From: Parietichytrium sp. I65-24A
Lineage: Eukaryota > Sar > Bigyra > Thraustochytrida > Thraustochytriidae
DNA: 64,000 bases
Assembly (NCBI GenBank): GCA_012862575.1
Contig: BLSF01000068.1
Span: 1 to 64,000 of the forward strand
Reading direction: 5' to 3'
How positions within the stretch are numbered: position 1 is the first letter of the stretch; each line of letters starts with the position of its first letter. Made by a program: the position numbers and the translations under genes. Shown here one piece after another: positions 1 through 64,000 of this stretch. Below the pieces are notes generated by a model, which saw nothing but the letters and a program-made list of their open reading frames with translations, had not been told where the DNA came from and made no database searches.

Positions 1-1360
1 GTTTGTCTCGAACGGAAGATTGCCACCTGGTGAGATATCAAAGTAAGTGCGGAATTCGTTGGAGCGGCTTTGTTCGTAAGTGTACACACCAACGAGTCCA
101 CGATCCACTCGATGAACAAACGCGTTTTGACCCTCGAGCTCTTGAACTCCAGGGTGATCGTAGCGAAGCTCTTTGATGGCGTTCAAAACAGAAACAGAGT
201 CCCACGTCGTTACAAGCACGAGGCCAGGTCGGGGTTCGTCTCTGGTCGGGTATTCGCTCGTGGTTGTCACACCTTTTGCCTCGAGTTGGCTGCGTGCGCG
301 AGTTGGCTGCGTGCGCGAGTGGTGCTGCCTGGCACAATCGACTTGATCTTGTTGAAGACCGACTTCTTTCTCGACGGCTTGCTCGCTTGCTGTGGTGGTG
401 GTGGCGGCGGTGGGTTGCTCCCTGCTGCTCGACATCTTGCCGCGCTATCGAGCGTCTGCGCGGAAACAACTTGCTGTTCAATTTCCCCACCCAGCTAGCT
501 ACTACTAGCTTCTCATACCTACCTGAATGGGTAGAGGTACGTACATCTATTGGTCTGTGTATGGATCGTCTGTACTCAGTTGCATTGTCTCTTGAATCCT
601 TTGAGAATTCCGTGGACGAGTGTGCGAAACACACTGTCGAGGTTATTGAAATCATCGTCGTGCTATTAAGAATTAGACCGGTTGACACATCCGTTCGTGG
701 AAGGCCGGTACGGATTTGGGCTTTGTTGGAGCAAGTCGGCTCCGCGAAATCATCAAATGAAAGAACCACTGGAGGCACGATATATTCCAGGGTTCGTCCC
801 GAGTTCATCCTCGCAACTTCCGCGTCGAACATGTGCTAAACAGGTGCCGATGCCTTCGTGCTCTCATCCGCATATGCTTTCTCGTACATGAGAACCTGTG
901 CAGCATTTTGAGGCGACGCCTGTGAAGTCTGTGAGGCCCATCCAGTCACGGTACCTCCATTTGAAAGCTGGTCCTGATGCATAAGTGGCCCCGGGCGTGT
1001 GGGAAGGATCTCAATTCCCCTCATCTTTTCGATTTTGGTCTCGATGGTGGCGTCAGGAGCATCATTGTCGGCTGGCTTCACGGCGCTCATGTCAAAGGGC
1101 TGTGCTTCTAGAGGTTCTAGAGGTTCTACAGATGCACTCACTTCAGCATCGGATGCGTTCAATTTTGTTGCAAGAGATGACCGTGTTGCACGGGTGCGCC
1201 TGGCACGCTTTGGGGAGCTTCTTGTGATGTCGACACCAGAGGGCTCGACGTTCACTGCATCGCTCCTCTGGAGCGAACCGACGTCGGCCACGTCGACTTC
1301 AGAGACCGTTGATGGAAGGGAAATTGCCAGTTGACCCAGTGCATCCGAGTGCTTCTACAC
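1..1360 (-). CDS. Multi-exon hypothetical protein, partial at left edge
   Basis: No family recognised. Three minus-strand pieces read like protein. Piece 1 (about 1360-836) is Ser/Thr/Arg-rich and is open upstream to an AG at about 1350, so its true start is unknown. Piece 2 (about 832-545) continues in the same frame after one TAG, and a 60-nt intron opening CAG|GTTCTC could remove that stop. Piece 3 (494 to the edge) follows a 50-nt intron 544..495 (GTACGT...CTAG) that joins both sides in phase 0. It carries a run of seven prolines, a basic SRKKSVFNKIKS stretch, then a hydrophilic domain (GLVLVTTWDSVSVLNAIKEL, GLVGVYTYEQSRS) that leaves the window. A 17-bp tandem duplication at 282-315 throws piece 3 out of frame. 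That could be an assembly error, an allele or decay. The exon model is tentative, but coding character in 1-280 is clear. Confidence 0.5.
282..315. repeat. 17-bp perfect tandem duplication inside a coding exon
   Basis: The unit cgagttggctgcgtgcg occurs at 282-298 and again at 299-315, followed by a partial third copy (cgag). Seventeen is not a multiple of three, so the duplication shifts the minus-strand reading frame between a good coding stretch above it and another below it. Confidence 0.9.
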
Positions 1361-1561
1361 ATTCTACATATTTTTCCCACACACACGCCGGAACATCTCC
1401 GAGGGACACAGTTTCCCCGGCTGATCTAGTGACTCTTTTAAAAAAAAAAAACTTTAAAAACTATCCCGACCATTCTCCTCATGTCTCCTCATCATTCCTC
1501 ATAACCTTATCCTCCTCACACTCTCCTCACGGATAAACATGTTTTGAGTATGGATGAGTGA

Positions 1562-1607
1562 TAGAAGATATTAGAAGATGATAGAAGATAAGAAGATAGA
1601 TAGAAAT
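1562..1607. repeat. Imperfect AGAAGATA-type tandem repeat
   Basis: Four to five degenerate copies of (T)AGAAGATA/GATAGAAGATA lie between the divergent genes. This is simple-sequence drift with no function visible. Confidence 0.7.
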
Positions 1608-1640
1608 GCGTTCCCCACATCTTGTTCAACGTGCGCGCTT

Positions 1641-1695
1641 AAGTGAAGCCACGAAGTGAGTGCGTAAACAAACCCTATCGAAAGGTGGGGTGGTG
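1641..1695 (+). promoter_or_regulatory. 55-bp shared upstream element, copy 1
   Basis: It begins aagtgaagccacgaagtgag and continues through gcgtaaacaaaccctatcg to aaggtggggtg. It matches 12047..11993 (minus strand) at 52 of 55 positions without gaps. It ends 54 nt before the LRR start codon and has the same orientation relative to its gene as copy 2. A promoter or 5'-UTR element is the natural reading. A fragment of a dispersed repeat is the alternative. Confidence 0.6.
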
Positions 1696-1749
1696 CGCGC
1701 TCACACCTGACTTGGTCGGGTTCGTCCCTGGGACGCGCGCGGTGATACC

Positions 1750-2898
1750 ATGGTGGCGCCCCGCGTGATCTCCCCTCTACTGCGCCTTTTCGCCTTCCTG
1801 GCACTCTGCGCGGTCTCACCGCGTGCCTCCACAGCAGACCCGGCGCTTCCCCTGTCCTCGCAGAGTTCGCAAACTTGGCAGTCCTCGCAGTCCTCGCAAG
1901 GCGGGGGACTAGGGGGCAGCGTAGGAATAGAAGTAGGAGTAGGGATAGGAGAAGGAGGCGCGGAGTCGTGCGAGGACACCTCGGAGTTGCGGGTGGCAGA
2001 CGGACTGGGCGGGGTGCGCGGGCTGAGAGTGCGGCGCGGGCAGGACTGGCAGTGGTACAAGCAAGATGGCGGCGGGCTTGGGACGGCAGTGAGGTTGACA
2101 GCGTGGAACGAGGAAGAGGGACTTGGTATGGTGGTGAGATGGGACGCCGGCGACTGGAATCTGTATCGATGGGGCGCGGAAGGCGGCAAGTTTGACGTGG
2201 AAGTGGTGGAGAGCGAGCCGCGGAAGATGGAGATTGAGGACGTGGAGGACTGGCGTGCGAGAGATTTGTTGGCGGAAGGCAGATGCTTGGATTCGCACAG
2301 ATTGGCGCTCAGAGAGGTGTTCGCGGCCCTTGGGGGGCAGGGATGGAGATTCAAGAAGGGCTGGGAGACCTCTGAAGAAGAATTCAGCGGAGTGAATGAT
2401 GGAAGCAACGCAGAAAATAGCTGCAGAGAATGCCTCAAGAACGATCCGTGCTTGCTTCCGTGGACTGGCGTCGTCTGCGAGAGCGGGCATGTCGTATCAT
2501 TGAACCTCGACCAAAATCAGCTTCGGGGACTTATTCCTGGCGAAAGCCTGGCAAAGATTCCCACGCTCCGATCCATCGACTTGAGCTTCAACAAGCTGTC
2601 CGGCATGATTCCTTCAACTATGGGAGCCTTGTCAAATCTCGAATTCCTGGAGCTTAAACACAACGAGCTCACTGGTCCACTGGGCTCCTGGGTCGGCGAG
2701 CTCAAACAGCTTTCGTGGCTCAGTCTAAGCGGCAATAAGCTATCTGGCAAGTTGCCTGACGAAATCCTGCAACTGAAAAAGCTTTCTTATCTCATGCTGG
2801 GCCAAAATCGTATGGAGGTCTCTCGAAGAGGACGCGTCGAGTCAGCGCTAGCTGCTCGAAAGTGCAGAGTTCACGTTGAAGGGAATAGCCCTGTGTAA
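1750..2898 (+). CDS. Secreted leucine-rich-repeat protein
   Basis: A 382-residue protein starting in a strong ACCATGG context. Residues 1-29 form a signal peptide (hydrophobic LLRLFAFLALCAV, then AST-A). A Ser/Gln and Gly-rich stretch follows, then an unrecognised acidic region (to about 180). Residues 180-245 resemble the N-cap of plant-type LRR proteins: an ALREVFAALGG helix, paired cysteines (CRECLKNDPC) and PWTGVVCE. About five plant-type LRR units follow (about 250-360), with IDLSFNKLSGMIPSTMGAL and LSLSGNKLSGKLPDEILQL as the clearest. There is no transmembrane segment or kinase domain, so it is probably secreted or wall-associated and binds protein or peptide ligands (inference from the family). 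The antisense ORF over the N-terminal half is a shadow of biased codon use. Confidence 0.88.
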   Translation: MVAPRVISPLLRLFAFLALCAVSPRASTADPALPLSSQSSQTWQSSQSSQGGGLGGSVGIEVGVGIGEGGAESCEDTSELRVADGLGGVRGLRVRRGQDWQWYKQDGGGLGTAVRLTAWNEEEGLGMVVRWDAGDWNLYRWGAEGGKFDVEVVESEPRKMEIEDVEDWRARDLLAEGRCLDSHRLALREVFAALGGQGWRFKKGWETSEEEFSGVNDGSNAENSCRECLKNDPCLLPWTGVVCESGHVVSLNLDQNQLRGLIPGESLAKIPTLRSIDLSFNKLSGMIPSTMGALSNLEFLELKHNELTGPLGSWVGELKQLSWLSLSGNKLSGKLPDEILQLKKLSYLMLGQNRMEVSRRGRVESALAARKCRVHVEGNSPV

Positions 2899-3309
2899 AA
2901 AGTTCCAATTTTTATGTCTTTTTTTCTTCTTTGTGAAAATACTCTGTCTTGTGTTTGTGTTGGTAAGCCGCAGCACAGGTAGGCTGTAGGCGCGCGCGAG
3001 GTCACGTTTCGTTTCCATTTGATGCTTTCTAGTTCCCAAGTATCTTCGCTTGTGTTCATGATCAGCACTGCTTCACGTATAAGGAGTCATTCTAGCTCGA
3101 GAACTGCGCCCTAGCTAGCTAGTAGAGTCCTACCGCAGTTCTGGTGCTCCGCGTAAGTTTTCGAAGTGTGGACCCATCTCATCCACATCCCTGTTTGCTC
3201 CCTACACGGGTACAGCGAAGGTTGCAGGAATTGTGATGTCAGAATCCATCGAATTTTTGTTCATGAAAATGATTTTGAGACCGCCCAGCGAGCCCAGCGC
3301 TTACTTACC

Positions 3310-3555
3310 GACATCGAGTACAGTGTACTCGCAGATACTCGCAGTCAGTGCGATGCACGTCTCGCGCCTGGCCAGCCACGAGATCAACACCACGATCTTC
3401 TTGCACTCATCAGTATCTTTTGCCGCTGGCATGTCCGCTAGCCGCCAAAGGTCGCGGAGATGAACGATCTTGATCTCGGAGCTCATACGTGGACAGAGAG
3501 GCAGAGCTGCTTGGTCCTTACAGGTCAAACGAAGATTTCCGACTCTCCCACGCAT
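3310..3555 (-). CDS. Possible exon of an unidentified gene
   Basis: From a Met at 3555 the minus strand encodes about 82 residues with coding character (RVGNLRLTCKDQAALPLCP, then KKIVVLISWLARRETCIAL). It runs exactly into a strong donor, G|GTAAGTAAG, at 3308. The next exon is not settled: AG acceptors about 90-110 nt downstream each give only a short tail. No family is recognised, and the fragment could be the relic of a gene. A GTACAGTGTAC palindrome (3318-3328) lies inside it. Confidence 0.3.
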
Positions 3556-3615
3556 CAAAGTAGGAGCGCTCGAGCAAGTTTCGAAGCTGATGTTCGTGGC
3601 TACACTGGTTACAAT

Positions 3616-3626
3616 GTACTGAGTAC
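3616..3626. promoter_or_regulatory. GTACTSAGTAC motif, copy 1
   Basis: GTACTGAGTAC: 5-bp arms around a single-base centre, followed at once by a partial second copy (TGAGTAGTACC). Non-coding context. Confidence 0.45.
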
Positions 3627-4072
3627 TGAGTAGTACCAGTAACACAATTTCACGCAAACGCGGTATGAACACGGGATGGAGGACATGAAAATAGGACATG
3701 ACCAACATGACCTCGCTCGACGCCTCCAGAAACAAGAAAGATTTTTGGTTCTCCCAATTTGGCCACGACTAGCCTCCAAGTTAGCCAGCTCCTCGCGTGG
3801 CGAATGTGGCGGAAGGGAGAGTTGAGAACTTTGCTCACAACTACGACCAATTATGAATCGCCATAGTCCAAACAAGCCAAACCAGTTCAAAAAGTGATCT
3901 TTTGTCTTGTGAGCAAGCAATACGAAATGCACTGCTACAGTATTGGGTAATGTAAAGTAGCTGCAAGCGAGTGAAGATGGCACCAGAGTTGAAGCATGTT
4001 GAAGCACTTAGAATTTGAGCACTAAAGATTCCACACCACGGCCATTACGACCTCCTAGTATCACTGAGCCTG

Positions 4073-4083
4073 GTACTCAGTAC
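4073..4083. promoter_or_regulatory. GTACTSAGTAC motif, copy 2
   Basis: GTACTCAGTAC in intergenic DNA with no adjacent gene that I can define. Confidence 0.4.
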
Positions 4084-4734
4084 AGACATTGAGTATGCAT
4101 GAGCTTATTCACAGTCACAGCCACAATCACAGTCAGTTTCACGTGTTCGACTTTTCATCGAGATTTGACTGTTAAAAGATGTTAAAAGCGCACACTTTTC
4201 CGAGTGCACTAACAGTACCTTATAATAAACGCCACAAGACGGTGTGATGAGTGATGAGTAATGATGAGCAGCACCTTCCACGGCTGATTTAGTGCATACA
4301 TAACTTGTGTTGTCACGGTAAAGCGCAGCTCATCCGTCATTTGTTTTCTCCGTTCGCTCCGTTCTCAGTGCTCTCAGTCTCACACGCACGCCCAAGGAAA
4401 AACACTTTTGATTCACCTTATTCTTCGCATGTTCACATTCACAGCATCAATTTTCTACTACTCTACGGTCTCTACGGACTCCTGGGCATAATGTCTCGTC
4501 CGCTACCCCCTATCCACTTGAAACGATAGGAGCTGGAGCAACTCTTGGGCCGCAGGCTAAGATGGCGGGGGTGTGCACCTCTCGTCTGAATCTTAATTCT
4601 GTAAGGAACTTAGGAGCTTGACCTATCTTGACCTAGCCAGATGGATGTGATGCATCTCACTCTTCCCACCCGTGCCGTGAGGCCGCTACTGGGACAGGTA
4701 AGAGCACTTGGCACTCAAGCTCTCCCAACTCTTT

Positions 4735-4756
4735 CTCACTCACTCACTCACTCACT
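4735..4756. repeat. (CTCA)n microsatellite
   Basis: About five CTCA units inside a longer CT-rich tract that continues to about 4815. A shorter run of the same unit lies at 5207-5226. Confidence 0.85.
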
Positions 4757-5307
4757 ACTCCCCCCTCCGCATCTCTCACTACTCTCACTACTCCCTCCTC
4801 CCCCCTCCCTCGCCCTCGCATCCGTCCTTCTCCGCCGGGGTCCTACCTGGAGGGGCAGCCTCGCTGTCCTTGGAAGGATTGACAGTGGATTTGCTCATCC
4901 TAATCCCTGCATTTCTTTATAACTTGGTGTCAACAAGTCGAGCGGCAGCACACGGTCTCGAACTCTGAATTTCTGAATTCATTGACTTTTTTAGAAATGA
5001 TCAGGATCTCCAAACGGGGAGACAGGAAAAAGAAGGCTCATCCTTGCATCCAAGTCTACAGTCATTAATAATGAAGTCTCAACATTTGCTAACTTCTTCT
5101 CCCTGCTCTCCCACCCAGCACGTGGGCGAGCGCCACACCTTGCCATACCTTTCCCGTCCCACTTCCTACTGCCGCAGTAAATCTCATTACGCATCACAAC
5201 TTGCAACTCACTCACTCACTCACTCTCTGTCCACACACAAACAAACAACCAAAAAAGAAAAAGACAAAGTTGCACAGAGCGAAAAACAGGGCTGCCTACT
5301 GCTGCTC

Positions 5308-5318
5308 GTACTCAGTAC
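5308..5318. promoter_or_regulatory. GTACTSAGTAC motif, copy 3
   Basis: GTACTCAGTAC about 415 nt upstream of the lectin-receptor start codon. Confidence 0.45.
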
Positions 5319-5443
5319 TCTAGCACTCTAGCAAACAGTGCTCACTCGCACACACACTCGCTCACTAGGCAAAGCCCCTAACCCACCCTTACCCGCTGCC
5401 ACTGCACCCACGTGGTCACATAGTCGCCCGCTACCTTGGCTGG

Positions 5444-5500
5444 GTAGAGAGAGAGAGAGAGAGAGAGAGGGGAGAGAACGAGAGAGGGAGGAGAGGCAAC

Positions 5501-5542
<42 letters not shown>

Positions 5543-5596
5543 AGTGTAAGAAGGGAAGCGGAAGTGGAAGGAAGGAAGGAAGGAAGGAAGGAAGGA
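5444..5596 (+). repeat. (GA)n and (GGAA)n tract upstream of the lectin-receptor gene
   Basis: A GA dinucleotide tract with short interruptions (5444-5540) is followed by a GGAA run (5567-5595). It ends about 140 nt before the ATG and is purine-rich on the sense strand, as upstream of several other genes in this window. Confidence 0.85.
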
Positions 5597-5734
5597 GCAA
5601 ATCGATTTCTTGGTTGTGGTACTCGAGTAAGCAGCGGGCCACTCGCGAAAGGGAGCGGCACATCGGAGTGGAGGAGTGGAGGCAGAAGTAGCTGCCCGGA
5701 GCGTTCGTGGGCACGCAAGAGAGCGAAGCGCAAG

Positions 5735-8404
5735 ATGAGGCTGGCGGGTGTGCTGGTCGCCGTGTTGGCGGGGTTGCAGCAGAGCGCCGCGGAGACGGTG
5801 CTGGTGGACATCGACTTTTTTTACCCGAAATCGACGTCGGCGTCGTGCGGGAATGCGGCCACGGTGGTGGACGACGCGAATTGCCTGGCAGAATGCGAGG
5901 CAGCATGCAAGAACTTATCCTCGTGCGCTGCCATTCTGTATAACGAAGGGACCTGCAAGACGTCCACCAAGCTTTGCGCGGAGAGCGGTTACGACACGTA
6001 CCTGCGCGATTCAGAGAAGAGTCTTTCGTGCACGCAAACAGAGTACGATCTTTACTTTGTTTTGGACGAGTCAGGCTCAGTGGGTGCTAGTAACTACGAG
6101 AAAATGAAGAAATTTTCCGTTGATGTGACCGCCACTATGACCATCAACCCCGAGAAAATCGTCAAGGATATTTACTTCTTGACTTACTCCACAGGAGTGA
6201 ACACGAACAGCAAAACTGCACTATCACCATGCGTCTTTGAGACACAAGTCTTGGACGACGGTTACAACAAGGGAAATACCAATATTCACGGTGCTCTTCT
6301 AGCCACCGCAGATCTTCGCAAGAGCAGCACTGGGTACGCCGCCAACCGCAAGGCCATTGTGGTGTTTATCACTGATGGTGAACCAACCTATTATCAACAA
6401 AGCGAAACCTCGTCCAAGAACTGCGGTACGACCTCGACCTGCAATTATTACTCTCGTCTCGGAGCCCAGGAACTTGTTTCACTCCCCAACACTTTCATGA
6501 TCTACACTATGATCAAGGTAAACAATGCGGACCTTTTTGACGGCGTTGCTGATGACAAGATCTCCAAGATTAGCATTGCAGACTGGACACTCGATAATTT
6601 CGTTCCGGAGCTCAGTAATATCATCGACTCTACGGTGTGTAAAACCGAGTCGCCAACCAAGGGACCAACCCCACAACCAACCTCTGACGCCCCAAGTCTT
6701 GCGCCTACGCTGTCTCCGACCCTCTCACCAACCCTGGAACCGACCACCCTTGCCCCATCCACCTGCACTGTCCTGGACAATGGAAAGGAGTCAATCGCGT
6801 TTCCTTCTGATGATTCCACTCTATCCAACATCCAAGTCTCCGACGGTGCATCCAGGGGAGTCACCCTGAACCTGACTAACTCAGGTTTCTCTCAGGCATC
6901 GACTTGGGTGTTTCACAAGAGCCCTCAAAACCTGGTGGGAGGCTTTCTCACCACCTTTTCCATCTGGAAAGAGGATCTGGCAAACACCAATGGATTCGCT
7001 TTTGTAGTGCACCGAAATGAGGATGGCCTTGTCAACCTGCCAATGAGTGCCGGAAGTGGGCTTGGATATGCTAAAATTCCCAACTCAGTCGCGATCGTGT
7101 TTGATTTCTGCTACAACAGAAAGGACTACGTTGGTGTCGGCTGTGAGCCTAGTTACTCTGTCCACATCAACCCGGCAGACGAGTCTCAGCTTCCTGCAGA
7201 GGAATTCACTACGTTTGGTGACGAGTATCAGCTTGAGAATGACGTTTTGAATTTCGAGATTCAATACATCTCCCAGAGTAACATGCTTCGAGTTTCCCTT
7301 GACGGAGTGGTTTTTCTCGACCAGTGGGACTTTCGCCCTGCGGATGTTCTTGGGGGTGTTGACGCATATGTTGGATTTACTTCTTCTACTGGGGATGTGT
7401 CTGCCATTCAAACCATCCAGAACTGGTCATTCAAGACCATGCCTATCGTGTATGAAAACACTGCACCAGTCGACTTGTATGAGGACGCTGCTGCAAAGGA
7501 GCTGGTCGCTGATGGAGAGACTGAGGTTGGGTTCAGCGTTCAGCTCAATGATTATTGCAACACCTCGATCACCTATGGCTCATACCCACAGCTCATGGTT
7601 GCAAAATTTGTCGAGCTCCTGGACGACTCCGACACTTCCAGCCGCTCAACCGCTAGTTCGCGATCCTACATCGTTGGAGGCGATAAGCCGGACATCTTGA
7701 ACGCCACCATCGTGGATAACAGCGACGGAACCTACACCGCCGTTATGAAATCGACCGTGTCCAACACCTCGTACGCATTGTACGCTGCGTACGGAGAGAA
7801 CTGCGATTATGACATCACTTACACCCTCGTTGGGGACATTTACGTCGCAGAAGTCACCCCCAGTGCCGAAGATGTCTCGAAGTGCTTTTACTCTCAAGTG
7901 TCTCGCGCCATTGACACAGTCGATCCTCCAGTCAAGCCAACCTCCCCTCCTATACCTGAGAGCGATAACGCAGTACAAGGAGATGACACCAATATTGCTG
8001 CCATTGCAGTTGGCGGAGGATGCGCCGCTGCTGCTTTAATTGCAGCTGCATTCGTCATGCAGAGATTCCGCAAAAAGTGGCAGTCAGACAAAGCTTTCAT
8101 CGAGGACGGCCACATCGCAAATCTTGAAAGGGATGTCACTTACGCTGACGATGCTGCCCTTGGTGCTCTCGGCGGGCGTCTGCTCTCCACCCATCAGGAA
8201 CTTCTTCGCGAAAAGAAACAAACCATGAAGGCTCCTCGTACCGGTGAGATTGCTCAGCTCGAGCAGGAGCGCAACGAGCTCCAAGACATGCTTCGCCAAA
8301 GCAAGATGGACCAGCAGATGCAGGAAACTACGGCTCGACGGGAATCCCCAAATCCTATCTTCGATGCGTCGAACAAGAAGGAGTTTGGTGGTGGTGAAGT
8401 TTAA
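5735..8404 (+). CDS. Membrane receptor with vWA and L-type lectin domains
   Basis: An 889-residue protein. The start at 5735 is preferred over an in-frame ATG at 5564 because a signal peptide follows it directly (MRLAGVLVAVLAGLQQSAAE) and the upstream frame is translated GGAA repeat. Domains in order: a small Cys-rich PAN/apple-like module (about 33-95); a von Willebrand A domain (about 105-290) with an intact MIDAS (D111-E-S113-G-S115, later ITDGEP); a Pro/Thr/Ser stalk of the PTxxPS kind; a legume-type lectin domain (about 380-585, with GFAFVVH and AIVFDF strands); a filamin/Ig-like domain; one transmembrane helix near 770-795; and an approximately 100-residue cytoplasmic tail with a Gln/Glu-rich coiled coil. 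The layout suggests metal-dependent adhesion plus carbohydrate binding at the cell surface (inference). No introns seen. Confidence 0.88.
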   Translation: MRLAGVLVAVLAGLQQSAAETVLVDIDFFYPKSTSASCGNAATVVDDANCLAECEAACKNLSSCAAILYNEGTCKTSTKLCAESGYDTYLRDSEKSLSCTQTEYDLYFVLDESGSVGASNYEKMKKFSVDVTATMTINPEKIVKDIYFLTYSTGVNTNSKTALSPCVFETQVLDDGYNKGNTNIHGALLATADLRKSSTGYAANRKAIVVFITDGEPTYYQQSETSSKNCGTTSTCNYYSRLGAQELVSLPNTFMIYTMIKVNNADLFDGVADDKISKISIADWTLDNFVPELSNIIDSTVCKTESPTKGPTPQPTSDAPSLAPTLSPTLSPTLEPTTLAPSTCTVLDNGKESIAFPSDDSTLSNIQVSDGASRGVTLNLTNSGFSQASTWVFHKSPQNLVGGFLTTFSIWKEDLANTNGFAFVVHRNEDGLVNLPMSAGSGLGYAKIPNSVAIVFDFCYNRKDYVGVGCEPSYSVHINPADESQLPAEEFTTFGDEYQLENDVLNFEIQYISQSNMLRVSLDGVVFLDQWDFRPADVLGGVDAYVGFTSSTGDVSAIQTIQNWSFKTMPIVYENTAPVDLYEDAAAKELVADGETEVGFSVQLNDYCNTSITYGSYPQLMVAKFVELLDDSDTSSRSTASSRSYIVGGDKPDILNATIVDNSDGTYTAVMKSTVSNTSYALYAAYGENCDYDITYTLVGDIYVAEVTPSAEDVSKCFYSQVSRAIDTVDPPVKPTSPPIPESDNAVQGDDTNIAAIAVGGGCAAAALIAAAFVMQRFRKKWQSDKAFIEDGHIANLERDVTYADDAALGALGGRLLSTHQELLREKKQTMKAPRTGEIAQLEQERNELQDMLRQSKMDQQMQETTARRESPNPIFDASNKKEFGGGEV

Positions 8405-8848
8405 ATGCCGTGGCCCCAAATGCGTTCTTGATCCGTCCACCGGATTTGTTGAACTTTGACTTCTACAAAAGTCAATTCTGTGTTGCGTTTTCTCATTATT
8501 GTCTTGGAGGGCTCAGACTAGTCTGCATCTCGAGCTATGGTTGGCTAATACACCATCGTGTTAATTAAAGAAATTTCGTTCCGTAAAATGATGATCCTTT
8601 TACACTTTTAAAAATTTTGTATCTCTCTCCACGCACCGAGCTGCCTTTTAGGCGCAGCGATCCCGGTAGGTGTTGCAAAGTAGTTAATCGTGGGAGAGTG
8701 AGAGGACATAAACTTGTAGGGAGAAGAAATAGAAGAGATGAAAATATACGAGTGATACGAAAAACGCTGGGCTATCTATTAGATTGGTTTGTTTCGTCTG
8801 TCCACATCAACTTCAGCCTCAAAGAGCAAACGGTCCTCCGCGCAAGAG
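8405..8848. other. 3' intergenic spacer between convergent genes
   Basis: AT-richer spacer shared by the 3' ends of the lectin-receptor gene (+) and the SDR gene (-). No ORF or RNA gene recognised. Confidence 0.6.
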
Positions 8849-10210
8849 CTAGAGCCATGGCTTACTCTCCTCTAGCTTGCGAGATTCCCTTGATCGCATG
8901 TGTGGCAAGCTCCGTCTCTCAACAACCAGTCTGCTGAGATACATCGCCACGACGCCAGCCAAGAAATAGAACACAGGCCTCCACATCTCATGGGAGACAA
9001 ACGACCTCAGATTGTCTGCGCCGCCGAAAGCTAGTGGTACGTCGTCATGTCGCGGGCCTACTTCCACAACAGGGCAAAAATCAGTCATGCTTGCCGGGCA
9101 CTTTCGAACCACGTGAAGAGTCGAGTTTACTCTTGTATAGTTGTTATCAACTACAAACGTTTCTCCGCTGTACGGCTCTGCGTCCTCGCTGGCCAAGAAT
9201 AGTGCGAGCGAGCCGAGCTGCCTTGGGTCGATGGGCGGCCATAAGTGCTTTCCGTATTTAAGGGGCAACCTAGGGTCGGACACGCGCTCGTCCGGACAAG
9301 GGCATCCATACCCAGTTCCGCCCCATGCACAGGTGCCGTCATGGATGATGGCCGAATGATTGTTCTTGTCATAGCACTGGTACATTTGCAAATCATCCAC
9401 GTTGACTAAGGACCCATCTTTGCCAATCTTTGTTCCGCGGATCTGGTTCCATGTCATCGGGGTGTTGACCAGACCAGGCGCAATAACGTACGAGCGTAGT
9501 TCCCCGGCATACATGGCCGCAATAGACCGCGATAGCTGAATGATCCCGCTCTTGGAGATCCCGTACATGGCGCAGCCAGGGCAAGGCGTAAGGCCTTCCT
9601 CTGAAGACAGGGTGATCATGACACGATCCGGTGAGTTACTAGGTCTGCCTTGTTCGTTAGTGGCAAGGCGCCAAAATCGAGTTGCCTCCGCTGTTACAAA
9701 AATCGCGCCGTACAAATTATTCATTATCGCATCAAATTTGGACCCAAATACTTCATTCGGGACCTCCCCAAGACCTACGCCGATGAAGCCCGCATGCCCT
9801 GCCGTGTTCATCACAATGTCCAGCTGGCCGCCGAACAGTTCATCAATATGCTTGAACGCCGAGCGCACCTGTGTGCGAACTGAAACGTCAGCGATGATCG
9901 CCTCTGCGGCTGGCGCAACAGGAGTTTTTTTTTTACTGCTGCAATGACTTTGATCCAGCTTTCGCAGCTCTTGCAGCGCTAGCTCTACCTGCAAGTAATT
10001 CCGAGCCACGATGACCACCTTTGCGCATTCTTGCACAAACATAGCAGCCGAGGCGAAGCCAATGCCGGACGATCCGCCGAACACCGCCACATACTTGCCA
10101 TCAAATCTATCGCCGCTGTAAGCCTTGTCCACAAAGCTCAGCGTATCCGGCAGCTCTGCCGTCTCCGCGCCCAGCAGCTGCGCGGGGAGCTCCACCACTC
10201 TGGCGCCCAT
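8849..10210 (-). CDS. Short-chain dehydrogenase/reductase with C-terminal membrane helix
   Basis: A 453-residue classical SDR, an NAD(P)-dependent oxidoreductase. The Rossmann core starts near residue 38 (KYVAVFGGSSGIGFASA, the TGxxxGIG-type motif with GGSSGIG). MNTAGH stands for the NNAG motif. A Ser in TLSSEEG and the YGISK pair (YxxxK) supply the catalytic residues, and APGLVNTPM is the usual PG turn. Two insertions lengthen it beyond the family's roughly 250 residues: about 20 residues with a KKK/APAA stretch near 95, and about 90 residues after PMTWNQ that contain several cysteines (CYDKNN, CAWGGTGYGCPC). A hydrophobic helix near 405-425 (FYFLAGVVAMYLSRLVV) followed by basic residues suggests a membrane anchor. 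It is codirectional with the MCAT gene upstream, so it could serve a shared acyl pathway, but that is inference. The substrate cannot be told. Confidence 0.88.
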   Translation of the reverse strand: MGARVVELPAQLLGAETAELPDTLSFVDKAYSGDRFDGKYVAVFGGSSGIGFASAAMFVQECAKVVIVARNYLQVELALQELRKLDQSHCSSKKKTPVAPAAEAIIADVSVRTQVRSAFKHIDELFGGQLDIVMNTAGHAGFIGVGLGEVPNEVFGSKFDAIMNNLYGAIFVTAEATRFWRLATNEQGRPSNSPDRVMITLSSEEGLTPCPGCAMYGISKSGIIQLSRSIAAMYAGELRSYVIAPGLVNTPMTWNQIRGTKIGKDGSLVNVDDLQMYQCYDKNNHSAIIHDGTCAWGGTGYGCPCPDERVSDPRLPLKYGKHLWPPIDPRQLGSLALFLASEDAEPYSGETFVVDNNYTRVNSTLHVVRKCPASMTDFCPVVEVGPRHDDVPLAFGGADNLRSFVSHEMWRPVFYFLAGVVAMYLSRLVVERRSLPHMRSRESRKLEESKPWL

Positions 10211-10960
10211 TCCCAGCTCTCGCTTTTCTTATATTCGCAAGTATACGAAGCCCCTTTCAGACGGAGGACACTTTCCACGTTAGCAAGCTGCCTGACTCTT
10301 CCCTTTGACGCTGGGCCGGTATTGGTAGTGGTATTGCACCGTGTTCGATTCCGCACAGTGACGGCAACCAACCCGCCCGTCCCAAACTGCTACAACAGCA
10401 AGGAAGCTCCGAATTTGGCGCAAGTATACAAATAATATCTTTACGTTTCAATTACGAGAATCTTAGCTCGGCGACTGTTAGCTTCACACCACACACCAGA
10501 TGGGTCTTTTAAGAGACCGACCTTTGACATTTGTTCACTACATGCGAAAGTCACAGCGCCATGGCTGCTTCGATCATGATTCGGAAGGGCGAGACCAGGC
10601 AGGAGCTAGAGGCGTGGAGAGAGCTGGACGATGCTTGTGGAATTTGACCATTGCGTGATGGCCAACGGAATCGTCAGAGACCACCTTGGTCGAGGCTACT
10701 TGCGATGAATGTCGGCGGCAGAAGGTGCAACGAAAGATCGGTGTTGGTGATGACCAGGATCCATGCCCGTGATGCGCGTGTCCTGGGCCAAGACTTGAGA
10801 TATGTTTTTCAAGTCTTTCAGGCCAAAGAGCTTCAATGATGTGATTGATCAGAGCAGTTTCAATGTGTGGCGCGGGATTCCATGCACAAAAGGGCGCGGG
10901 CCTCCGATGGAAGGGGGCGCTCCTAAAGTGTAGCGTAAAGTGAAAGTCGCGCAATGAAGG
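10211..10960. other. Spacer between SDR and MCAT genes; possible decayed ORF
   Basis: Mostly non-coding. On the plus strand, two short overlapping frames between 10561 and 10839 (MAASIMIRKGETRQELEAW; MLVEFDHCVMANGIVRDH; later LVMTRIHARDARVLGQDL) have some protein character. They could be the remains of a small alpha+beta protein broken by frameshifts. The match is too weak to call a gene. Confidence 0.3.
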
Positions 10961-11869
10961 TTAGACCAGCTCAAGGGCGACGCCGGAGTCTGGGGCAGTT
11001 CGAGAGAGCATGGAGTTAATTTGGCTCACCTTGCCAACCTCAAAGAGATGCTTGGGTCTCTCATCCGAAGCGATTGTGGCAAGTATCTGCTCCCATTGGA
11101 CCGTGGTCACAACCTGCTCAGCAAGAATGCCTAAGACATCGGCATCGGAAGGGTACGGTGTGCCAGTGGTGTTGGCAAGAACAATGTTGTTCTCAAAGCC
11201 TCGGGAAGGATTTACTACTCCGCGCAAGTTTTCGATGGCTTGACTCGCAGGCTTCATTGCCAGAGTGTGAAATGCACCGTTCAACTCCGTCCTCATCACG
11301 GCCTTCTCCGCAATTTCTGGGACCCAGTTCACCTGTTGGAGCTCCTCTTTTGAACCGGCAATCACTCGACACCCCGGGAAGAGCTTACTCGCTATCTGGC
11401 ACGGAATCTTGCTATCGTCTGCAACGCCCATCAATGTCATCATTGCTCCACGCGCACCGGTGTCGCATGCAGCCTGCATTGCCTTCGCCCGCGCTTTGAC
11501 AACCCGGAAGCCGTCCTCAATGGTGAGTTTGCCCGTGGCAATGAGAGCTGTGATCTCCCCGACCGAGAACCCCGCACAGACGATTTGCACGTTCGGATTC
11601 TGGAAGAGATCTGGCCTGCTCTCTCGCAGACTCTCGAATCCATCGAGACCTGCGGCAACGATTGCGAGCTGCGAAAACTCAGTTAGCTTGAGCTGCCTTT
11701 CCGTGACCCTTGACACGTCCAAGCCAAACACCTTTCGCGCGGCGTCAGCAACTGATCTGCTCCTGATCGGATCTCTGCACAGCCACGACACATCGCTCCC
11801 TTGCCCTTGGAACACCACGTACACCACGCTTTTGATCTCGCTCTCGCTCTCTGCCTGCCCGCCTCCCAT
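10961..11869 (-). CDS. MCAT: Malonyl-CoA:acyl-carrier-protein transacylase (mitochondrial MCAT type)
   Basis: A 302-residue protein. The first ATG in frame is at 11869; the frame is open four codons further, with no ATG. It transfers malonyl from CoA to the phosphopantetheine of an acyl carrier protein. Visible features are the GQGS oxyanion motif; the nucleophile elbow AGFSVGE, with Phe in place of the usual His as in animal mitochondrial MCAT; VVKARAKAMQ, whose Arg binds the malonyl carboxylate; LFPGCRVIAG; and NGAFHTLAMKPA with the catalytic His. Length fits FabD/MCAT enzymes. No mitochondrial presequence is visible (MGGGQAESESEI is acidic), so either a 5' exon is missed or the enzyme is cytosolic. 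Its place next to a PKS that lacks an extender AT makes trans service to that PKS plausible. The housekeeping role in type II fatty acid synthesis is equally possible. Confidence 0.9.
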   Translation of the reverse strand: MGGGQAESESEIKSVVYVVFQGQGSDVSWLCRDPIRSRSVADAARKVFGLDVSRVTERQLKLTEFSQLAIVAAGLDGFESLRESRPDLFQNPNVQIVCAGFSVGEITALIATGKLTIEDGFRVVKARAKAMQAACDTGARGAMMTLMGVADDSKIPCQIASKLFPGCRVIAGSKEELQQVNWVPEIAEKAVMRTELNGAFHTLAMKPASQAIENLRGVVNPSRGFENNIVLANTTGTPYPSDADVLGILAEQVVTTVQWEQILATIASDERPKHLFEVGKVSQINSMLSRTAPDSGVALELV

Positions 11870-11992
11870 CTTCCCACTCACTCACTCAATCCTTCAAGTC
11901 ACCCCGGGCCTTCCGACTTTGCAACGTACTCCTCCCAATCAAAATCAATTCCTTCTTCTTTCTTTGTGCAAAACAACACCAACAACAACAAT

Positions 11993-12047
11993 CATCACCC
12001 CACCTTCCGATAGGGTTTGTTTACGCTCTCACTTCGTGGCTTCACTT
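11993..12047 (-). promoter_or_regulatory. 55-bp shared upstream element, copy 2
   Basis: The reverse complement of this segment matches 1641-1695 at 52 of 55 positions with no gap. It lies 123 nt upstream of the MCAT start codon and points the same way relative to its gene as copy 1 does. Flanking DNA is unrelated, so the match is not a recent large duplication. Confidence 0.6.
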
Positions 12048-12360
12048 GAACAATCATACTGTCATAATTTTCATCAAGAGGATGACGCTCGTAGGATGGT
12101 TAGTGAGCCCGAGCGTAAGAGCTTTCGGAGAGCGCCAGCTGTGCATCGCAGGTGGACATCGTGGAGGGCGTTTGCAGGAGGTATCGTGCAAGCATTCAGC
12201 GAGGCTTAAGGGGGACGCCGGGAGTATGCACTGCTAGCTGTGAAAGATGATGTCAGCAGATTTCACTCGAGGAGCTGCGCCTTTTCAGAGTCAGATTATG
12301 TCAGGCCCATGACTTACTTTCATCGCGCCACCAGTCCAGTACCAAGTACCCCATAACCCG

Positions 12361-12371
12361 GTACTCAGTAC
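12361..12371. promoter_or_regulatory. GTACTSAGTAC motif, copy 4
   Basis: GTACTCAGTAC about 490 nt upstream of the MCAT start, in the divergent region shared with the PKS. Confidence 0.45.
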
Positions 12372-12797
12372 ACGGGGTTAGCTATCATCGGTCTTCGATC
12401 TGGTCAAGGATCTCTTGCCTTGCAGCAAAATTTTGTGATCTTCAAGCGCGTTCATTAGGAGTGTGTGTCATACCACAACCACCACCACAACCACAACGCG
12501 AGATGCGTCTTAATGTTTGAGGTAAGCTTGGTGGTACGCGAGTACCTTCTCCTCCTATCTCCTTCTGCCCAAGATTTCTTGCTGCCACTCGTTCGCGCTC
12601 GTCGCTTGCGTTGCGAGTCGTTGCGTTTGCGAGTCGATGTTCGGATTGAATGTTGTCCATGTTCTGAATGAAGGAATGCAGAAGCTCAAGCTCAACAAGC
12701 TTCTTGCCCGAGCGATTTGCTGTGAAGCAACTGAGAATGCGGAGTTGCCCGACTATTCTCGGACGCAAATTCGAAGAGGATCCAAAAATAGCAAGAC

Positions 12798-13448
12798 TCA
12801 CAACTCTCCGAAGTCATTGAATGGAAAGTTTGGAACAAATGTCAGGATGTTCTCTTTTTCACACTTCGTGAGAGAGTGCTCATCGAATGTACCACCTTGT
12901 GAAGTGAGCATGAGCTGGCGTGCGTCGATGGAGTCTCTGTGCTCTCTGTGCGCAAACAAGAAAGGAGATGCTAAGTCGTATTGGTGCTGGTCGGACCACT
13001 TGTGTGCGTTCCAGAACTCCCCGGGAGTGAGCGTGACAGAGTTGCAATGAAGAGCAGTCCCAGATTGAAAGGCCCACGAGCTCCAGGGGGGCGCCAGTAC
13101 CAGCGCAAAGTCTCTTTGATGGCGCTGCAATGCGCTGGCTTTTGAGCGCACTGCATTGGACGGCACTGAGAGGGGGTTTCGGTTTTGAGTAACTTGGTGG
13201 TAAACGTCCCGCCGCTCCCAGCTCCCGGTCAGCGTTTTCATGACGTTGATCATTTCAACCACGATGTGACACAAGCCGACACGCATTGGCACCGACAGTG
13301 AGTAATTGTGGTGAATGACTCGAACTGGGACGACATAAGAGCGAGAGAGTGAGGCAAAGAGAGAGTGAGTTTCAGACTCATTATCGAGGTCGTTTGCTTC
13401 TTTTTCCCGCACATTCCTCTGTAAACTCTTAGGTTCCCATTTCACCAT
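12798..13448 (-). CDS. Doubtful 216-residue ORF
   Basis: An ATG-initiated frame of 216 residues in otherwise non-coding DNA. The C-terminal half has mixed composition (FWNAHKWSDQHQYDLASPFL, then KCEKENILTFVPNFPFND), which is unlike simple-repeat translation. No domain, signal peptide or membrane helix was recognised, and there is no family match. It lies between MCAT and the PKS, so if real it could belong to that block. A chance ORF is about as likely. Confidence 0.28.
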   Translation of the reverse strand: MVKWEPKSLQRNVREKEANDLDNESETHSLFASLSRSYVVPVRVIHHNYSLSVPMRVGLCHIVVEMINVMKTLTGSWERRDVYHQVTQNRNPLSVPSNAVRSKASALQRHQRDFALVLAPPWSSWAFQSGTALHCNSVTLTPGEFWNAHKWSDQHQYDLASPFLFAHREHRDSIDARQLMLTSQGGTFDEHSLTKCEKENILTFVPNFPFNDFGEL

Positions 13449-14980
13449 TTACAATCACGCCAAGCACAGCAGTACAGTGTACTGTAGCACACGTCGAGAA
13501 GCGCCAGCGACACCAGCGACGGACGAAAAGATGAATCTCCGTGTGCCACCTACTTAGCAGATAAAGTGTAAGTTCATATACATACCGAGTTGGCAGTGAA
13601 AAAGTGAAATGGAGGAGAGTGAGGTGAAATCGACGCGACCACGGCGACGAGACTGGTTTGTCTGGTAATATAGCCATGTTTAGCCCGCCGGCGCACCGCA
13701 GAGACCCGCAGAGGTTGATGTGATCGCTTGGGCATAAACAGCCGTAGAGAAAAGTTTGCGGACCAGGGCGGCACGATGCGCCAGCGATACGAGTACTGAC
13801 TAGTCAAGGCTACAAACCGTGTCACCGCCAAAAACGTCGCAAAAGATCCGTGCCAGGGGTGCGAATAGGATCTGCGCGAATCGCAAACTCACACGAGCTA
13901 AAAGTGTACCAAGTTTGTAGTGACATATGACATCTCATATGAGTGTTAGCAACAAAAGATTCAAAGGATTTTCATTCTGTCAAAGCGACGACAACGCCGT
14001 AGGATGCAGTTCGATCTGGCTTGTCCGGCTCGGAGTCTGATTGGCCACCGAACGCCTTTCAAAGTTGCGCTCTTTGCACTCTGGAAGCTCCGGAGATCTT
14101 TGCAAAGCCTCTCCACCTCTCCGCCTCTCGAACCACGTGTCCATCGTTGTTTGACTGTGATTTTCATTGAACAACTAATCACATCTAATCACCAGGGATC
14201 CTCCCGCAAAAGGAGCAATAGGCCTCGCACTCATGAACTTGATGTTTTAGTTAGTCTGTCTAATCCGGACTGATTTATCACTATAAAAGTTGACTTGAAG
14301 TACCTAGCAACTATGTGGGTCCGTCCGTCCGTCGACGCAGTTTAGAGCCACTCTATCACTGCACGATAAAGCGTTCAAATCTCCCTAGCCTCAGCGGTAG
14401 AGTACCTTCCCAAAGATCCGGATTTCCGGCACTTTCATTCTTCTTTTCTTCATTCTTCTTTTTTTTTCTTTTTTCGTGCATACAAAGCAAGAATGAACAA
14501 ATGAGTGATTGAATGAATGAAGTCCTGGAAGATCAATTCGAGTTTCCGCGAGTTGAGGAACGAAGGACGTACTGGCACAACTTTATTGAAAATGGCGCTG
14601 CACAATTTAATTTGAACTTATTTCGCAGGGGGGAAAAGGCGAGCCTCATTTCATTTCCATTTTTCAATTGAATTTCAAAGAACATGTATTCATTGAGCTG
14701 TGAATTCTTCTCCTGCTTTCGTTACTTTTTAAAGGCAAAGAACAATCTATATTTTTCACAGTCTATTGCATTCATTACCTTACACTTGCAGCTTCGAAAA
14801 AGAACAAAATTCACAGCGAAAAATCCAAACGATGAAAGAACCGCACGCGAGAGAGAGAAGCCCTTGCTTTTTGTCTCCTGAACTGCTTTACCGGTCAAAA
14901 CCAAACAAAAACCAAACAAAAAGAAAGGAGAGTGCGCCCAATTCGCGAGAACTGAGTCGGGAGCCGAAGCACTGGCGTGA

Positions 14981-14991
14981 GTACTGAGTAC
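14981..14991. promoter_or_regulatory. GTACTSAGTAC motif, copy 5
   Basis: GTACTGAGTAC followed by CTGTGA, the same six bases that follow the pair at 15107-15124. It lies about 915 nt before the PKS start. Confidence 0.45.
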
Positions 14992-15106
14992 CTGTGAGAG
15001 CCCAAGATGCCTTCTTGCTGCGGATTGCAGCAGCAGACAGTTGGCAATTGGCGGAGGAAATGAGTGGTGCAGTGGCGAGTGAGTGAATGTCTGGTACTGA
15101 CGGTGA

Positions 15107-15124
15107 GTACTCAGTACTCAGTAC
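15107..15124. promoter_or_regulatory. GTACTSAGTAC motif, overlapping pair (copies 6 and 7)
   Basis: Two GTACTCAGTAC units at 15107-15117 and 15114-15124 share four bases. CTGTGA follows, as after copy 5. About 780 nt before the PKS start. Confidence 0.5.
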
Positions 15125-15657
15125 CTGTGACAGGTCGAAAGAGACGAGGAAGACGAACCAAGTTAGAACACATTTGGAAACACACATAATCAAACGCACA
15201 CGCTCTCTGTCTCTGCCTGCGAAGATCTGCGAAGTCTCCTTTCTGCACTTGCTGCGCCAGGGAGCGTCGTGCCGAGGAGGAGGAGGAGAAAGTTGAAAGA
15301 GAGCCACGGCGCACTTCGAGAGAGAGAGAATCTATCCGCTTGCTGACGTCAGTTCCGAGTGCGACTAGTGCGACGGAGACAGCAGCGTCAGAGGAGCGTA
15401 GCGTAGGATGTGCACTCGCGCACCTAGGCTTTGGCTTGGGACCTCTTTGCCTCTGGTGGCTTTGCAATGCAAGCGCTAAGTACTCATTGCATAGCACACC
15501 TCGTTCCTTTCTTTTGCGCAGACAGACGGAGATAGAGACACAGAGAGGGAAGAAAGATGCAAGAAAACCAAGTGTTCCGACACCGCGACTGCCCTGAACC
15601 ACTGACAGTGTGAGCACCGTGACCTGAATTATCCTGAATTAGTCATTGGTCAGGACG

Positions 15658-15668
15658 GTACTCAGTAC
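15658..15668. promoter_or_regulatory. GTACTSAGTAC motif, copy 8
   Basis: GTACTCAGTAC, continuing into TCAGTTAG, about 240 nt upstream of the PKS start codon. It is the copy closest to a large gene and the best placed to act in a promoter. Confidence 0.5.
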
Positions 15669-15905
15669 TCAGTTAGCTCAGCTGGTGTGGAGTGAAAGAG
15701 AGAGAGAGATGGTGAGGCAGACCCTTATCTAAGGATAAGTCTCTTGGTGAAGTTGGAGCTTTCGTTGCGAGCACATCGAAGAGGAGAGCGTTGTGGAGAG
15801 CTCAGATCATCCGTCGTTGAAGGAGGTCAGTTGCGTGGTTGCGAAGTCAAGACAAAGGAGTGAAGGAAGGGGGGATAACAAGGAAGAAAAAGAAAGAAAG
15901 AAAAA

Positions 15906-18900
15906 ATGCTTGCGCTTGTCTTTTCCGGAGTTGGCTCCGTCGGGAACAAGTCGACGGCGCTTCGTCCGTTGATTGAGTCATTGGCGTTCTACTCTGTGGC
16001 TCAAGACATCCTGGCGCAAGAGCATGGCTTCGATCTCGATGAGATGTGGGGCCGTGTCTCTGCATTGAATGAGAGCGAGGCCCCGGAGAGCGCTGTAGAT
16101 GAGGCCTTGGTCCAATTCATGGTTCAGCTTGCTGGAGCTCGCGTCGTGGAGTCCGCCGTCGGAGAGGAGACCCCAATCGTTGCTGTCGGTCACAGCATTG
16201 GTGAGATTGCCGCAGCGGTTCACGCCGGGTACCTCTCGCTTCAGGACGGAATCAAGGTCGCCGTATCACTTGGCACGGTGACAAACAAAATTCAGGGTGG
16301 CGCGCTTTGGTATGGCCCGCTCACGGAGGAAAGTAAGAATTTGGCGAGCGTCAACTTTAAGGACGCGGAAGGAAACCTAATCGGTGCCACAGCAGTGCTC
16401 AACCCTGCTGACGAGGCCCCTAGTGCAACCCACAAGAAGGTCCGCACCAACTTTGCTTGGCATCATAGCGCCTACCAGGAGTTTGCATCCACTTTGGAAT
16501 CACTCTTGAGTGCAAAGTTGGGCAAGGAGTCCGCTAAACGTCTCCCACTTCTCCTTTCCTCTCTTGGAGCGGCGGCCAACCACGAGACTGTGTTGGACGC
16601 AGCGCATTGGGTGCGTTGGATCCAGAACCACGTCGATTTGCGCCAGACCCTTGCATCGCTCGGTTCTGCGTTTGATGTCACTCAGGTCGTGGAGCTTTCC
16701 GCGTCCCCGCTTCTTGCCGGTGCGTTGCGCTCTTCTGTAAAGAGCGCAGAGTATCTTGCGCTATTCAGCCGCGAGAGTGTGCTCAACATGGAATCTCGCG
16801 ACCGCGTACTTGTTGCAGCAAACTCAGCAGCACTCGAAGCGGAGATTCGCTCTGCTGTTGGCACGCTTGGTGAGGCTCTTGACCTTAACAAGACCTGGAC
16901 CGACAACGGCCTGGACAGCGTCAGTCTCGTAGCTACGGCAGCGAAGCTTGCAAAGTCTGGGGCGTTCCCGCTCTTGCAGCCACAAGACTTGTACCGCTTT
17001 GTCACTCCGCTCAACCTTATCAGCGGATTTGCACGCCAGGCGTCCGATTCTACTCCTGCGCCTGCGCGTAACATTGCTCAGGGAGGAGACCGCAAGTCTG
17101 TCGTGGTTCGTGCCATGAGCTGCCTGTTGCCAGGGAATCTCAACACCGCGAGGCAGCTCTTTGCGTTTACGAGCTCTCAAGGTGACGCTGTGCACTGCGA
17201 AACAGGATTTGACCAGGGCAAGCAACCTGCTGGATATCTCAGCGAGATTTCGATCGAGTTTGCCAAGTTTGGCCTCTCTAAGAGTCAGGTTCGCACCATG
17301 GACCCTCAGCAGGCTCTGGTTCTCAACTGTGTGGACAAGCTCATGGAGGAGCATAACATTATGCAGCTCCCAGCACGTACTGGAGTCTACATCGGGGCAT
17401 GGAACCAGGAGTTTGAGGGCGACCGCACTTCTGTCTTTTACCCTACCGGGACGAACCCAAGTCTCATTGCTGCTCAGGTGAGTCACGTATACCGTCTTCA
17501 CGGCCCTTCCAAGGTAGTGAACTCTGCTTGCGCATCTTCGCTGGAGGCAGTGCTCGAGGCCTTTCGCGATGTCCAAAGTGGCAAGGTGGACTGTGCGATT
17601 GCTGGCGGAGTCAACCTCCTCTGGGATCCTGAGTTCTCCAGCTGCATGACCCAATCCGGGTTTCTGGGCAAGGGCGGCCGCTGCAGAACCTTCGACTGCC
17701 ACGCTGATGGGTATGTCCGTGCTGAGGGCTGCGGGCTCGTGCTGCTTATGCGCAAGGAGGATTGCGAAGATGGTGCAGGATTTTACGCTGAAATCCTTGG
17801 AGGAGCTTCCAATCACAACGGTGGCCGTTCGGCTAGCATCACTGCACCGAGCCCGATTGCCCAAGAAGAGTGTATTCTGGAAGCGCTTAGGGATGCTCAG
17901 CTTCGTCCTGACCAAGTTGACTACCTCGAGTGCCACGGAACTGGCACTAAAATTGGCGATCCTATCGAGTACAGCGCTCTTGCAAAGACCGTCGGCAAGG
18001 ACCGGAAATCTGACACCCCTTGCTACTTGGCAAGTGTGAAGAGCAATATTGGGCATCTAGAATCTGCTGCTGGAGTTGCCGGGCTAATTCACGCTGCCAT
18101 GGTGCTCGAAATGGGAACCGTCCCTCTCATGGGCAACTTTACTTCCGCCAACCCGTTGCTACAAGTATGTGACGGACTTGCCCTGGGCACCACTGGCAAC
18201 ATCACGTCAAAGAACCTCAATGTGGCGGGTATCTCTTCGTTTGGCTTCGGCGGAAGCAACGTTCATCTCATCATTAAGCGAGGTGAGAACGTTCCTGTGG
18301 TCAAGCCGCTCGCCGCGACTCTTAATCGTGAGGAGTTGCATATCTTCGACCGGTCCAGGCCTGAGGTCGCCCCGGGAGCAGCTCGGAAGCAAAAGTTGGC
18401 AGTTCAATACGGCGCAGACTCAAGCACCGAGGAGGTGCGCACCTATGCTGCCCCACAGGCCCAGCGAAAAACTACTGGGTCGCAGTCTGCTTTCTGGAAT
18501 GTGGTCCGGTCCGTGGCTGGAGAAGTTCAGCCAGGTGATGGAATTCTTCGAAGCGGACTTGACTCGCTTGGCCTCACCGAACTGTTTTTGCAGATTGAGC
18601 AGAAGCTTGACGTCCCTGCAAGTGACCTAAGCAAGTTTCTCGGTGGCAGCTTCAAGTGGCAAGACCTTGCAAATCAGTGCATTACAGCAGACGCATTTGA
18701 GGCAGAGCCGGAGCCTGTCCTAGTGGAGAGTCCAAAAGCAGTCAAACCTGTCGTCAAAGTACAGCAGGCAAGCGCCCCAGCATCCGAGAGAGAGGACCGC
18801 TCCTTGGCTTACTTCACCTGGGCAAAGCCTCGATTTCAAGGAATCCGCACCACGCATGTCGGTTCTCTCCCGCGCCCTCGCGACAAGGAGGAGCAGTACA

Positions 18901-21776
18901 AGGACTTGAACAAGACGATCCGCAAGCAGTTGGACCTCGGTATCGCAATCATCAACGATGGTGAGATTGGTCGCGCTGACTATGCCGGAGCTGTGTTGGA
19001 ACGCATGACCGGCTTCGAGGATCAGTCTGAGCACGGCGCACCTCAGCCACGCGACTTGGAGGAACTCCCATGCGTGGCTCGCAGATTCCTCGTGCGAGCC
19101 GGACTGATCACTCTCAATGCCAAGGTTAAGACGTGCAATCCACACTGCGTTGGGCCAGTTCGCTACGTTGGCCACGCAGCATTGCAGCGCGAGCTCGAGA
19201 ATGTGAGGGCAGCGCTCTTGAGCAACAATGCAGGTCTGCCGGAGCAAGCATTCTGGACTGCGCCTTCTCCAGGAACCATCGCCATGTTCTTTGAGTGCCA
19301 CGACTCTAAAACCTACCCGGAGTACAAGGACTACCTGATGGCTGTTGCGAAAGCGCTTGGGGAGGAGTACCGCGCAGTCGTTGAGGCAGGCTTTACGCTG
19401 CAGGTTGACTGCCCAGACTTGGCCATGTCTCGCCACACGCGCTTCAAGCGTATCGGGCTCTCTGCTTGGCGCAACGTAGTGCAGCTTCACGTTGCTGCCA
19501 TCAACCATGCTCTGGAGGGAATCCCGCGTAGCAAGGCCCGCATCCATCTTTGCTGGGGAAACTACAGCGGCACTCATCATCGCGACGTTTCTTTCGCCGA
19601 GTTCCTTCCGCTGGCGCTCAAGATCAATGCGCAAGGCTTTGGCTTTGAGTCAGCAAACAATCGTCACGCTGCTGACTTTCGATACTTCTCCAACGTCAAG
19701 CTTCCAGAAGATATCGTCTTGTACCCTGGCGTCGTCGACACCTGCTCGCAGAGCGTGGAGAGCGTAGAGCTTGTGTGTGAGCGTATTTGCAACTTTGTCA
19801 AACTTGTTGGTCCTGACCGCGTAGTTGCAAACACTGACTGTGGATTTTCTACCACCGCAGAGGCACAGGGGCTCCCTTCAGAGGTGGCGTGGATGAAACT
19901 TCGTGCGCTTGTTGCAGGGGCTCGCTTGGCCACTCACCTTTCAAATCCAAAGGTTGTCCCTGCATTCCTGCCAAGGCCACTGAAGAGGGTCTTTTACTTT
20001 TGCAACTCGATGGATGCCGCAGTCAAGAACCCAGTTGAAAACGGTGATATGACCTTGGAGACTCGCGTTGTTCTCACTCAGAAGCTCACCGCTATTGACG
20101 CAAGTGTTGTCGCTCGCCACGTGAGACTTTTCATCGATGTTCCTGTCGTCTTCAAGACCGATGGCTCCAAGCACAGCGAAATGTTTGCTGAGGCTGTGAA
20201 GGCAAATCTCGCTGACGGTGAGCGCCGCAACTGCCCAGGCTTCCCGCTTGAAGATGTCAAGGCCCTTGATCAACAGCTTGAGCAGAAAGACATGGTTCTG
20301 AGCACTAAAGGGGCCAAACTCAACGCCTCATACCAGATTGTGGTCGTTGGCGCTGGCATCGTTGGGCTCTTGGCTGCAAAGCGGCTCGTGGAGGCTGGTT
20401 TGGATGTGGCAGTGCTGGAGAAGGAGGAGTTTGTCGGTGGCATTTGGACGACCTTTGCGAATGCAAAGTCGCAAGTCAACAGCTCGGAAGGATCTTACCG
20501 TGTGATCGATGAATACCGCATGAGGCCAAACCGTGACCACAGCACAACCCACGAGGTTCGCACTGACATTCTTCAAATTGCCAAAGGCTTGAAGGAAGCT
20601 GGGCGCTTGTTCACTGCCACTGAGGTCGCCGGAGTGGAGCCTCAGCCTGGCTCACCAAGGAGGTACACGATCAATCTCAAGGACGGCCAGTCTATTGAAA
20701 GCGCTGGGGTGGTGCTTGCGATCAACGACCGCGTTGGAGTTCCTCGCCCTACAGCTTGGAAAAACCAAGAGTGCTTCGAGGGCACGATCTTCGACGGATA
20801 CGGTGGAGACGCAGACCACAAAAACGTGGAGTGGGCAGGAAAGCGTGTTGTGATCGTGGGTATGGGTGCATTCGCAATTGAGAATGCTCGTACTGCCTTG
20901 GAGCACGGTGCGAGAAGTGTAGTTGTATTGGCTCGTCGCCACGGAACTGTGTGCCCAAAATTCATCGACTACATTAACTTTGTCAACCGCCACGGTATCG
21001 AGCATAGCGGTGGCGAGATGGATACCGCCAACAATAGCAAGAACATGTTTTTGTGGCGAAAGCTATACGAGACCAGTGGGACCACCATGCCGGAGTGCTG
21101 GCTGGATCTCATCAAGCATCCTGGACATACCATCAGTGTGTCCGATGTCTGGTTCGTGGGTCACCATTTGGGTAAACTGGAGACGCGCTTGGGAGAAATT
21201 GGACACTTTGTGGAGAACGGTATTGTAGTGAGCGGCTCGGACGATGTCATTGAAGCTGATCTTGTCGTTCGCTGCACAGGGTTCGAGAGGAATGCAAGTC
21301 TCGTTCCAAAGCTCACTCCTTACAAGATGATGTCCCCTATTAATTACTTGGATGAGAACTGCATGTACTTGGCGGACGCCTTCATCGATGATGACGCTTT
21401 CAACTCATTCTTTGGTTCGAGCGTTGTCGAGATGTCCAAGTTTTACATTATGGTGTTTGAGCACTTTTTCAAGGGCCAGAACACTGATATTTTGAGCTCA
21501 AAAGCTTTGCACCCGACCGTGGATGTCCAGGACCGCAAGTGGACTGATTACATCTCCGGTGCTGAGTTTTTAGTTGAAAACGTGCCGGAGCTCAAGGCGA
21601 AGGCAAATGCGCTCCTTAGGCAAAGGTACCGCGATTTCACCGACGCACAGACGGTGACCGAGTACGTGGATGCCAACAAGAGGGAGTGGGACGAATTGCA
21701 CGACCTTTTGACTCAGGGTGCCCTGGAAAGCTCCTGCCGCCTTCCGTACCCTGACTGGAACACCCCAAAAATTTAA
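15906..21776 (+). CDS. Hybrid polyketide synthase: AT-ACP-KS-ACP-MetE-like-FMO
   Basis: A 1956-residue intronless protein. Acyltransferase, 1-300: nucleophile S97 in GHSIGE and catalytic His in FAWHHSAYQ; the position that binds malonyl carboxylate as Arg is Leu (VAVSLG). ACP1, 305-375: phosphopantetheine Ser338 in GLDSVS. Ketosynthase, 397-792: C542 in NSACASS, H677 in CHGTGT, K712 and H717 in KSNIGHLE, so active. ACP2, 855-925: S887 in GLDSLG. MetE-like methyltransferase, 965-1345: GSLPRP start motif and zinc-type ligands H1214/C1216 (HLCWGN), E1248, C1312 (DCGF). Flavin monooxygenase, 1475-1956: FAD site GAGIVG (1482-1487), NADPH site GMGAFA (from 1652). The FMO signature FxGxxxH reads F1624-E-G-T-I-F-D, with Asp for His. 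There is no thioesterase, KR or extender AT. Probably it makes one condensation from a non-carboxylated starter and malonyl supplied in trans, then does methyl or thiol transfer and oxidation. The product is unknown. Confidence 0.9.
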   Translation: MLALVFSGVGSVGNKSTALRPLIESLAFYSVAQDILAQEHGFDLDEMWGRVSALNESEAPESAVDEALVQFMVQLAGARVVESAVGEETPIVAVGHSIGEIAAAVHAGYLSLQDGIKVAVSLGTVTNKIQGGALWYGPLTEESKNLASVNFKDAEGNLIGATAVLNPADEAPSATHKKVRTNFAWHHSAYQEFASTLESLLSAKLGKESAKRLPLLLSSLGAAANHETVLDAAHWVRWIQNHVDLRQTLASLGSAFDVTQVVELSASPLLAGALRSSVKSAEYLALFSRESVLNMESRDRVLVAANSAALEAEIRSAVGTLGEALDLNKTWTDNGLDSVSLVATAAKLAKSGAFPLLQPQDLYRFVTPLNLISGFARQASDSTPAPARNIAQGGDRKSVVVRAMSCLLPGNLNTARQLFAFTSSQGDAVHCETGFDQGKQPAGYLSEISIEFAKFGLSKSQVRTMDPQQALVLNCVDKLMEEHNIMQLPARTGVYIGAWNQEFEGDRTSVFYPTGTNPSLIAAQVSHVYRLHGPSKVVNSACASSLEAVLEAFRDVQSGKVDCAIAGGVNLLWDPEFSSCMTQSGFLGKGGRCRTFDCHADGYVRAEGCGLVLLMRKEDCEDGAGFYAEILGGASNHNGGRSASITAPSPIAQEECILEALRDAQLRPDQVDYLECHGTGTKIGDPIEYSALAKTVGKDRKSDTPCYLASVKSNIGHLESAAGVAGLIHAAMVLEMGTVPLMGNFTSANPLLQVCDGLALGTTGNITSKNLNVAGISSFGFGGSNVHLIIKRGENVPVVKPLAATLNREELHIFDRSRPEVAPGAARKQKLAVQYGADSSTEEVRTYAAPQAQRKTTGSQSAFWNVVRSVAGEVQPGDGILRSGLDSLGLTELFLQIEQKLDVPASDLSKFLGGSFKWQDLANQCITADAFEAEPEPVLVESPKAVKPVVKVQQASAPASEREDRSLAYFTWAKPRFQGIRTTHVGSLPRPRDKEEQYKDLNKTIRKQLDLGIAIINDGEIGRADYAGAVLERMTGFEDQSEHGAPQPRDLEELPCVARRFLVRAGLITLNAKVKTCNPHCVGPVRYVGHAALQRELENVRAALLSNNAGLPEQAFWTAPSPGTIAMFFECHDSKTYPEYKDYLMAVAKALGEEYRAVVEAGFTLQVDCPDLAMSRHTRFKRIGLSAWRNVVQLHVAAINHALEGIPRSKARIHLCWGNYSGTHHRDVSFAEFLPLALKINAQGFGFESANNRHAADFRYFSNVKLPEDIVLYPGVVDTCSQSVESVELVCERICNFVKLVGPDRVVANTDCGFSTTAEAQGLPSEVAWMKLRALVAGARLATHLSNPKVVPAFLPRPLKRVFYFCNSMDAAVKNPVENGDMTLETRVVLTQKLTAIDASVVARHVRLFIDVPVVFKTDGSKHSEMFAEAVKANLADGERRNCPGFPLEDVKALDQQLEQKDMVLSTKGAKLNASYQIVVVGAGIVGLLAAKRLVEAGLDVAVLEKEEFVGGIWTTFANAKSQVNSSEGSYRVIDEYRMRPNRDHSTTHEVRTDILQIAKGLKEAGRLFTATEVAGVEPQPGSPRRYTINLKDGQSIESAGVVLAINDRVGVPRPTAWKNQECFEGTIFDGYGGDADHKNVEWAGKRVVIVGMGAFAIENARTALEHGARSVVVLARRHGTVCPKFIDYINFVNRHGIEHSGGEMDTANNSKNMFLWRKLYETSGTTMPECWLDLIKHPGHTISVSDVWFVGHHLGKLETRLGEIGHFVENGIVVSGSDDVIEADLVVRCTGFERNASLVPKLTPYKMMSPINYLDENCMYLADAFIDDDAFNSFFGSSVVEMSKFYIMVFEHFFKGQNTDILSSKALHPTVDVQDRKWTDYISGAEFLVENVPELKAKANALLRQRYRDFTDAQTVTEYVDANKREWDELHDLLTQGALESSCRLPYPDWNTPKI

Positions 21777-22213
21777 GGCACTATTTCCCCCACCTCAATC
21801 TGGAACTCTCGAAGGAAACGTCACAGCTGTTGTAGAGAGTGCGACCGACTTGGTCAGAGCTCCTGGCGATTCGTTCTGTTCTGATTGGGGTGTACTTTTT
21901 TTATTACTTTCATTCAAATGCAAAAGTTGATTGAAAATTGAACAGAAACTGTAATTACTGACAAAAGAATATGTATTTTCACTTTACTGTTGATCGTTGT
22001 CTTCGTCAAGCCATCCGGGAAATGAACGCATGTAGTTGTTCTGTCTTTTGACGGCTTCTTGCTCTTGCCTTTTGGGAAGAAGAAATCGCTTCTTTTTCTC
22101 TTTTCTTGCGCGCACTACGACTGTTGCATAAAGAAGTGAAGAAGAGAAAAGTATGGTAGGAAAGAGCGATGACATTTTCATAGATTACGATTTGCGCGAA
22201 AGAAAGAGCTATA
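21777..22213. other. 3' spacer between the convergent PKS and BAR genes
   Basis: A 437-nt spacer with AT-rich runs around 21900-21990. It presumably holds both polyadenylation regions. No gene seen. Confidence 0.6.
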
Positions 22214-23932
22214 TCAAGCTGCGGCGGTCTTGTGACCAAAGGATGCGTATGCGTTCGCCCCGTTCTTCCTCGATTCAAAGATCGCATCAAGATGGACAAT
22301 CTGGACTATCGTTTTACCGTCCTGCGATTGTGATGCGGCCGTCTGGCTGTCTCGCGCTGTTAGTGCTGCACCGGAATGACCTTCCGCAAAAACTTCCTCG
22401 TCGCCAAGAAACTCCCCTTCATCAGATTGAATCGTGCGCTCTGATCCCGTGCGCAACTGCGCAAAAGACATCGAGTCTCGCTCAAGATTGGACCCAGATA
22501 GGTCGATGGAAGAGAGCGAGGAAGTTGGAATGGATCTTCCAGAGGAACGCTCTAAGCCTTTGCTGACGGCTTCCGAGTGCGTCGTCTCTTCACAGAAATC
22601 GATGATGCTCTCTTGACTGTTGAATGCATTCTCCTGATCGAGCCCCTGCTCGTCAAAGCCGACCAGCCCGTCGCAGCCCTCCACCGATTTTCCGGGCGAA
22701 CGAGAATCCGCATCCGCCGAATTCTTGTTCTCGTGCTCAACTTCGTCACCTGATGAAGACGACGACGAAACGTACTTCTTTTCGTCCGGTTCGTCTTCTT
22801 CGTCTTCGTCGTTTTCGTACACGGACTTGATAGGCAGGACAAATTCTGATAGAGGGTCCGCCAATTTGGCCTTTCGGTCCAGCCCTGTGAGAGACAGTTG
22901 CTTGCCGAGTTCCCTGATGCTGGCTTTATTCCGTGGAGCGTTGCGGACGTAATGCTTGGCGCTCTCGCTTCTTTGGAGCCTGTGCTGGGGAGGTTCGAGA
23001 TCTCTTTCCGCGGAGCTTGTTGTATCGAGCTTGCCTTTGAACCCTGGTACCGACGTCAAGTCCGCTCCTAATGCAGTCTGCTGGGATGTAGTTGCCTCGT
23101 CGTATTCAGCCATCTCGCGAGTTCTTGCGCATCCGTTGACGAGCCAGCGATTCTGCCTCTTGGCTTCTGCGTCAATCAGAACTTTTGCTGTGTGTTGTTC
23201 CAAAACCTCACCAAAAGATGCTTGGAAGACAGCAGCCGTTTCCTGGAGGTAGTTGATTTGATAGTGCACTGCCAAAGCAATTTCGTCCACAATAAGCTCG
23301 GATCGGGCTTCCTTCATTCTCCGAAATTCGTTCATGAGGTACTCGTTGTTAGACTCGTACCGATCTTGAGTTACAGCAAGTTTGACAAAGTTGCGTTGCG
23401 CGATAGAGACTTTGCTTGCGCGTGAATCAGACGGGACCGAGGTTCTCGCGCGCCGCCGGTATATGTCGTAGTCTGTTTTGTCAGCAGCTCTCTCCATGAC
23501 CACCTTGTTCACTTTGGTGTCGTACTTGAATGATACGTCACGCAATGGCGTGAGAACATGCTTACTCCAAGTGTCAGACATGTGCGACGTCGTCTCAGCG
23601 ATGCCTGTCTGAGCGTCCATCAGGGAGCCATGCAGCTGCTCCAAAAGCTTTCGTGACTCACACCCAAAGTCTTTGCCATGCTCGACAAAGCTTCCCACTT
23701 CTTTCGCCAATGCTTCGCCACACCTTTGCCAGCGCTCAAATGACTCTTGGTAAAGCTGAAGTTTGCTGAGCAGCACCAACACTTCTTTGTGGGTGTCCGC
23801 GAACTCGCCTTGTAACGCGTTATAATCTTTGTCGTCGTGAGTACCTTCCGAGTGGCCGAGCTTCTGAAGAATCTTCTCTGCAGTCCTTCGTTTCGTCTTC
23901 TTCAAAGCGTCCACCACCCCGCCTTTCGCCAT
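22214..23932 (-). CDS. BAR-domain membrane-curvature protein
   Basis: A 572-residue protein. Residues 1-25 are basic and could form an amphipathic N-helix (MAKGGVVDALKKTKRRTAEK). Residues about 25-260 are a helical BAR domain of the amphiphysin/RVS kind, with long charged coiled-coil helices such as LLSKLQLYQESFERWQRCGE and a final helix ending ASFGEVLEQH. The remaining half is low-complexity and acidic (Ser/Asp/Glu runs such as DEEDEPDEKK and SSSSSSGDEVEHE) and probably disordered. No SH3 domain follows. BAR dimers bind and bend membranes in endocytosis and vesicle fission. That role is inferred from the fold, and the cargo and partners are unknown. Confidence 0.82.
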   Translation of the reverse strand: MAKGGVVDALKKTKRRTAEKILQKLGHSEGTHDDKDYNALQGEFADTHKEVLVLLSKLQLYQESFERWQRCGEALAKEVGSFVEHGKDFGCESRKLLEQLHGSLMDAQTGIAETTSHMSDTWSKHVLTPLRDVSFKYDTKVNKVVMERAADKTDYDIYRRRARTSVPSDSRASKVSIAQRNFVKLAVTQDRYESNNEYLMNEFRRMKEARSELIVDEIALAVHYQINYLQETAAVFQASFGEVLEQHTAKVLIDAEAKRQNRWLVNGCARTREMAEYDEATTSQQTALGADLTSVPGFKGKLDTTSSAERDLEPPQHRLQRSESAKHYVRNAPRNKASIRELGKQLSLTGLDRKAKLADPLSEFVLPIKSVYENDEDEEDEPDEKKYVSSSSSSGDEVEHENKNSADADSRSPGKSVEGCDGLVGFDEQGLDQENAFNSQESIIDFCEETTHSEAVSKGLERSSGRSIPTSSLSSIDLSGSNLERDSMSFAQLRTGSERTIQSDEGEFLGDEEVFAEGHSGAALTARDSQTAASQSQDGKTIVQIVHLDAIFESRKNGANAYASFGHKTAAA

Positions 23933-25584
23933 CTTGCTCCTCCCGCGCGCACGCTACCTCGAATGCCTCTTGGACTCTGAAAAGCCTCTCTGCCTTTGCA
24001 AGCTTTTCCTTTGGAGACCTGGACTGCCGGTGCCTTGGGTTCTGCTCAAAAAGTGGAAGGAGTGCAAAAGCCTTAGCTCCCCTTGACGACGCAAAGAGTG
24101 GTTGAAGAATTGCCGGAATTCGGCTGTATTGAGGAGGAATAGAGTGCGGAGAGAGAGTGTTGATGTGGATTCCTTAGGCGAGCTGCGGCGGTGAATAGCG
24201 GCGTAGTGACAGGTAGACCGACACGCAGAAAATTCTTCGCACGGGTCCACATACACTCGAAAACTTGGCTACACAGGAGTGGACGCTGGGCAAACTTGAA
24301 TATCCCGCTCTAAAGAAATTCATTGGCTCAAACGGCTTACTCGTTGAGCCAAGTACAAAGGGACGGGATTTCGAGCCTTAAGGTCAGGGTTTGGGGCTGT
24401 CACTTCCGATTTGACCGATCTTGCTTGCAACGAGGGTTGCAGCTAATGAGTGGTAAGTAGACCGGCTCAGAGGACCAAAATTCCACCGTCTTGCGTTGGG
24501 CGTTGTTCGCTTTGCCAATGGTGAACAAAGACCGCCTCTAGCAAATAAATGTGACTCGGCCATTCGATCAACCATCGTTCTCGGTGGTGTTCTGGTGGGG
24601 AGTCTTGCATTAGACGGCAAGGTCAGAAATTCACTCGTTGGCGTCTCGCTTCTGATGACCAATAGCTCGTGATGGTCATGATCGAGTGGTGCAGATGCCC
24701 AAGTGCTCCTCACTTTCCTGTCGTATAATCAGGATGCAGCACTCAATCGTCCACCACGCACTGAAACTTACTAACCTTTTGCACTTGCAAAGGCCCACGA
24801 CTCACGAGCCATGCACGCCTTTCTATTCGCAGCGAAAGGCAAGCGAAAGGCAGCCACATTTAACTCGTGACACCACGCATTCACGGTCGTTGATACAGAC
24901 AAAACAGAGAGCGAGAGAGGCCAGCACCGTGTAAATGTGCCGAGTCTAACAGCACGTCTCGTCCATTTGGAGTCGTTAGCATGTCTTTGGGAGAGTGGCC
25001 CATTATGTCTAAACGGAAAGCCTGAGGCAATCAATCAAAGCTACCGGACTTTGACCAAACAGACATCCTTGGGCGGTCAAACGTCGAGCATTTTGCGCCA
25101 TCATTCCGCCGCCCAACTATCAATAACGGACAACACTACGAAAATTCAAGACTCATCTGCCACAATGGTCTCACCCCCGGCCACTACTACTTGCTACTTA
25201 GCTTCTCTTACCGTTCTTAGCCGCAAGAAGGATGCGCGTGCATGTCTCATACATTTTGCGATGCGCAACAAGTCCGCGCGCGCTCATTGGCAAGTCCGGA
25301 GTTTCATTTTTGAAGGGAAGAATAATTAGCTGCAAATTATAGGGGTAGTAGCGTGGTTTCCTTGCGAGCTGCTGCTTTGTCTTTGTACAAATTTATTTAT
25401 TTATGAATACACACCAAGTTGCGGGCTCGTTGCAGTAGGTCTGAGCTGGAGTTTGCCATGCACGAATGCTCACGGTGAAAGGATCGCTATACTTCTCCTT
25501 CTGGGAAGTGTTTTCAATCTGAGTTGTGATAATCGCGTTTCGTTTGTCACGGGGAGGCGCGGAAGGCATATATTAGAGAGATAA
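23933..25584. other. Intergenic, no supported gene
   Basis: Upstream of the BAR gene (-) and the coiled-coil gene (+). ORFs of 80-130 codons (24384-24713 minus, 24937-25329 plus) lack protein character, and no RNA gene was found. Confidence 0.5.
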
Positions 25585-26184
25585 ATGGATATCGTAAGAG
25601 CAAGTGAGTCAACGTCCGGCGAAGGCCTGGCGGATTCAACCATTGGAGTGAGCGAGCAGGCGCAGGTGAAGAGTGTAAAGGCTGACGAGGGGTCTGAGAC
25701 TGTCTCAAACAAAGGAGCAGAGCAAGCTGAGAATGGCAAAGCCTTATTGCGGTCTTTGAACGCAGCCATGGAGCCTCTCCATGCGGATATTGCCCACGCC
25801 CATGATGCACAAGCTCGCCACGCCAAGGCGCTGTCGTCAGCCCATGCCCATGTTGTTGTGATGGCAAGTTCTGAGGGAGCGAAGACGGAAGAAGAACTGC
25901 AAGCCATGGAGGCTCGCGCAAAGCGAGCCGAAGCTCTTGCAAAACGTATGCAAGCTTTGGACGTCAAAGCTGGCGAGGTCGTGGCTCGAGTGGAGCATCT
26001 CGTTCGCGACAAGGAGCAGATTTTGGATATGCGCATGCAGCGACAAGAGAGAGAAAAGGCTCTTGACGAGCAGCTGAGGATCGATCATGCCGAGCAGGAG
26101 CAAGGCAAGAGAGAGGAGAGGAGCCTCAATGCTGGTTCTCGCCGAAACCGGCGTCCGCAAGCGCGGCTTGCCGAGCTGGAATGA
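25585..26184 (+). CDS. Small coiled-coil protein
   Basis: A 199-residue ATG-initiated protein with no family assigned. The N-terminal 50 residues are Ser/Glu-rich and look disordered. Residues about 50-175 form an almost continuous Ala/Glu/Arg/Lys helix with heptad spacing, rich in Ala-His (LHADIAHAHDAQARHAKAL) and then charged (MRMQRQEREKALDEQLRID). The C-terminus is basic (GSRRNRRPQARLAELE). The composition fits a structural or adaptor coiled coil. There is no signal peptide or transmembrane helix. The ORF is followed 260 nt later by the 3' end of the convergent PP2C gene. Confidence 0.65.
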   Translation: MDIVRASESTSGEGLADSTIGVSEQAQVKSVKADEGSETVSNKGAEQAENGKALLRSLNAAMEPLHADIAHAHDAQARHAKALSSAHAHVVVMASSEGAKTEEELQAMEARAKRAEALAKRMQALDVKAGEVVARVEHLVRDKEQILDMRMQRQEREKALDEQLRIDHAEQEQGKREERSLNAGSRRNRRPQARLAELE

Positions 26185-26444
26185 AGTTGCATGAAGTCGC
26201 TGATTGAGAAGGACGGGGCGTTTGTGGTCGTTTGGCACGTTTCTCACAAAACACTGTGACCTATCTAAATACATGTATTCAATCATTCGTCGCTCTGCAA
26301 GGCATAAAAGTGTATGTAAAAGCAGACCTACAGAATGTGAACATCTTTTTTCTCTCCTGATTAGATATCAAATAGCCCCTCCGAGTTAATGAATATGGCT
26401 CCAAAAAATAGGGTGCATCTCAATATTGCGCTAATAAATGAGCT

Positions 26445-28748
26445 CTATTGGCTCTTTGGGACGAACTTTTTGATCTGTAGAGGTTGGCCTTCCAAGAGAT
26501 GCACAGGTTGTTGAAGGACGCTGTTTACAGGATTCTTCTCCTTGAAAGTGACGAACGCGTAACCTTTCGTCTTATTTTCGAATTTCACCACTAGCTTTTC
26601 GAGAGGTCCAAAGGTTTCCAAGTATTCGCGCAAGTTTTCCTTCGTTACGGCCTCCTGCAGACCTGTCACGAAGAGGTCATAAGAAGCGCTAGACTTTGGC
26701 TTGTCGTTAGTTTTCCTGACTCGCTCAGCCTGGGCAGGTGGTGCTGCGGTCGTGATATGCGAGAATTTGCACTCGTCGCCGCGGGTGCAATTTCCCTTCT
26801 GGAAGGCGAAGCAAAGCTTTTTCTTGCTGGTCTGTGACTTTAGAGGCTCTCCAGAGTCGGTGCGGTCGGATTGCTGGCTCGCTTCGTGGAGAAATTTGCA
26901 CTTGCTCCCGCGCTTGCACTCTCCTCGCTGAAATGCAAAACAAACTTTTTGCCCAGAAGCAGATTGTCCATCGTTTTCGCTTGCCGCTAAATTTCCCGAG
27001 TCCGAAACAGGCGTTTGGTCGTTGTTGCTCGGGGCAGATTCATCATGGCCAGGTAATTGATGGGCAAATTTACATGCGTCCCCGCGCTGGCATTGACCTT
27101 TGGAGAACGCAAAGCAAACCTTTGGGCGAGCCTGCCGTCGCTCTCTCGGTTTGGCGCTCGCCGACTCGCCACTCGCAGAATTAATCGTGGATTCCTGGCT
27201 TTGGTCCACCTCGGGACGGGGCTCCTGGGACATCTCGTGACTGAATGTACAAGCATCTCCTCGTTTACAGGAACCAGTCCGCCGAAACGCGAAGCAAACG
27301 GTTGGCTTGCCCGCCTCAGGAGGAGAGGACTTCTTCTTGTTCTTCCTTTTGCTTTTCTTGAGCTCACTCTTCTCCTCGCTCGAATCCTGCGACGCGGTTC
27401 CTTCCTCGGACCCCTTACTTTTGCTGTGCTTTCGCGGGCGCACAACTTCTTCCCATCCGTCCGCATCGCCGACAGGGTTCTGATCTTCATTCTCCGCGTC
27501 CATGCCGTCCATGAGCGAGTTGAGCTCAGGAGCCGCCTCGATGCTTTCTCTGTAAGCCTCTTCGATAGCTTTCCTCTCGAGTTCTACGGACTCCATATGT
27601 GCTTCGTGGTCGAGCTTTGCTTTTTTGAGCGCAGCCTCGTACTTTTCTATCTGCGCATACGGAGGCTCGTCTTCCAAAGGGTTCCAAATGAAATAGGAGG
27701 TGTGCGGCTGAGGGCTCTCCATTCCGTTGCCGTCGTTGAGGGAACAAGAAGAGAGAATGGATGCATTGGACTGGGAGCTAAGACGGCTCCGGTTGGTGTG
27801 TGAGAAAGCATCCCTTGAGAAGGCCAGGTCAATGAGAATGATGCTGATGTCATCTCTCTGGGACCCAGCCTTCTTGTACGCCGTGGAACCGAGATTCTGC
27901 ACGGCGTTCTGCGGGTGCTTATGCCGCACTAATGCAAACGCTTGCCGAGCAGTGAGTACATCCCACAGCCCGTCAGAGGCGAGGATGAGCTTGCAAGGCA
28001 AAGCAGAGATGTCGTCTTCATCGTACAGGCGCGTCACCAAGTTGCGGATCGCTGCCACAGGGACAGCCTGGATCGCTTCCCTGTCACCTAGAGTACGGGA
28101 CATCATCAAGCCACCCGGCCACAGGCGGAGAGGATCGGAAGGGTCGTCTTTCTTGGAGCCTGCTCTTTCAACTTCTCCGCCTTCGCTAGTGACGCGCTCT
28201 CGCTCGTCCTTGTTGTTGTCGAGGCGATGATCTTCGTTGAGGCGAGCCAAATGCGGGCCGTGACCAAACTCGGCCCACGCATGAGAGTCGCCTACATTTG
28301 CCACCGTGATACGCGCCCATCGCGAGGCCACTTCAGACCGCGAAAGGGTGACCACTACCACCGTGGCGGTAGTTCCGGAGCTCGAGAACTTTTCACAACA
28401 CCGCTCATTCAAGACGCTGAACAACTTTGTAAGCGCCTTTGGTAAGAGCTGGTGCTCCCAATTCACCTCCTTGTTCGCGGTCGCCAGCTCGGCGAATTCG
28501 GCGTCCAAGGACTCTTTGAAAACGGTGCTTGCCGACTTTCTGCATTCAGCTGCAGCATTCGCTCCACCGTGTCCGTCAAACACTGCAAAGAACGCAAACT
28601 TGGTGGTTCTCCCACTCTTGTCGGGCCAGTCCCAGCTCAAATCCGGCTCAGATACCACAAAGTCCTCTCCTTTTACGCTCTTCTTGAACGAATAGTGCTC
28701 CAAACAGGGCCACTTTTCGCCCAGAGCGCTAGGTATCGCTTCTTCCAT
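26445..28748 (-). CDS. PP2C phosphatase fused to four CCCH zinc fingers and an RRM
   Basis: A 767-residue protein. The first in-frame ATG is at 28748. Residues 1-310 are a PPM/PP2C Ser/Thr phosphatase domain with the metal-binding core: FAVFDGHGG, VANVGDSHAW, GGLMMSRTLGDREA, ASDGLWDV and a final QRDDISIILI. A charged linker follows, with a short coiled coil (IEKYEAALKKAKLDHEAHM) and KKSKRKNKKKSS. Four CCCH fingers come next, each opening (V/L)CFAF: CFAFRRTGSCKRGDACTFSH has C-x8-C-x5-C-x3-H, and the other three have C-x7-C-x5-C-x3-H. The C-terminal 80 residues are an RRM (DLFVTGL as RNP2-like, KGYAFVTF as RNP1). The protein can therefore probably bind RNA and dephosphorylate bound partners, for example in mRNA processing or decay (inference). 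The reading frame is continuous, so the fusion is not an artefact of joining exons. Confidence 0.9.
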   Translation of the reverse strand: MEEAIPSALGEKWPCLEHYSFKKSVKGEDFVVSEPDLSWDWPDKSGRTTKFAFFAVFDGHGGANAAAECRKSASTVFKESLDAEFAELATANKEVNWEHQLLPKALTKLFSVLNERCCEKFSSSGTTATVVVVTLSRSEVASRWARITVANVGDSHAWAEFGHGPHLARLNEDHRLDNNKDERERVTSEGGEVERAGSKKDDPSDPLRLWPGGLMMSRTLGDREAIQAVPVAAIRNLVTRLYDEDDISALPCKLILASDGLWDVLTARQAFALVRHKHPQNAVQNLGSTAYKKAGSQRDDISIILIDLAFSRDAFSHTNRSRLSSQSNASILSSCSLNDGNGMESPQPHTSYFIWNPLEDEPPYAQIEKYEAALKKAKLDHEAHMESVELERKAIEEAYRESIEAAPELNSLMDGMDAENEDQNPVGDADGWEEVVRPRKHSKSKGSEEGTASQDSSEEKSELKKSKRKNKKKSSPPEAGKPTVCFAFRRTGSCKRGDACTFSHEMSQEPRPEVDQSQESTINSASGESASAKPRERRQARPKVCFAFSKGQCQRGDACKFAHQLPGHDESAPSNNDQTPVSDSGNLAASENDGQSASGQKVCFAFQRGECKRGSKCKFLHEASQQSDRTDSGEPLKSQTSKKKLCFAFQKGNCTRGDECKFSHITTAAPPAQAERVRKTNDKPKSSASYDLFVTGLQEAVTKENLREYLETFGPLEKLVVKFENKTKGYAFVTFKEKNPVNSVLQQPVHLLEGQPLQIKKFVPKSQ

Positions 28749-29202
28749 TCTCACTTTTTTCTGCTCCGCACGTCACAACCCGTGAAACTCCGAGGTACTT
28801 TTCACCTAATAGCAGCTACACCCACGCACACGCACTCCACACGAACACCTGTCGCCAACTTTTTCGCACTTGCACATCCAGAACTATCCGTCCACTGCGC
28901 CACCTGACGGGGAGTGAGTTCAGCCACACTCAACCTTTTGCCACAACAAACAGTCTACTTTCACGGTACTCGGTACTCTTTCTCGCCAAAATCCCAAGCT
29001 GCTCTCGTCAACTGCCCCTGCTTCTTCCCTGCTCCCGACTTGTGCCACCACGTACTTGCCCAGCTACTCCGTCCTCCGGAGTAATAAAGTGCGCTCCAAT
29101 ACTGCACCGCACTTGCAGTGTCCCCGCGTCGGCCAATTGCCAGCCTACCTTCTCCCGGTTTCTCCGACGCCCTCTGCGCCCTCTGCCCCCCTCTTCCACT
29201 GC

Positions 29203-29261
29203 GCCCGTCTCTCTCTCTGTCTCTCTCTCTGTCTCTGTCTCTGTCTCTGTCTCTGTCTCTG

Positions 29262-29292
<31 letters not shown>

Positions 29293-29390
29293 CTCTGTCT
29301 GTCTGCTCTGCACAATCAACAATCAACAATCAACAATCAATCCCTTTCGATGCCTCGCAAGATCTCTCTCTCTCTCTCTCTATCCCCTTC
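29203..29390. repeat. (CTGTCT/CT)n simple repeat with a 7-bp satellite
   Basis: Long CT/GTCT run from about 29208 to 29308, then about four copies of AATCAAC (29313-29342), then another CT run. Overlapping ORFs on both strands here are translated repeat. Confidence 0.9.
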
Positions 29391-30423
29391 AGTCCATTCG
29401 TAGCGTTGATTAATCGTTTCGGGTAGGAGAGCCCGGTACGGCTGGTTAGGGATGGCTACGGACACTATGAATAGGCCTGCGTAGAGGTGGTAGTAGAGTT
29501 AGGGGCAGAGGGTAGGAGGCGTTGGAGTGGGCTTTTCTTTTTCTGTCTTGTTCTGTGTAAATCTCTCGCAGCTTTGCATAGCCGTGGGCACGTCTCAGTA
29601 GTAGGACTCCTCGACCGGTGAGTAAGGCATCTACTTTTTGCGGGAGCTATTCAAGTAGCTCATCGTAGTAGTGAAAATTGAAATGAACATATGAGCATTG
29701 AACGTGAACAAAACCAGCTTTCCATCTCTGGTGTAAAGCAATTCTAAATTCTACCATTTAAAATTAGAAAAAAAAAAGACGAAAGCTCGATGCGTCATTG
29801 GCGTCGAGTGTTTATTTTGGCTGCAGTTCTAAACATCTCCAATCAAAACAGAGGAAGGAACCGGGTTTCGCCTAGAGTTCCTGACGGTGAACATGATCAT
29901 AGGAGTCCATTTACTCAATGGCCTACACTTCTCCCCGTAACAATCTCATACGCCGGGCATTAAGAGCCCTTGCACCTCGACATTCTAGAACCGCATCAAC
30001 GACGACGTCTCCGTGACGCCCTCAGTACGGTCTCGTCTATTGTATTGCATTAGTCTCCTCTGAGATGCCAGCTCAACGTCACCAGCTACCCAGCGTTACG
30101 TGCACATTCCGTCGTTTCGAAGCAGCCACCTTCCGAGTTTTCTCGTCACAGAGGCCCCTATGGCGTAACGACAGCTCCTCCCGCACGGTAAAATCGTAGT
30201 CTGCAGGGACTGTCTGCAAGGATAGATACGGGCACGCAAAGGAGGAGGAGGAGGAGGAGGACACCACAAACTCTCTCTCTCTCTCTCACAAACACACACA
30301 CTTGCGTATACGCACGTACGCACCCTGTCAGCAGTGGGCGCTAGCAGTTGACTACCTGTAGTGCTAGAAGCCGCCCGCGGGGACAGGGAGGCGCGCGGTG
30401 CGGACCAACTATTCCCGGACTGA

Positions 30424-30546
30424 CTCTGTGTGTCGTTTGTCTGTTTGTCTGTTTGTCTGTTTGTTTGACTTGACTTTGACGAAGCGAAAGTAAAGTAAAG
30501 TCAAGTAAAGAGAGAAAGAAAGAAGGAGAGAAAGAAAGAGAGAAAG
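30424..30546 (+). repeat. GTTT/GTCT run followed by GA/AAAG-rich tract
   Basis: A TGTCTGTT run (30430-30464) passes into AAGTAAAG and AGAAAGAAAG repeats ending about 20 nt before the ataxin-2 ATG. This is the same sense-strand purine tract seen before several other starts. Confidence 0.8.
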
Positions 30547-30567
30547 GTGAGACAAGTGGAGGATCAG

Positions 30568-32283
30568 ATGGGATCAGAGAGAGTGGCGTTCGCGTTGTGC
30601 TGCCTCGTGGGCAAGTCGGTGACTGCGCGTCTCAAAGATGGCAGCGAAGTGAGCGGCGTCCTTGCAGGAGCACTGGTGGAAGACGGCGTTTTGAAAGGGT
30701 GTTCGTTGAGATTGGCGCGGCGCAGCAGCACGACGGGCGCCGGCGACAAGAGCGACACGAGCGACAAGGTGGAGCGCGAGCTGAATGTGTCGTGGGACGA
30801 GACGGTGTTCGTGCGGGCCAAGGACGCAGGCAACATGGTCCAGGAGATGACAGAGGCCGTGTCGGGAGTGAAGCGAAGCAGCAACGGGACGTCGCCGTCG
30901 TCGTCGCACGGCCAGCAAGGGTTCACGGACAGCGAGATCAGCGCGTCGCAGGGCAAAGGCGCGGGAAGGAAGCTCAAGGCCGTGGACTCGTCGTGGGTTG
31001 CGGTTTCTGACCAGGCCTTGGAGGCCGGAGGAGGCACCGGGAACTGGGACCAGTTTGAGACAAATAGAAAGCTGTTCGGGGTGCAAAGCTCGTTCGATGA
31101 GAACATGTACACCACGGCTCTGGACAAATCGCGAGTGAGCGAAGCTGACCGGCGTAGAGCCGAGGAGGTGGCTCGGTCGATTGAGGGCAAATCTTCAAGC
31201 AACGCTCACGTTCGGGAGGAGCGGGGCGCCGCCGCAAGCGGAGGCGATGAGGATGAGGAGGCGCTGTATTCTTCTGTGATCAGAAATGAAAGCTCAGGAA
31301 CTTACCAGCCGCCACATCGCCGAGGCGCACAGAGCAGCAGCGGCAGTGGCAGTGGTAGCGGCACGAAGAAAAAGTCTAGTGCCCCTGAAAAGTCTTTGTC
31401 CAAGAAGGAAGAAGAGTCGGCCGTTCCCGCAGGCGCTGCTCCTGAAGCCGAGTCAAAGAAAGCTGCGCCTGGAATGAGCTGGGCTGCTCGTGTGAAGGGG
31501 CCCTCGACCACCGGCAAGGAGGACGAAAAGACCGAAGAAGAGCAGGCTGAGGTTGCAAAGCAGGGCGGGAATGCAGAGGCTGGCGCCGGAGATGGGGCCA
31601 AAAGTAGTGCAGGCGCCGAAAGCAGTGAGCTTATCGATCCGCCAGTTAGCGATAGTCCAGAAACGAAAGCTTTCACACCGCATACGCCGGAGACGCCTCG
31701 TGCCGTGTCGGAGCAGCGTCAGAGGCAGATAGAGGAGATGAAGCAGTTCTCCAAAAACATGCAAAGCAGGGTAACGAAGACACCGGAGAGCAAGCCTATG
31801 GCTGCTCCAGAGAGGACTGCGAGCACAGAGGCCAAGGTCGCGGCCAGCCCCGAAAAGGGCGAAAAGAAAGCGACTAAGATGAACGTAAATGCACAGGAAT
31901 GGAAGCCTCGTGCGTCTGCGGCCGAATTCACACCATCAGGAGCGTCCAACCCTTCACAGTTTCCACAAGGAATGGGCCCGATGCCGCCAATGATGCAACA
32001 ACCGCCCCCTGGCCATTCACCGCAGATGTACATGCCAGTGTATAACATGTACCCGATGATGCCAATGTATAGTGGTCCTTACCAGGGCGGCCCATACTTT
32101 GATCCGAACGCTCAGATGATGTATCCGGGCCATCAGCATCAACCACAACAACATCATCATCACCATCAGCAGGGCCAACAGCAACACCAGCAGAACAATA
32201 ATCATCACCATCGCCAGCCACCTCCCCAGCAGCAACAGCAGCAGCAGCAACAGCAGCCTCCACAGGCGCCTGGATCTCAATAA
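30568..32283 (+). CDS. ATXN2: Ataxin-2 homologue (LSm-LsmAD-PAM2, polyQ tail)
   Basis: A 571-residue protein. The frame opens at a GTG (30547), but the first ATG is at 30568. Residues 1-90 are the ataxin-type LSm domain (CCLVGKSVTARLKDGSEVSG, then NVSWDETVFVRAKDAGN). Residues about 160-220 are LsmAD (FGVQSSFDENMYTTALDKS). A long Ser/Glu/Ala-rich disordered part follows. A PAM2 motif near 437-455 (NVNAQEWKPRASAAEFTPS) would bind the MLLE domain of poly(A)-binding protein. The tail is Met/Pro/Tyr-rich, then His- and Gln-rich, with an interrupted CAG/CAA run encoding ten consecutive Gln (32227-32256). Ataxin-2 proteins act in RNP granules and mRNA stability and translation. The full set of domains in the standard order makes the call firm. 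Confidence 0.93.
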   Translation: MGSERVAFALCCLVGKSVTARLKDGSEVSGVLAGALVEDGVLKGCSLRLARRSSTTGAGDKSDTSDKVERELNVSWDETVFVRAKDAGNMVQEMTEAVSGVKRSSNGTSPSSSHGQQGFTDSEISASQGKGAGRKLKAVDSSWVAVSDQALEAGGGTGNWDQFETNRKLFGVQSSFDENMYTTALDKSRVSEADRRRAEEVARSIEGKSSSNAHVREERGAAASGGDEDEEALYSSVIRNESSGTYQPPHRRGAQSSSGSGSGSGTKKKSSAPEKSLSKKEEESAVPAGAAPEAESKKAAPGMSWAARVKGPSTTGKEDEKTEEEQAEVAKQGGNAEAGAGDGAKSSAGAESSELIDPPVSDSPETKAFTPHTPETPRAVSEQRQRQIEEMKQFSKNMQSRVTKTPESKPMAAPERTASTEAKVAASPEKGEKKATKMNVNAQEWKPRASAAEFTPSGASNPSQFPQGMGPMPPMMQQPPPGHSPQMYMPVYNMYPMMPMYSGPYQGGPYFDPNAQMMYPGHQHQPQQHHHHHQQGQQQHQQNNNHHHRQPPPQQQQQQQQQQPPQAPGSQ

Positions 32284-32665
32284 TTTATCTCTAAAATTTG
32301 GTCCAGGCGTGCGTGTATGGGAGGCTCATATTTTCATATAGGCGGATGAGAGAACAATTCCCCCTAATGTAACGTGTGCTCACAGCGACTGGCGTTTCTG
32401 TTTTTTTTAATTAAGACCAAAAAAATAAAAGAAGGCCGTTGAATCTCGAGTTGTGCACGCAATGCAATGGACATGCAAGCTTTTCCGTACAGGCCGTATT
32501 ACAACCGATTCATTGTAGACGCACAGCAGCCAGTTCCTTCACGTCAACCCAAAAGTCCTTTTTTGACCATGAGGTCGTTTTCAACCTTGTCGAAACCTGC
32601 TGACCGAGAAACAAAGAGGAAAATTTGAAAGAACGTCTTTTAAAATCTCCTAAATATAAGATTAT
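32284..32665. other. 3' spacer between convergent ataxin-2 and SET genes
   Basis: 382 nt with short T- and A-tracts (32401-32430) that suit a 3' UTR or polyadenylation region. No gene seen. Confidence 0.6.
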
Positions 32666-33835
32666 TTACATGAAGGCTTCGTCGGAATTATTATAACCGG
32701 CGAGGGCCTCAAGCAGACGAATGTCGGCAATTTTACTACATAGGCTTTTTACAATCCGCGACTCCCTACCATGAGCAATGGCGGCGTGATTGATTGCGAG
32801 GCGAATCCACTTGCGCATGCCCTGAAAGTCCTCTAGCTCCTGGCATATGCAGAGCGCATCGTACTCAATCCGTAGCAGACGAAGAGGAGTGGCCAAGCAA
32901 GGCTCCTCTCCCAACACCAAGAGGTGCTGCTGTACATACGCCAAAGCCGTTTCGTGCTGGTGCATGCCAATGGCCTCGAAGATCTGCTTGTCCAGTTTCA
33001 TGACCATCTCCCGGCGGCTTTCGCTCTCCTCTAAGTTGGTGCCGTCCAAGTTACACACTGGGCAAGAACACAGAAACCCGTAGCGCTTTTCAAGGAGCGC
33101 CTGTCTCGAGCTGCGTTCTTGAACGTGGTCTATATAGGAAATGAACAGCTCCTCCCCGGCAACAAGGTCCCGGAAAGCATAAAATTCCACAGTTTGGCCG
33201 TCGTACCTGTAGCCCACATTCGGAGCGCACGAGTGGTTGATTCGAGACCCAACGCGCAAAATCGCTTGCATTCCGCCCTCCAAGGCGATAGCATTTGTAA
33301 CGCAGACCCCGAGAGAAGACTTGCGCACAAATTGGCCAGACAGTGAGCACGCGTTGGCTGTGTTTGCGGTTTGCCGAGTGGATTCTGGACACGAAATTGT
33401 GCTATCATAGAGAGAATAGAAGTCGCGCCTGTCGTCACTGGTCAGCCTATCGTGAACAGCTTGCTCGATGTCCTCCCCAGTTGAGAACGTTAGCAGCGGG
33501 GTCTCCGAGAAAATCATCTTGTGTTTCTCGACAGCTCTTGTTACTTTGACGCCCAAGCCGAGGCCGCTGCAGGTCGTCACCCGGACGATATGGACATCAT
33601 CCTTGTCATCGAGGCTGGAGGTGTCACTGCTTTCGGGTGCGTTGCACGGGCTCAAAACGTAGTCCGAGCTAAGCGAAGGTGACGAGTCCGGGGAGTTGGG
33701 CCAGTCCAGGTTCTCCACAATCTCAACTGGGTCACTGCTACTATGGGATGACTCTCTCTTCATTATTTTGTTGCTGCTGACTCGGCCCTGGAGCGCCCCA
33801 ACTTGGTTACTTAGACTTAGGTGTCGCGCAGACAT
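32666..33835 (-). CDS. SET-domain protein lysine methyltransferase-like
   Basis: A 389-residue protein from the first in-frame ATG at 33835. The frame stays open about 80 codons upstream without an ATG, so extra 5' coding in another exon cannot be excluded. The N-terminal 80 residues are Ser-rich and disordered. The SET domain spans about 85-260: SGLGLGVKVTRAVEKHKMIF, then the SAM-binding NHSCAPN, then AGEELFISYID, with a Cys-rich post-SET element (FLCSCPVCNL). A helical region to the end resembles the TPR-like tail of SMYD/fungal SET proteins. The MYND finger found inside SMYD SET domains is absent. It probably methylates lysine on a histone or other protein using SAM; the substrate is unknown. 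Confidence 0.85.
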   Translation of the reverse strand: MSARHLSLSNQVGALQGRVSSNKIMKRESSHSSSDPVEIVENLDWPNSPDSSPSLSSDYVLSPCNAPESSDTSSLDDKDDVHIVRVTTCSGLGLGVKVTRAVEKHKMIFSETPLLTFSTGEDIEQAVHDRLTSDDRRDFYSLYDSTISCPESTRQTANTANACSLSGQFVRKSSLGVCVTNAIALEGGMQAILRVGSRINHSCAPNVGYRYDGQTVEFYAFRDLVAGEELFISYIDHVQERSSRQALLEKRYGFLCSCPVCNLDGTNLEESESRREMVMKLDKQIFEAIGMHQHETALAYVQQHLLVLGEEPCLATPLRLLRIEYDALCICQELEDFQGMRKWIRLAINHAAIAHGRESRIVKSLCSKIADIRLLEALAGYNNSDEAFM

Positions 33836-36800
33836 GATGTTGCTAGAGATGCCCCCTCCTGGCGAGCAACGAGTCTGCGCTTTAGTTTTGTTATGCGAGC
33901 TGCCCGAGACGACCCTCTTAGATTCTCCGCCCCGAGCCGGTGCCTTTGCGTGGGCTCCGTTCCGGGTCGCGTTAGTTGTGTGAGTGTTGTGTCGCTTTAA
34001 GCCAGACGCGCAGTCATCTTGCGCAAGTCCGGAAGAAATGAAAAAGACAATCGTGGAAACTTTGCAATGATCTCTCGGCAAGCAGGCAGCAGCAGATAGA
34101 TCTCTCTATCAGCTCGAGCCAGCAAACCTGTCAGAGAAGGCGTTCCGAAAGTGTCTATGCGATGAGTGAACAGCACCCAAAGCCACAACCCGTCGCTGCG
34201 TGAACCGAACAAGACGCTCAAACCCGCCCGCCTGCCAATCGCCTCCGTGAAAAGAGCTTTGTCTGTCTGTCTGTCTGTCTTCCTTCTTCGGTGCCTCCTG
34301 TGGCTCCGATCGTCCGTCTGTCTGTGTTTTGGCAGTGTGTATGTATGTCTGCTGTGAAGTTGCTCAACCAGCTGGTCTTTTTGCTCATTCACTGTCTATC
34401 TATCTATCAATCAATCAATCAATCAATCAAAATCCACAGCAGAGGAAGGGAGAAAAAGAAATGTCCTAACCCACTACTCTTGCTTGCTTCGTTTCTTTCC
34501 TTCTTCCTTCCTTCCCCACCCAGTGGTAATTTTGTGCCTTGCTAACCACACTACTGAGTACGACAGTTTCTCGCTTCACTGCCGATCCTGCTTCTTTTCT
34601 TTTTTTGTTCTTGTCTTCGTCGACGTCCACCAAAAAGTTGGTTGGTTGGTTGATTGTCGGCGGTGTTGGCTCAGAGAGGCCGAAAGGTCGTCCCAGATCG
34701 AAGATCTAAGAGATCTGAGCGATTTTAGCCAAATTTCCAAGCGCGCGTTTCCGCAGCCCGAGCGGCAATTTGGTGACTGACTGCCCAAGATTGCGATCGA
34801 TCGATTTCAGAATTCCGAATATCAGACCTTGCCTCGACTACCATGCTGTCGACGACTGTGCCCACTAAGCGCCTACTATACGACCCTCTTTAAAGCCGCA
34901 CTCCTCCCTCTGTCACCTGGTTGCTGCGCAGCAAAGCACTAGCTAGTTCCACTCCAGTAGCGAGCCACGCACGACCAAATCTAGCCCCGGTCTGGTGTTT
35001 CTGGTCTGACCTCCACGGCCTAGCGCTGCTCTAAAGCACTGGTCTAACTCGTCTAACTCATCTCCATCTTCTCCATCCCCGTCTCCCCCCCTTTGCTTTT
35101 CCCCTTTTCACCTTTTCACCTTTTCTCCTTTTTAATCTCCACCTGCTTGCCTGTGTCAAGTCTATGAGTGAGTCGTCGGCCTTGGTCAGCGCTGCTTTTG
35201 TACATTCCTCTCGCTCTCACTCTCACTCGCCAGCTCAAGAGCTCAAGGTAACTAACTCAAGCTTACTCACTGTCGATGTGCTTGCTTTCGTAGGTCTTTT
35301 ATGCCTCCCGTGGGAAAGGGAAAGGCGAGGAAGGCGTGGAAGGCCAGGAAGGAAGGAAAAGGCGAGGCGCTTGGTAGACCTGGAAGGAGGTGTGGATGTG
35401 GATGGTGCGTTTGCAATGTTTGCAGATTTAGAATTTAGTAAAATTGTAAAAGTGCGTGCGCTCAGCAGGTGCAGTAGCGAGGCTATTTTTCCTTCCTTCT
35501 TAGGCGCTCTTTGTTTTTCATTCTTGGTCTTTCTCTCTCTTTCTCTCTTTCTGGTCATTCTTCCTGCCATCAGTGACAGTCAAAAACAATGTCAAATCAA
35601 AAACTGACCAAAACTAAACGAAATAGAATAAAAAACAAAATTCAAAACAAAACTAAAACGGGAGGAGATTGTTTGCAGAACGGAACAGAACACAACACAA
35701 GTCCAACAAGCGGTGGGCAGCTGTTAGCGAGACTTAGTGAGCACTGACCAGCGAGTACGGAGTACCGACTCGCTGCTATTTGCCGACGACGATACGACGA
35801 TCACTTGACAGAGTTGGGTAAGTTAGTTAAGCTGAGGGAGGAAGGAGTGTATCGATAGATTGGGGTCTTCAATGTTCAGAAGTTGAATTATCATTCTGAA
35901 ACTCACTACCGGTATCAGAACAGACAGTTCACGACCCCTCCTCCTTCCTTGAGCTTCGCCCGTTGGTCGCGTCCTTGCCGCTTGCTCTTTTCTTGGAATG
36001 ATTAGCAGAACAAAATAAGTGCGAATGCGAACGAGCAGTCAAGCGTGATAGCGCAGCATGATGATATGATAAAACGCAAATGAAAATGAAAGAAAGACAC
36101 GAAGAAAAGCCGTGGCGTGGGAGGTGGCTAGCGCGCGGTAGGAGTCGTGGGAGCAGGAGACTTGTCGATCGACCACTTGGCTCAACTTGTCGACCCAACT
36201 CCTAGGGGTGCGCTACGGTTCCTCTAAGGTTCTCCGGACGGAGTTACAGTTTAAGAATCGTGTTCGATTAGTCGTTTTAGATTACTGTTAGTTTGCTCTA
36301 CTATTGCTTCACCGTAAGCTTTAGGTATTTGGATAAATAGCACCTGCTAGTTTCGTCTCTTCTTCTTCTTCTGTCGCCTCCTGTGTCTCCTCTGTGGCGA
36401 GATGTCACGAGATGTAAGACATTGTAAGACGCCACACACAGCACGCACAGTTGGTTTTGAGTTGCTTGCTGCTGTTGTCCGAGGAGAATCTACGCGTTGA
36501 TTGACTCACTGTCATTCTTGAAATGAATTCAATGGAAGCTTCCAACTTGAAAGTTCGGAAGCGCTGTCCTGGTTGTGCAGACTTTCGACTTTCGCTTCTT
36601 TCGCTCGCGCGAATTGTTCTGTGAATGTGAGTGACGCTGACAGCCGTGACGTCGGGTCTCTTTCTCGGGTGCAATTGAGATCGACTGTGTTAAAGTAAAA
36701 TTAAAACTTATAATTCGAGCGCCTCTCGCCGAGTCTGCTGCGCCCATTTTGGTTTCTATTTTTTCCTCAAAGTTTCTTGCTCGGATGCGCAGAAACTCAG

Positions 36801-39476
36801 TTCTCACAGTCAATATCCGTACCAGGGTACTGTGTTTCGCTCGCGAACACACTGTAGCTTTTCACAGACAATTTAGAATGAAATTTTAGAATTCAGAATG
36901 CGTTGCTGGCACATCGCTGGCGCTCTTGAGCTTGCGCCTGGGATTCCTGAGATAATTTCCTTCTCTCGTCCTTTTTTGCGAAGAAATATTGGGAAGCCGT
37001 CAAAAGATTTCAATTGAAAGAGTGAAAGATCGCTCGCAGTGGGAGTAGTGGGAGGGCAATTTGAAAATATCAGCTAGATTATTACGTTCTCTCCTCCACA
37101 ACCTTCACCATCATCTCAAACAGTTCAAGTTCAAGTTTGAGAGTGGTCCAACGCGCCTCTCACTGATACTAATACACTCGGCTCTCTTTCATGAAGGACT
37201 GAATGACCCCTAACTAAGGCTAGGCAATTTGGAAAGCACTTGTCCTTGCGAAGGTCATGCAGAGATCGATCCTGACTCCTGGACTCAATCGCTGAGTAAT
37301 TTTCTTGCCGCTCAGCTCGTCGTACGAGGGACAGTCAAAGCTCGCTTACAAAACGGAAATGAATAAAATTGTTCTCTTGTGAAAAGAATTCAAAATTCGA
37401 AACGATGTCTATCAACAATAAAAAGGCGAAAGTTTAGTGTCGGCAGGTACGATACCCCCTAGTCATGCCATCATTCCTACTATATTATGTAGTCGTGATG
37501 ATCGTCACGGGCAGTGCGTACGATACTTAAATGCCTGAGTAGGACCCAAAGGCGGCTCAATTTGGTCTCACTAACAAGAGCGCATCAGCAGTGCGGTTAC
37601 TGGTACTAATAGCATTACTAATTTTATTCCAGTTCATTTAGGTCTAGGTTCTGTTAGAGTGAAACGTTGAACCGGCACAAGAACTACCTGGTATAAAGTA
37701 GGCTCTAGCGCCGTGCACTACGCCTCGAGGAGGAGTTGATAGGAGTTGAAACAGGGTGAAACAAACCCCAAATGCGTTTCTTCATAAACAAAAGCTGTAG
37801 ATGGAGACTATTGTAAATGATAGAAATGGCCCTTCGTGTCTCGTAAAGCCGAGTTTGTTCCGAGCAAGAGGCTGCTGGGGCATTACCATAAGACACAGTA
37901 GCGGCTTTTTCGACACTCTAATCATGTGAAAGTATTCCGTTAACAAACGTACAAAGAGCGATGCACTCAAAAGCATCAGTCGCCTTGTGACGGCAATAGT
38001 ACAAGCACGAGACGTGACGGTGCGCCGCGTCGGGTGAGTCAGCGCGTGCACACCCCGTCCCGTAAAGTGTGGGTTGGCCGTGGTGATGCGCTTCGACAAC
38101 CTCTGTGCAGGTATTACCAAACACGCAACCTCACCGTCTGCAGACTTTCGAATCGTAAGCTTGGCCGCCTCCCCACGAAATTTCCTCCCCTCATCCTACT
38201 CCTTTGCTTATTCACAACTACGTTTTTAAATATGGAAAGTCAAGCGTATATTATGTCAAAGCATAGCCAAAGTGAGTAGTTGTGAATCGCAAACCATGAC
38301 ACGAGGTCTGGTTCTGATGGCGTGCCATCGCTTGAAGGCTGGAAACAGGACTCGGAGGTAAAGCCAAGTGCTTTGGCTGTGCGAGTTCTGCATATACAGG
38401 GAACTTGCGAAAGACACCCAACTGGCCAACTCGTTTATACAACTTGCATCGTCAAAAAAGTTAAAATTTAGTAATTCAAGACTGAGATGCACGCAGCTCA
38501 CCGTGATGGTCCGTGATCAATCCTCTCATCATGGGGTATGGTATAGTCCAAATAAAATATAGAATGGAAAAGAAAAATCTAAACCCTCTGTTCCGACACT
38601 CGCGCTGGTGGTGCCAGGCCCTCTGCTGCGTGGGGAATTAATTATTGACATAGACAACACATGACAACACTTTCCGCTGTAGGAACAAGCAATTGACAGC
38701 TCTATTTTCTGCTTCCGCGCTGTACGGACAGAGGAGCCAAAGGAGGACAGAAACAAATGAATGAAAGGAATGAAAGAGGGAAAGAGGAATGAGAAGAAAT
38801 TTCTTGGCCTCCTCCCGTGCTTTCTTTCTCCCCTTTCCCCTCGAGTTTTGCAAGAAACGAAAGAAATGAAAGGAGTGAAAGAAATGAAACACCCAAAAAA
38901 CAACAATAAAAAAAACTCGTTGCACCGCAGCCGAGCCGGTACTCGAGTACAGTACCGGTACTGACAGTGAATACTGAGTATTGGTGTGCTGTGGTCTGGA
39001 GGTGCAGATTCCTACGGATGCGGAGTGCTGCTGGGAGCGTCGAAACACCTCCGCACTCAGAGGTGAGGAAAGAGGCGGAGTCGAGAAATCGGGAAACCAA
39101 GAAACCGTCGTATTTTCCTGAGTCGAGAGCGCAGGTGCGCACCCGCTAGATTATTGAACTTTTGAATTTTGACTGACTGTGGACACGAAGTTTGGGAGAT
39201 TTCTGAGTGCGAGTGGGATTTCTCTGATTTGGAACAAGGTATCGTTTATGGTTGGAATGCTGTTCCTCTGAAAGAACGTTCAAAGCTTATCATCCCGGAG
39301 TCCTGAGAAGGCCAAGAGTCACTGTGTATTCCAATTTAACAGTAAATTTCTTTTTATTCAACTTTGAATCGGTTTCTGTCACATATCACATATAAACACC
39401 AGGTCAGTTAGAATAGACACAAAGCTTGACTTTCGAAAGCCGAAGCGCCTTGTGGCCAACAATAGAAAGCGAGATT
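33836..39476. other. 5.6-kb region without a supported gene
   Basis: Upstream of the SET gene (-) and downstream of the SYLF gene (-). It contains simple repeats (34255-34432), motif variants at 34551-34561 (CTACTGAGTAC), 35755-35765 (GTACGGAGTAC) and 38971-38981 (ATACTGAGTAT), and scattered short ORFs (for example 35164-35607 plus, 37705-38120 minus) with no protein character. No transposon ends, LTRs or RNA gene were recognised. An intron-rich gene or a long non-coding RNA could be missed here. Confidence 0.45.
34255..34432. repeat. TCTG, ATCT and AATC microsatellites
   Basis: Runs of TCTG at 34260-34281 and of ATCT then AATC at 34395-34430, separated by unique DNA, upstream of the SET gene. 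Confidence 0.85.
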
Positions 39477-40634
39477 TTACAAGTCCAACACGGCAAGCGG
39501 GAATGGGTTGCTGGAATATGGCTCAATGCAATACCTCGAAATCCGGCCAACTCGACGGCCGCCAGACGTGGCAACAGCAACATAGTCTTCGTAGGGGCTC
39601 GGTAGACCCGTAAGAGGACTTCCTTCAAGCAGCGTCACTGTGTCTCCACGACGCAGGGATAGGATGTGGTGCTCTTCAACCTCGGGAGCCACCTCGTCCA
39701 CGACATGGTCGCAGGTCAGCTCAAAAACGATACCGTTTGAAAGCCTTTCTCGCAACCACTCTCTATTTTGGCCGCACACGGACTTCAAATTCCCAGACGC
39801 GTCCATGATTTCCGATTCGCTGACCTCTTGCGGAGCTTTCTCTTCGGGGGAGCTCGGCGATTTGGACACTTTCCGTCGCCTCACCCGGCCTGAGCGGGTC
39901 CTTTGCCTTAGTTCATCGACAAACTCATCCCTTTTGGCAAAGTAAAGAGCCGCACTCTCTACCTCGGCGTCAAAATCTTTATCCACGAGAGGAAGTACTC
40001 TGTTAGACCGGTCACAGGATCGCCCGTTGGCGAAATCAAAAAGGAAGAGCTGCAGCTCCTCCACGACATTGATCGCTTCGCCGCGAAGAATGACACGTCC
40101 GTTCAAAATTTCGGACACAGAGTGCCTGTCGCGATAAAAGCTTTTATTTGCAAAATGATTCTGGCAAAAGAACGAACCCTCCAGCGACACACCTAAGAAC
40201 GCGCCTTTCGACAATGAGTAGCTCCAAAAGCTTGTCATCCCTCGAGTGCCGATGGAGGCGCTGCCCTGTCCATCGCGACCGGTGGGCCCAGCCGCGATGC
40301 TGAATTCCCCACCAATGCGGAGCTGCAGCGAGCCCTCCAAGGCTTTCATGGCCGCCTCACTATTTACAATGATGATATGATCGATCCGCTCGCCGCCCCA
40401 TTGAGCGCCTGCCCCCATGCCAAAGCACACTACGGAGCTCGGGAACCCAAACTTGCCCGGGCTAGTCCTCTTCAGCAGGATTCCGCGCCCGACTTGCGCG
40501 CTTACAAAGAGTGCTCCTTTAAGCTCACTGACAATGCAAATCCCGTGCGCATCATGCAGAACGCTCGCTGGCAAAACTTTTTCGCACCTTTCCAAAACTG
40601 CGATCGACCTGGCCACCTGGGACGTGAGCCCCAT
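39477..40634 (-). CDS. SYLF-domain protein with C-terminal SH3 (SH3YL1/Ysc84 type)
   Basis: A 385-residue protein from the ATG at 40634; the frame is open further upstream without ATG. Residues about 15-215 are a SYLF (DUF500) lipid-binding domain: ILHD-type start (SVLHDAHGICIVSELKGALF), VGRGILLKR, GFPSSVVCFGMGAGAQWG, then SFWSYSLSKGAFLGVSLEGS. A basic Arg/Lys linker (RTRSGRVRRRKVSKSPSSP) follows. Residues about 310-380 look like an SH3 barrel (ILSLRRGDTVTLLEGS, then GRRVGRISRYCIEP). SYLF proteins bind phosphoinositides and, in yeast and animals, actin, and act in endocytosis and membrane ruffles. The same role here is inference. The SYLF-then-SH3 order matches yeast Ysc84. Confidence 0.88.
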   Translation of the reverse strand: MGLTSQVARSIAVLERCEKVLPASVLHDAHGICIVSELKGALFVSAQVGRGILLKRTSPGKFGFPSSVVCFGMGAGAQWGGERIDHIIIVNSEAAMKALEGSLQLRIGGEFSIAAGPTGRDGQGSASIGTRGMTSFWSYSLSKGAFLGVSLEGSFFCQNHFANKSFYRDRHSVSEILNGRVILRGEAINVVEELQLFLFDFANGRSCDRSNRVLPLVDKDFDAEVESAALYFAKRDEFVDELRQRTRSGRVRRRKVSKSPSSPEEKAPQEVSESEIMDASGNLKSVCGQNREWLRERLSNGIVFELTCDHVVDEVAPEVEEHHILSLRRGDTVTLLEGSPLTGLPSPYEDYVAVATSGGRRVGRISRYCIEPYSSNPFPLAVLDL

Positions 40635-42515
40635 TGTATCCTCGTCGCAGACCCCTGTCCAATGTGTCGCGCCGCCAGAATAACAAAGTGAGACCAACAA
40701 TCTTTCTCAGTCGACCGAAGGACCAAAGAGGAACGGATCTCCGACACTCCGCTTGCACGCAAGTCTTTTGCCTTTGCGACCTTGGCAAACCCGGTGTACT
40801 CGAGACTTTTGTTTTTGATATTGTCTGGCTGCCTGGTTAGCTGGCTTTGCCCAAGTCGCTTCGTGGGCGGCTGTACTTCTGTACTTGTTCGCTATTCCAC
40901 GTCCAAAGCATTCATTCACAGACGATGAGTTTCATATCCCCGTGTATGCCTTCAAGCTTCTCTTGTCTCTCGTTTCTCTTGCAAGTGGAGCTGAAAGCGC
41001 CCTCAAACTGTTGCTACTCCGGGACGTATGTGCAGGGTACTGTCAACACTTCAGCTAGCTACATATTAAAGTGAGCTGGGTGGTAGAACATGCTCAAGCC
41101 AGAGTATTTGTCTCTACTCTTTACGCATGAGCGCAGTAGAGGTGCTTATTGAATAGCATAGGCTCTCTACTGAATTCTATGTGGGCTAATAGTGAAAGGT
41201 GTAGAACCACAGTAGTACTGGATTTTTCTGAACTCCTAATTCGATTTAGCGAAGGACGGGAAGAGGGACTTGGAGGCGGGGTAAGATTCAAATAGCACTC
41301 TAGTCTAGTAGGAAAGAGACTGAAATTTGGCGAGCCGAATCGTCAGAATTCAGAACCCGACAGGGTATGCCATCAGTCAATTTTGATTCTTTTTTTCAAA
41401 TAATCCAAAAAATAATTTTTAAAGGAACCGCAAGCCACTCCGGATGCACCGCCAGTTCAACAAATGTTTTCAGAAGCCAAGGAATACAGTGGACTGTGGC
41501 TTTTCGTTTTGCAGAGTCTGGATCCTGGCCAAAAAAAACATTTCGACTCGACTCGCTGTTCCGAACCGAAAGCTGGAAACGGATCCTGCGCTGGGTTCTC
41601 TGTGTGCTCTCGCAGAGTGAGAGTCCGGCAGCTCCACTTTCTTATCTACAGCCTGAGCTTACACCGCCAAATTTTATCACGGATGCAAAAGTCGGAACCT
41701 AAACCGCAGAACACAAACAAGATGACTAGAAACGAACAATGGAGCACTTCGCTGTCCCACTACTACCATCTATCACCGCACCTAATTAGCTCTTATATGC
41801 GTTGCTGCATCATACTCTAACCAATTTCAAACATCCGTCCCATCACGACTCCTCTTCTGTTGCGCCACAAGTTTCTTTCCTCCGATGTGTTCGACAGCAA
41901 CCACGCACTACGTTACGCACAAGGTCTCATCGTGACGCGACTTCCGTTCTGGAAGATAGTGAAAACAAACCGTCGGCGGGTTGGATTCCTAGCCGACTCT
42001 ATCCCTATCAACTAACCGTTTCTCCACCTACGTCCATCTACACATCTTCACTAGCCCCGGCATCTCGAAGCGCTAGCCCCAGCTACACAATAAACTAAGC
42101 CCTCGGTGAGTACGAGTGGCCAGCGCTCGCAATAGGCGCATATCTAGCAAAGATGCTTAGCCAACAGTAGGCGCCCCCGCTGTGGTAGGGAGTCGGGTAA
42201 CCGATGCGTAGGAGGTAGATCGAAAAGGAGTGGATCCTACGCCACGGGTAGGGCTAACTAACCCGTCGCTCGTGAGCGAGACAGAGAGACAGAGAGAGAG
42301 AGAGAGAGATGCGAGGAGAGACAGGTCCAGTTGCGAAACGTCACTCAGCACTTTCTCTCTCTCATTGAAAGAGTGCGCAAGAGACAAGAGACAAGTAGAG
42401 AGGAGACAAGTAGAGAGGAGACAGGAGACAGGATAGGTGTTGCGGGGAAGCGAAGGAAGGAAGAGAGGAGAGTGAAAGAGAAGAAAGTGAAGAACAAGGT
42501 TTGTGATTTGGCAAG
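40635..42515. other. Divergent region between SYLF and CCT5 genes
   Basis: 1.9 kb with no supported gene. ORFs at 40847-41074 and 41367-41820 are short and composition-biased. DNA is pyrimidine-leaning to about 42100, then changes to a strongly GA-rich tract before CCT5. Confidence 0.5.
42278..42432 (+). repeat. GA-rich tract with GAGACAAGTAGAG tandem units
   Basis: GA/GACA repeats from 42278, then two adjacent AGAGGAGACAAGT-type units around 42385-42425. The tract ends about 85 nt before the CCT5 start and is purine-rich on the sense strand. Confidence 0.8.
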
Positions 42516-44343
42516 ATGAGTTTGGTGTTCGACGAATATGGGCGGCCGTTCATTATTATGCGCGAGCAGGAGCGCAGGCAGCGGCTGAAAGGACACGAGG
42601 CGCAGAAGGCGAACATCCTGGCCGCGAGAACGGTGGCGGGAATGCTGCGCACGAGCTTGGGGCCGAAAGGAATGGATAAGATTCTGGTGTCTCCGGACGG
42701 GGAGGTGACCATCACGAATGATGGAGCAACCATCTTGAACCGCATGGATGTTCAGCACCAGGTTGCCAAGCTCATGGTGGAGCTGTCTCAGTCGCAGGAC
42801 AATGAGATTGGAGATGGAACCACCGGAGTGGTGGTGCTTGCCGGAGCGCTCCTTGAGCAGGCAGAAAAGCTGCTCTCCCAGGGCATCCATGCCACCCGCA
42901 TCAGTGAGGGATTTGATCGCGCTTGCGCCATCTCCGTCAAAAAGCTCGAGGAGATCTCCGACACTGTCGAGTTCTCCAAGGACAACATCGAACCTCTCAT
43001 TCGCACCGCCGAAACCACCTTGAGCTCCAAGATTGTGCACAGGTACAAGCAGAAGATGGCCAAGATCGCAGTGGACGCCGTTCTCTCCGTGGCAGATCTG
43101 GACCGCAAGGATGTCAACTTTGACCTGATCAAGCTCGAAGGCAAGGTGGGAGGCACCTTGGAAGACACCGAGCTCGTCCAAGGGGTGGTGATCGATAAGG
43201 ATTTCGCTCACCCACAGATGCCAAAAGAAGTCAAGGACGCCAAACTCTGTATTCTTACTTGCCCATTCGAGGCGCCAAAGCCAAAGACCAAGCACAAGCT
43301 TGAAATTAAGAGCGCAGAGGCTTACAGGCAGCTCGCTGAGCAGGAGCAAAAGTATTACGTTGACATGATTCAAAAAGTCAAGGACTCTGGAGCCAATTTG
43401 GTGATCGTAAGTTTTGGAGCTTGTTTGCACTGGGACTGATGTTTTTAGCCTGTTCTGACACACCTTTGCTTTGTTCGCTCCACAATTACCATTCTTCGAC
43501 TTGGCGCGTGTGTGACTCTTTTCTCAAACGCAGTGTGTAAGTCTACTCTAGCATTTTTATTTTGAAGGCGCAAGTATGGAATTGGATGTGAGCTAACATA
43601 CACCTACCGTGAACGTGACGCAGCAATGGGGATTCGAAGATGAGGCAACCGGCTTGCTCCTCCAGAACCAGCTCCCAGCAGTCCGCTGGGTCGGTGGTGT
43701 TGAGATCGAGCTCATTGCGATTGCCACTGGCGCACGTATTGTTCCTCGATTCGAGGAGCTCACCCCTGAGAAGTTGGGTCATGCTGGAGTCGTCAGGGAA
43801 GTCGCATTCGGCACCACTTCTGACCGCATGATCTACATCGAGGGCTGCACAAACTCAAAGGCTGTGACAGTCTTTGTCCGCGGAGGAAATAAGATGTCCG
43901 TCGAGGAGGGCAAGAGATCCCTTCACGACGCCATGTGTGTAGCTCGCAACCTTATTCGCGACAACCGTGTTGTGTACGGCGGTGGCTCTGCAGAAGTGGC
44001 TTGCTCTATCGCTGTGTCTGACTACGCAGACTCGGTTTCTGGTATTGAGCAGTATGCCATTCGCGCTTTCGCGGACGCCTTGGACGACATCCCTATGGCT
44101 TTGGCCGAGAATGCTGGCCTTCAACCTATTACTCTTTTGTCTAGCGTCAAGGCTCGTCAGCTGAGCGAGCAGAACCCTCGTCTTGGAGTGGACTGCAACC
44201 TCGGCGAGGCCACTGACATGAAGGGATCGCATGTGTTTGAAACTTTGATTGGAAAGCAGCAGCAGCTTCAGCTTGCAACTCAGCTTGTCAAACTGGTACT
44301 CAAGGTAGACGATGTAATCGCTAGCTCGGACTTTTCTGGGTAA
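42516..44343 (+). CDS. CCT5: T-complex protein 1 subunit epsilon (CCT5), three exons including a 3-nt micro-exon
   Basis: Cytosolic chaperonin subunit, about 537 residues against 541 in human. Exon 1 is 42516-43406 (297 codons): [28 protein letters not shown] and the ATPase motif GDGTTG. It ends GCC AAT TTG GTG ATC|GTAAGT. Exon 3 is 43624-44343, starting CAATGGGG (QWGFEDEA) after a CAG; its intron has a CTAAC at 43593-43597. Animal CCT5 reads ANL(A/V)ICQWGFDDEA here, so a Cys codon is missing between these exons. Exactly one TGT (43534-43536) lies between a CAG acceptor and a GTAAGT donor, giving introns 43407-43533 (127 nt) and 43537-43623 (87 nt). Exon 3 has [19 protein letters not shown] and the conserved ETLIGKQQQ end. 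The stop TAA overlaps another GTAAGT (44340-44345), so a longer spliced C-terminus is possible. Confidence 0.92.
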
Positions 44344-44543
44344 GTAGCGAGCGTAGTTTCATCTAGCTAGATGACCTGAACAGCCGAGGCCCTGTTCACC
44401 TTTATTTCTTTACTCTCTTACGGTTAGCAACAAGAACACAAACGCGAGATTTCTTTTTCGCTCCACGCACAACTTCTTTTTCGGGTTATCTTCATTTTAA
44501 GTTTTCATATGTCAGGGTCAGGGTTCAAGCAAAATGCGATTGA

Positions 44544-45655
44544 CTACTCGGGGTCACACTTTCCTTCTACGCAAGTCCCATCAACCTTGCGGCTCGCCGC
44601 TTCTATTTGTTTGAAGCTCCTCGTGTCTGTTTTGACGACATAGATACTGGAGCCGCGTACCTTGAGTTTACACCAAATAGGTGCGCCGTTAGGGATGCGG
44701 TGGTACGTGTTCAACAGCTTCATGAACTTTGCAGCGAAGCGATGGGTACAGTTTAGTATCGCAGCCCTCAAAAATCCTTCAAAGGGAAACACAAAGGCGA
44801 CTTACATTACAACAATGGCCAACAAGCGCGATTCGCTGATACGGGAGTGCAAGAAGCATTTTCTTGAGCCTCAAGATTTGGGCCTTAGATTTCTCGGGTT
44901 CATACCTGCATTGACAGAGTGAATTTTGACCTTCCTGTTAGTAAGTTGCAACAATGCCGAGAAAGGCTGCCCTGGTTGACTTACTTTTTAGACCACCAGT
45001 CATCGCCGTAAAAGGCAGCATAATCTTTCACGAGTGAAAAGTCAATATCCACAAATTTTGAGTACGACTGAAGTTCTGGATCCGTCATGATCTTGCCGCA
45101 CGACCGGCCCGTGTTTTCATATCCCGTCATATTCTTTGTGATCGCGAATTCTGCAAGCTCCGGCACCAGAAGGATTTTCGCCGGACAGCTTTCGAACGAG
45201 AGGCACGCTGTCTGTATTGCCCGAGAAAGCGGCGAGCACAAGATGATGTCCACGCTGTTCAATTTCTCGCTTGAAGCAACCCTTTCTCCTAAATGGCGCA
45301 TCTGGACCAACCCATCCTTGTGAAGCTTGGCGTCCACCAAGGTGAGAGACTTGCGCCGCTCAAACTTTTTCACATCTTGGGCCGCCGACTTTGCATGTCG
45401 CACCAGAACAAGTTCCTTGTCCGGGGGCACCGAAAACCCCATGCTTAGAAGCTTCATCTCTGCAGCCCCAAGCCCCAAGCTCTGGCGCCTGCCAGAAGAG
45501 CCGACTTTGCTGCTCGTGCCCCCTCTTCGCCCGCGACCCTGGCTCTCCTCGAGACCGATCTGTTTCTTCGGCAGGCTCCCCCGCGCTGCAAGGCCTTCCA
45601 CGAGCGATCTTAGCGCCACCTGATCGTCGCAGACATCAATGAATGAATGAATCAA
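44544..45655 (-). CDS. Histidine phosphatase (phosphoglycerate-mutase-like), spliced
   Basis: Exon 1 ends at 44985. The ATG is not certain (first in-frame Met of the open frame at 45655, or a Met at about 45457). It carries the catalytic RHG-type motif LVLVRHAKS, KLHKDGLVQMRHLG, IILCSPLSRAIQTA and ELAEF, and ends DDWWSKK in AA|GTAAGT. Intron 44984-44906 (79 nt) contains a perfect TACTAAC about 30 nt before its CAG. Exon 2, 44905-44806, encodes 33 residues (YEPEKSKAQILRLKKMLL, then IALVGHCCN), supplying the second catalytic His, and ends at GTAAGT. The last block, to 44544, reads GFLRAAILNCTHRFAAKFMK and ends CDPE, but no AG acceptor joins it in frame with exon 2. Family: branch 1 or 2 of the histidine phosphatases; substrate unknown. 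Confidence 0.75.
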
Positions 45656-46732
45656 TCAATCATCAGCTATTCGACGAAGTGAACACATGTGTTGTTCACT
45701 TTTCTCGGAACAATCCTCAGCACTGGCCATCATCTCTTGTTGTATTTCTTTTATTTTGCACACATGTATAGATAGAAAGAACAGCTGTCAACACAATCCG
45801 ATGCTCGCATGCAATTGGGATGCTTAGCGCGAGCGCCCATCATCGTCGCGCCGGATGATCGCACTTTTCACAATAGATCCGGTAGCGCAGTTTTAGCACT
45901 GCGGCACTTTGCCCTTATTGGCGCGGAAGGCACATGAAGGCACACCAAGCTGCGCCGGTGAACAAAGAGAACAAATTGGAACCGCATGTCTTCCACTGAA
46001 AATTTTCAGTTCTAGGGCTAGGGCACTCCTTCCAGTTCTTCACTAGGTTACTCCAAGAACCATCTCGCGTCACTTTGGCACCCATAGTGATGTGATTTGA
46101 GTGGTGCAAGACTGTTTTGCAGTCTCATAGACGTCTACGTGACATATAGTAGGTTTGGTCACTCTTCAGTTAGGGTATTTCCACGCTGCGTAGGTCGCTG
46201 CCAGCACAACTCACTCCGTATTGCTTGTCTACCCATAATACTAGTCCCCCCCCACTCAAGACGGATGCCGAATCACTAATGCTCTGTCCTAACCTTCCCC
46301 ATGTTCCCTACGCTTTCGTCTAACCAATCACCTACCAGATCCTTACCATCCTCCCCCTACCCTGCCTCTTAACCTCTCTCTATCCCTCCTACGTCCCTCC
46401 CAGCCACCCCCTACGACTACCCCGCCTCTATCTCCTCATTCAACATCCCGCTTAACTAAACCCCTACCCACCCCTACCTCTAACACTCAGCTACCCACCT
46501 GCATAATCACCCCGGTGGCTGCCCTCCTAGCAAGCGGCCTAGGCCTGCAGCAATAGGGCCGGCTATGCACACGGGTAGGAGCCGCAGCTTGGAGTGAGCG
46601 GAGTAGAGAAAGAATGAAAGAGAGAGAGAGAAGGAGAGAGAGAGCGGAGGTACGCGCGCGAGAGAGAGACAGAGAGAGAGGGATAGAGGGATAGAGAGAT
46701 AGAAAGAGAGAGAGAGAGAGAAAGAGAGGAAG
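45656..46732. other. Intergenic, pyrimidine block then GA tract
   Basis: No gene supported. CT/CCTAC-rich DNA from about 46240 to 46500 switches within 100 nt to a GA-rich tract (46610-46730) that runs to the ATP synthase delta start. Confidence 0.6.
46610..46732 (+). repeat. (GA)n tract abutting the ATP synthase delta start
   Basis: About 120 nt of GA and GATAGA repeats with few interruptions, ending directly at the ATG. It must lie in the core promoter or 5' UTR. Confidence 0.88.
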
Positions 46733-47254
46733 ATGTTTGGCATGAGGGCAATGAGAGTGGCAGTGCGCAGCGTGGGGCAGAGGGGCCTTCACAGCAGCGG
46801 AGTGCGCAGGATGGCGGCAGAAGAGGTGGTGGCACAGTCGCAGGTGACGCTGAACTTCTCCGCACCGACCGCATCGGTGTTCAACAAGGTCAAGGTGGAC
46901 CTGGTCAACATCCCGGGAATGACCGGAGAGTACGGAGTGGCAGCAGACCACGCACCTGTAATTTCAGAACTCAAGCCTGGCGCTGTGCAGGTGTTCAAGA
47001 CTGAGGGAGGCGACGCGCAGTCGTTCTTCATTCCTGGGGGACTCGCGCTCACCCACCCTGACTCTTCCACCGACATTGCTGCTTCGGATATCGCCACTGC
47101 TGATGAGATGGACTCTGCTGCTGCTCAGAGACTTTACGCTGAGACCAAGAGGAAACTGGAGAGCCTTCCAGAGGGAAGCCGGGAGCATGCCGTTGCACAG
47201 ATCGAGCTTGAAGTTTACGAGGCAGCTTGCACATTCCTAGGTGTTTCTTTGTAA
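46733..47254 (+). CDS. ATP5F1D: Mitochondrial ATP synthase F1 subunit delta
   Basis: A 173-residue protein, equivalent to bacterial epsilon. Residues 1-32 are an Arg-rich, acid-free presequence typical of mitochondrial import (MFGMRAMRVAVRSVGQRGLH). The N-terminal beta-sandwich follows: VTLNFSAPTASVF, VDLVNIPGMTGEYGVAADHA, VISELKPGAVQVF. The C-terminal helical hairpin (DSAAAQRLYAETKRKLESLP, then HAVAQIELEVYEAACTFLG) completes the fold. It belongs to the central stalk of F1 and couples rotor movement to catalysis. Length and motifs match the family and there are no introns. The GA tract immediately upstream is the most extreme in the window. Confidence 0.93.
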   Translation: MFGMRAMRVAVRSVGQRGLHSSGVRRMAAEEVVAQSQVTLNFSAPTASVFNKVKVDLVNIPGMTGEYGVAADHAPVISELKPGAVQVFKTEGGDAQSFFIPGGLALTHPDSSTDIAASDIATADEMDSAAAQRLYAETKRKLESLPEGSREHAVAQIELEVYEAACTFLGVSL

Positions 47255-47707
47255 GCAACTCTGCAACTTTTTATCTTCGACCTATCTTTACCGCTCTTCT
47301 CGTTGCCTTTTGATGCGTGCACACGCACACCCATGATTCGTGTGTGCTCTGGATCTTTTTTTTTCTCAGCCTGAGAATTGCACGAGAATCTTGCTCGCTT
47401 TGTTTGTAACCGGTGAATCTCGGCAGCGCGCACTTATGATCCAGCTGCAAACAATCTCTTTTAAAATAAAGAAAATTGATCAATCCTCTTCACCACAAGA
47501 TGCTATCTTTTCTGCTTCTGCCTCCACTGCGATTAAATTCCTGATCGGGACCATGCCGGGAGTCAGATCAACAGACCAGCTCGTCAAAGGCGGGAGACCG
47601 TTATTTTTCACGCTCCACGATGTACACGTTTTCCCGGCGGCAGGATATTGCATTCTGAATTAACGAAATGAGATGGACAAATACATTTCACGGTTTTTAC
47701 ATTCTCC
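47255..47707. other. 3' spacer between convergent ATP synthase delta and MINDY genes
   Basis: 452 nt, AT-rich in parts (T-tract at 47358-47368), presumably two 3' UTRs. The 107-codon plus ORF at 47340-47663 has no protein character. Confidence 0.55.
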
Positions 47708-48796
47708 TTACATTACTAAACAGTCACTTTTCTTCTCGGCTCTAGTTTGACCGGAGCTCCCACCAGTCGCAGAGGCCGGAGCTGCACCGCGCCGGTTTTG
47801 GGCTTGGGCATTCTCCTCCCTCTGCATTTGCATGGCTAATAAGTGATCAGAGTCCTCGCCGAGCTTCGCAGCTCCTTGCAACTGGACGCCAAGATCGCTG
47901 GGGTGCACGTACGAATTAGGGCTGTCAAATGACGGCGACACCATGTCTGTATTTCCGTCGATTTCATTCAGCAGCTCCCAGGCAATGGCACCGTTGTTCT
48001 TGAATCCTTGGTCAGTCACGAGCAAGTAAAGCTGGCCATCCAGCTTGAACATTGTGCAAAAGTGGTTATTCCGGAAAAAAGCGCAAAGTTGACGCTCTCG
48101 TATCGCTTCGTGCAGCTGCAGTAAGCCAGTGTAAGTGAGCTGTGAAGCCGTCTCATCAAGAAAGAGCTGGATCTCCTCCGCCTTTTGCAGCTCTTTGGCC
48201 AAGTCCTCACTGTTCGAGCTTTGCGAGCCTTCTCTTGCGGCGACCAACTTGTCCATCAACTGGTTGTAGGAACTGTGGCCGATGAGATTTGAGGTTTTCT
48301 CGTCGTCTGGATTGACCACCCAGCCATGAAACAACTGCACGTCCAGCATGTCAAATATCGATTGCCGAAGGTCAAACTCAAAGTCCTCCACGCCACTGAA
48401 TCTGACGTTCACATCAAGTCCAAATTGCAACGAAGGCAACAAACCAATGACATCCTCAATCGTTTTGGAGAGAATAGCTTGTTGATCTTCGCTTCCAACC
48501 AAAGGGTTCTTCTCCAGCAGCACTCCACCCACCAGCTCCACCAACTGCTGGCTTGTCACCTGTGCGACGTTGCCATCAAGCGTGAGCGTTCCGCGCAGCA
48601 GCAGAACGTTAACCAGGGCCAACAACGGGCATGGGCCGTTCTCGTTCTGCAAACAAATCGCCACCTCCCGGTTTAAAAACGGCATTCGCTTCACATCGTG
48701 CACGAACTCATTCCCAGCGCCGCTTTCCGTGGCTGCAGAGCCGCCTCCGTCCCTTTTCGCGCTTGCAGCGTCTTGTTTGGAAGTCTCCTCTGCCAT
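47708..48796 (-). CDS. MINDY-family deubiquitinase with C-terminal CaaX box
   Basis: A 362-residue protein from the ATG at 48796; the frame stays open 41 codons upstream without ATG. It is a cysteine protease that trims Lys48-linked polyubiquitin (family knowledge). The signature is clear: LQNENGPCPLLALVNVLLLRG with catalytic Cys56; FDLRQSIFDMLDVQLFHGWV; and FFRNNHFCTMFKLDGQLYLL with the catalytic His, followed by VTDQGFKNN. The C-terminus is DCLVM, a CaaX box that would direct prenylation (Met favours farnesyl), hence membrane attachment. The N-terminal 35 residues are Ala/Ser/Gly-rich and disordered. Confidence 0.9.
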   Translation of the reverse strand: MAEETSKQDAASAKRDGGGSAATESGAGNEFVHDVKRMPFLNREVAICLQNENGPCPLLALVNVLLLRGTLTLDGNVAQVTSQQLVELVGGVLLEKNPLVGSEDQQAILSKTIEDVIGLLPSLQFGLDVNVRFSGVEDFEFDLRQSIFDMLDVQLFHGWVVNPDDEKTSNLIGHSSYNQLMDKLVAAREGSQSSNSEDLAKELQKAEEIQLFLDETASQLTYTGLLQLHEAIRERQLCAFFRNNHFCTMFKLDGQLYLLVTDQGFKNNGAIAWELLNEIDGNTDMVSPSFDSPNSYVHPSDLGVQLQGAAKLGEDSDHLLAMQMQREENAQAQNRRGAAPASATGGSSGQTRAEKKSDCLVM

Positions 48797-49881
48797 CACG
48801 GACGCGGGCGCTCGACCTCCTCCTGTACCGCGACCTATCCAAAAGCCAAGTGCGCGCCGTATGCTCTCAAGAACAGAGCTTCCTGCGCTTCCAGAGCTGC
48901 TTCGCGCCCACACCACCACCGTCCTCGGAGACCTTTCTGACTCGGAATTCTGTGTCTCAACGTACTATGTATGTTTGCACCGGTTGCTATGCTGACAAGA
49001 CGAAAAGCTCTCTTTTATTGTTTGTGACATTTCGTGCTTGCTGTATCTTGCTGTTACTGATACTCAATGTCTTCTGACTACGTTCATGCTCCTACAAGTT
49101 GCGCTGAATGATTTTGTTTCGTTGTCAAAATAGATTGAACTTTCCTCATTTCCTTTTCCATTGAACAATGAACTTTGATCATTGATCGAAGCAATCAAGT
49201 TGACATTCTGATTTCAATTTACAGAAGAAAGAAAGGGAAAGAAATGAAATGAAATGAAAATGAAATGAAGGCCTCGCTCAGAACACAGTTGGGAAGTGAT
49301 GCAGAGGAGACACTCATCGACAGCGCCAGAGGGTTCTCGAGAAGAGGTTCGGTCGAGAAGGGCGAGGAGTGTCAAGAGAAAGAGGAAATGCCTATCTCGC
49401 ATCCGTAGTGCTACGAGCTCAACCGTTTGCGCAGCTCCGCGATCTGATACGATACAAGTCGAGTGTGTGTGTGTGTTTTTTTCATTCACAGTCAGCACAA
49501 TGGTCTATAGAGCGCCCACATCCGTCCGGAGACAACCCAACCACCAGCGCAGATCTCGTTCCCTTTTGCCAGCAGAGACCAAAACTGACGACTCGCAAAG
49601 ACTGCCATCCATGCAGGCTCGCTGGCAGCCCCCGCACGCGTTCGGTTCCCGCTTCCATCCTGTCGAATAAGTCGAATGCTGTCGAAGGCATTCGAAGGTG
49701 TTAGATCAATGTCTTATTTCAGGAGTAACGGTGTTGGCTTGGTGACGTGCCTTTCGTGCCAGTGGCAGTTCATATCAGATCATCTTGAGATTGACATTGA
49801 TTGATTGAGAGGTGAAGGTGTGCGCATACCCAACCGACCTGGCTTGCGGTGGCGGCCCACCAATAGGCGGTTGCAGGTGCG
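48797..49881. other. Divergent region between MINDY and the next gene
   Basis: 1.1 kb. Overlapping ORFs (48570-49077 plus, 49296-49704 plus) lack coding character. AT-rich from 49080 to 49270. No element recognised. Confidence 0.5.
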
Positions 49882-51168
49882 ATGGAAGTGCTTGTCCTCT
49901 CTGGCGGATGCGCCGAAGCGCTGTTCCTCGCGCTGTCCTTGCAGCTCGCTGCCCAAGATGGGTCAGGGCCCAAAGCCAGGACCACAGGTGCACCGCTCGT
50001 GCAGAGAGTGCACGTGGCAAGCCCGACCTGGGCTGGCGACACGCTCCGGCCGAGAGTGGTGGGGTGCCCAGGAATTGGCAAATGTAAACTAGTTGTTGAG
50101 GACTCTCGAGCCGAAGCGCGTACAGGCGTGCAATGGTGCTCCGGCGGGGACGGGTGGAAGGAGAGTTTGAAGAGTTCGACCCTGGTTGTGCTGTTCGCAG
50201 GGAGCGCGACTGACACAGAAGCCGATGTCCGCGAAATTGGCAAAGTGTTGGCGGAGAGCAAGCCTGGCAACGGCTCCGCCGTGCTGCTGGTGGTGGTGAA
50301 TGCACATATGGGAAGCGTGCCTGTGATTCAAGAGGCCATGAAGGCAGCTGTGCAAAAGGGCGCTGCAGTGCTCCTATTTGCAGCGACAACGTTCTCATGC
50401 GCTGTATCTGAGGACGCTGTGGTGATGACGAGTCTCGGATCCATGCTCTTGGAGAGGGTGTCTCGTGGCGCTGCAAACGTCAGCTTGCAAATGATGGCGT
50501 TGGAGGGCTCGCAAGTGCCCATTACGTATCGATCTGCCAATTTCAGAGACAATTGGCTATTTGGTGCAATTTGCTGGCACCTCATTGACCCTGCGCTAGC
50601 ACTCCGAGAGACGAACGACCAGCCGCGAGGGTCGTTGTACCAGGAGCTTCAGGCCAAGCCTCAATTCCGCAAGTTGTATGCGCAACTCATCGAGGAGGCT
50701 TTGACCAGTATTTCCACCGAGGAAATCTTCCGCATTGATTCGGCAGGCTCCCCTTTGGGCTGCAATTTGTTCCTTGCGAGATACCTCTTGCGACTCCCCA
50801 CGCCCCTCTTTATTTTGGTTGTAAACCTCTGTTGCGTCTGCACATTAACCGGTTTCCCGTCGTCAGTGAGATGGGGTGCGCATGGTGACGCAATCTACTT
50901 GAAATCGAAGGTGGGTCAAACGAACGAATTTATCGTTAGACGCGCCGCTTTGGCCGACATTCATGCACACGCCAATCAGCTTGTAGCTGACAAGATCCTG
51001 GCTGAAAAGAGATCCGCGCTCTCAAGCGCAGATCTGGAGAGAGTCACCGCCAAACAAAAGATACTCAACTTTCCTCTCTCGCTACTAGCCGTGTTGGCCA
51101 CTTTGAGTATCATCGTCTACTTTTTCCCCAGGTTTCTGATTCGAATGTTCTCGTTCCTCATCGAGTGA
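49882..51168 (+). CDS. Membrane-tailed protein, possibly ketopantoate-reductase-like
   Basis: A 428-residue intronless protein whose codon use and composition look coding throughout. The pattern weakly resembles the 2-dehydropantoate 2-reductase family: an N-terminal beta-Gly segment (MEVLVLSGGCAEALFLALSL), SSTLVVLFAGSATDTEADV, AVLLVVVNAHMGSVPVIQEA and a helical C-terminal half (NWLFGAICWHLI, RKLYAQLIEEALTSI, KVGQTNEFIVRRAALADIHA). The dinucleotide-binding GxGxxG is not intact, so an active dehydrogenase is doubtful. Two hydrophobic stretches, TPLFILVVNLCCVCTLTGF near 310 and FPLSLLAVLATLSIIVYFF near 395-413, suggest membrane attachment. The gene is firm and the function is a guess. Confidence 0.6.
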   Translation: MEVLVLSGGCAEALFLALSLQLAAQDGSGPKARTTGAPLVQRVHVASPTWAGDTLRPRVVGCPGIGKCKLVVEDSRAEARTGVQWCSGGDGWKESLKSSTLVVLFAGSATDTEADVREIGKVLAESKPGNGSAVLLVVVNAHMGSVPVIQEAMKAAVQKGAAVLLFAATTFSCAVSEDAVVMTSLGSMLLERVSRGAANVSLQMMALEGSQVPITYRSANFRDNWLFGAICWHLIDPALALRETNDQPRGSLYQELQAKPQFRKLYAQLIEEALTSISTEEIFRIDSAGSPLGCNLFLARYLLRLPTPLFILVVNLCCVCTLTGFPSSVRWGAHGDAIYLKSKVGQTNEFIVRRAALADIHAHANQLVADKILAEKRSALSSADLERVTAKQKILNFPLSLLAVLATLSIIVYFFPRFLIRMFSFLIE

Positions 51169-51382
51169 GATGAGTCACAGATTACGGCGCTTGGATTTTT
51201 GTCATACCATGGGCCACAGGTCCACTTTTCGTTTCTCTTTTCAAGCAGGCACTTGCGATCTACAGGTTCAAATTGAACAGCGAGCTTCGTTCATCCTCCG
51301 CTGAAGTTTCTCTCTCTATCCATGGTACTGGTAGTCACACCATGAGCTGAAGAAACTGGCCCAAGGGACCCAGGGGAAGGCT

Positions 51383-51988
51383 TTAGTTCACAACTGCGAG
51401 TATGTCTTCCCTCGACGCAATGTTGACGGCGGTGGTCGATCTTGCAGGCCCGGACTCATCAGACCAACGCCTCGGGCTTCTGAGAAGTTTTTTAGCTTTT
51501 TCTTCCCCCATCTCGAAGCGTTCCTGCCTCCGGAAGAAACTCAACAGTGTGCAAATCTTAGCTAAAAAAGAAAAGATATCTGGATCTATTGATTGATCAA
51601 GATCGATTGACAGTGCGTAAAATTTCTCGTCCTGTTGTCGCGCATCACTTCGCAAACGGACTGGGAAGGTAGCGCTAGCTAACGGAGGGGATAAGAGTGC
51701 CCCGAAAATGTGCGTCATCAGCAATAGACTATATCGTTTTAGCACATCACCACCCGGCGTCGCACAAAGGTCGTCCTGCTCGTTGATTTCGTCAGAGCCA
51801 AAAGTGCGAAACCTGAAATTCCTGACATGACATGTGAATTTGCAACATGGCTTGGCACTCGGCGACTTCTGGACCGCAAGGGGCTCTTTTCCGTCGTCGC
51901 ACACTGCAGCGCTAGACTCTTGAAGCAATCAGTACTTCTCCCCATTGAGCTCCACCAGTGACTCGGAGCTCTCTGCAAGAGCAGACAT
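51383..51988 (-). CDS. Doubtful interrupted ORF
   Basis: From an ATG at 51988 the minus strand reads MSALAESSESLVELNGEKY, then a TGA, then about 180 open codons to 51383 including KFTCHVRNFRFRTFGSDEIN and ERFEMGEEKAKKLLRSPRRW. The first half looks coding, and the hydrophobic stretch in the middle less so. No splice pair I tried removes the TGA in frame. It could be a decayed gene, a spliced gene with exons I cannot place, or chance. No family recognised. Confidence 0.25.
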
Positions 51989-52495
51989 TGAAATGCCATT
52001 GCAGCTTTTGCAGACACCGCACGTGTCTCGCTAGCCTAGCTAGCATCGAGCCGCTCTAGCCTAGTAATAGTCCGTCGTGCTGCATGTCGTCGAAGTACGT
52101 TTTAGAGCATGGGAACAACTCTCCTTTACCTCCTCTGCCTCCTCGTCTAGCCATTCGGCCGTCCGACTTTCTCTTCTCTGGACCACTCACAGCCAGCGCC
52201 TTTTGCTTGCCACTTCGCATGCCTTCGCATTCACCACCATTCACCCCATGCATCCGCATATCCTCATGCTCGCTTTTGCCATTTTTTGATTGATCAAGAT
52301 CAATGTCCAAAGTCCTTCGTACAACAAACGTTCAACATGAAGATAGTCGGCCTGTACTAAGTAATAGTACCGTAATGACACCAGAGAAGGTACCGTAGTG
52401 TAGTCCTGGTGCGGCCTGCTAGCGAGAACACGTGGGAGCCTAGACGATGTATTAGTCAAAGGACTGAGAGAGAGGAGAGAAAGAAGGTGTGCACC

Positions 52496-52510
52496 TACCT
52501 ACCTACCTAC
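52496..52510. repeat. (CTAC)n microsatellite
   Basis: About four CTAC units in intergenic DNA. Confidence 0.8.
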
Positions 52511-53935
52511 CGATGCGCCGATGACAGTGAGTAGAGTAATTGTGTCGGGAATGGTTGGACTAACTTTGCGAGAAGCGTTCGAGTTGGTCCGTACTTGCGC
52601 ACTCGTTTATGGGCGTAATTTGCATTTCATTTGAGAGTTTTGATTTTTTAATTTGGAATTATTTATTATTATTACTGAAAGTTCTTCTGAAATGGCACAA
52701 GAAAAAGGGTTTCATCTGAAGCAAGCGACCAAAGCAGGATGCACGGGATCGTAGCTCCGCTCATCTCCGCTCACTCGGTCCTGAATGCGACTGTGAGAAC
52801 TCTATTCTAGTAGTAGCTCAAGCTAGACTCGACAGTTCAGAAAACTTCAAACAAGTCTCAAGCAAGAGTGACCGCACCGATGTCTGACCCGGGGCAGGCC
52901 CTCGTAAACAGATGGGGAGAAAACAACACACAAGAAAGCATCGAAAATTACCAACAGCTAGCGCGTCAGCACTTTACTTTCGATTTGAACAGAGACAGCT
53001 GAGACAGCTTTCGTTTCATAGAGCTGCTATGTTGTGTTACACTTCTACCTCTTTTGCCTAGCACCAGGTAACGCCCGATTTTAAACCAGTACACACCTCT
53101 CGGAGTCTAGCGGTAGTGCAGTTCTATCCAGGCTAGGTAACAGTAAATTGGAATTTGGAATACATAAGTTACTAAGCTACACGACTCACGTGAGTGCAGT
53201 ACTGATACTGACTGTGAGCATTGCTGGTCCATAGGTTTTATGTTAGAGTCGAAGTTAGTCCATAATCCACGCCTCTACGTTTGAACTTTTGATTGATTAA
53301 TTGATTGAACGAGAGAATGGAAAAAATATTTGCATGAAACAAAAGATGTCGTTGCTGTACTCGTGCTACTCTCAAGTTGAGAATGGCACATCGCGAGAAT
53401 GTAAGTGAGTGAGTGAGTGGGTGAGTCTGCCGAGAAGATGGAAAAGGGAGAAAGAAAGAAGAAAGGAAAAAGAAAAGAAAAAGCGATGGCGAGGAAGCAA
53501 AGTCGAGAGTGTCGAGCATACACTGGCAAGTCGAGCTTCGAACAGTCAGTAGAAAGAGAATGTTTGGAAGGAGAAAGAGGAGAGGAGAAAGAGAAAGAGA
53601 AAGAGAAGCAGGCTCAGAGACGGCTGCGTGCTGAGAGCTCTGAGAGGGGTGAAAGAGAGAGTGCAAAGTTCCGGCGTGAGAGCGCATTTTCTTTTGACTG
53701 ATTGTAGACGATTGATGCGTGAAAAGGAGGTAGGCAGTACATCATGGTTAGTGACGCTCACTGCTTCCCTTGCACAAAGTAACTTCCAGGTGAATGAATG
53801 CGCGGCTCCCCACGTTTGAAGTTTTTTGTGAGATGGCTTAGTCGAGACTGGCGTGGTTTATCGTAGACTCGCCAAGCGCTTAATTCATACTCTTCAAACC
53901 CACAATCGCAGCAGCTGCGTCGGTCAACTTCAAAG

Positions 53936-56900
53936 ATGAAGACAGCGTTGCTTCTAAGCGGCCTCGTGGCCTCGGCGTCTGGCGCAAGAAATGTGTTGAA
54001 CGAGTATCTCCAGGGCAAGGTTTTTGGTGCGATCCCCGGGCCTTGCCCCGACGAAAACGACAAATGCTATGCAGACTATGACAACCTCCCGATGGGAATC
54101 CAGGATGTCACTGTCTGTGTCTTCAAGAACTCGAACGTATGCGCCCGGCTGGGCGACCTCATGAAGGCAGGTAGTCTGGAGATGTGGAACCTTCAGTGCA
54201 AAAACATTGCCGTCGAGAGCGCTTCATTGGAGCAAACACTGGAAGATGAAGATGACATTGACACTTTGATGAACCTCGACAATCTGCACCTCGCTTGCAG
54301 TTTGCGTGCGAATATCTACAAGCTCACACTCGCTCTTGGGGACACTGACGGGACTGCGGAGGACACCGAGAGCTTTCGCATTATCGCATCCATGAAGAAC
54401 ACTGACATTTCATTTCCAAACTCTGGTGCGTACGGAACCATGAGTACCAAGGTTGCTTTGGACCTTGACACTGACAAGGCAAATGGCGAAACGTTCGCGG
54501 AGTCTCTCCCATTTGAAGTTACCTTACCTTACGAAAAGTGTAGCGTGGACGTTGGGCTCGGGATCGCCCTTAAAATCGAGCAGTTCACTGAACTCCAGTT
54601 CTGCGCTTATGTTGGTGCATTCCTCGGCGACTCGACTGGTTGGAGATGTATTGACATTGCGGGTGGCGTGCTCGACTTTGTCAACGACATTTTTGACATT
54701 GGCGGTGTTCTCGGATTCATCGCAAGAATTCTTGAAGCATTTTTGGGTGGAGTTGTGTGCCAGTTCTTCGAGGAGATGGCGATTCTTAGTGGACCACCAG
54801 AGAGAGACGGTGTGCTAAACGTCGCATTGAAAGAAGTCAAAAAGGAAATCGACGAATATGCAGCGTCCCCAGAGCTGGATCCTTCCAATTTTGACAGCGA
54901 TGAATATCTTCTCTCCAGCGGCATCAGCAACTCGACCCTGCAGAAATCTGCAGACTTTTCCCAAAACACTGCAATCGAGCTCACTTCTGTCGCTCTGAAC
55001 AGGTGGCTTGGCGCAAAGAGCACCACCCCGGGGTATGAGGGAAGACTTGTCGTCGACGAGCTCATTAGTCAACTCACCGAGCCAGACGGCACGATTGTTG
55101 TGGACCTCGCGGAACTGGACATGGTGCAGACCCAAACGTTGGAGCTCAATGTGACAGACATGACCCTGACGATTAGCAAGATCATCATAAGGGATGCCAA
55201 CACCTTTGACACCTTCGAGGTACTGCAAAACTTTTACGATCAAGATGGCTCGCAAGTGAACCGCTTCAAGCGAACTCTTACGAACGCCATCAAAATGAAG
55301 CGTTTTGCCATTGAAGTTGAAACAGATGTACTCCTTGCCCCTGGCAACTGGGTCACACAAGGGTCCCAGACAGAAGCTTTCTCATTCAGCTTCTCTATCG
55401 ACATCGAGGACATCTACACGAATGTTGCTACGCTGGCCTTGTTCCAGTTCGAAAAACTGGAACTTCTTCAGGTTGGCCAACTCACGCAACTAGTGGACCA
55501 TCTCACCAGTGGCGCAGAAGATGCTCCCAACGATTTGCTGAGCGGCATGCTCAAATGCGTCGCTCCGGGATTTTACCTCTTCAACATGACCGACTTGGAG
55601 CTTTCGGTGGGCACCATCGGCAAGCCAACCATTTTGACCGATGGGCTGGAGACCGTGTTCTTGCAGAACTCTATCGACCTCGCCGCTAAAGCGCTCAAAG
55701 GGGCTTTGAAAGAGAAACTCCCAGGAATCGCGCGCAGCGTCTTGCGCACCTCCTTGAACGATGCAATCTACACCGACGTCATTCTCCCAGCTCGCAAAGG
55801 AACCTACCATTGCCCAGCCTGGGCTGGTCCAGTCGAGAACGGAACTATCACCATCGACTTTGCCAGCGGAATTTTCGCATCGGTCTACGAACTGATCAAT
55901 GGCTCCGTCGGGGGAAGTCCGATAACTGACTCCAGCACTGACATCAATGAACTAATTGACGTCGTCATCAGCTATTACGCAGACAACGTCGAAACCTTTC
56001 CGCTCGTTCATCTAGGCAGCGAAAAGGGCGACTGGGCCCTTGCACAAGAGTATGCTTCCACCCTGAAGATCCCGGCATTTCAGCGTCCTGATGACTTCAT
56101 CGCGATGACCGGTCTGGAGGTGAAAAATCTTGACTCCATTTACAGACTGAAGGCGTCGCAGGTGAGCCCTGAGACCGGAGGTATTCTGCTCGACTTTGGC
56201 ATCGGCGGCGACATGGCCCCATATGACACAGTCGCAGGAGTGCAGTTCCCCCTTACTGTGACTCTGCCATTTCATATCAAAACTTCAGACCGGCCAGCAA
56301 TCACTGCAGTAGACGAAGCGTTTTCGTTCGTTCTTGGCCTTGAAGAAGTTGCTATCGAATTTGGCGTGACTGAAACAGTATTGGACCTCAACTTCTTCAA
56401 CTCTCTGCTCGTCACACAGCTGGGTCATCTCCCTTGCAGCCTTGCTGGAGTTAAAAGTTTGACGCTTCTCAAGAATCTGCGCGACCTAAGCATCGGAAAC
56501 ATTCGCCTTCAGCTAAATCGGCCTCAAATTAGCGAGACGCCAGGCAAGCTCACGACTGCGCTTGATGCTGTCGAAGAAATGCTCGGCGCAAGTCCTGCTC
56601 CCGAATTTCCACGTCTCGAGAACTTGCTCAACACAATCATGAAGAACGGTCTCTCTCTGGCACTTGACCAAGCGGAGCTGCTGCCAGAACACTTTGAGTA
56701 CATCACCGCAGACAACTGCACAGACTTTGACCCGCTCAATTTTCAGATTCCAGAGTCTCCGGACTGGGACTACTGCCTTTCCGATGTGGACTTTCCAAAC
56801 TACCCTACTGTTGCAGAGCTCGAAAAGTACGTGAAGTTCGATGAGGAGCACGGAGACGTTGCCATCGATTTGCAGGAAAGCGCGGTACTGGAGCTGATCA

Positions 56901-59900
56901 GCGGCATGTTCGAAGACATGCTTGAGGGAGGCGGTTTGAGCAACGCTCTCCTTAGACTTGCAAACTCATCTGGAGCATTCATTGCCGATATGTTTGAGCT
57001 GCACGAGGACGATGATACCTTGGTGAACCTGGTTCTCCCACTCGGAAAGCTTAACGCAACCTTCGAGAACGACCTTCTTATTCCTGGACTTGTGGCTGAT
57101 GCCGGCGTGCTTCGCATTGAAGGTATCAACCGCTTCCTGAGCCAGTTTTCATTCATGAAGCCAGTCGGCACTTTCACAACTCGCCAAGCACTCAAGATTA
57201 AGCCTGGCAATATCCTCAACATGACGCTCGAGAGCAGTATTACTGTGGACAGCAGCGCCGTGGATGGCCCTAATGCTACCGGAACAGTGACCGAGGTGAT
57301 CAAGACAACATTCACAGTCTCAGACCTCGACGTGGAGATCGACCTTCTCACTGCAATCAACCCGCTCAAGCTCGCCGAGAGGACTCTGGCCCATTTTGTG
57401 ACAACTGACGAAAACCAAACGGTGCATCTTGCCCCTTTCGCCCTGGACTGCATGTTTGATGCGTTCTATGAGGATGGATTCAGCATCAGTAAATTCAAAG
57501 TTGTCCTTGGCTCCGTCGACAACGTGGCGATCCAAGCCAAGACAAACGAGTTACTCAATAAGGAGATGGAGGACCTGTTTATTGCCGTAGCGGAGATCAT
57601 TACCGACTTTTTTAAAGACGGGGCTACAAACATCTGCCAGAACTGCGTGCGAGGCTACATCAATGACGAAATTGCAAGGAGGTGGAAAGCCGCACAGTGC
57701 CCTGCGCTCGATGAGATTCCTCTCCCTCCACTTGAGGGTGACAATGCCATTTTGCGATTCAGCACTTCTGAGGACATCCTCGCATTTCAAGACCTCTGGA
57801 ACACCGTCTTCGTCGAGGATGATTTCAAGAACCTGAACATCGTCACCAAGACAGTCATCGGGGGTGCGACCTTCTTGGACGAGACTCTGGGTGACAACAT
57901 CTACTACGAGGGTATCCCTCTGACGTATTATGGGACGAGCTACGGTAGCGTTGATGTCGGTGTCTCCAATGTCCGGCTGATGGACTTCGGCTTCTCCTCC
58001 CTGTTTCTGGCAAAGCCTGACGCAAGCAAATCTCCCTACGATACCAGCACTGAGCTTGCAATCCCAGGTCCGAGCAAGTTCCAGATGGACATTGTGTTCA
58101 ATGCCGATGGACTTTTCGCAAACCAGGAGACGTCCAAAAACAATGTTCGTGTTGGTGTGCAAGTGGAGGACCTCAGGTTTGCGCTTGACGCATTTCTCAA
58201 AATCAACATCACCAAGGCTCTGAGACTGGAGGTCGGCTCTTTTATGACAGCAGAAAAGGCAATATGCATGTTGATTCCTATTGAAGAGCTCAGGCTCAAC
58301 AACACACACTTTGAGCTTGGAGGTGTGACAGTTGAGATCACCTGCTTGGATACATGTGACTTTCCAGCGCTAAGCGGTCTGCAAGGATACACCTACACCT
58401 CCGAAGATGGCGAGATGCTTGGCAACCTCTTGACGTCGGGCGTCGAGTATGGTATCCAGGTCATCGATGAAATCGGAATCGAGCAGGTCCTCAACTCAAA
58501 CGTGTTTTCCGCCGACGAACAATGTGAAACGTTGAACGGTTATCTGCTGGAATATTTTGATACCAAGGAAGCAGAAGAAAGTGACGCCGCAAGACTCATG
58601 GCCCTCGGTCTCGTGGGCCTCTCCTCTCTTATCGTGATTGGAGCAGCCCTTTTTGCATTCCCAATGCATCGCAAGAAGCGCGAAGCGGCTCTTGAGAAGG
58701 CGCTCGGCGGTTCTGACGAGAGCACCGAGCCAAACATGATCGCAAAGTTGGATCTCGCAATTAGTCCTCTCTTTCGACAGCGCATGACCCCTCTTTGGGC
58801 TCGGTTTTTGGTACCGTTCGTGTGTCTCGCGAACCTTGCTCTCCTTGTGCTTGTTTGCGGCTACAGTGGTCTGATGTATGTCACCATCCAGCTAACCTTG
58901 GCTGGAACTCGGACCGAAGTGTTCAACGTTGTGCCCACAGACATGTCTTTGCTATTGAACAAGTTGTGGCACCGGGTCAGCCCATTCCTTGCCATCTTGC
59001 TTGCAGTGGCATCTGTACTCCTGCCGGCCATGTCAAACGTCGTCTTGCTGGTTATGTGGTTCATTCCCCCAACCGTTCTTTCGGCAAACAAGCGCGGCAA
59101 GATTGTACTTGGGCTCGAGCGCATCAACAAGCTAGCGCTCGCCCTTGTCCCTGTCATGTCAGGCTTGCTTGGCGCCCTCTACGTTGAGGTGCATGCCTCC
59201 GACTCTGCACAACTCGCCTTCCTTTCTCCCGACGCCATGAGCATGGTCATTTCCGTTGCAGCTCAGCGTGGCCTGGCCTTGCTTGTGCTTATTGCAATGC
59301 TCACCTTTGCAATGTCCCATTTGATCCTCCATCTACAACGCGTGGCGCAAGAAGAGCTCTGGAGCTCCGCCAGCTCCATGGCCAGAAACTCTGGCGGATA
59401 CGAGGAGCGCTCAAAGCCTGCAAACATCACTGTGGAGCATTGGGCTCGCACTACCAGGTTGCAGATGTCTTCGCACGTCTTCACTTCTAGATCGAGCGAA
59501 GACAAGCTCATCAAGGTGTCTCGCGTTGGTGCTGTGACCATGCTTGGAATGGTCCTCACCTCCTTCATTCTCATTGTGGTCAGTGTCGCGCTCCCTGTCA
59601 TCAACTTTGAAACGTTTGGAGTTGCCGGAATCCTCTTTCGCGACGTGAGCGAAAATTCACCGACAATCCCTGCTGACGATCCTCTGAACGAGAACACCTA
59701 CTCGTGGTTCCAGCTTGGTCAACTCTTTTCCACTGCGCCAAGAGTTTCAGCAATGGACTCCTTCCGCGTGTTTCTGATGCAGGTGATTTTCTACTTTCTC
59801 ACCCTCTTTGCGCCTCTGCTTCAACTCTTGATGATCGCTATTATCTGGGTCCTCCCGCTAAGCTACCACGGGGCCCGCCGCCTTCACTTTACTTACAACC

Positions 59901-60535
59901 GACTGAGGAGCTGGGCAGGATACGACCTTGCAGTTTTGGGACTGGTGATTATGTACCTGACCACCTCCGATATCGTCAAGGTCTTCTTGAACTGGGCAAG
60001 CTCAACAGTGTCCCCAGACTTTTGTGATCAGCTCGAAAATGTCTTGCTTCTGGCTGTGGACGACTCCTCAGATGCATACTGTCTCGACGTCCAGCCAACC
60101 TTGCTTAGTAGCTACGCGGTCTTTGTCATCGCCTTCCTCGTTTACATGTCCACAGCTGCGGTGTTTGGCATCTTGGCAGATGCCGTCCTCGACGATCGAT
60201 CGGCCACAATCTACAGGATGACAAAGCGTCCTTCCAAACTCACCCAATTTGTACTCCGAATCTTCACACAACGCGTCAACCTTGGTGAAGAGTCTGACCT
60301 GGAGAACGTTCTCGTCTGCTCTTCCTGCATCGGCCCATGCCTTTCAAGGGTTAGAAATGACAGCCCAAACCTTGAGCAGCGCATGCAGCAGTGGCAACAG
60401 CAAGTCTCCAGAGTTTGGGATGACGAACCAGCACAGGCTAGCCCGAGGAATCCTCGCGTAGAGAGTACCCCGCCTCCTCCTTATGAGTCGAGGCGCTTCC
60501 GGGCCCGCTCTTCTGATTCTGATGTCAGCGTCTAG
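53936..60535 (+). CDS. Giant secretory membrane protein with PqiA-like C-terminal units
   Basis: A 2199-residue protein in one exon. A signal peptide opens it (MKTALLLSGLVASASGA). About 1530 lumenal or extracellular residues follow, built of several similar beta/helix segments with amphipathic strands (LELNVTDMTLTISKIIIRD, then LRLANSSGAFIADMFEL) and N-glycosylation sequons. They resemble tandem lipid-binding (TULIP/BPI-like) domains, but I cannot confirm that. One helix near 1552-1575 leads to two related membrane units (about 1605-1800 and 1855-2110) with four hydrophobic helices each. Features such as LLPAMSNVVLLVMWFIPP and SWAGYDLAVLGLVIMY recall the bacterial PqiA family. The cytoplasmic tail is Gln- and Pro-rich. 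PqiA proteins work with lipid-shuttle MCE proteins in bacteria, so a role in lipid handling at a membrane is a fair inference. Confidence 0.75.
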   Translation: MKTALLLSGLVASASGARNVLNEYLQGKVFGAIPGPCPDENDKCYADYDNLPMGIQDVTVCVFKNSNVCARLGDLMKAGSLEMWNLQCKNIAVESASLEQTLEDEDDIDTLMNLDNLHLACSLRANIYKLTLALGDTDGTAEDTESFRIIASMKNTDISFPNSGAYGTMSTKVALDLDTDKANGETFAESLPFEVTLPYEKCSVDVGLGIALKIEQFTELQFCAYVGAFLGDSTGWRCIDIAGGVLDFVNDIFDIGGVLGFIARILEAFLGGVVCQFFEEMAILSGPPERDGVLNVALKEVKKEIDEYAASPELDPSNFDSDEYLLSSGISNSTLQKSADFSQNTAIELTSVALNRWLGAKSTTPGYEGRLVVDELISQLTEPDGTIVVDLAELDMVQTQTLELNVTDMTLTISKIIIRDANTFDTFEVLQNFYDQDGSQVNRFKRTLTNAIKMKRFAIEVETDVLLAPGNWVTQGSQTEAFSFSFSIDIEDIYTNVATLALFQFEKLELLQVGQLTQLVDHLTSGAEDAPNDLLSGMLKCVAPGFYLFNMTDLELSVGTIGKPTILTDGLETVFLQNSIDLAAKALKGALKEKLPGIARSVLRTSLNDAIYTDVILPARKGTYHCPAWAGPVENGTITIDFASGIFASVYELINGSVGGSPITDSSTDINELIDVVISYYADNVETFPLVHLGSEKGDWALAQEYASTLKIPAFQRPDDFIAMTGLEVKNLDSIYRLKASQVSPETGGILLDFGIGGDMAPYDTVAGVQFPLTVTLPFHIKTSDRPAITAVDEAFSFVLGLEEVAIEFGVTETVLDLNFFNSLLVTQLGHLPCSLAGVKSLTLLKNLRDLSIGNIRLQLNRPQISETPGKLTTALDAVEEMLGASPAPEFPRLENLLNTIMKNGLSLALDQAELLPEHFEYITADNCTDFDPLNFQIPESPDWDYCLSDVDFPNYPTVAELEKYVKFDEEHGDVAIDLQESAVLELISGMFEDMLEGGGLSNALLRLANSSGAFIADMFELHEDDDTLVNLVLPLGKLNATFENDLLIPGLVADAGVLRIEGINRFLSQFSFMKPVGTFTTRQALKIKPGNILNMTLESSITVDSSAVDGPNATGTVTEVIKTTFTVSDLDVEIDLLTAINPLKLAERTLAHFVTTDENQTVHLAPFALDCMFDAFYEDGFSISKFKVVLGSVDNVAIQAKTNELLNKEMEDLFIAVAEIITDFFKDGATNICQNCVRGYINDEIARRWKAAQCPALDEIPLPPLEGDNAILRFSTSEDILAFQDLWNTVFVEDDFKNLNIVTKTVIGGATFLDETLGDNIYYEGIPLTYYGTSYGSVDVGVSNVRLMDFGFSSLFLAKPDASKSPYDTSTELAIPGPSKFQMDIVFNADGLFANQETSKNNVRVGVQVEDLRFALDAFLKINITKALRLEVGSFMTAEKAICMLIPIEELRLNNTHFELGGVTVEITCLDTCDFPALSGLQGYTYTSEDGEMLGNLLTSGVEYGIQVIDEIGIEQVLNSNVFSADEQCETLNGYLLEYFDTKEAEESDAARLMALGLVGLSSLIVIGAALFAFPMHRKKREAALEKALGGSDESTEPNMIAKLDLAISPLFRQRMTPLWARFLVPFVCLANLALLVLVCGYSGLMYVTIQLTLAGTRTEVFNVVPTDMSLLLNKLWHRVSPFLAILLAVASVLLPAMSNVVLLVMWFIPPTVLSANKRGKIVLGLERINKLALALVPVMSGLLGALYVEVHASDSAQLAFLSPDAMSMVISVAAQRGLALLVLIAMLTFAMSHLILHLQRVAQEELWSSASSMARNSGGYEERSKPANITVEHWARTTRLQMSSHVFTSRSSEDKLIKVSRVGAVTMLGMVLTSFILIVVSVALPVINFETFGVAGILFRDVSENSPTIPADDPLNENTYSWFQLGQLFSTAPRVSAMDSFRVFLMQVIFYFLTLFAPLLQLLMIAIIWVLPLSYHGARRLHFTYNRLRSWAGYDLAVLGLVIMYLTTSDIVKVFLNWASSTVSPDFCDQLENVLLLAVDDSSDAYCLDVQPTLLSSYAVFVIAFLVYMSTAAVFGILADAVLDDRSATIYRMTKRPSKLTQFVLRIFTQRVNLGEESDLENVLVCSSCIGPCLSRVRNDSPNLEQRMQQWQQQVSRVWDDEPAQASPRNPRVESTPPPPYESRRFRARSSDSDVSV

Positions 60536-61426
60536 ACGCAGCATCGCGACGACCGGCTCCCCATCCACCTTTTTAGTTTCTTTTTCAAATCAATTCTGTT
60601 ATGTGTGTGTTTTGAACTAACAAAACAATCATCTGTGATCTGTTTATCTGTTTTTCCCTTTCTAAATTTGCATCTCATCCCTATCGGTCTCCCCGCCCCT
60701 GCTCGTTCACTGTCAATTCCTGCACTCACTGCATATTCCACTGCATGCACTGCACTGCTTGAAGAGTGCGCTCCATTTTTTTACGTTGTCGACATCGTCC
60801 TGTTTTCCACGCAAGCTTCCATCTTGGCGATGAATTCATTCATTCATTTCATTCATTTTCATTCTTCATGTTCATGACAACAACGAGATGTATTTGATGT
60901 GAGGAAGTTTCTCCAATCCTCAATCAATGTTACCACCGTACTCTATACTATCCATCGCAGCTAATAGGGTATAGCACTCAGATAATCCGGCACTAACAGC
61001 TCGTCAACACGCTGTAGTACTGGTTGGCTAGCGTTCGGTAGCGTTGGAGGTTGCGCAAAATGTTGCGTTGATTAGCGGGCGTTAGTCGGGACAGGAAGAA
61101 TAGGTCCAAGATTGGTGCGCAAAAGTTGTCGTTCGAGATCCCATTCAGGTACCGGTACTGATACGGATACGGACACAGATACAACGATCGAACAAAAAGT
61201 GCCTGTTGCGCACTTTGGGATTGCGAGCCAACTTGTTTGAGCGATCTTGCGCGAGAGGGCTTGGGAAGGGTCGCAAAAGTAGTCGCAAAGAAAAGCGCGT
61301 TTTGGTGTGTTTTGACTAACAGATGTCGTCTGTCTACGCTGTCATTTAGCAGCCCTCGCTGTCTCCTGCATCGGTTTACCACCTCTAATTTTGAGAGCGA
61401 GGAAGAGACATGGCCGACTTGCAGGA
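60536..61426. other. Intergenic between the PqiA-like gene and the P450
   Basis: 0.9 kb, with CATT-type runs near 60835-60865 and a GGTACCGGTACTGATAC motif-like stretch near 61150. No gene seen. Confidence 0.5.
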
Positions 61427-63333
61427 ATGCAAGCGGCAGACACCAAACTCGAAGTTGCGAATTTCAGTCTTTCGTTTTGGCGCAGCAGCAAAGTAGAAAA
61501 GCCAAAAATGCAGACCGTCAAGAATGCCTGGCAGGTGCTCCTCCGTTTTGTCGCAGAGCGGAGATGGCTGCGCGTCCTCGTGAAGAGCTACGCTGTTTTT
61601 GCAGCGATACACACAATGTGGAAACTTCAGAAGCAACTAAAGCTTTTCCTTCGCGCCAAAGCCATGTGGAAACATCTTCCAAATAAGGGGCTTGCCTGGT
61701 CCACATTCGGGCCTGCTGGCCGAGAAACCTTGCAGAACATGCACAGATATTTCGACTGGAGAACTGGACCCCAGCTCAAACATCCGGACGCACCAATGGT
61801 TGTTGGACCAGGTCCGTTTGTCGAAATAATGTGCAACGAGAGGGAGTCAGTTAAACATGTAAGTTTAGGTTGGTGAACGGCGAGGTTAGATGGAGACAGT
61901 GCGCTGACTTTGCTTTCCGTTGCTCATATTTTTGCACTTCTCTCTCTCTCTCTGTTCTGTCTTCAAAGCTTCTGAAGGATGACTTCAACTCATTTACAAA
62001 ACCTGCGCCAGGTCAGGACTATCTTCTTGAACTCATGAAGGATTTTCTGGGGCGGGATGGGATCTTTGTGATCCGCCATGGCAAGGGAATCAGCAGTGAT
62101 CTCGACGCTGCTCACAAAATCTGGTTCGACCAACGCAAAACTGCGTCCAAAATCTTTACAAAGAACACGTTTGCCTCGTTGATGCTCGATACGTTCAACC
62201 AAAAGGGCGCGATCCTCAAGGAGACGCTTTTGAAAAGTCGTGGTGTGCCGGTGGACATGCAACAGTCGTTCTTTCGCTTTACCTTTGACAGCGTTCAGCA
62301 AATCTTCTTTGGCCGTGATATCGACACAGTGAGTGGTCGGGACAGCGACACGTATGCCCAGGCTTACGATCAGGCACACCGAGCAATGGTGGACATCTAC
62401 TTGTCGTACTCTCCGTTCCACATTGCAAGTCAGATGTACTTGCCGTTCCCGCTCGGAACGCTTGGGACGGAATCCTCTGGCTGGAGTTTGCTCATGGAAG
62501 TTGTACGCCGTTTCTCGTCATCGGGCCGGCAATTCGCACACTATTGCAAAGTCTTGAACAAGGGCACTTTCGAGCTCATTCGCGCCTCGCGCGCCGATCC
62601 CAACCTCTCAAAGCGCCGAGACCTGCTCGCCAATTTCCTCAATTCTGGCGCTGACTATTCGGATGACTTCATCCGTGATATTGTGCTGAATTTTATAATT
62701 GCCGGCAGAGACACCACGGCATGCACTCTCTCCTGGTTGTTTTACAACCTCGCTTGTCACCAAAGTATTCAGGACAAAGTGGCGGAGGAAGCCGACAGGG
62801 TTCTCTCGGGCTGCGCTCCAGGCTACGAGAACGTAAATGAGATGATCTACCTGACTGCTTGCATCTATGAGACCATGCGCTTGAACCCCCCAGTGCCAGA
62901 AGACTTCAAATTTGCCACTCGTGACTCCGTGTTTCCAGATGGTACTAGAGTACCGAAAGGGGCGAAGGTGACATTTCACAACTACTCTTTGGGCAGGAAC
63001 CCGGCTTTGTACCCAGACCCAATGGCTTTCAAGCCAGAGAGGTGGATCGACAGCGATGGGAGCCTAAAGGAGCTGGACCCATACTACTCACCCATCTTTC
63101 AAGCTGGGCAGCGCGAGTGTTTGGGAAAGAATATGGCACTTCTCGAGATCAAGTCTCTTGCATCTCAGCTTCTCGCTCGTTCTGGAAACCTTCCCGGACT
63201 TCGCTTCCGCATCTCGGACCAGGAGCGCGAAAATGTGACCTGGGCTCTCATGATCACCCAGTCTATCTCTAATTCCAAGGCCAGAGACTCGCACAACCTC
63301 TGGCTAACTGTGGAACCGCGCACTGTCCCATAA
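61427..63333 (+). CDS. Cytochrome P450, CYP86-like (clan 4), two exons
   Basis: A 598-residue haem monooxygenase. Exon 1 is 61427-61858 (144 codons, from the first in-frame ATG) and ends CAT|GTAAGT. The intron 61859-61968 (110 nt) has a CTGAC and a long CT tract before AAAG. Exon 2 is 61969-63333, phase 0 at both sides. Visible features: an N-terminal membrane stretch (WLRVLVKSYAVFAAIHTMW); NVDAP-like substrate entry KHPDAPMVVGPGP; F/Y-rich SFFRFTFDSVQQIFFGRDID; I-helix AGRDTTACTLSW; ExxR in YETMRLNP; PERW in FKPERW; and the haem ligand loop FQAGQRECLGKNMA. The pattern VPEDFKFATRDSVFPDGT is that of CYP86-type fatty-acid hydroxylases, so oxidation of a fatty acyl chain is likely. Length is about 80 residues above the family norm, all N-terminal. 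It lies 40 kb from the PKS. Confidence 0.9.
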
Positions 63334-64000
63334 ACCTTCATTCTACGGTCATTTTAAAATTAGCAAATCTATTTTCCGCCGTTTCCGCGTGCATCTTGCG
63401 ACTTGCGTTCGCCGAACGGACATTCTAGCTAGGCACGAGCAAAGCAGTTGCACTGTCATCCGTCCAAGAGCTCCAAACGAGACCCTCCAAAGGCCGTTTC
63501 CAGAACTCCTCGCCGTCCCGAAGAGACACTTGTAATGACAGTGAGTACTCATACTTGCTTCTTCGTCAATGATCATCCTCCAAATTCCACAAACCATGGT
63601 GATGAAACGCGACACAACGGGAACGAACCAACGCGCCTCGATCTTCAACCTCAACATTCTGTGCCAAGTTTAATGGACGTTTCGGGAGGCCATGAAATGT
63701 GACAGCACTAACTTCCAACACTCTCCAGAGACATCAACAGGGTCCCGGGTAATACTGTTATCAGTAACCGCGAGCTGCTAGAGAGAAACTTTTTCTCTCT
63801 CATTCTCTCTCTCTCCAACTACTGCAACTCGTTCAACTCATTCACAATGTCAATCAATGAACTAACTTGTTCATCAATGAATGAAGGAAACTACGAGCTA
63901 CAACCGCCAACCGCGGTGGATGGACGAAACACAAACAACAATTTTGCTTTCAGGTCGCCACAGTCGCCACCCAGCGCTTCATCGGCGTAGCAAACAGGCA
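63334..64000. other. Downstream of the P450; no gene seen
   Basis: Intergenic to the right edge. It contains a short CT tract (63795-63814) and CAAT/GAATG-rich DNA. The 84-codon plus ORF at 63448-63702 has no protein character. Confidence 0.5.

Follow-up and report, generated by a model that had tools for sequence, protein, structure and literature searches.

A thraustochytrid polyketide synthase with a methionine-synthase-type domain and a flavoprotein, and its three-gene counterpart in Desulfobacterota

This locus raises the question of whether one thraustochytrid gene really joins the parts of a polyketide synthase (PKS) to a methionine-synthase-type (MetE) zinc domain and a flavoprotein and, if so, what such a protein could make. 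The window, that is, the whole 64-kb stretch of DNA analysed, comprises bases 1 to 64000 of contig C68 in a genome of 42.5 Mb and 172 contigs. The frame at 15906 to 21776 (+ strand) contains 1956 codons without a stop and encodes the following domains in the order AT-ACP-KS-ACP-MetE-flavoprotein, as judged in part from an alignment of 26 (the window protein, 15 eukaryotic-type proteins and 10 bacterial three-gene sets).

15906 to 16790, + strand: AT of the loading type, residues 1 to 295 (PF00698; alignment of 26; PDB relatives PpsA and PikAI AT)
16803 to 17060, + strand: ACP1, residues about 300 to 385, S338 (motif, Ser in 26/26; no Pfam match)
17094 to 18305, + strand: KS, residues 397 to 800, C542/H677/H717 (PF00109/PF02801; alignment; tree)
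18477 to 18695, + strand: ACP2, residues about 858 to 930, S887 (PF00550; 23/23 rows with letters)
18828 to 19940, + strand: MetE-type zinc domain, residues 975 to 1345 (PF01717; residues in 26/26; model; 3rpd alignment)
19941 to 20315, + strand: small alpha/beta domain, residues 1346 to 1470 (counterpart of the N terminus of the flavoprotein gene in bacteria; no Pfam match)
20316 to 21773, + strand: FAD/NADPH flavoprotein domain, residues 1471 to 1956 (class B monooxygenase fold; D1630 replaces the His of FxGxxxH)

The longest stop-free stretch obtained by chance was 383 codons (200 shuffles of 64 kb with the same base composition). Pfam placed along the translation, in this order, AT (best at residues 70 to 130), KS (397 to 619 and 627 to 745), one ACP (873 to 906), Meth_synt_2 (1144 to 1319) and FAD/NAD(P) oxidoreductase folds (1476 to 1680). 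The initial annotation had proposed six domains in one open frame, and the domain search and the intact frame bear this out. Its list of domains was correct but incomplete, as it had missed a domain, about 120 residues long, that separates MetE from the flavoprotein. In support of the single chain that it described, other genomes encode full-length relatives whose fused domains follow the same order. The synthase is present in one full-length copy in the 42.5-Mb genome, where the 7 other matches to it were four KS of a second PKS on contig C66, one KS on contig C1 and two weak flavoprotein matches. An artefact, whether an assembly chimera or a wrong frame joining separate genes, is thus ruled out for practical purposes by the same-order fused relatives, the intact frame and the one full-length copy, and the synthase is a genuine single gene.

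Elsewhere in the window, a PP2C phosphatase is fused to four CCCH zinc fingers and an RRM at 26445 to 28754 (− strand; Pfam), a combination that to our knowledge is unusual, and a VWA domain and an L-type (legume) lectin domain lie on one protein at 5564 to 8404 (+ strand; Pfam). The frame at 53936 to 60535 (+ strand) encodes 2199 residues, in which a signal peptide and membrane stretches seem recognisable by eye; Pfam gave no match at E 0.001. No tRNA or Rfam element was found in the 64-kb window, and PADLOC gave one weak FAD-domain match and nothing relevant.

A protein search with the synthase gave 791 matches among 7992 scored candidates, 120 of the matches being listed. Among the matches listed, fused relatives were found in Hondaea fermentalgiana, two Amoebophrya, Polarella glacialis, Breviolum (labelled symbB, which we take to be that genus) and Chrysophaeum taylorii, together with metagenome proteins. 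The fused relatives were 33 to 58% identical to the window protein in an alignment of 16 (the window protein plus 15); the protein of Hondaea, itself a thraustochytrid, was 57% identical (P0003, annotated 'Polyketide synthase'). The Hondaea, Amoebophrya, Polarella, Breviolum and Chrysophaeum proteins have the domain order and catalytic residues of the window protein, except that P0016 lacks the stretch with H677, and P0020 of C. taylorii shows the full synthase architecture. Some fused relatives differ from the window protein in having tandem ACPs, and P0015 and P0017 in having an additional N-terminal AT. The architecture had been regarded as unfamiliar, a view that no longer holds, as several protist lineages have fused proteins of this kind and bacteria have it as a three-gene cluster; the bacterial counterpart is the new finding. 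For their part, 94 stretches of viral contigs fit the search pattern, none of which encodes a relative of the synthase. In the literature searched, no description of a MetE domain within a PKS was found among the matches listed. The main text of the C. taylorii genome paper names a FAD-dependent oxidoreductase as an atypical domain in a PKS of this species and uses 'methionine' 0 times (PMC10366177); the word is also absent from the main text of two Symbiodiniaceae PKS surveys.

Desulfobacterota encode the domains of the synthase in three neighbouring genes, whose order is that of the fused protein in 11 of 13 loci; the other two loci are cut by contig ends. Gene 1 encodes AT-ACP-KS-ACP, gene 2 a core-MetE-type zinc protein, and gene 3 the small domain plus the FAD/NADPH flavoprotein. 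A MetE-flavoprotein scan of bacterial and archaeal genomes confirmed 115 stretches, and among the best 80 of these 115 the flavoprotein was present in 12 (L001 to L012). Ten of the 12 carry all three genes side by side and two (L005 and L011) end at a contig edge; an eleventh complete set (L118) lies in genome G453. The complete sets are therefore L001, L002, L003, L004, L006 to L010, L012 and L118. The locus titles name Desulfobacterota groups, those of L001, L006, L009 and L012 giving proteobacterium or Deltaproteobacteria only. The domains of gene 1 were assigned with Pfam for L009 and L002, for L118 from its match with the protein of L009, and elsewhere with tblastn of AT and KS.

The MetE gene is the middle gene in 11/11 sets; all three genes lie on one strand in 7 of the 11, and MetE is inverted in L003, L004, L006 and L012. 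The ACP2 motif falls within the gene 1 frame in 10/11 sets. In L003 (4213 to 6943), the gene 1 frame stops ahead of ACP2, and the ACP2 motif is in a different frame. In ten loci, identity to the window protein was 46 to 49% for KS, 41 to 45% for MetE and 46 to 48% for the flavoprotein. Residues 1346 to 1470, the small domain, match the start of the flavoprotein gene in the bacteria, and the borders within the protein therefore match the gene borders. Given the three-gene sets in the same order, the protist synthase is, by its sequence, the counterpart of the bacterial gene set in fused form. An alpha/beta hydrolase lies beside L002 (Pfam) and L007 (by sequence start).

A flavoprotein search scored 482 matches, the best 120 being 61 to 100% identical; the 5 organism-named matches among these 120 came from Deltaproteobacteria, Desulfobacteraceae or Desulfobacterales metagenome-assembled genomes (MAGs). 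Of 291 genomes sampled from the order, 9 have the flavoprotein gene, and 8 of these 9 had come up in the scan before; in the phylum sample it was found in 1 of 395 genomes, namely the query's own. In these searches, only three or four candidates were scored in the genomes listed. On plasmids, 79 records gave flavoprotein matches, all below 60% identity and none covering 80% of the query. The distribution of the three-gene set is patchy.

Trees separated the 26 KS of the family from other bacterial KS (45 of 95 such domains compared) with support of 100/100, and the ten KS of the bacterial three-gene sets formed one clade (100/99). Similarly, the family MetE domains separated from MetE homologues outside the three-gene set (23 of 67 compared) with support of 100/100. 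The protist rows fell into two groups in the KS tree and three in the MetE tree, and they formed one clade in 1% (KS) and 0% (MetE) of 200 bootstrap trees; one protist clade was not rejected by the AU test, which was applied to MetE alone (p 0.073). As the protists were not recovered as one clade, one fusion event and several are both compatible with the trees. From the scattered protist distribution and the form of the bacterial gene set, we infer a transfer from bacteria to protists.

What the PKS part might do can be approached from its catalytic residues. The initial annotation had called those of KS, AT, ACP and MetE intact, and they are indeed kept across the set of 26 wherever the rows carry letters. 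In AT, S97 (GHSIGE) is present in 25 of the 25 rows with letters, P0019 being truncated. Malonyl-type ATs have an Arg in the stretch after GHSxGE, together with a HAFH motif, and this Arg is visible in PpsA and PikAI, the PDB relatives of the AT. At the corresponding position, the window protein has Leu122 and 25 of the 26 sequences have Leu, Ile or Val, with Asn in the truncated P0019; a malonyl-type Arg is thus found in 0/26. Moreover, Trp-His (W185-H186 in the window protein) stands in 26/26 where AFH would be expected. As the AT has no malonyl-binding Arg, it probably loads a non-malonyl, monocarboxylic starter rather than malonyl, which supports the earlier assignment of AT-ACP as a loading unit.

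The ACP1 serine, S338, is Ser in 26/26, and ACP1 was identified by its motif, with no Pfam match; S887 of ACP2 is kept in the 23 rows of the 26 with letters, the other 3 having gaps. KS C542 and H717 are present in 26/26 and H677 in 25/26, the exception being P0016. The single KS followed by a second ACP was found as initially described. The synthase thus has the KS Cys-His-His triad, the phosphopantetheine Ser of the ACPs (ACP1 by motif alone), an AT and one chain, as a type I PKS does, and it has no malonyl-type AT in cis. Tandem ACP motifs after KS, read by eye from alignments together with a motif scan, are seen in L004, L006, L008, L012, P0004, P0008, P0010, P0011, P0013 and P0020. By Pfam, no release domain was found in the fused protein, in any of the three genes of L009 or in gene 1 of L002.

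The missing Arg would also fit a reading in which a sulfonium or methylthio starter (a DMSP-derived acyl group, as in gonyol-type compounds) is extended, with an S-methyl group being put on or taken off by the MetE domain. Dinoflagellates and pelagophytes are rich in DMSP, and fused relatives occur in both; the gene set, however, is also present in Desulfobacterota and a thraustochytrid, neither of which is known to us as a maker of gonyol. Furthermore, gonyol synthases of the BurA type load through an adenylation domain, and Pfam finds none in the synthase. We regard this reading as improbable.

If the AT loads the starter, malonyl would have to come from elsewhere, and one further gene of the window is of note.

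10961 to 11881, − strand: separate AT gene with the malonyl-type Arg and GAFH (Pfam), 4 kb from the synthase

This separate AT scored below the cut-off for fabD and mdcH. Its listed start is GTG, and the eukaryotic start is probably an ATG 12 bases inside it. A short-chain dehydrogenase adjoins it at 8849 to 10210 (− strand; Pfam). It is not the only housekeeping FabD, because a conventional FabD-like gene, apparently of two exons, lies on contig C12. In P0015 and P0017, an additional AT with the Arg is fused ahead of the loading AT (residues 1 to 330), and that of P0015 is 27% identical to the separate AT over 214 residues. The proximity of a malonyl-type AT and the AT fused in these two proteins support, short of proof, malonyl supply in trans, for which the separate AT is a candidate. 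The second PKS of the genome, on contig C66 (L116 and L117), has 5583 residues with four KS matches, KR, a SAM methyltransferase and a thioesterase; as Pfam finds no AT in it, the separate AT may serve this PKS instead.

In the MetE domain, the zinc ligands H1214, C1216, E1248 and C1312 are present in 26/26, and so are the homocysteine-contact positions S987, E1020 and D1168, which in a profile alignment fall on S22, E73 and D188 of selenomethionine-bound 3rpd (3rpd numbering with an offset of 3, worked out here). The zinc ligands are given as H641, C643, E665 and C726 by Price et al. (PMC7857596), and the homocysteine contacts S433, E484 and D599 of the Escherichia coli enzyme as the equivalents of those three 3rpd residues (PMC7857596). 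The predicted model (mean pLDDT 88.3, pTM 0.91) matched the methionine synthases 3rpd and 1xpg with TM-scores of 0.70 to 0.75. The domain thus has both marks of a core methionine synthase/MetE, the zinc ligands and the homocysteine-contact positions. Ligands, Pfam and fold agree with the earlier reading of a MetE-type zinc domain followed by a flavoprotein, and the suggested link to sulfur chemistry is favoured, because the zinc and homocysteine-contact positions are intact.

Among 67 MetE homologues outside the three-gene set, S987 is kept in 66, E1020 in 67, D1168 in 67 and E1248 in 63, so that the contacts indicate the substrate class of the family rather than proving its use here. R1023 is specific to the three-gene and fused set, Lys being present in 67/67 of the outside homologues, and further set-specific changes occur at 1120, 1124, 1279, 1303 and 1317. 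No recurrent neighbour of the MetE homologues outside the PKS set was seen in 6 of 68 loci inspected by eye. The synthase has the only PF01717 match in the genome, and a B12-dependent methionine synthase match lies on contig C58; because of this separate enzyme, the MetE domain is unlikely to be the cell's methionine synthase.

The predicted model of the flavoprotein (mean pLDDT 80.9) matched class B/Baeyer-Villiger monooxygenases and the LbmA Ox-ACP didomain; both dinucleotide-binding motifs are intact, and the class B fold is present. Class B monooxygenases carry the fingerprint FxGxxxH. Its His was found in 0 of the 26 sequences of the alignment set and in 0 of the 196 flavoprotein matches listed (P0121 to P0316, from two flavoprotein searches). 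In addition, homologues of the flavoprotein occur in MAGs of sulfate-reducer lineages, and the Desulfobacterota host lineages are sulfate reducers, mostly strict anaerobes. The missing fingerprint His and the homologues in supposed anaerobes make the label 'monooxygenase' doubtful, and they speak against the oxygenase role initially assigned to the flavin domain. A flavin redox step without O2 would fit the bacterial hosts better than oxygenation.

These data also weigh on two other readings of the MetE-flavoprotein pair. In one, the MetE domain would be a plain S-methyltransferase, acting on a carrier-bound thiol or passing a methyl group to homocysteine, and the flavin would oxidise the thioether to give a methylthio or methylsulfinyl short polyketide. 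The MetE-family fold with its full zinc site and the class B monooxygenase fold are in line with this, S-oxygenation being typical of class B monooxygenases, but the fingerprint His is absent and the sulfate-reducer hosts make an O2-dependent oxidation unlikely. The synthase MetE also lacks the folate-binding half, and no methyl donor is evident; core methionine synthases without that half need other methyl donors (PMC7857596). This reading is, in our estimation, unlikely, if still to be reckoned with.

In the other, the MetE domain would act like an epoxyalkane:coenzyme M transferase, joining an electrophile to some thiol that is not homocysteine; the resulting thioether would be reduced by the flavoprotein. 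Epoxide carboxylation offers a parallel, since there a zinc-thiol enzyme is paired with a two-dinucleotide-binding flavoprotein (2-KPCC). The epoxide:coenzyme M transferase belongs to the same superfamily as MetE (PMC10418091). Against this stand the homocysteine amino- and carboxylate-contact positions in 26/26, the flavin fold matches, which among the best 50 PDB matches are class B monooxygenases and related PKS oxygenases, and the invariant flavoprotein cysteines C1683 and C1790, which form no CxxxxC pair. We hold this second reading to be distinctly unlikely.

The reading that we tentatively prefer, at rather less than even confidence, is one condensation followed by the attachment of homocysteine, activated by zinc, to the chain on its carrier, with a flavin redox step in addition. 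The AT would put a monocarboxylic, non-malonyl acyl group onto ACP1, and the KS would carry out a single condensation of this acyl group with malonyl on ACP2, the malonyl being supplied by another transferase, a role that the AT at 10961 to 11881 may fill. The MetE domain would turn homocysteine into a zinc thiolate, and its sulfur would attack the ACP2-bound chain at the thioester or at an electrophilic carbon; since no release domain was found, attack at the thioester would also free the chain. The flavoprotein would then provide an NADPH-dependent redox step for which O2 may be unneeded. The expected product would be a conjugate of homocysteine with a short chain, or a thioether arising from such a conjugate, so that the 'sulfur-bearing short polyketide' suggested initially is a possible product. 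Against homocysteine coupling, the contacts are kept equally in the 67 outside homologues, and ordinary methyl transfer is as compatible with them.

A more specific form of this chemistry would have the homocysteine thiolate attack the thioester of a beta-ketoacyl-ACP, an S-to-N shift then giving N-(3-oxoacyl)-homocysteine or the corresponding thiolactone, which would be the sulfur counterpart of an acyl-homoserine lactone. We know of no precedent for the release of a chain from ACP by homocysteine thiolate, and we consider this route a long shot. It is just as speculative that sulfate-reducing bacteria would produce such compounds and that marine protists, having taken up the genes and fused them, would do so too.

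Whatever its product, this protist assembly-line enzyme is matched by three small genes that bacteria offer ready-made, and the metabolite thereby comes within experimental reach. If the MetE domain works with the PKS, it would represent a new kind of sulfur chemistry for assembly lines. That carriers are found among dinoflagellates and Desulfobacterota as well as in a pelagophyte and a thraustochytrid suggests some ecological function in the sea, in sulfur metabolism or in signalling, and a flavoprotein without the fingerprint His in supposed anaerobes calls the routine 'monooxygenase' annotation into question.

Among known systems, the best PDB sequence match of the flavin domain is the LbmA Ox-ACP didomain of the lobatamide PKS (8odw), in which a class B flavoprotein also lies beside an ACP. 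FxGxxxH is kept in LbmA, whereas it is absent from the synthase flavoprotein family, and the didomain has no MetE part. A plasmid PKS of Vibrio nigripulchritudo (L081, 6294 to 10190; KR-ACP-flavoprotein-FSH1) likewise has a flavoprotein after an ACP and without the fingerprint His, and its motif GAFAxENxRTALExGA is similar to that of the synthase flavoprotein. The two differ in that the Vibrio protein is a modular PKS with KR and an FSH1 hydrolase, its flavoprotein being 25.8% identical to that of L009, and no methionine synthase is annotated in the 17-kb stretch around it. With the core methionine synthases MesA to MesD/MetE (3rpd, 1xpg), the MetE domain has in common the fold, the zinc ligands and the three homocysteine-contact positions, but it is 17 to 20% identical to 3rpd and 1xpg and is fused to, or encoded beside, a PKS. 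The Desulfobacterota set, finally, has the same domains in the same order as the window protein, encoded by separate genes rather than on one chain.
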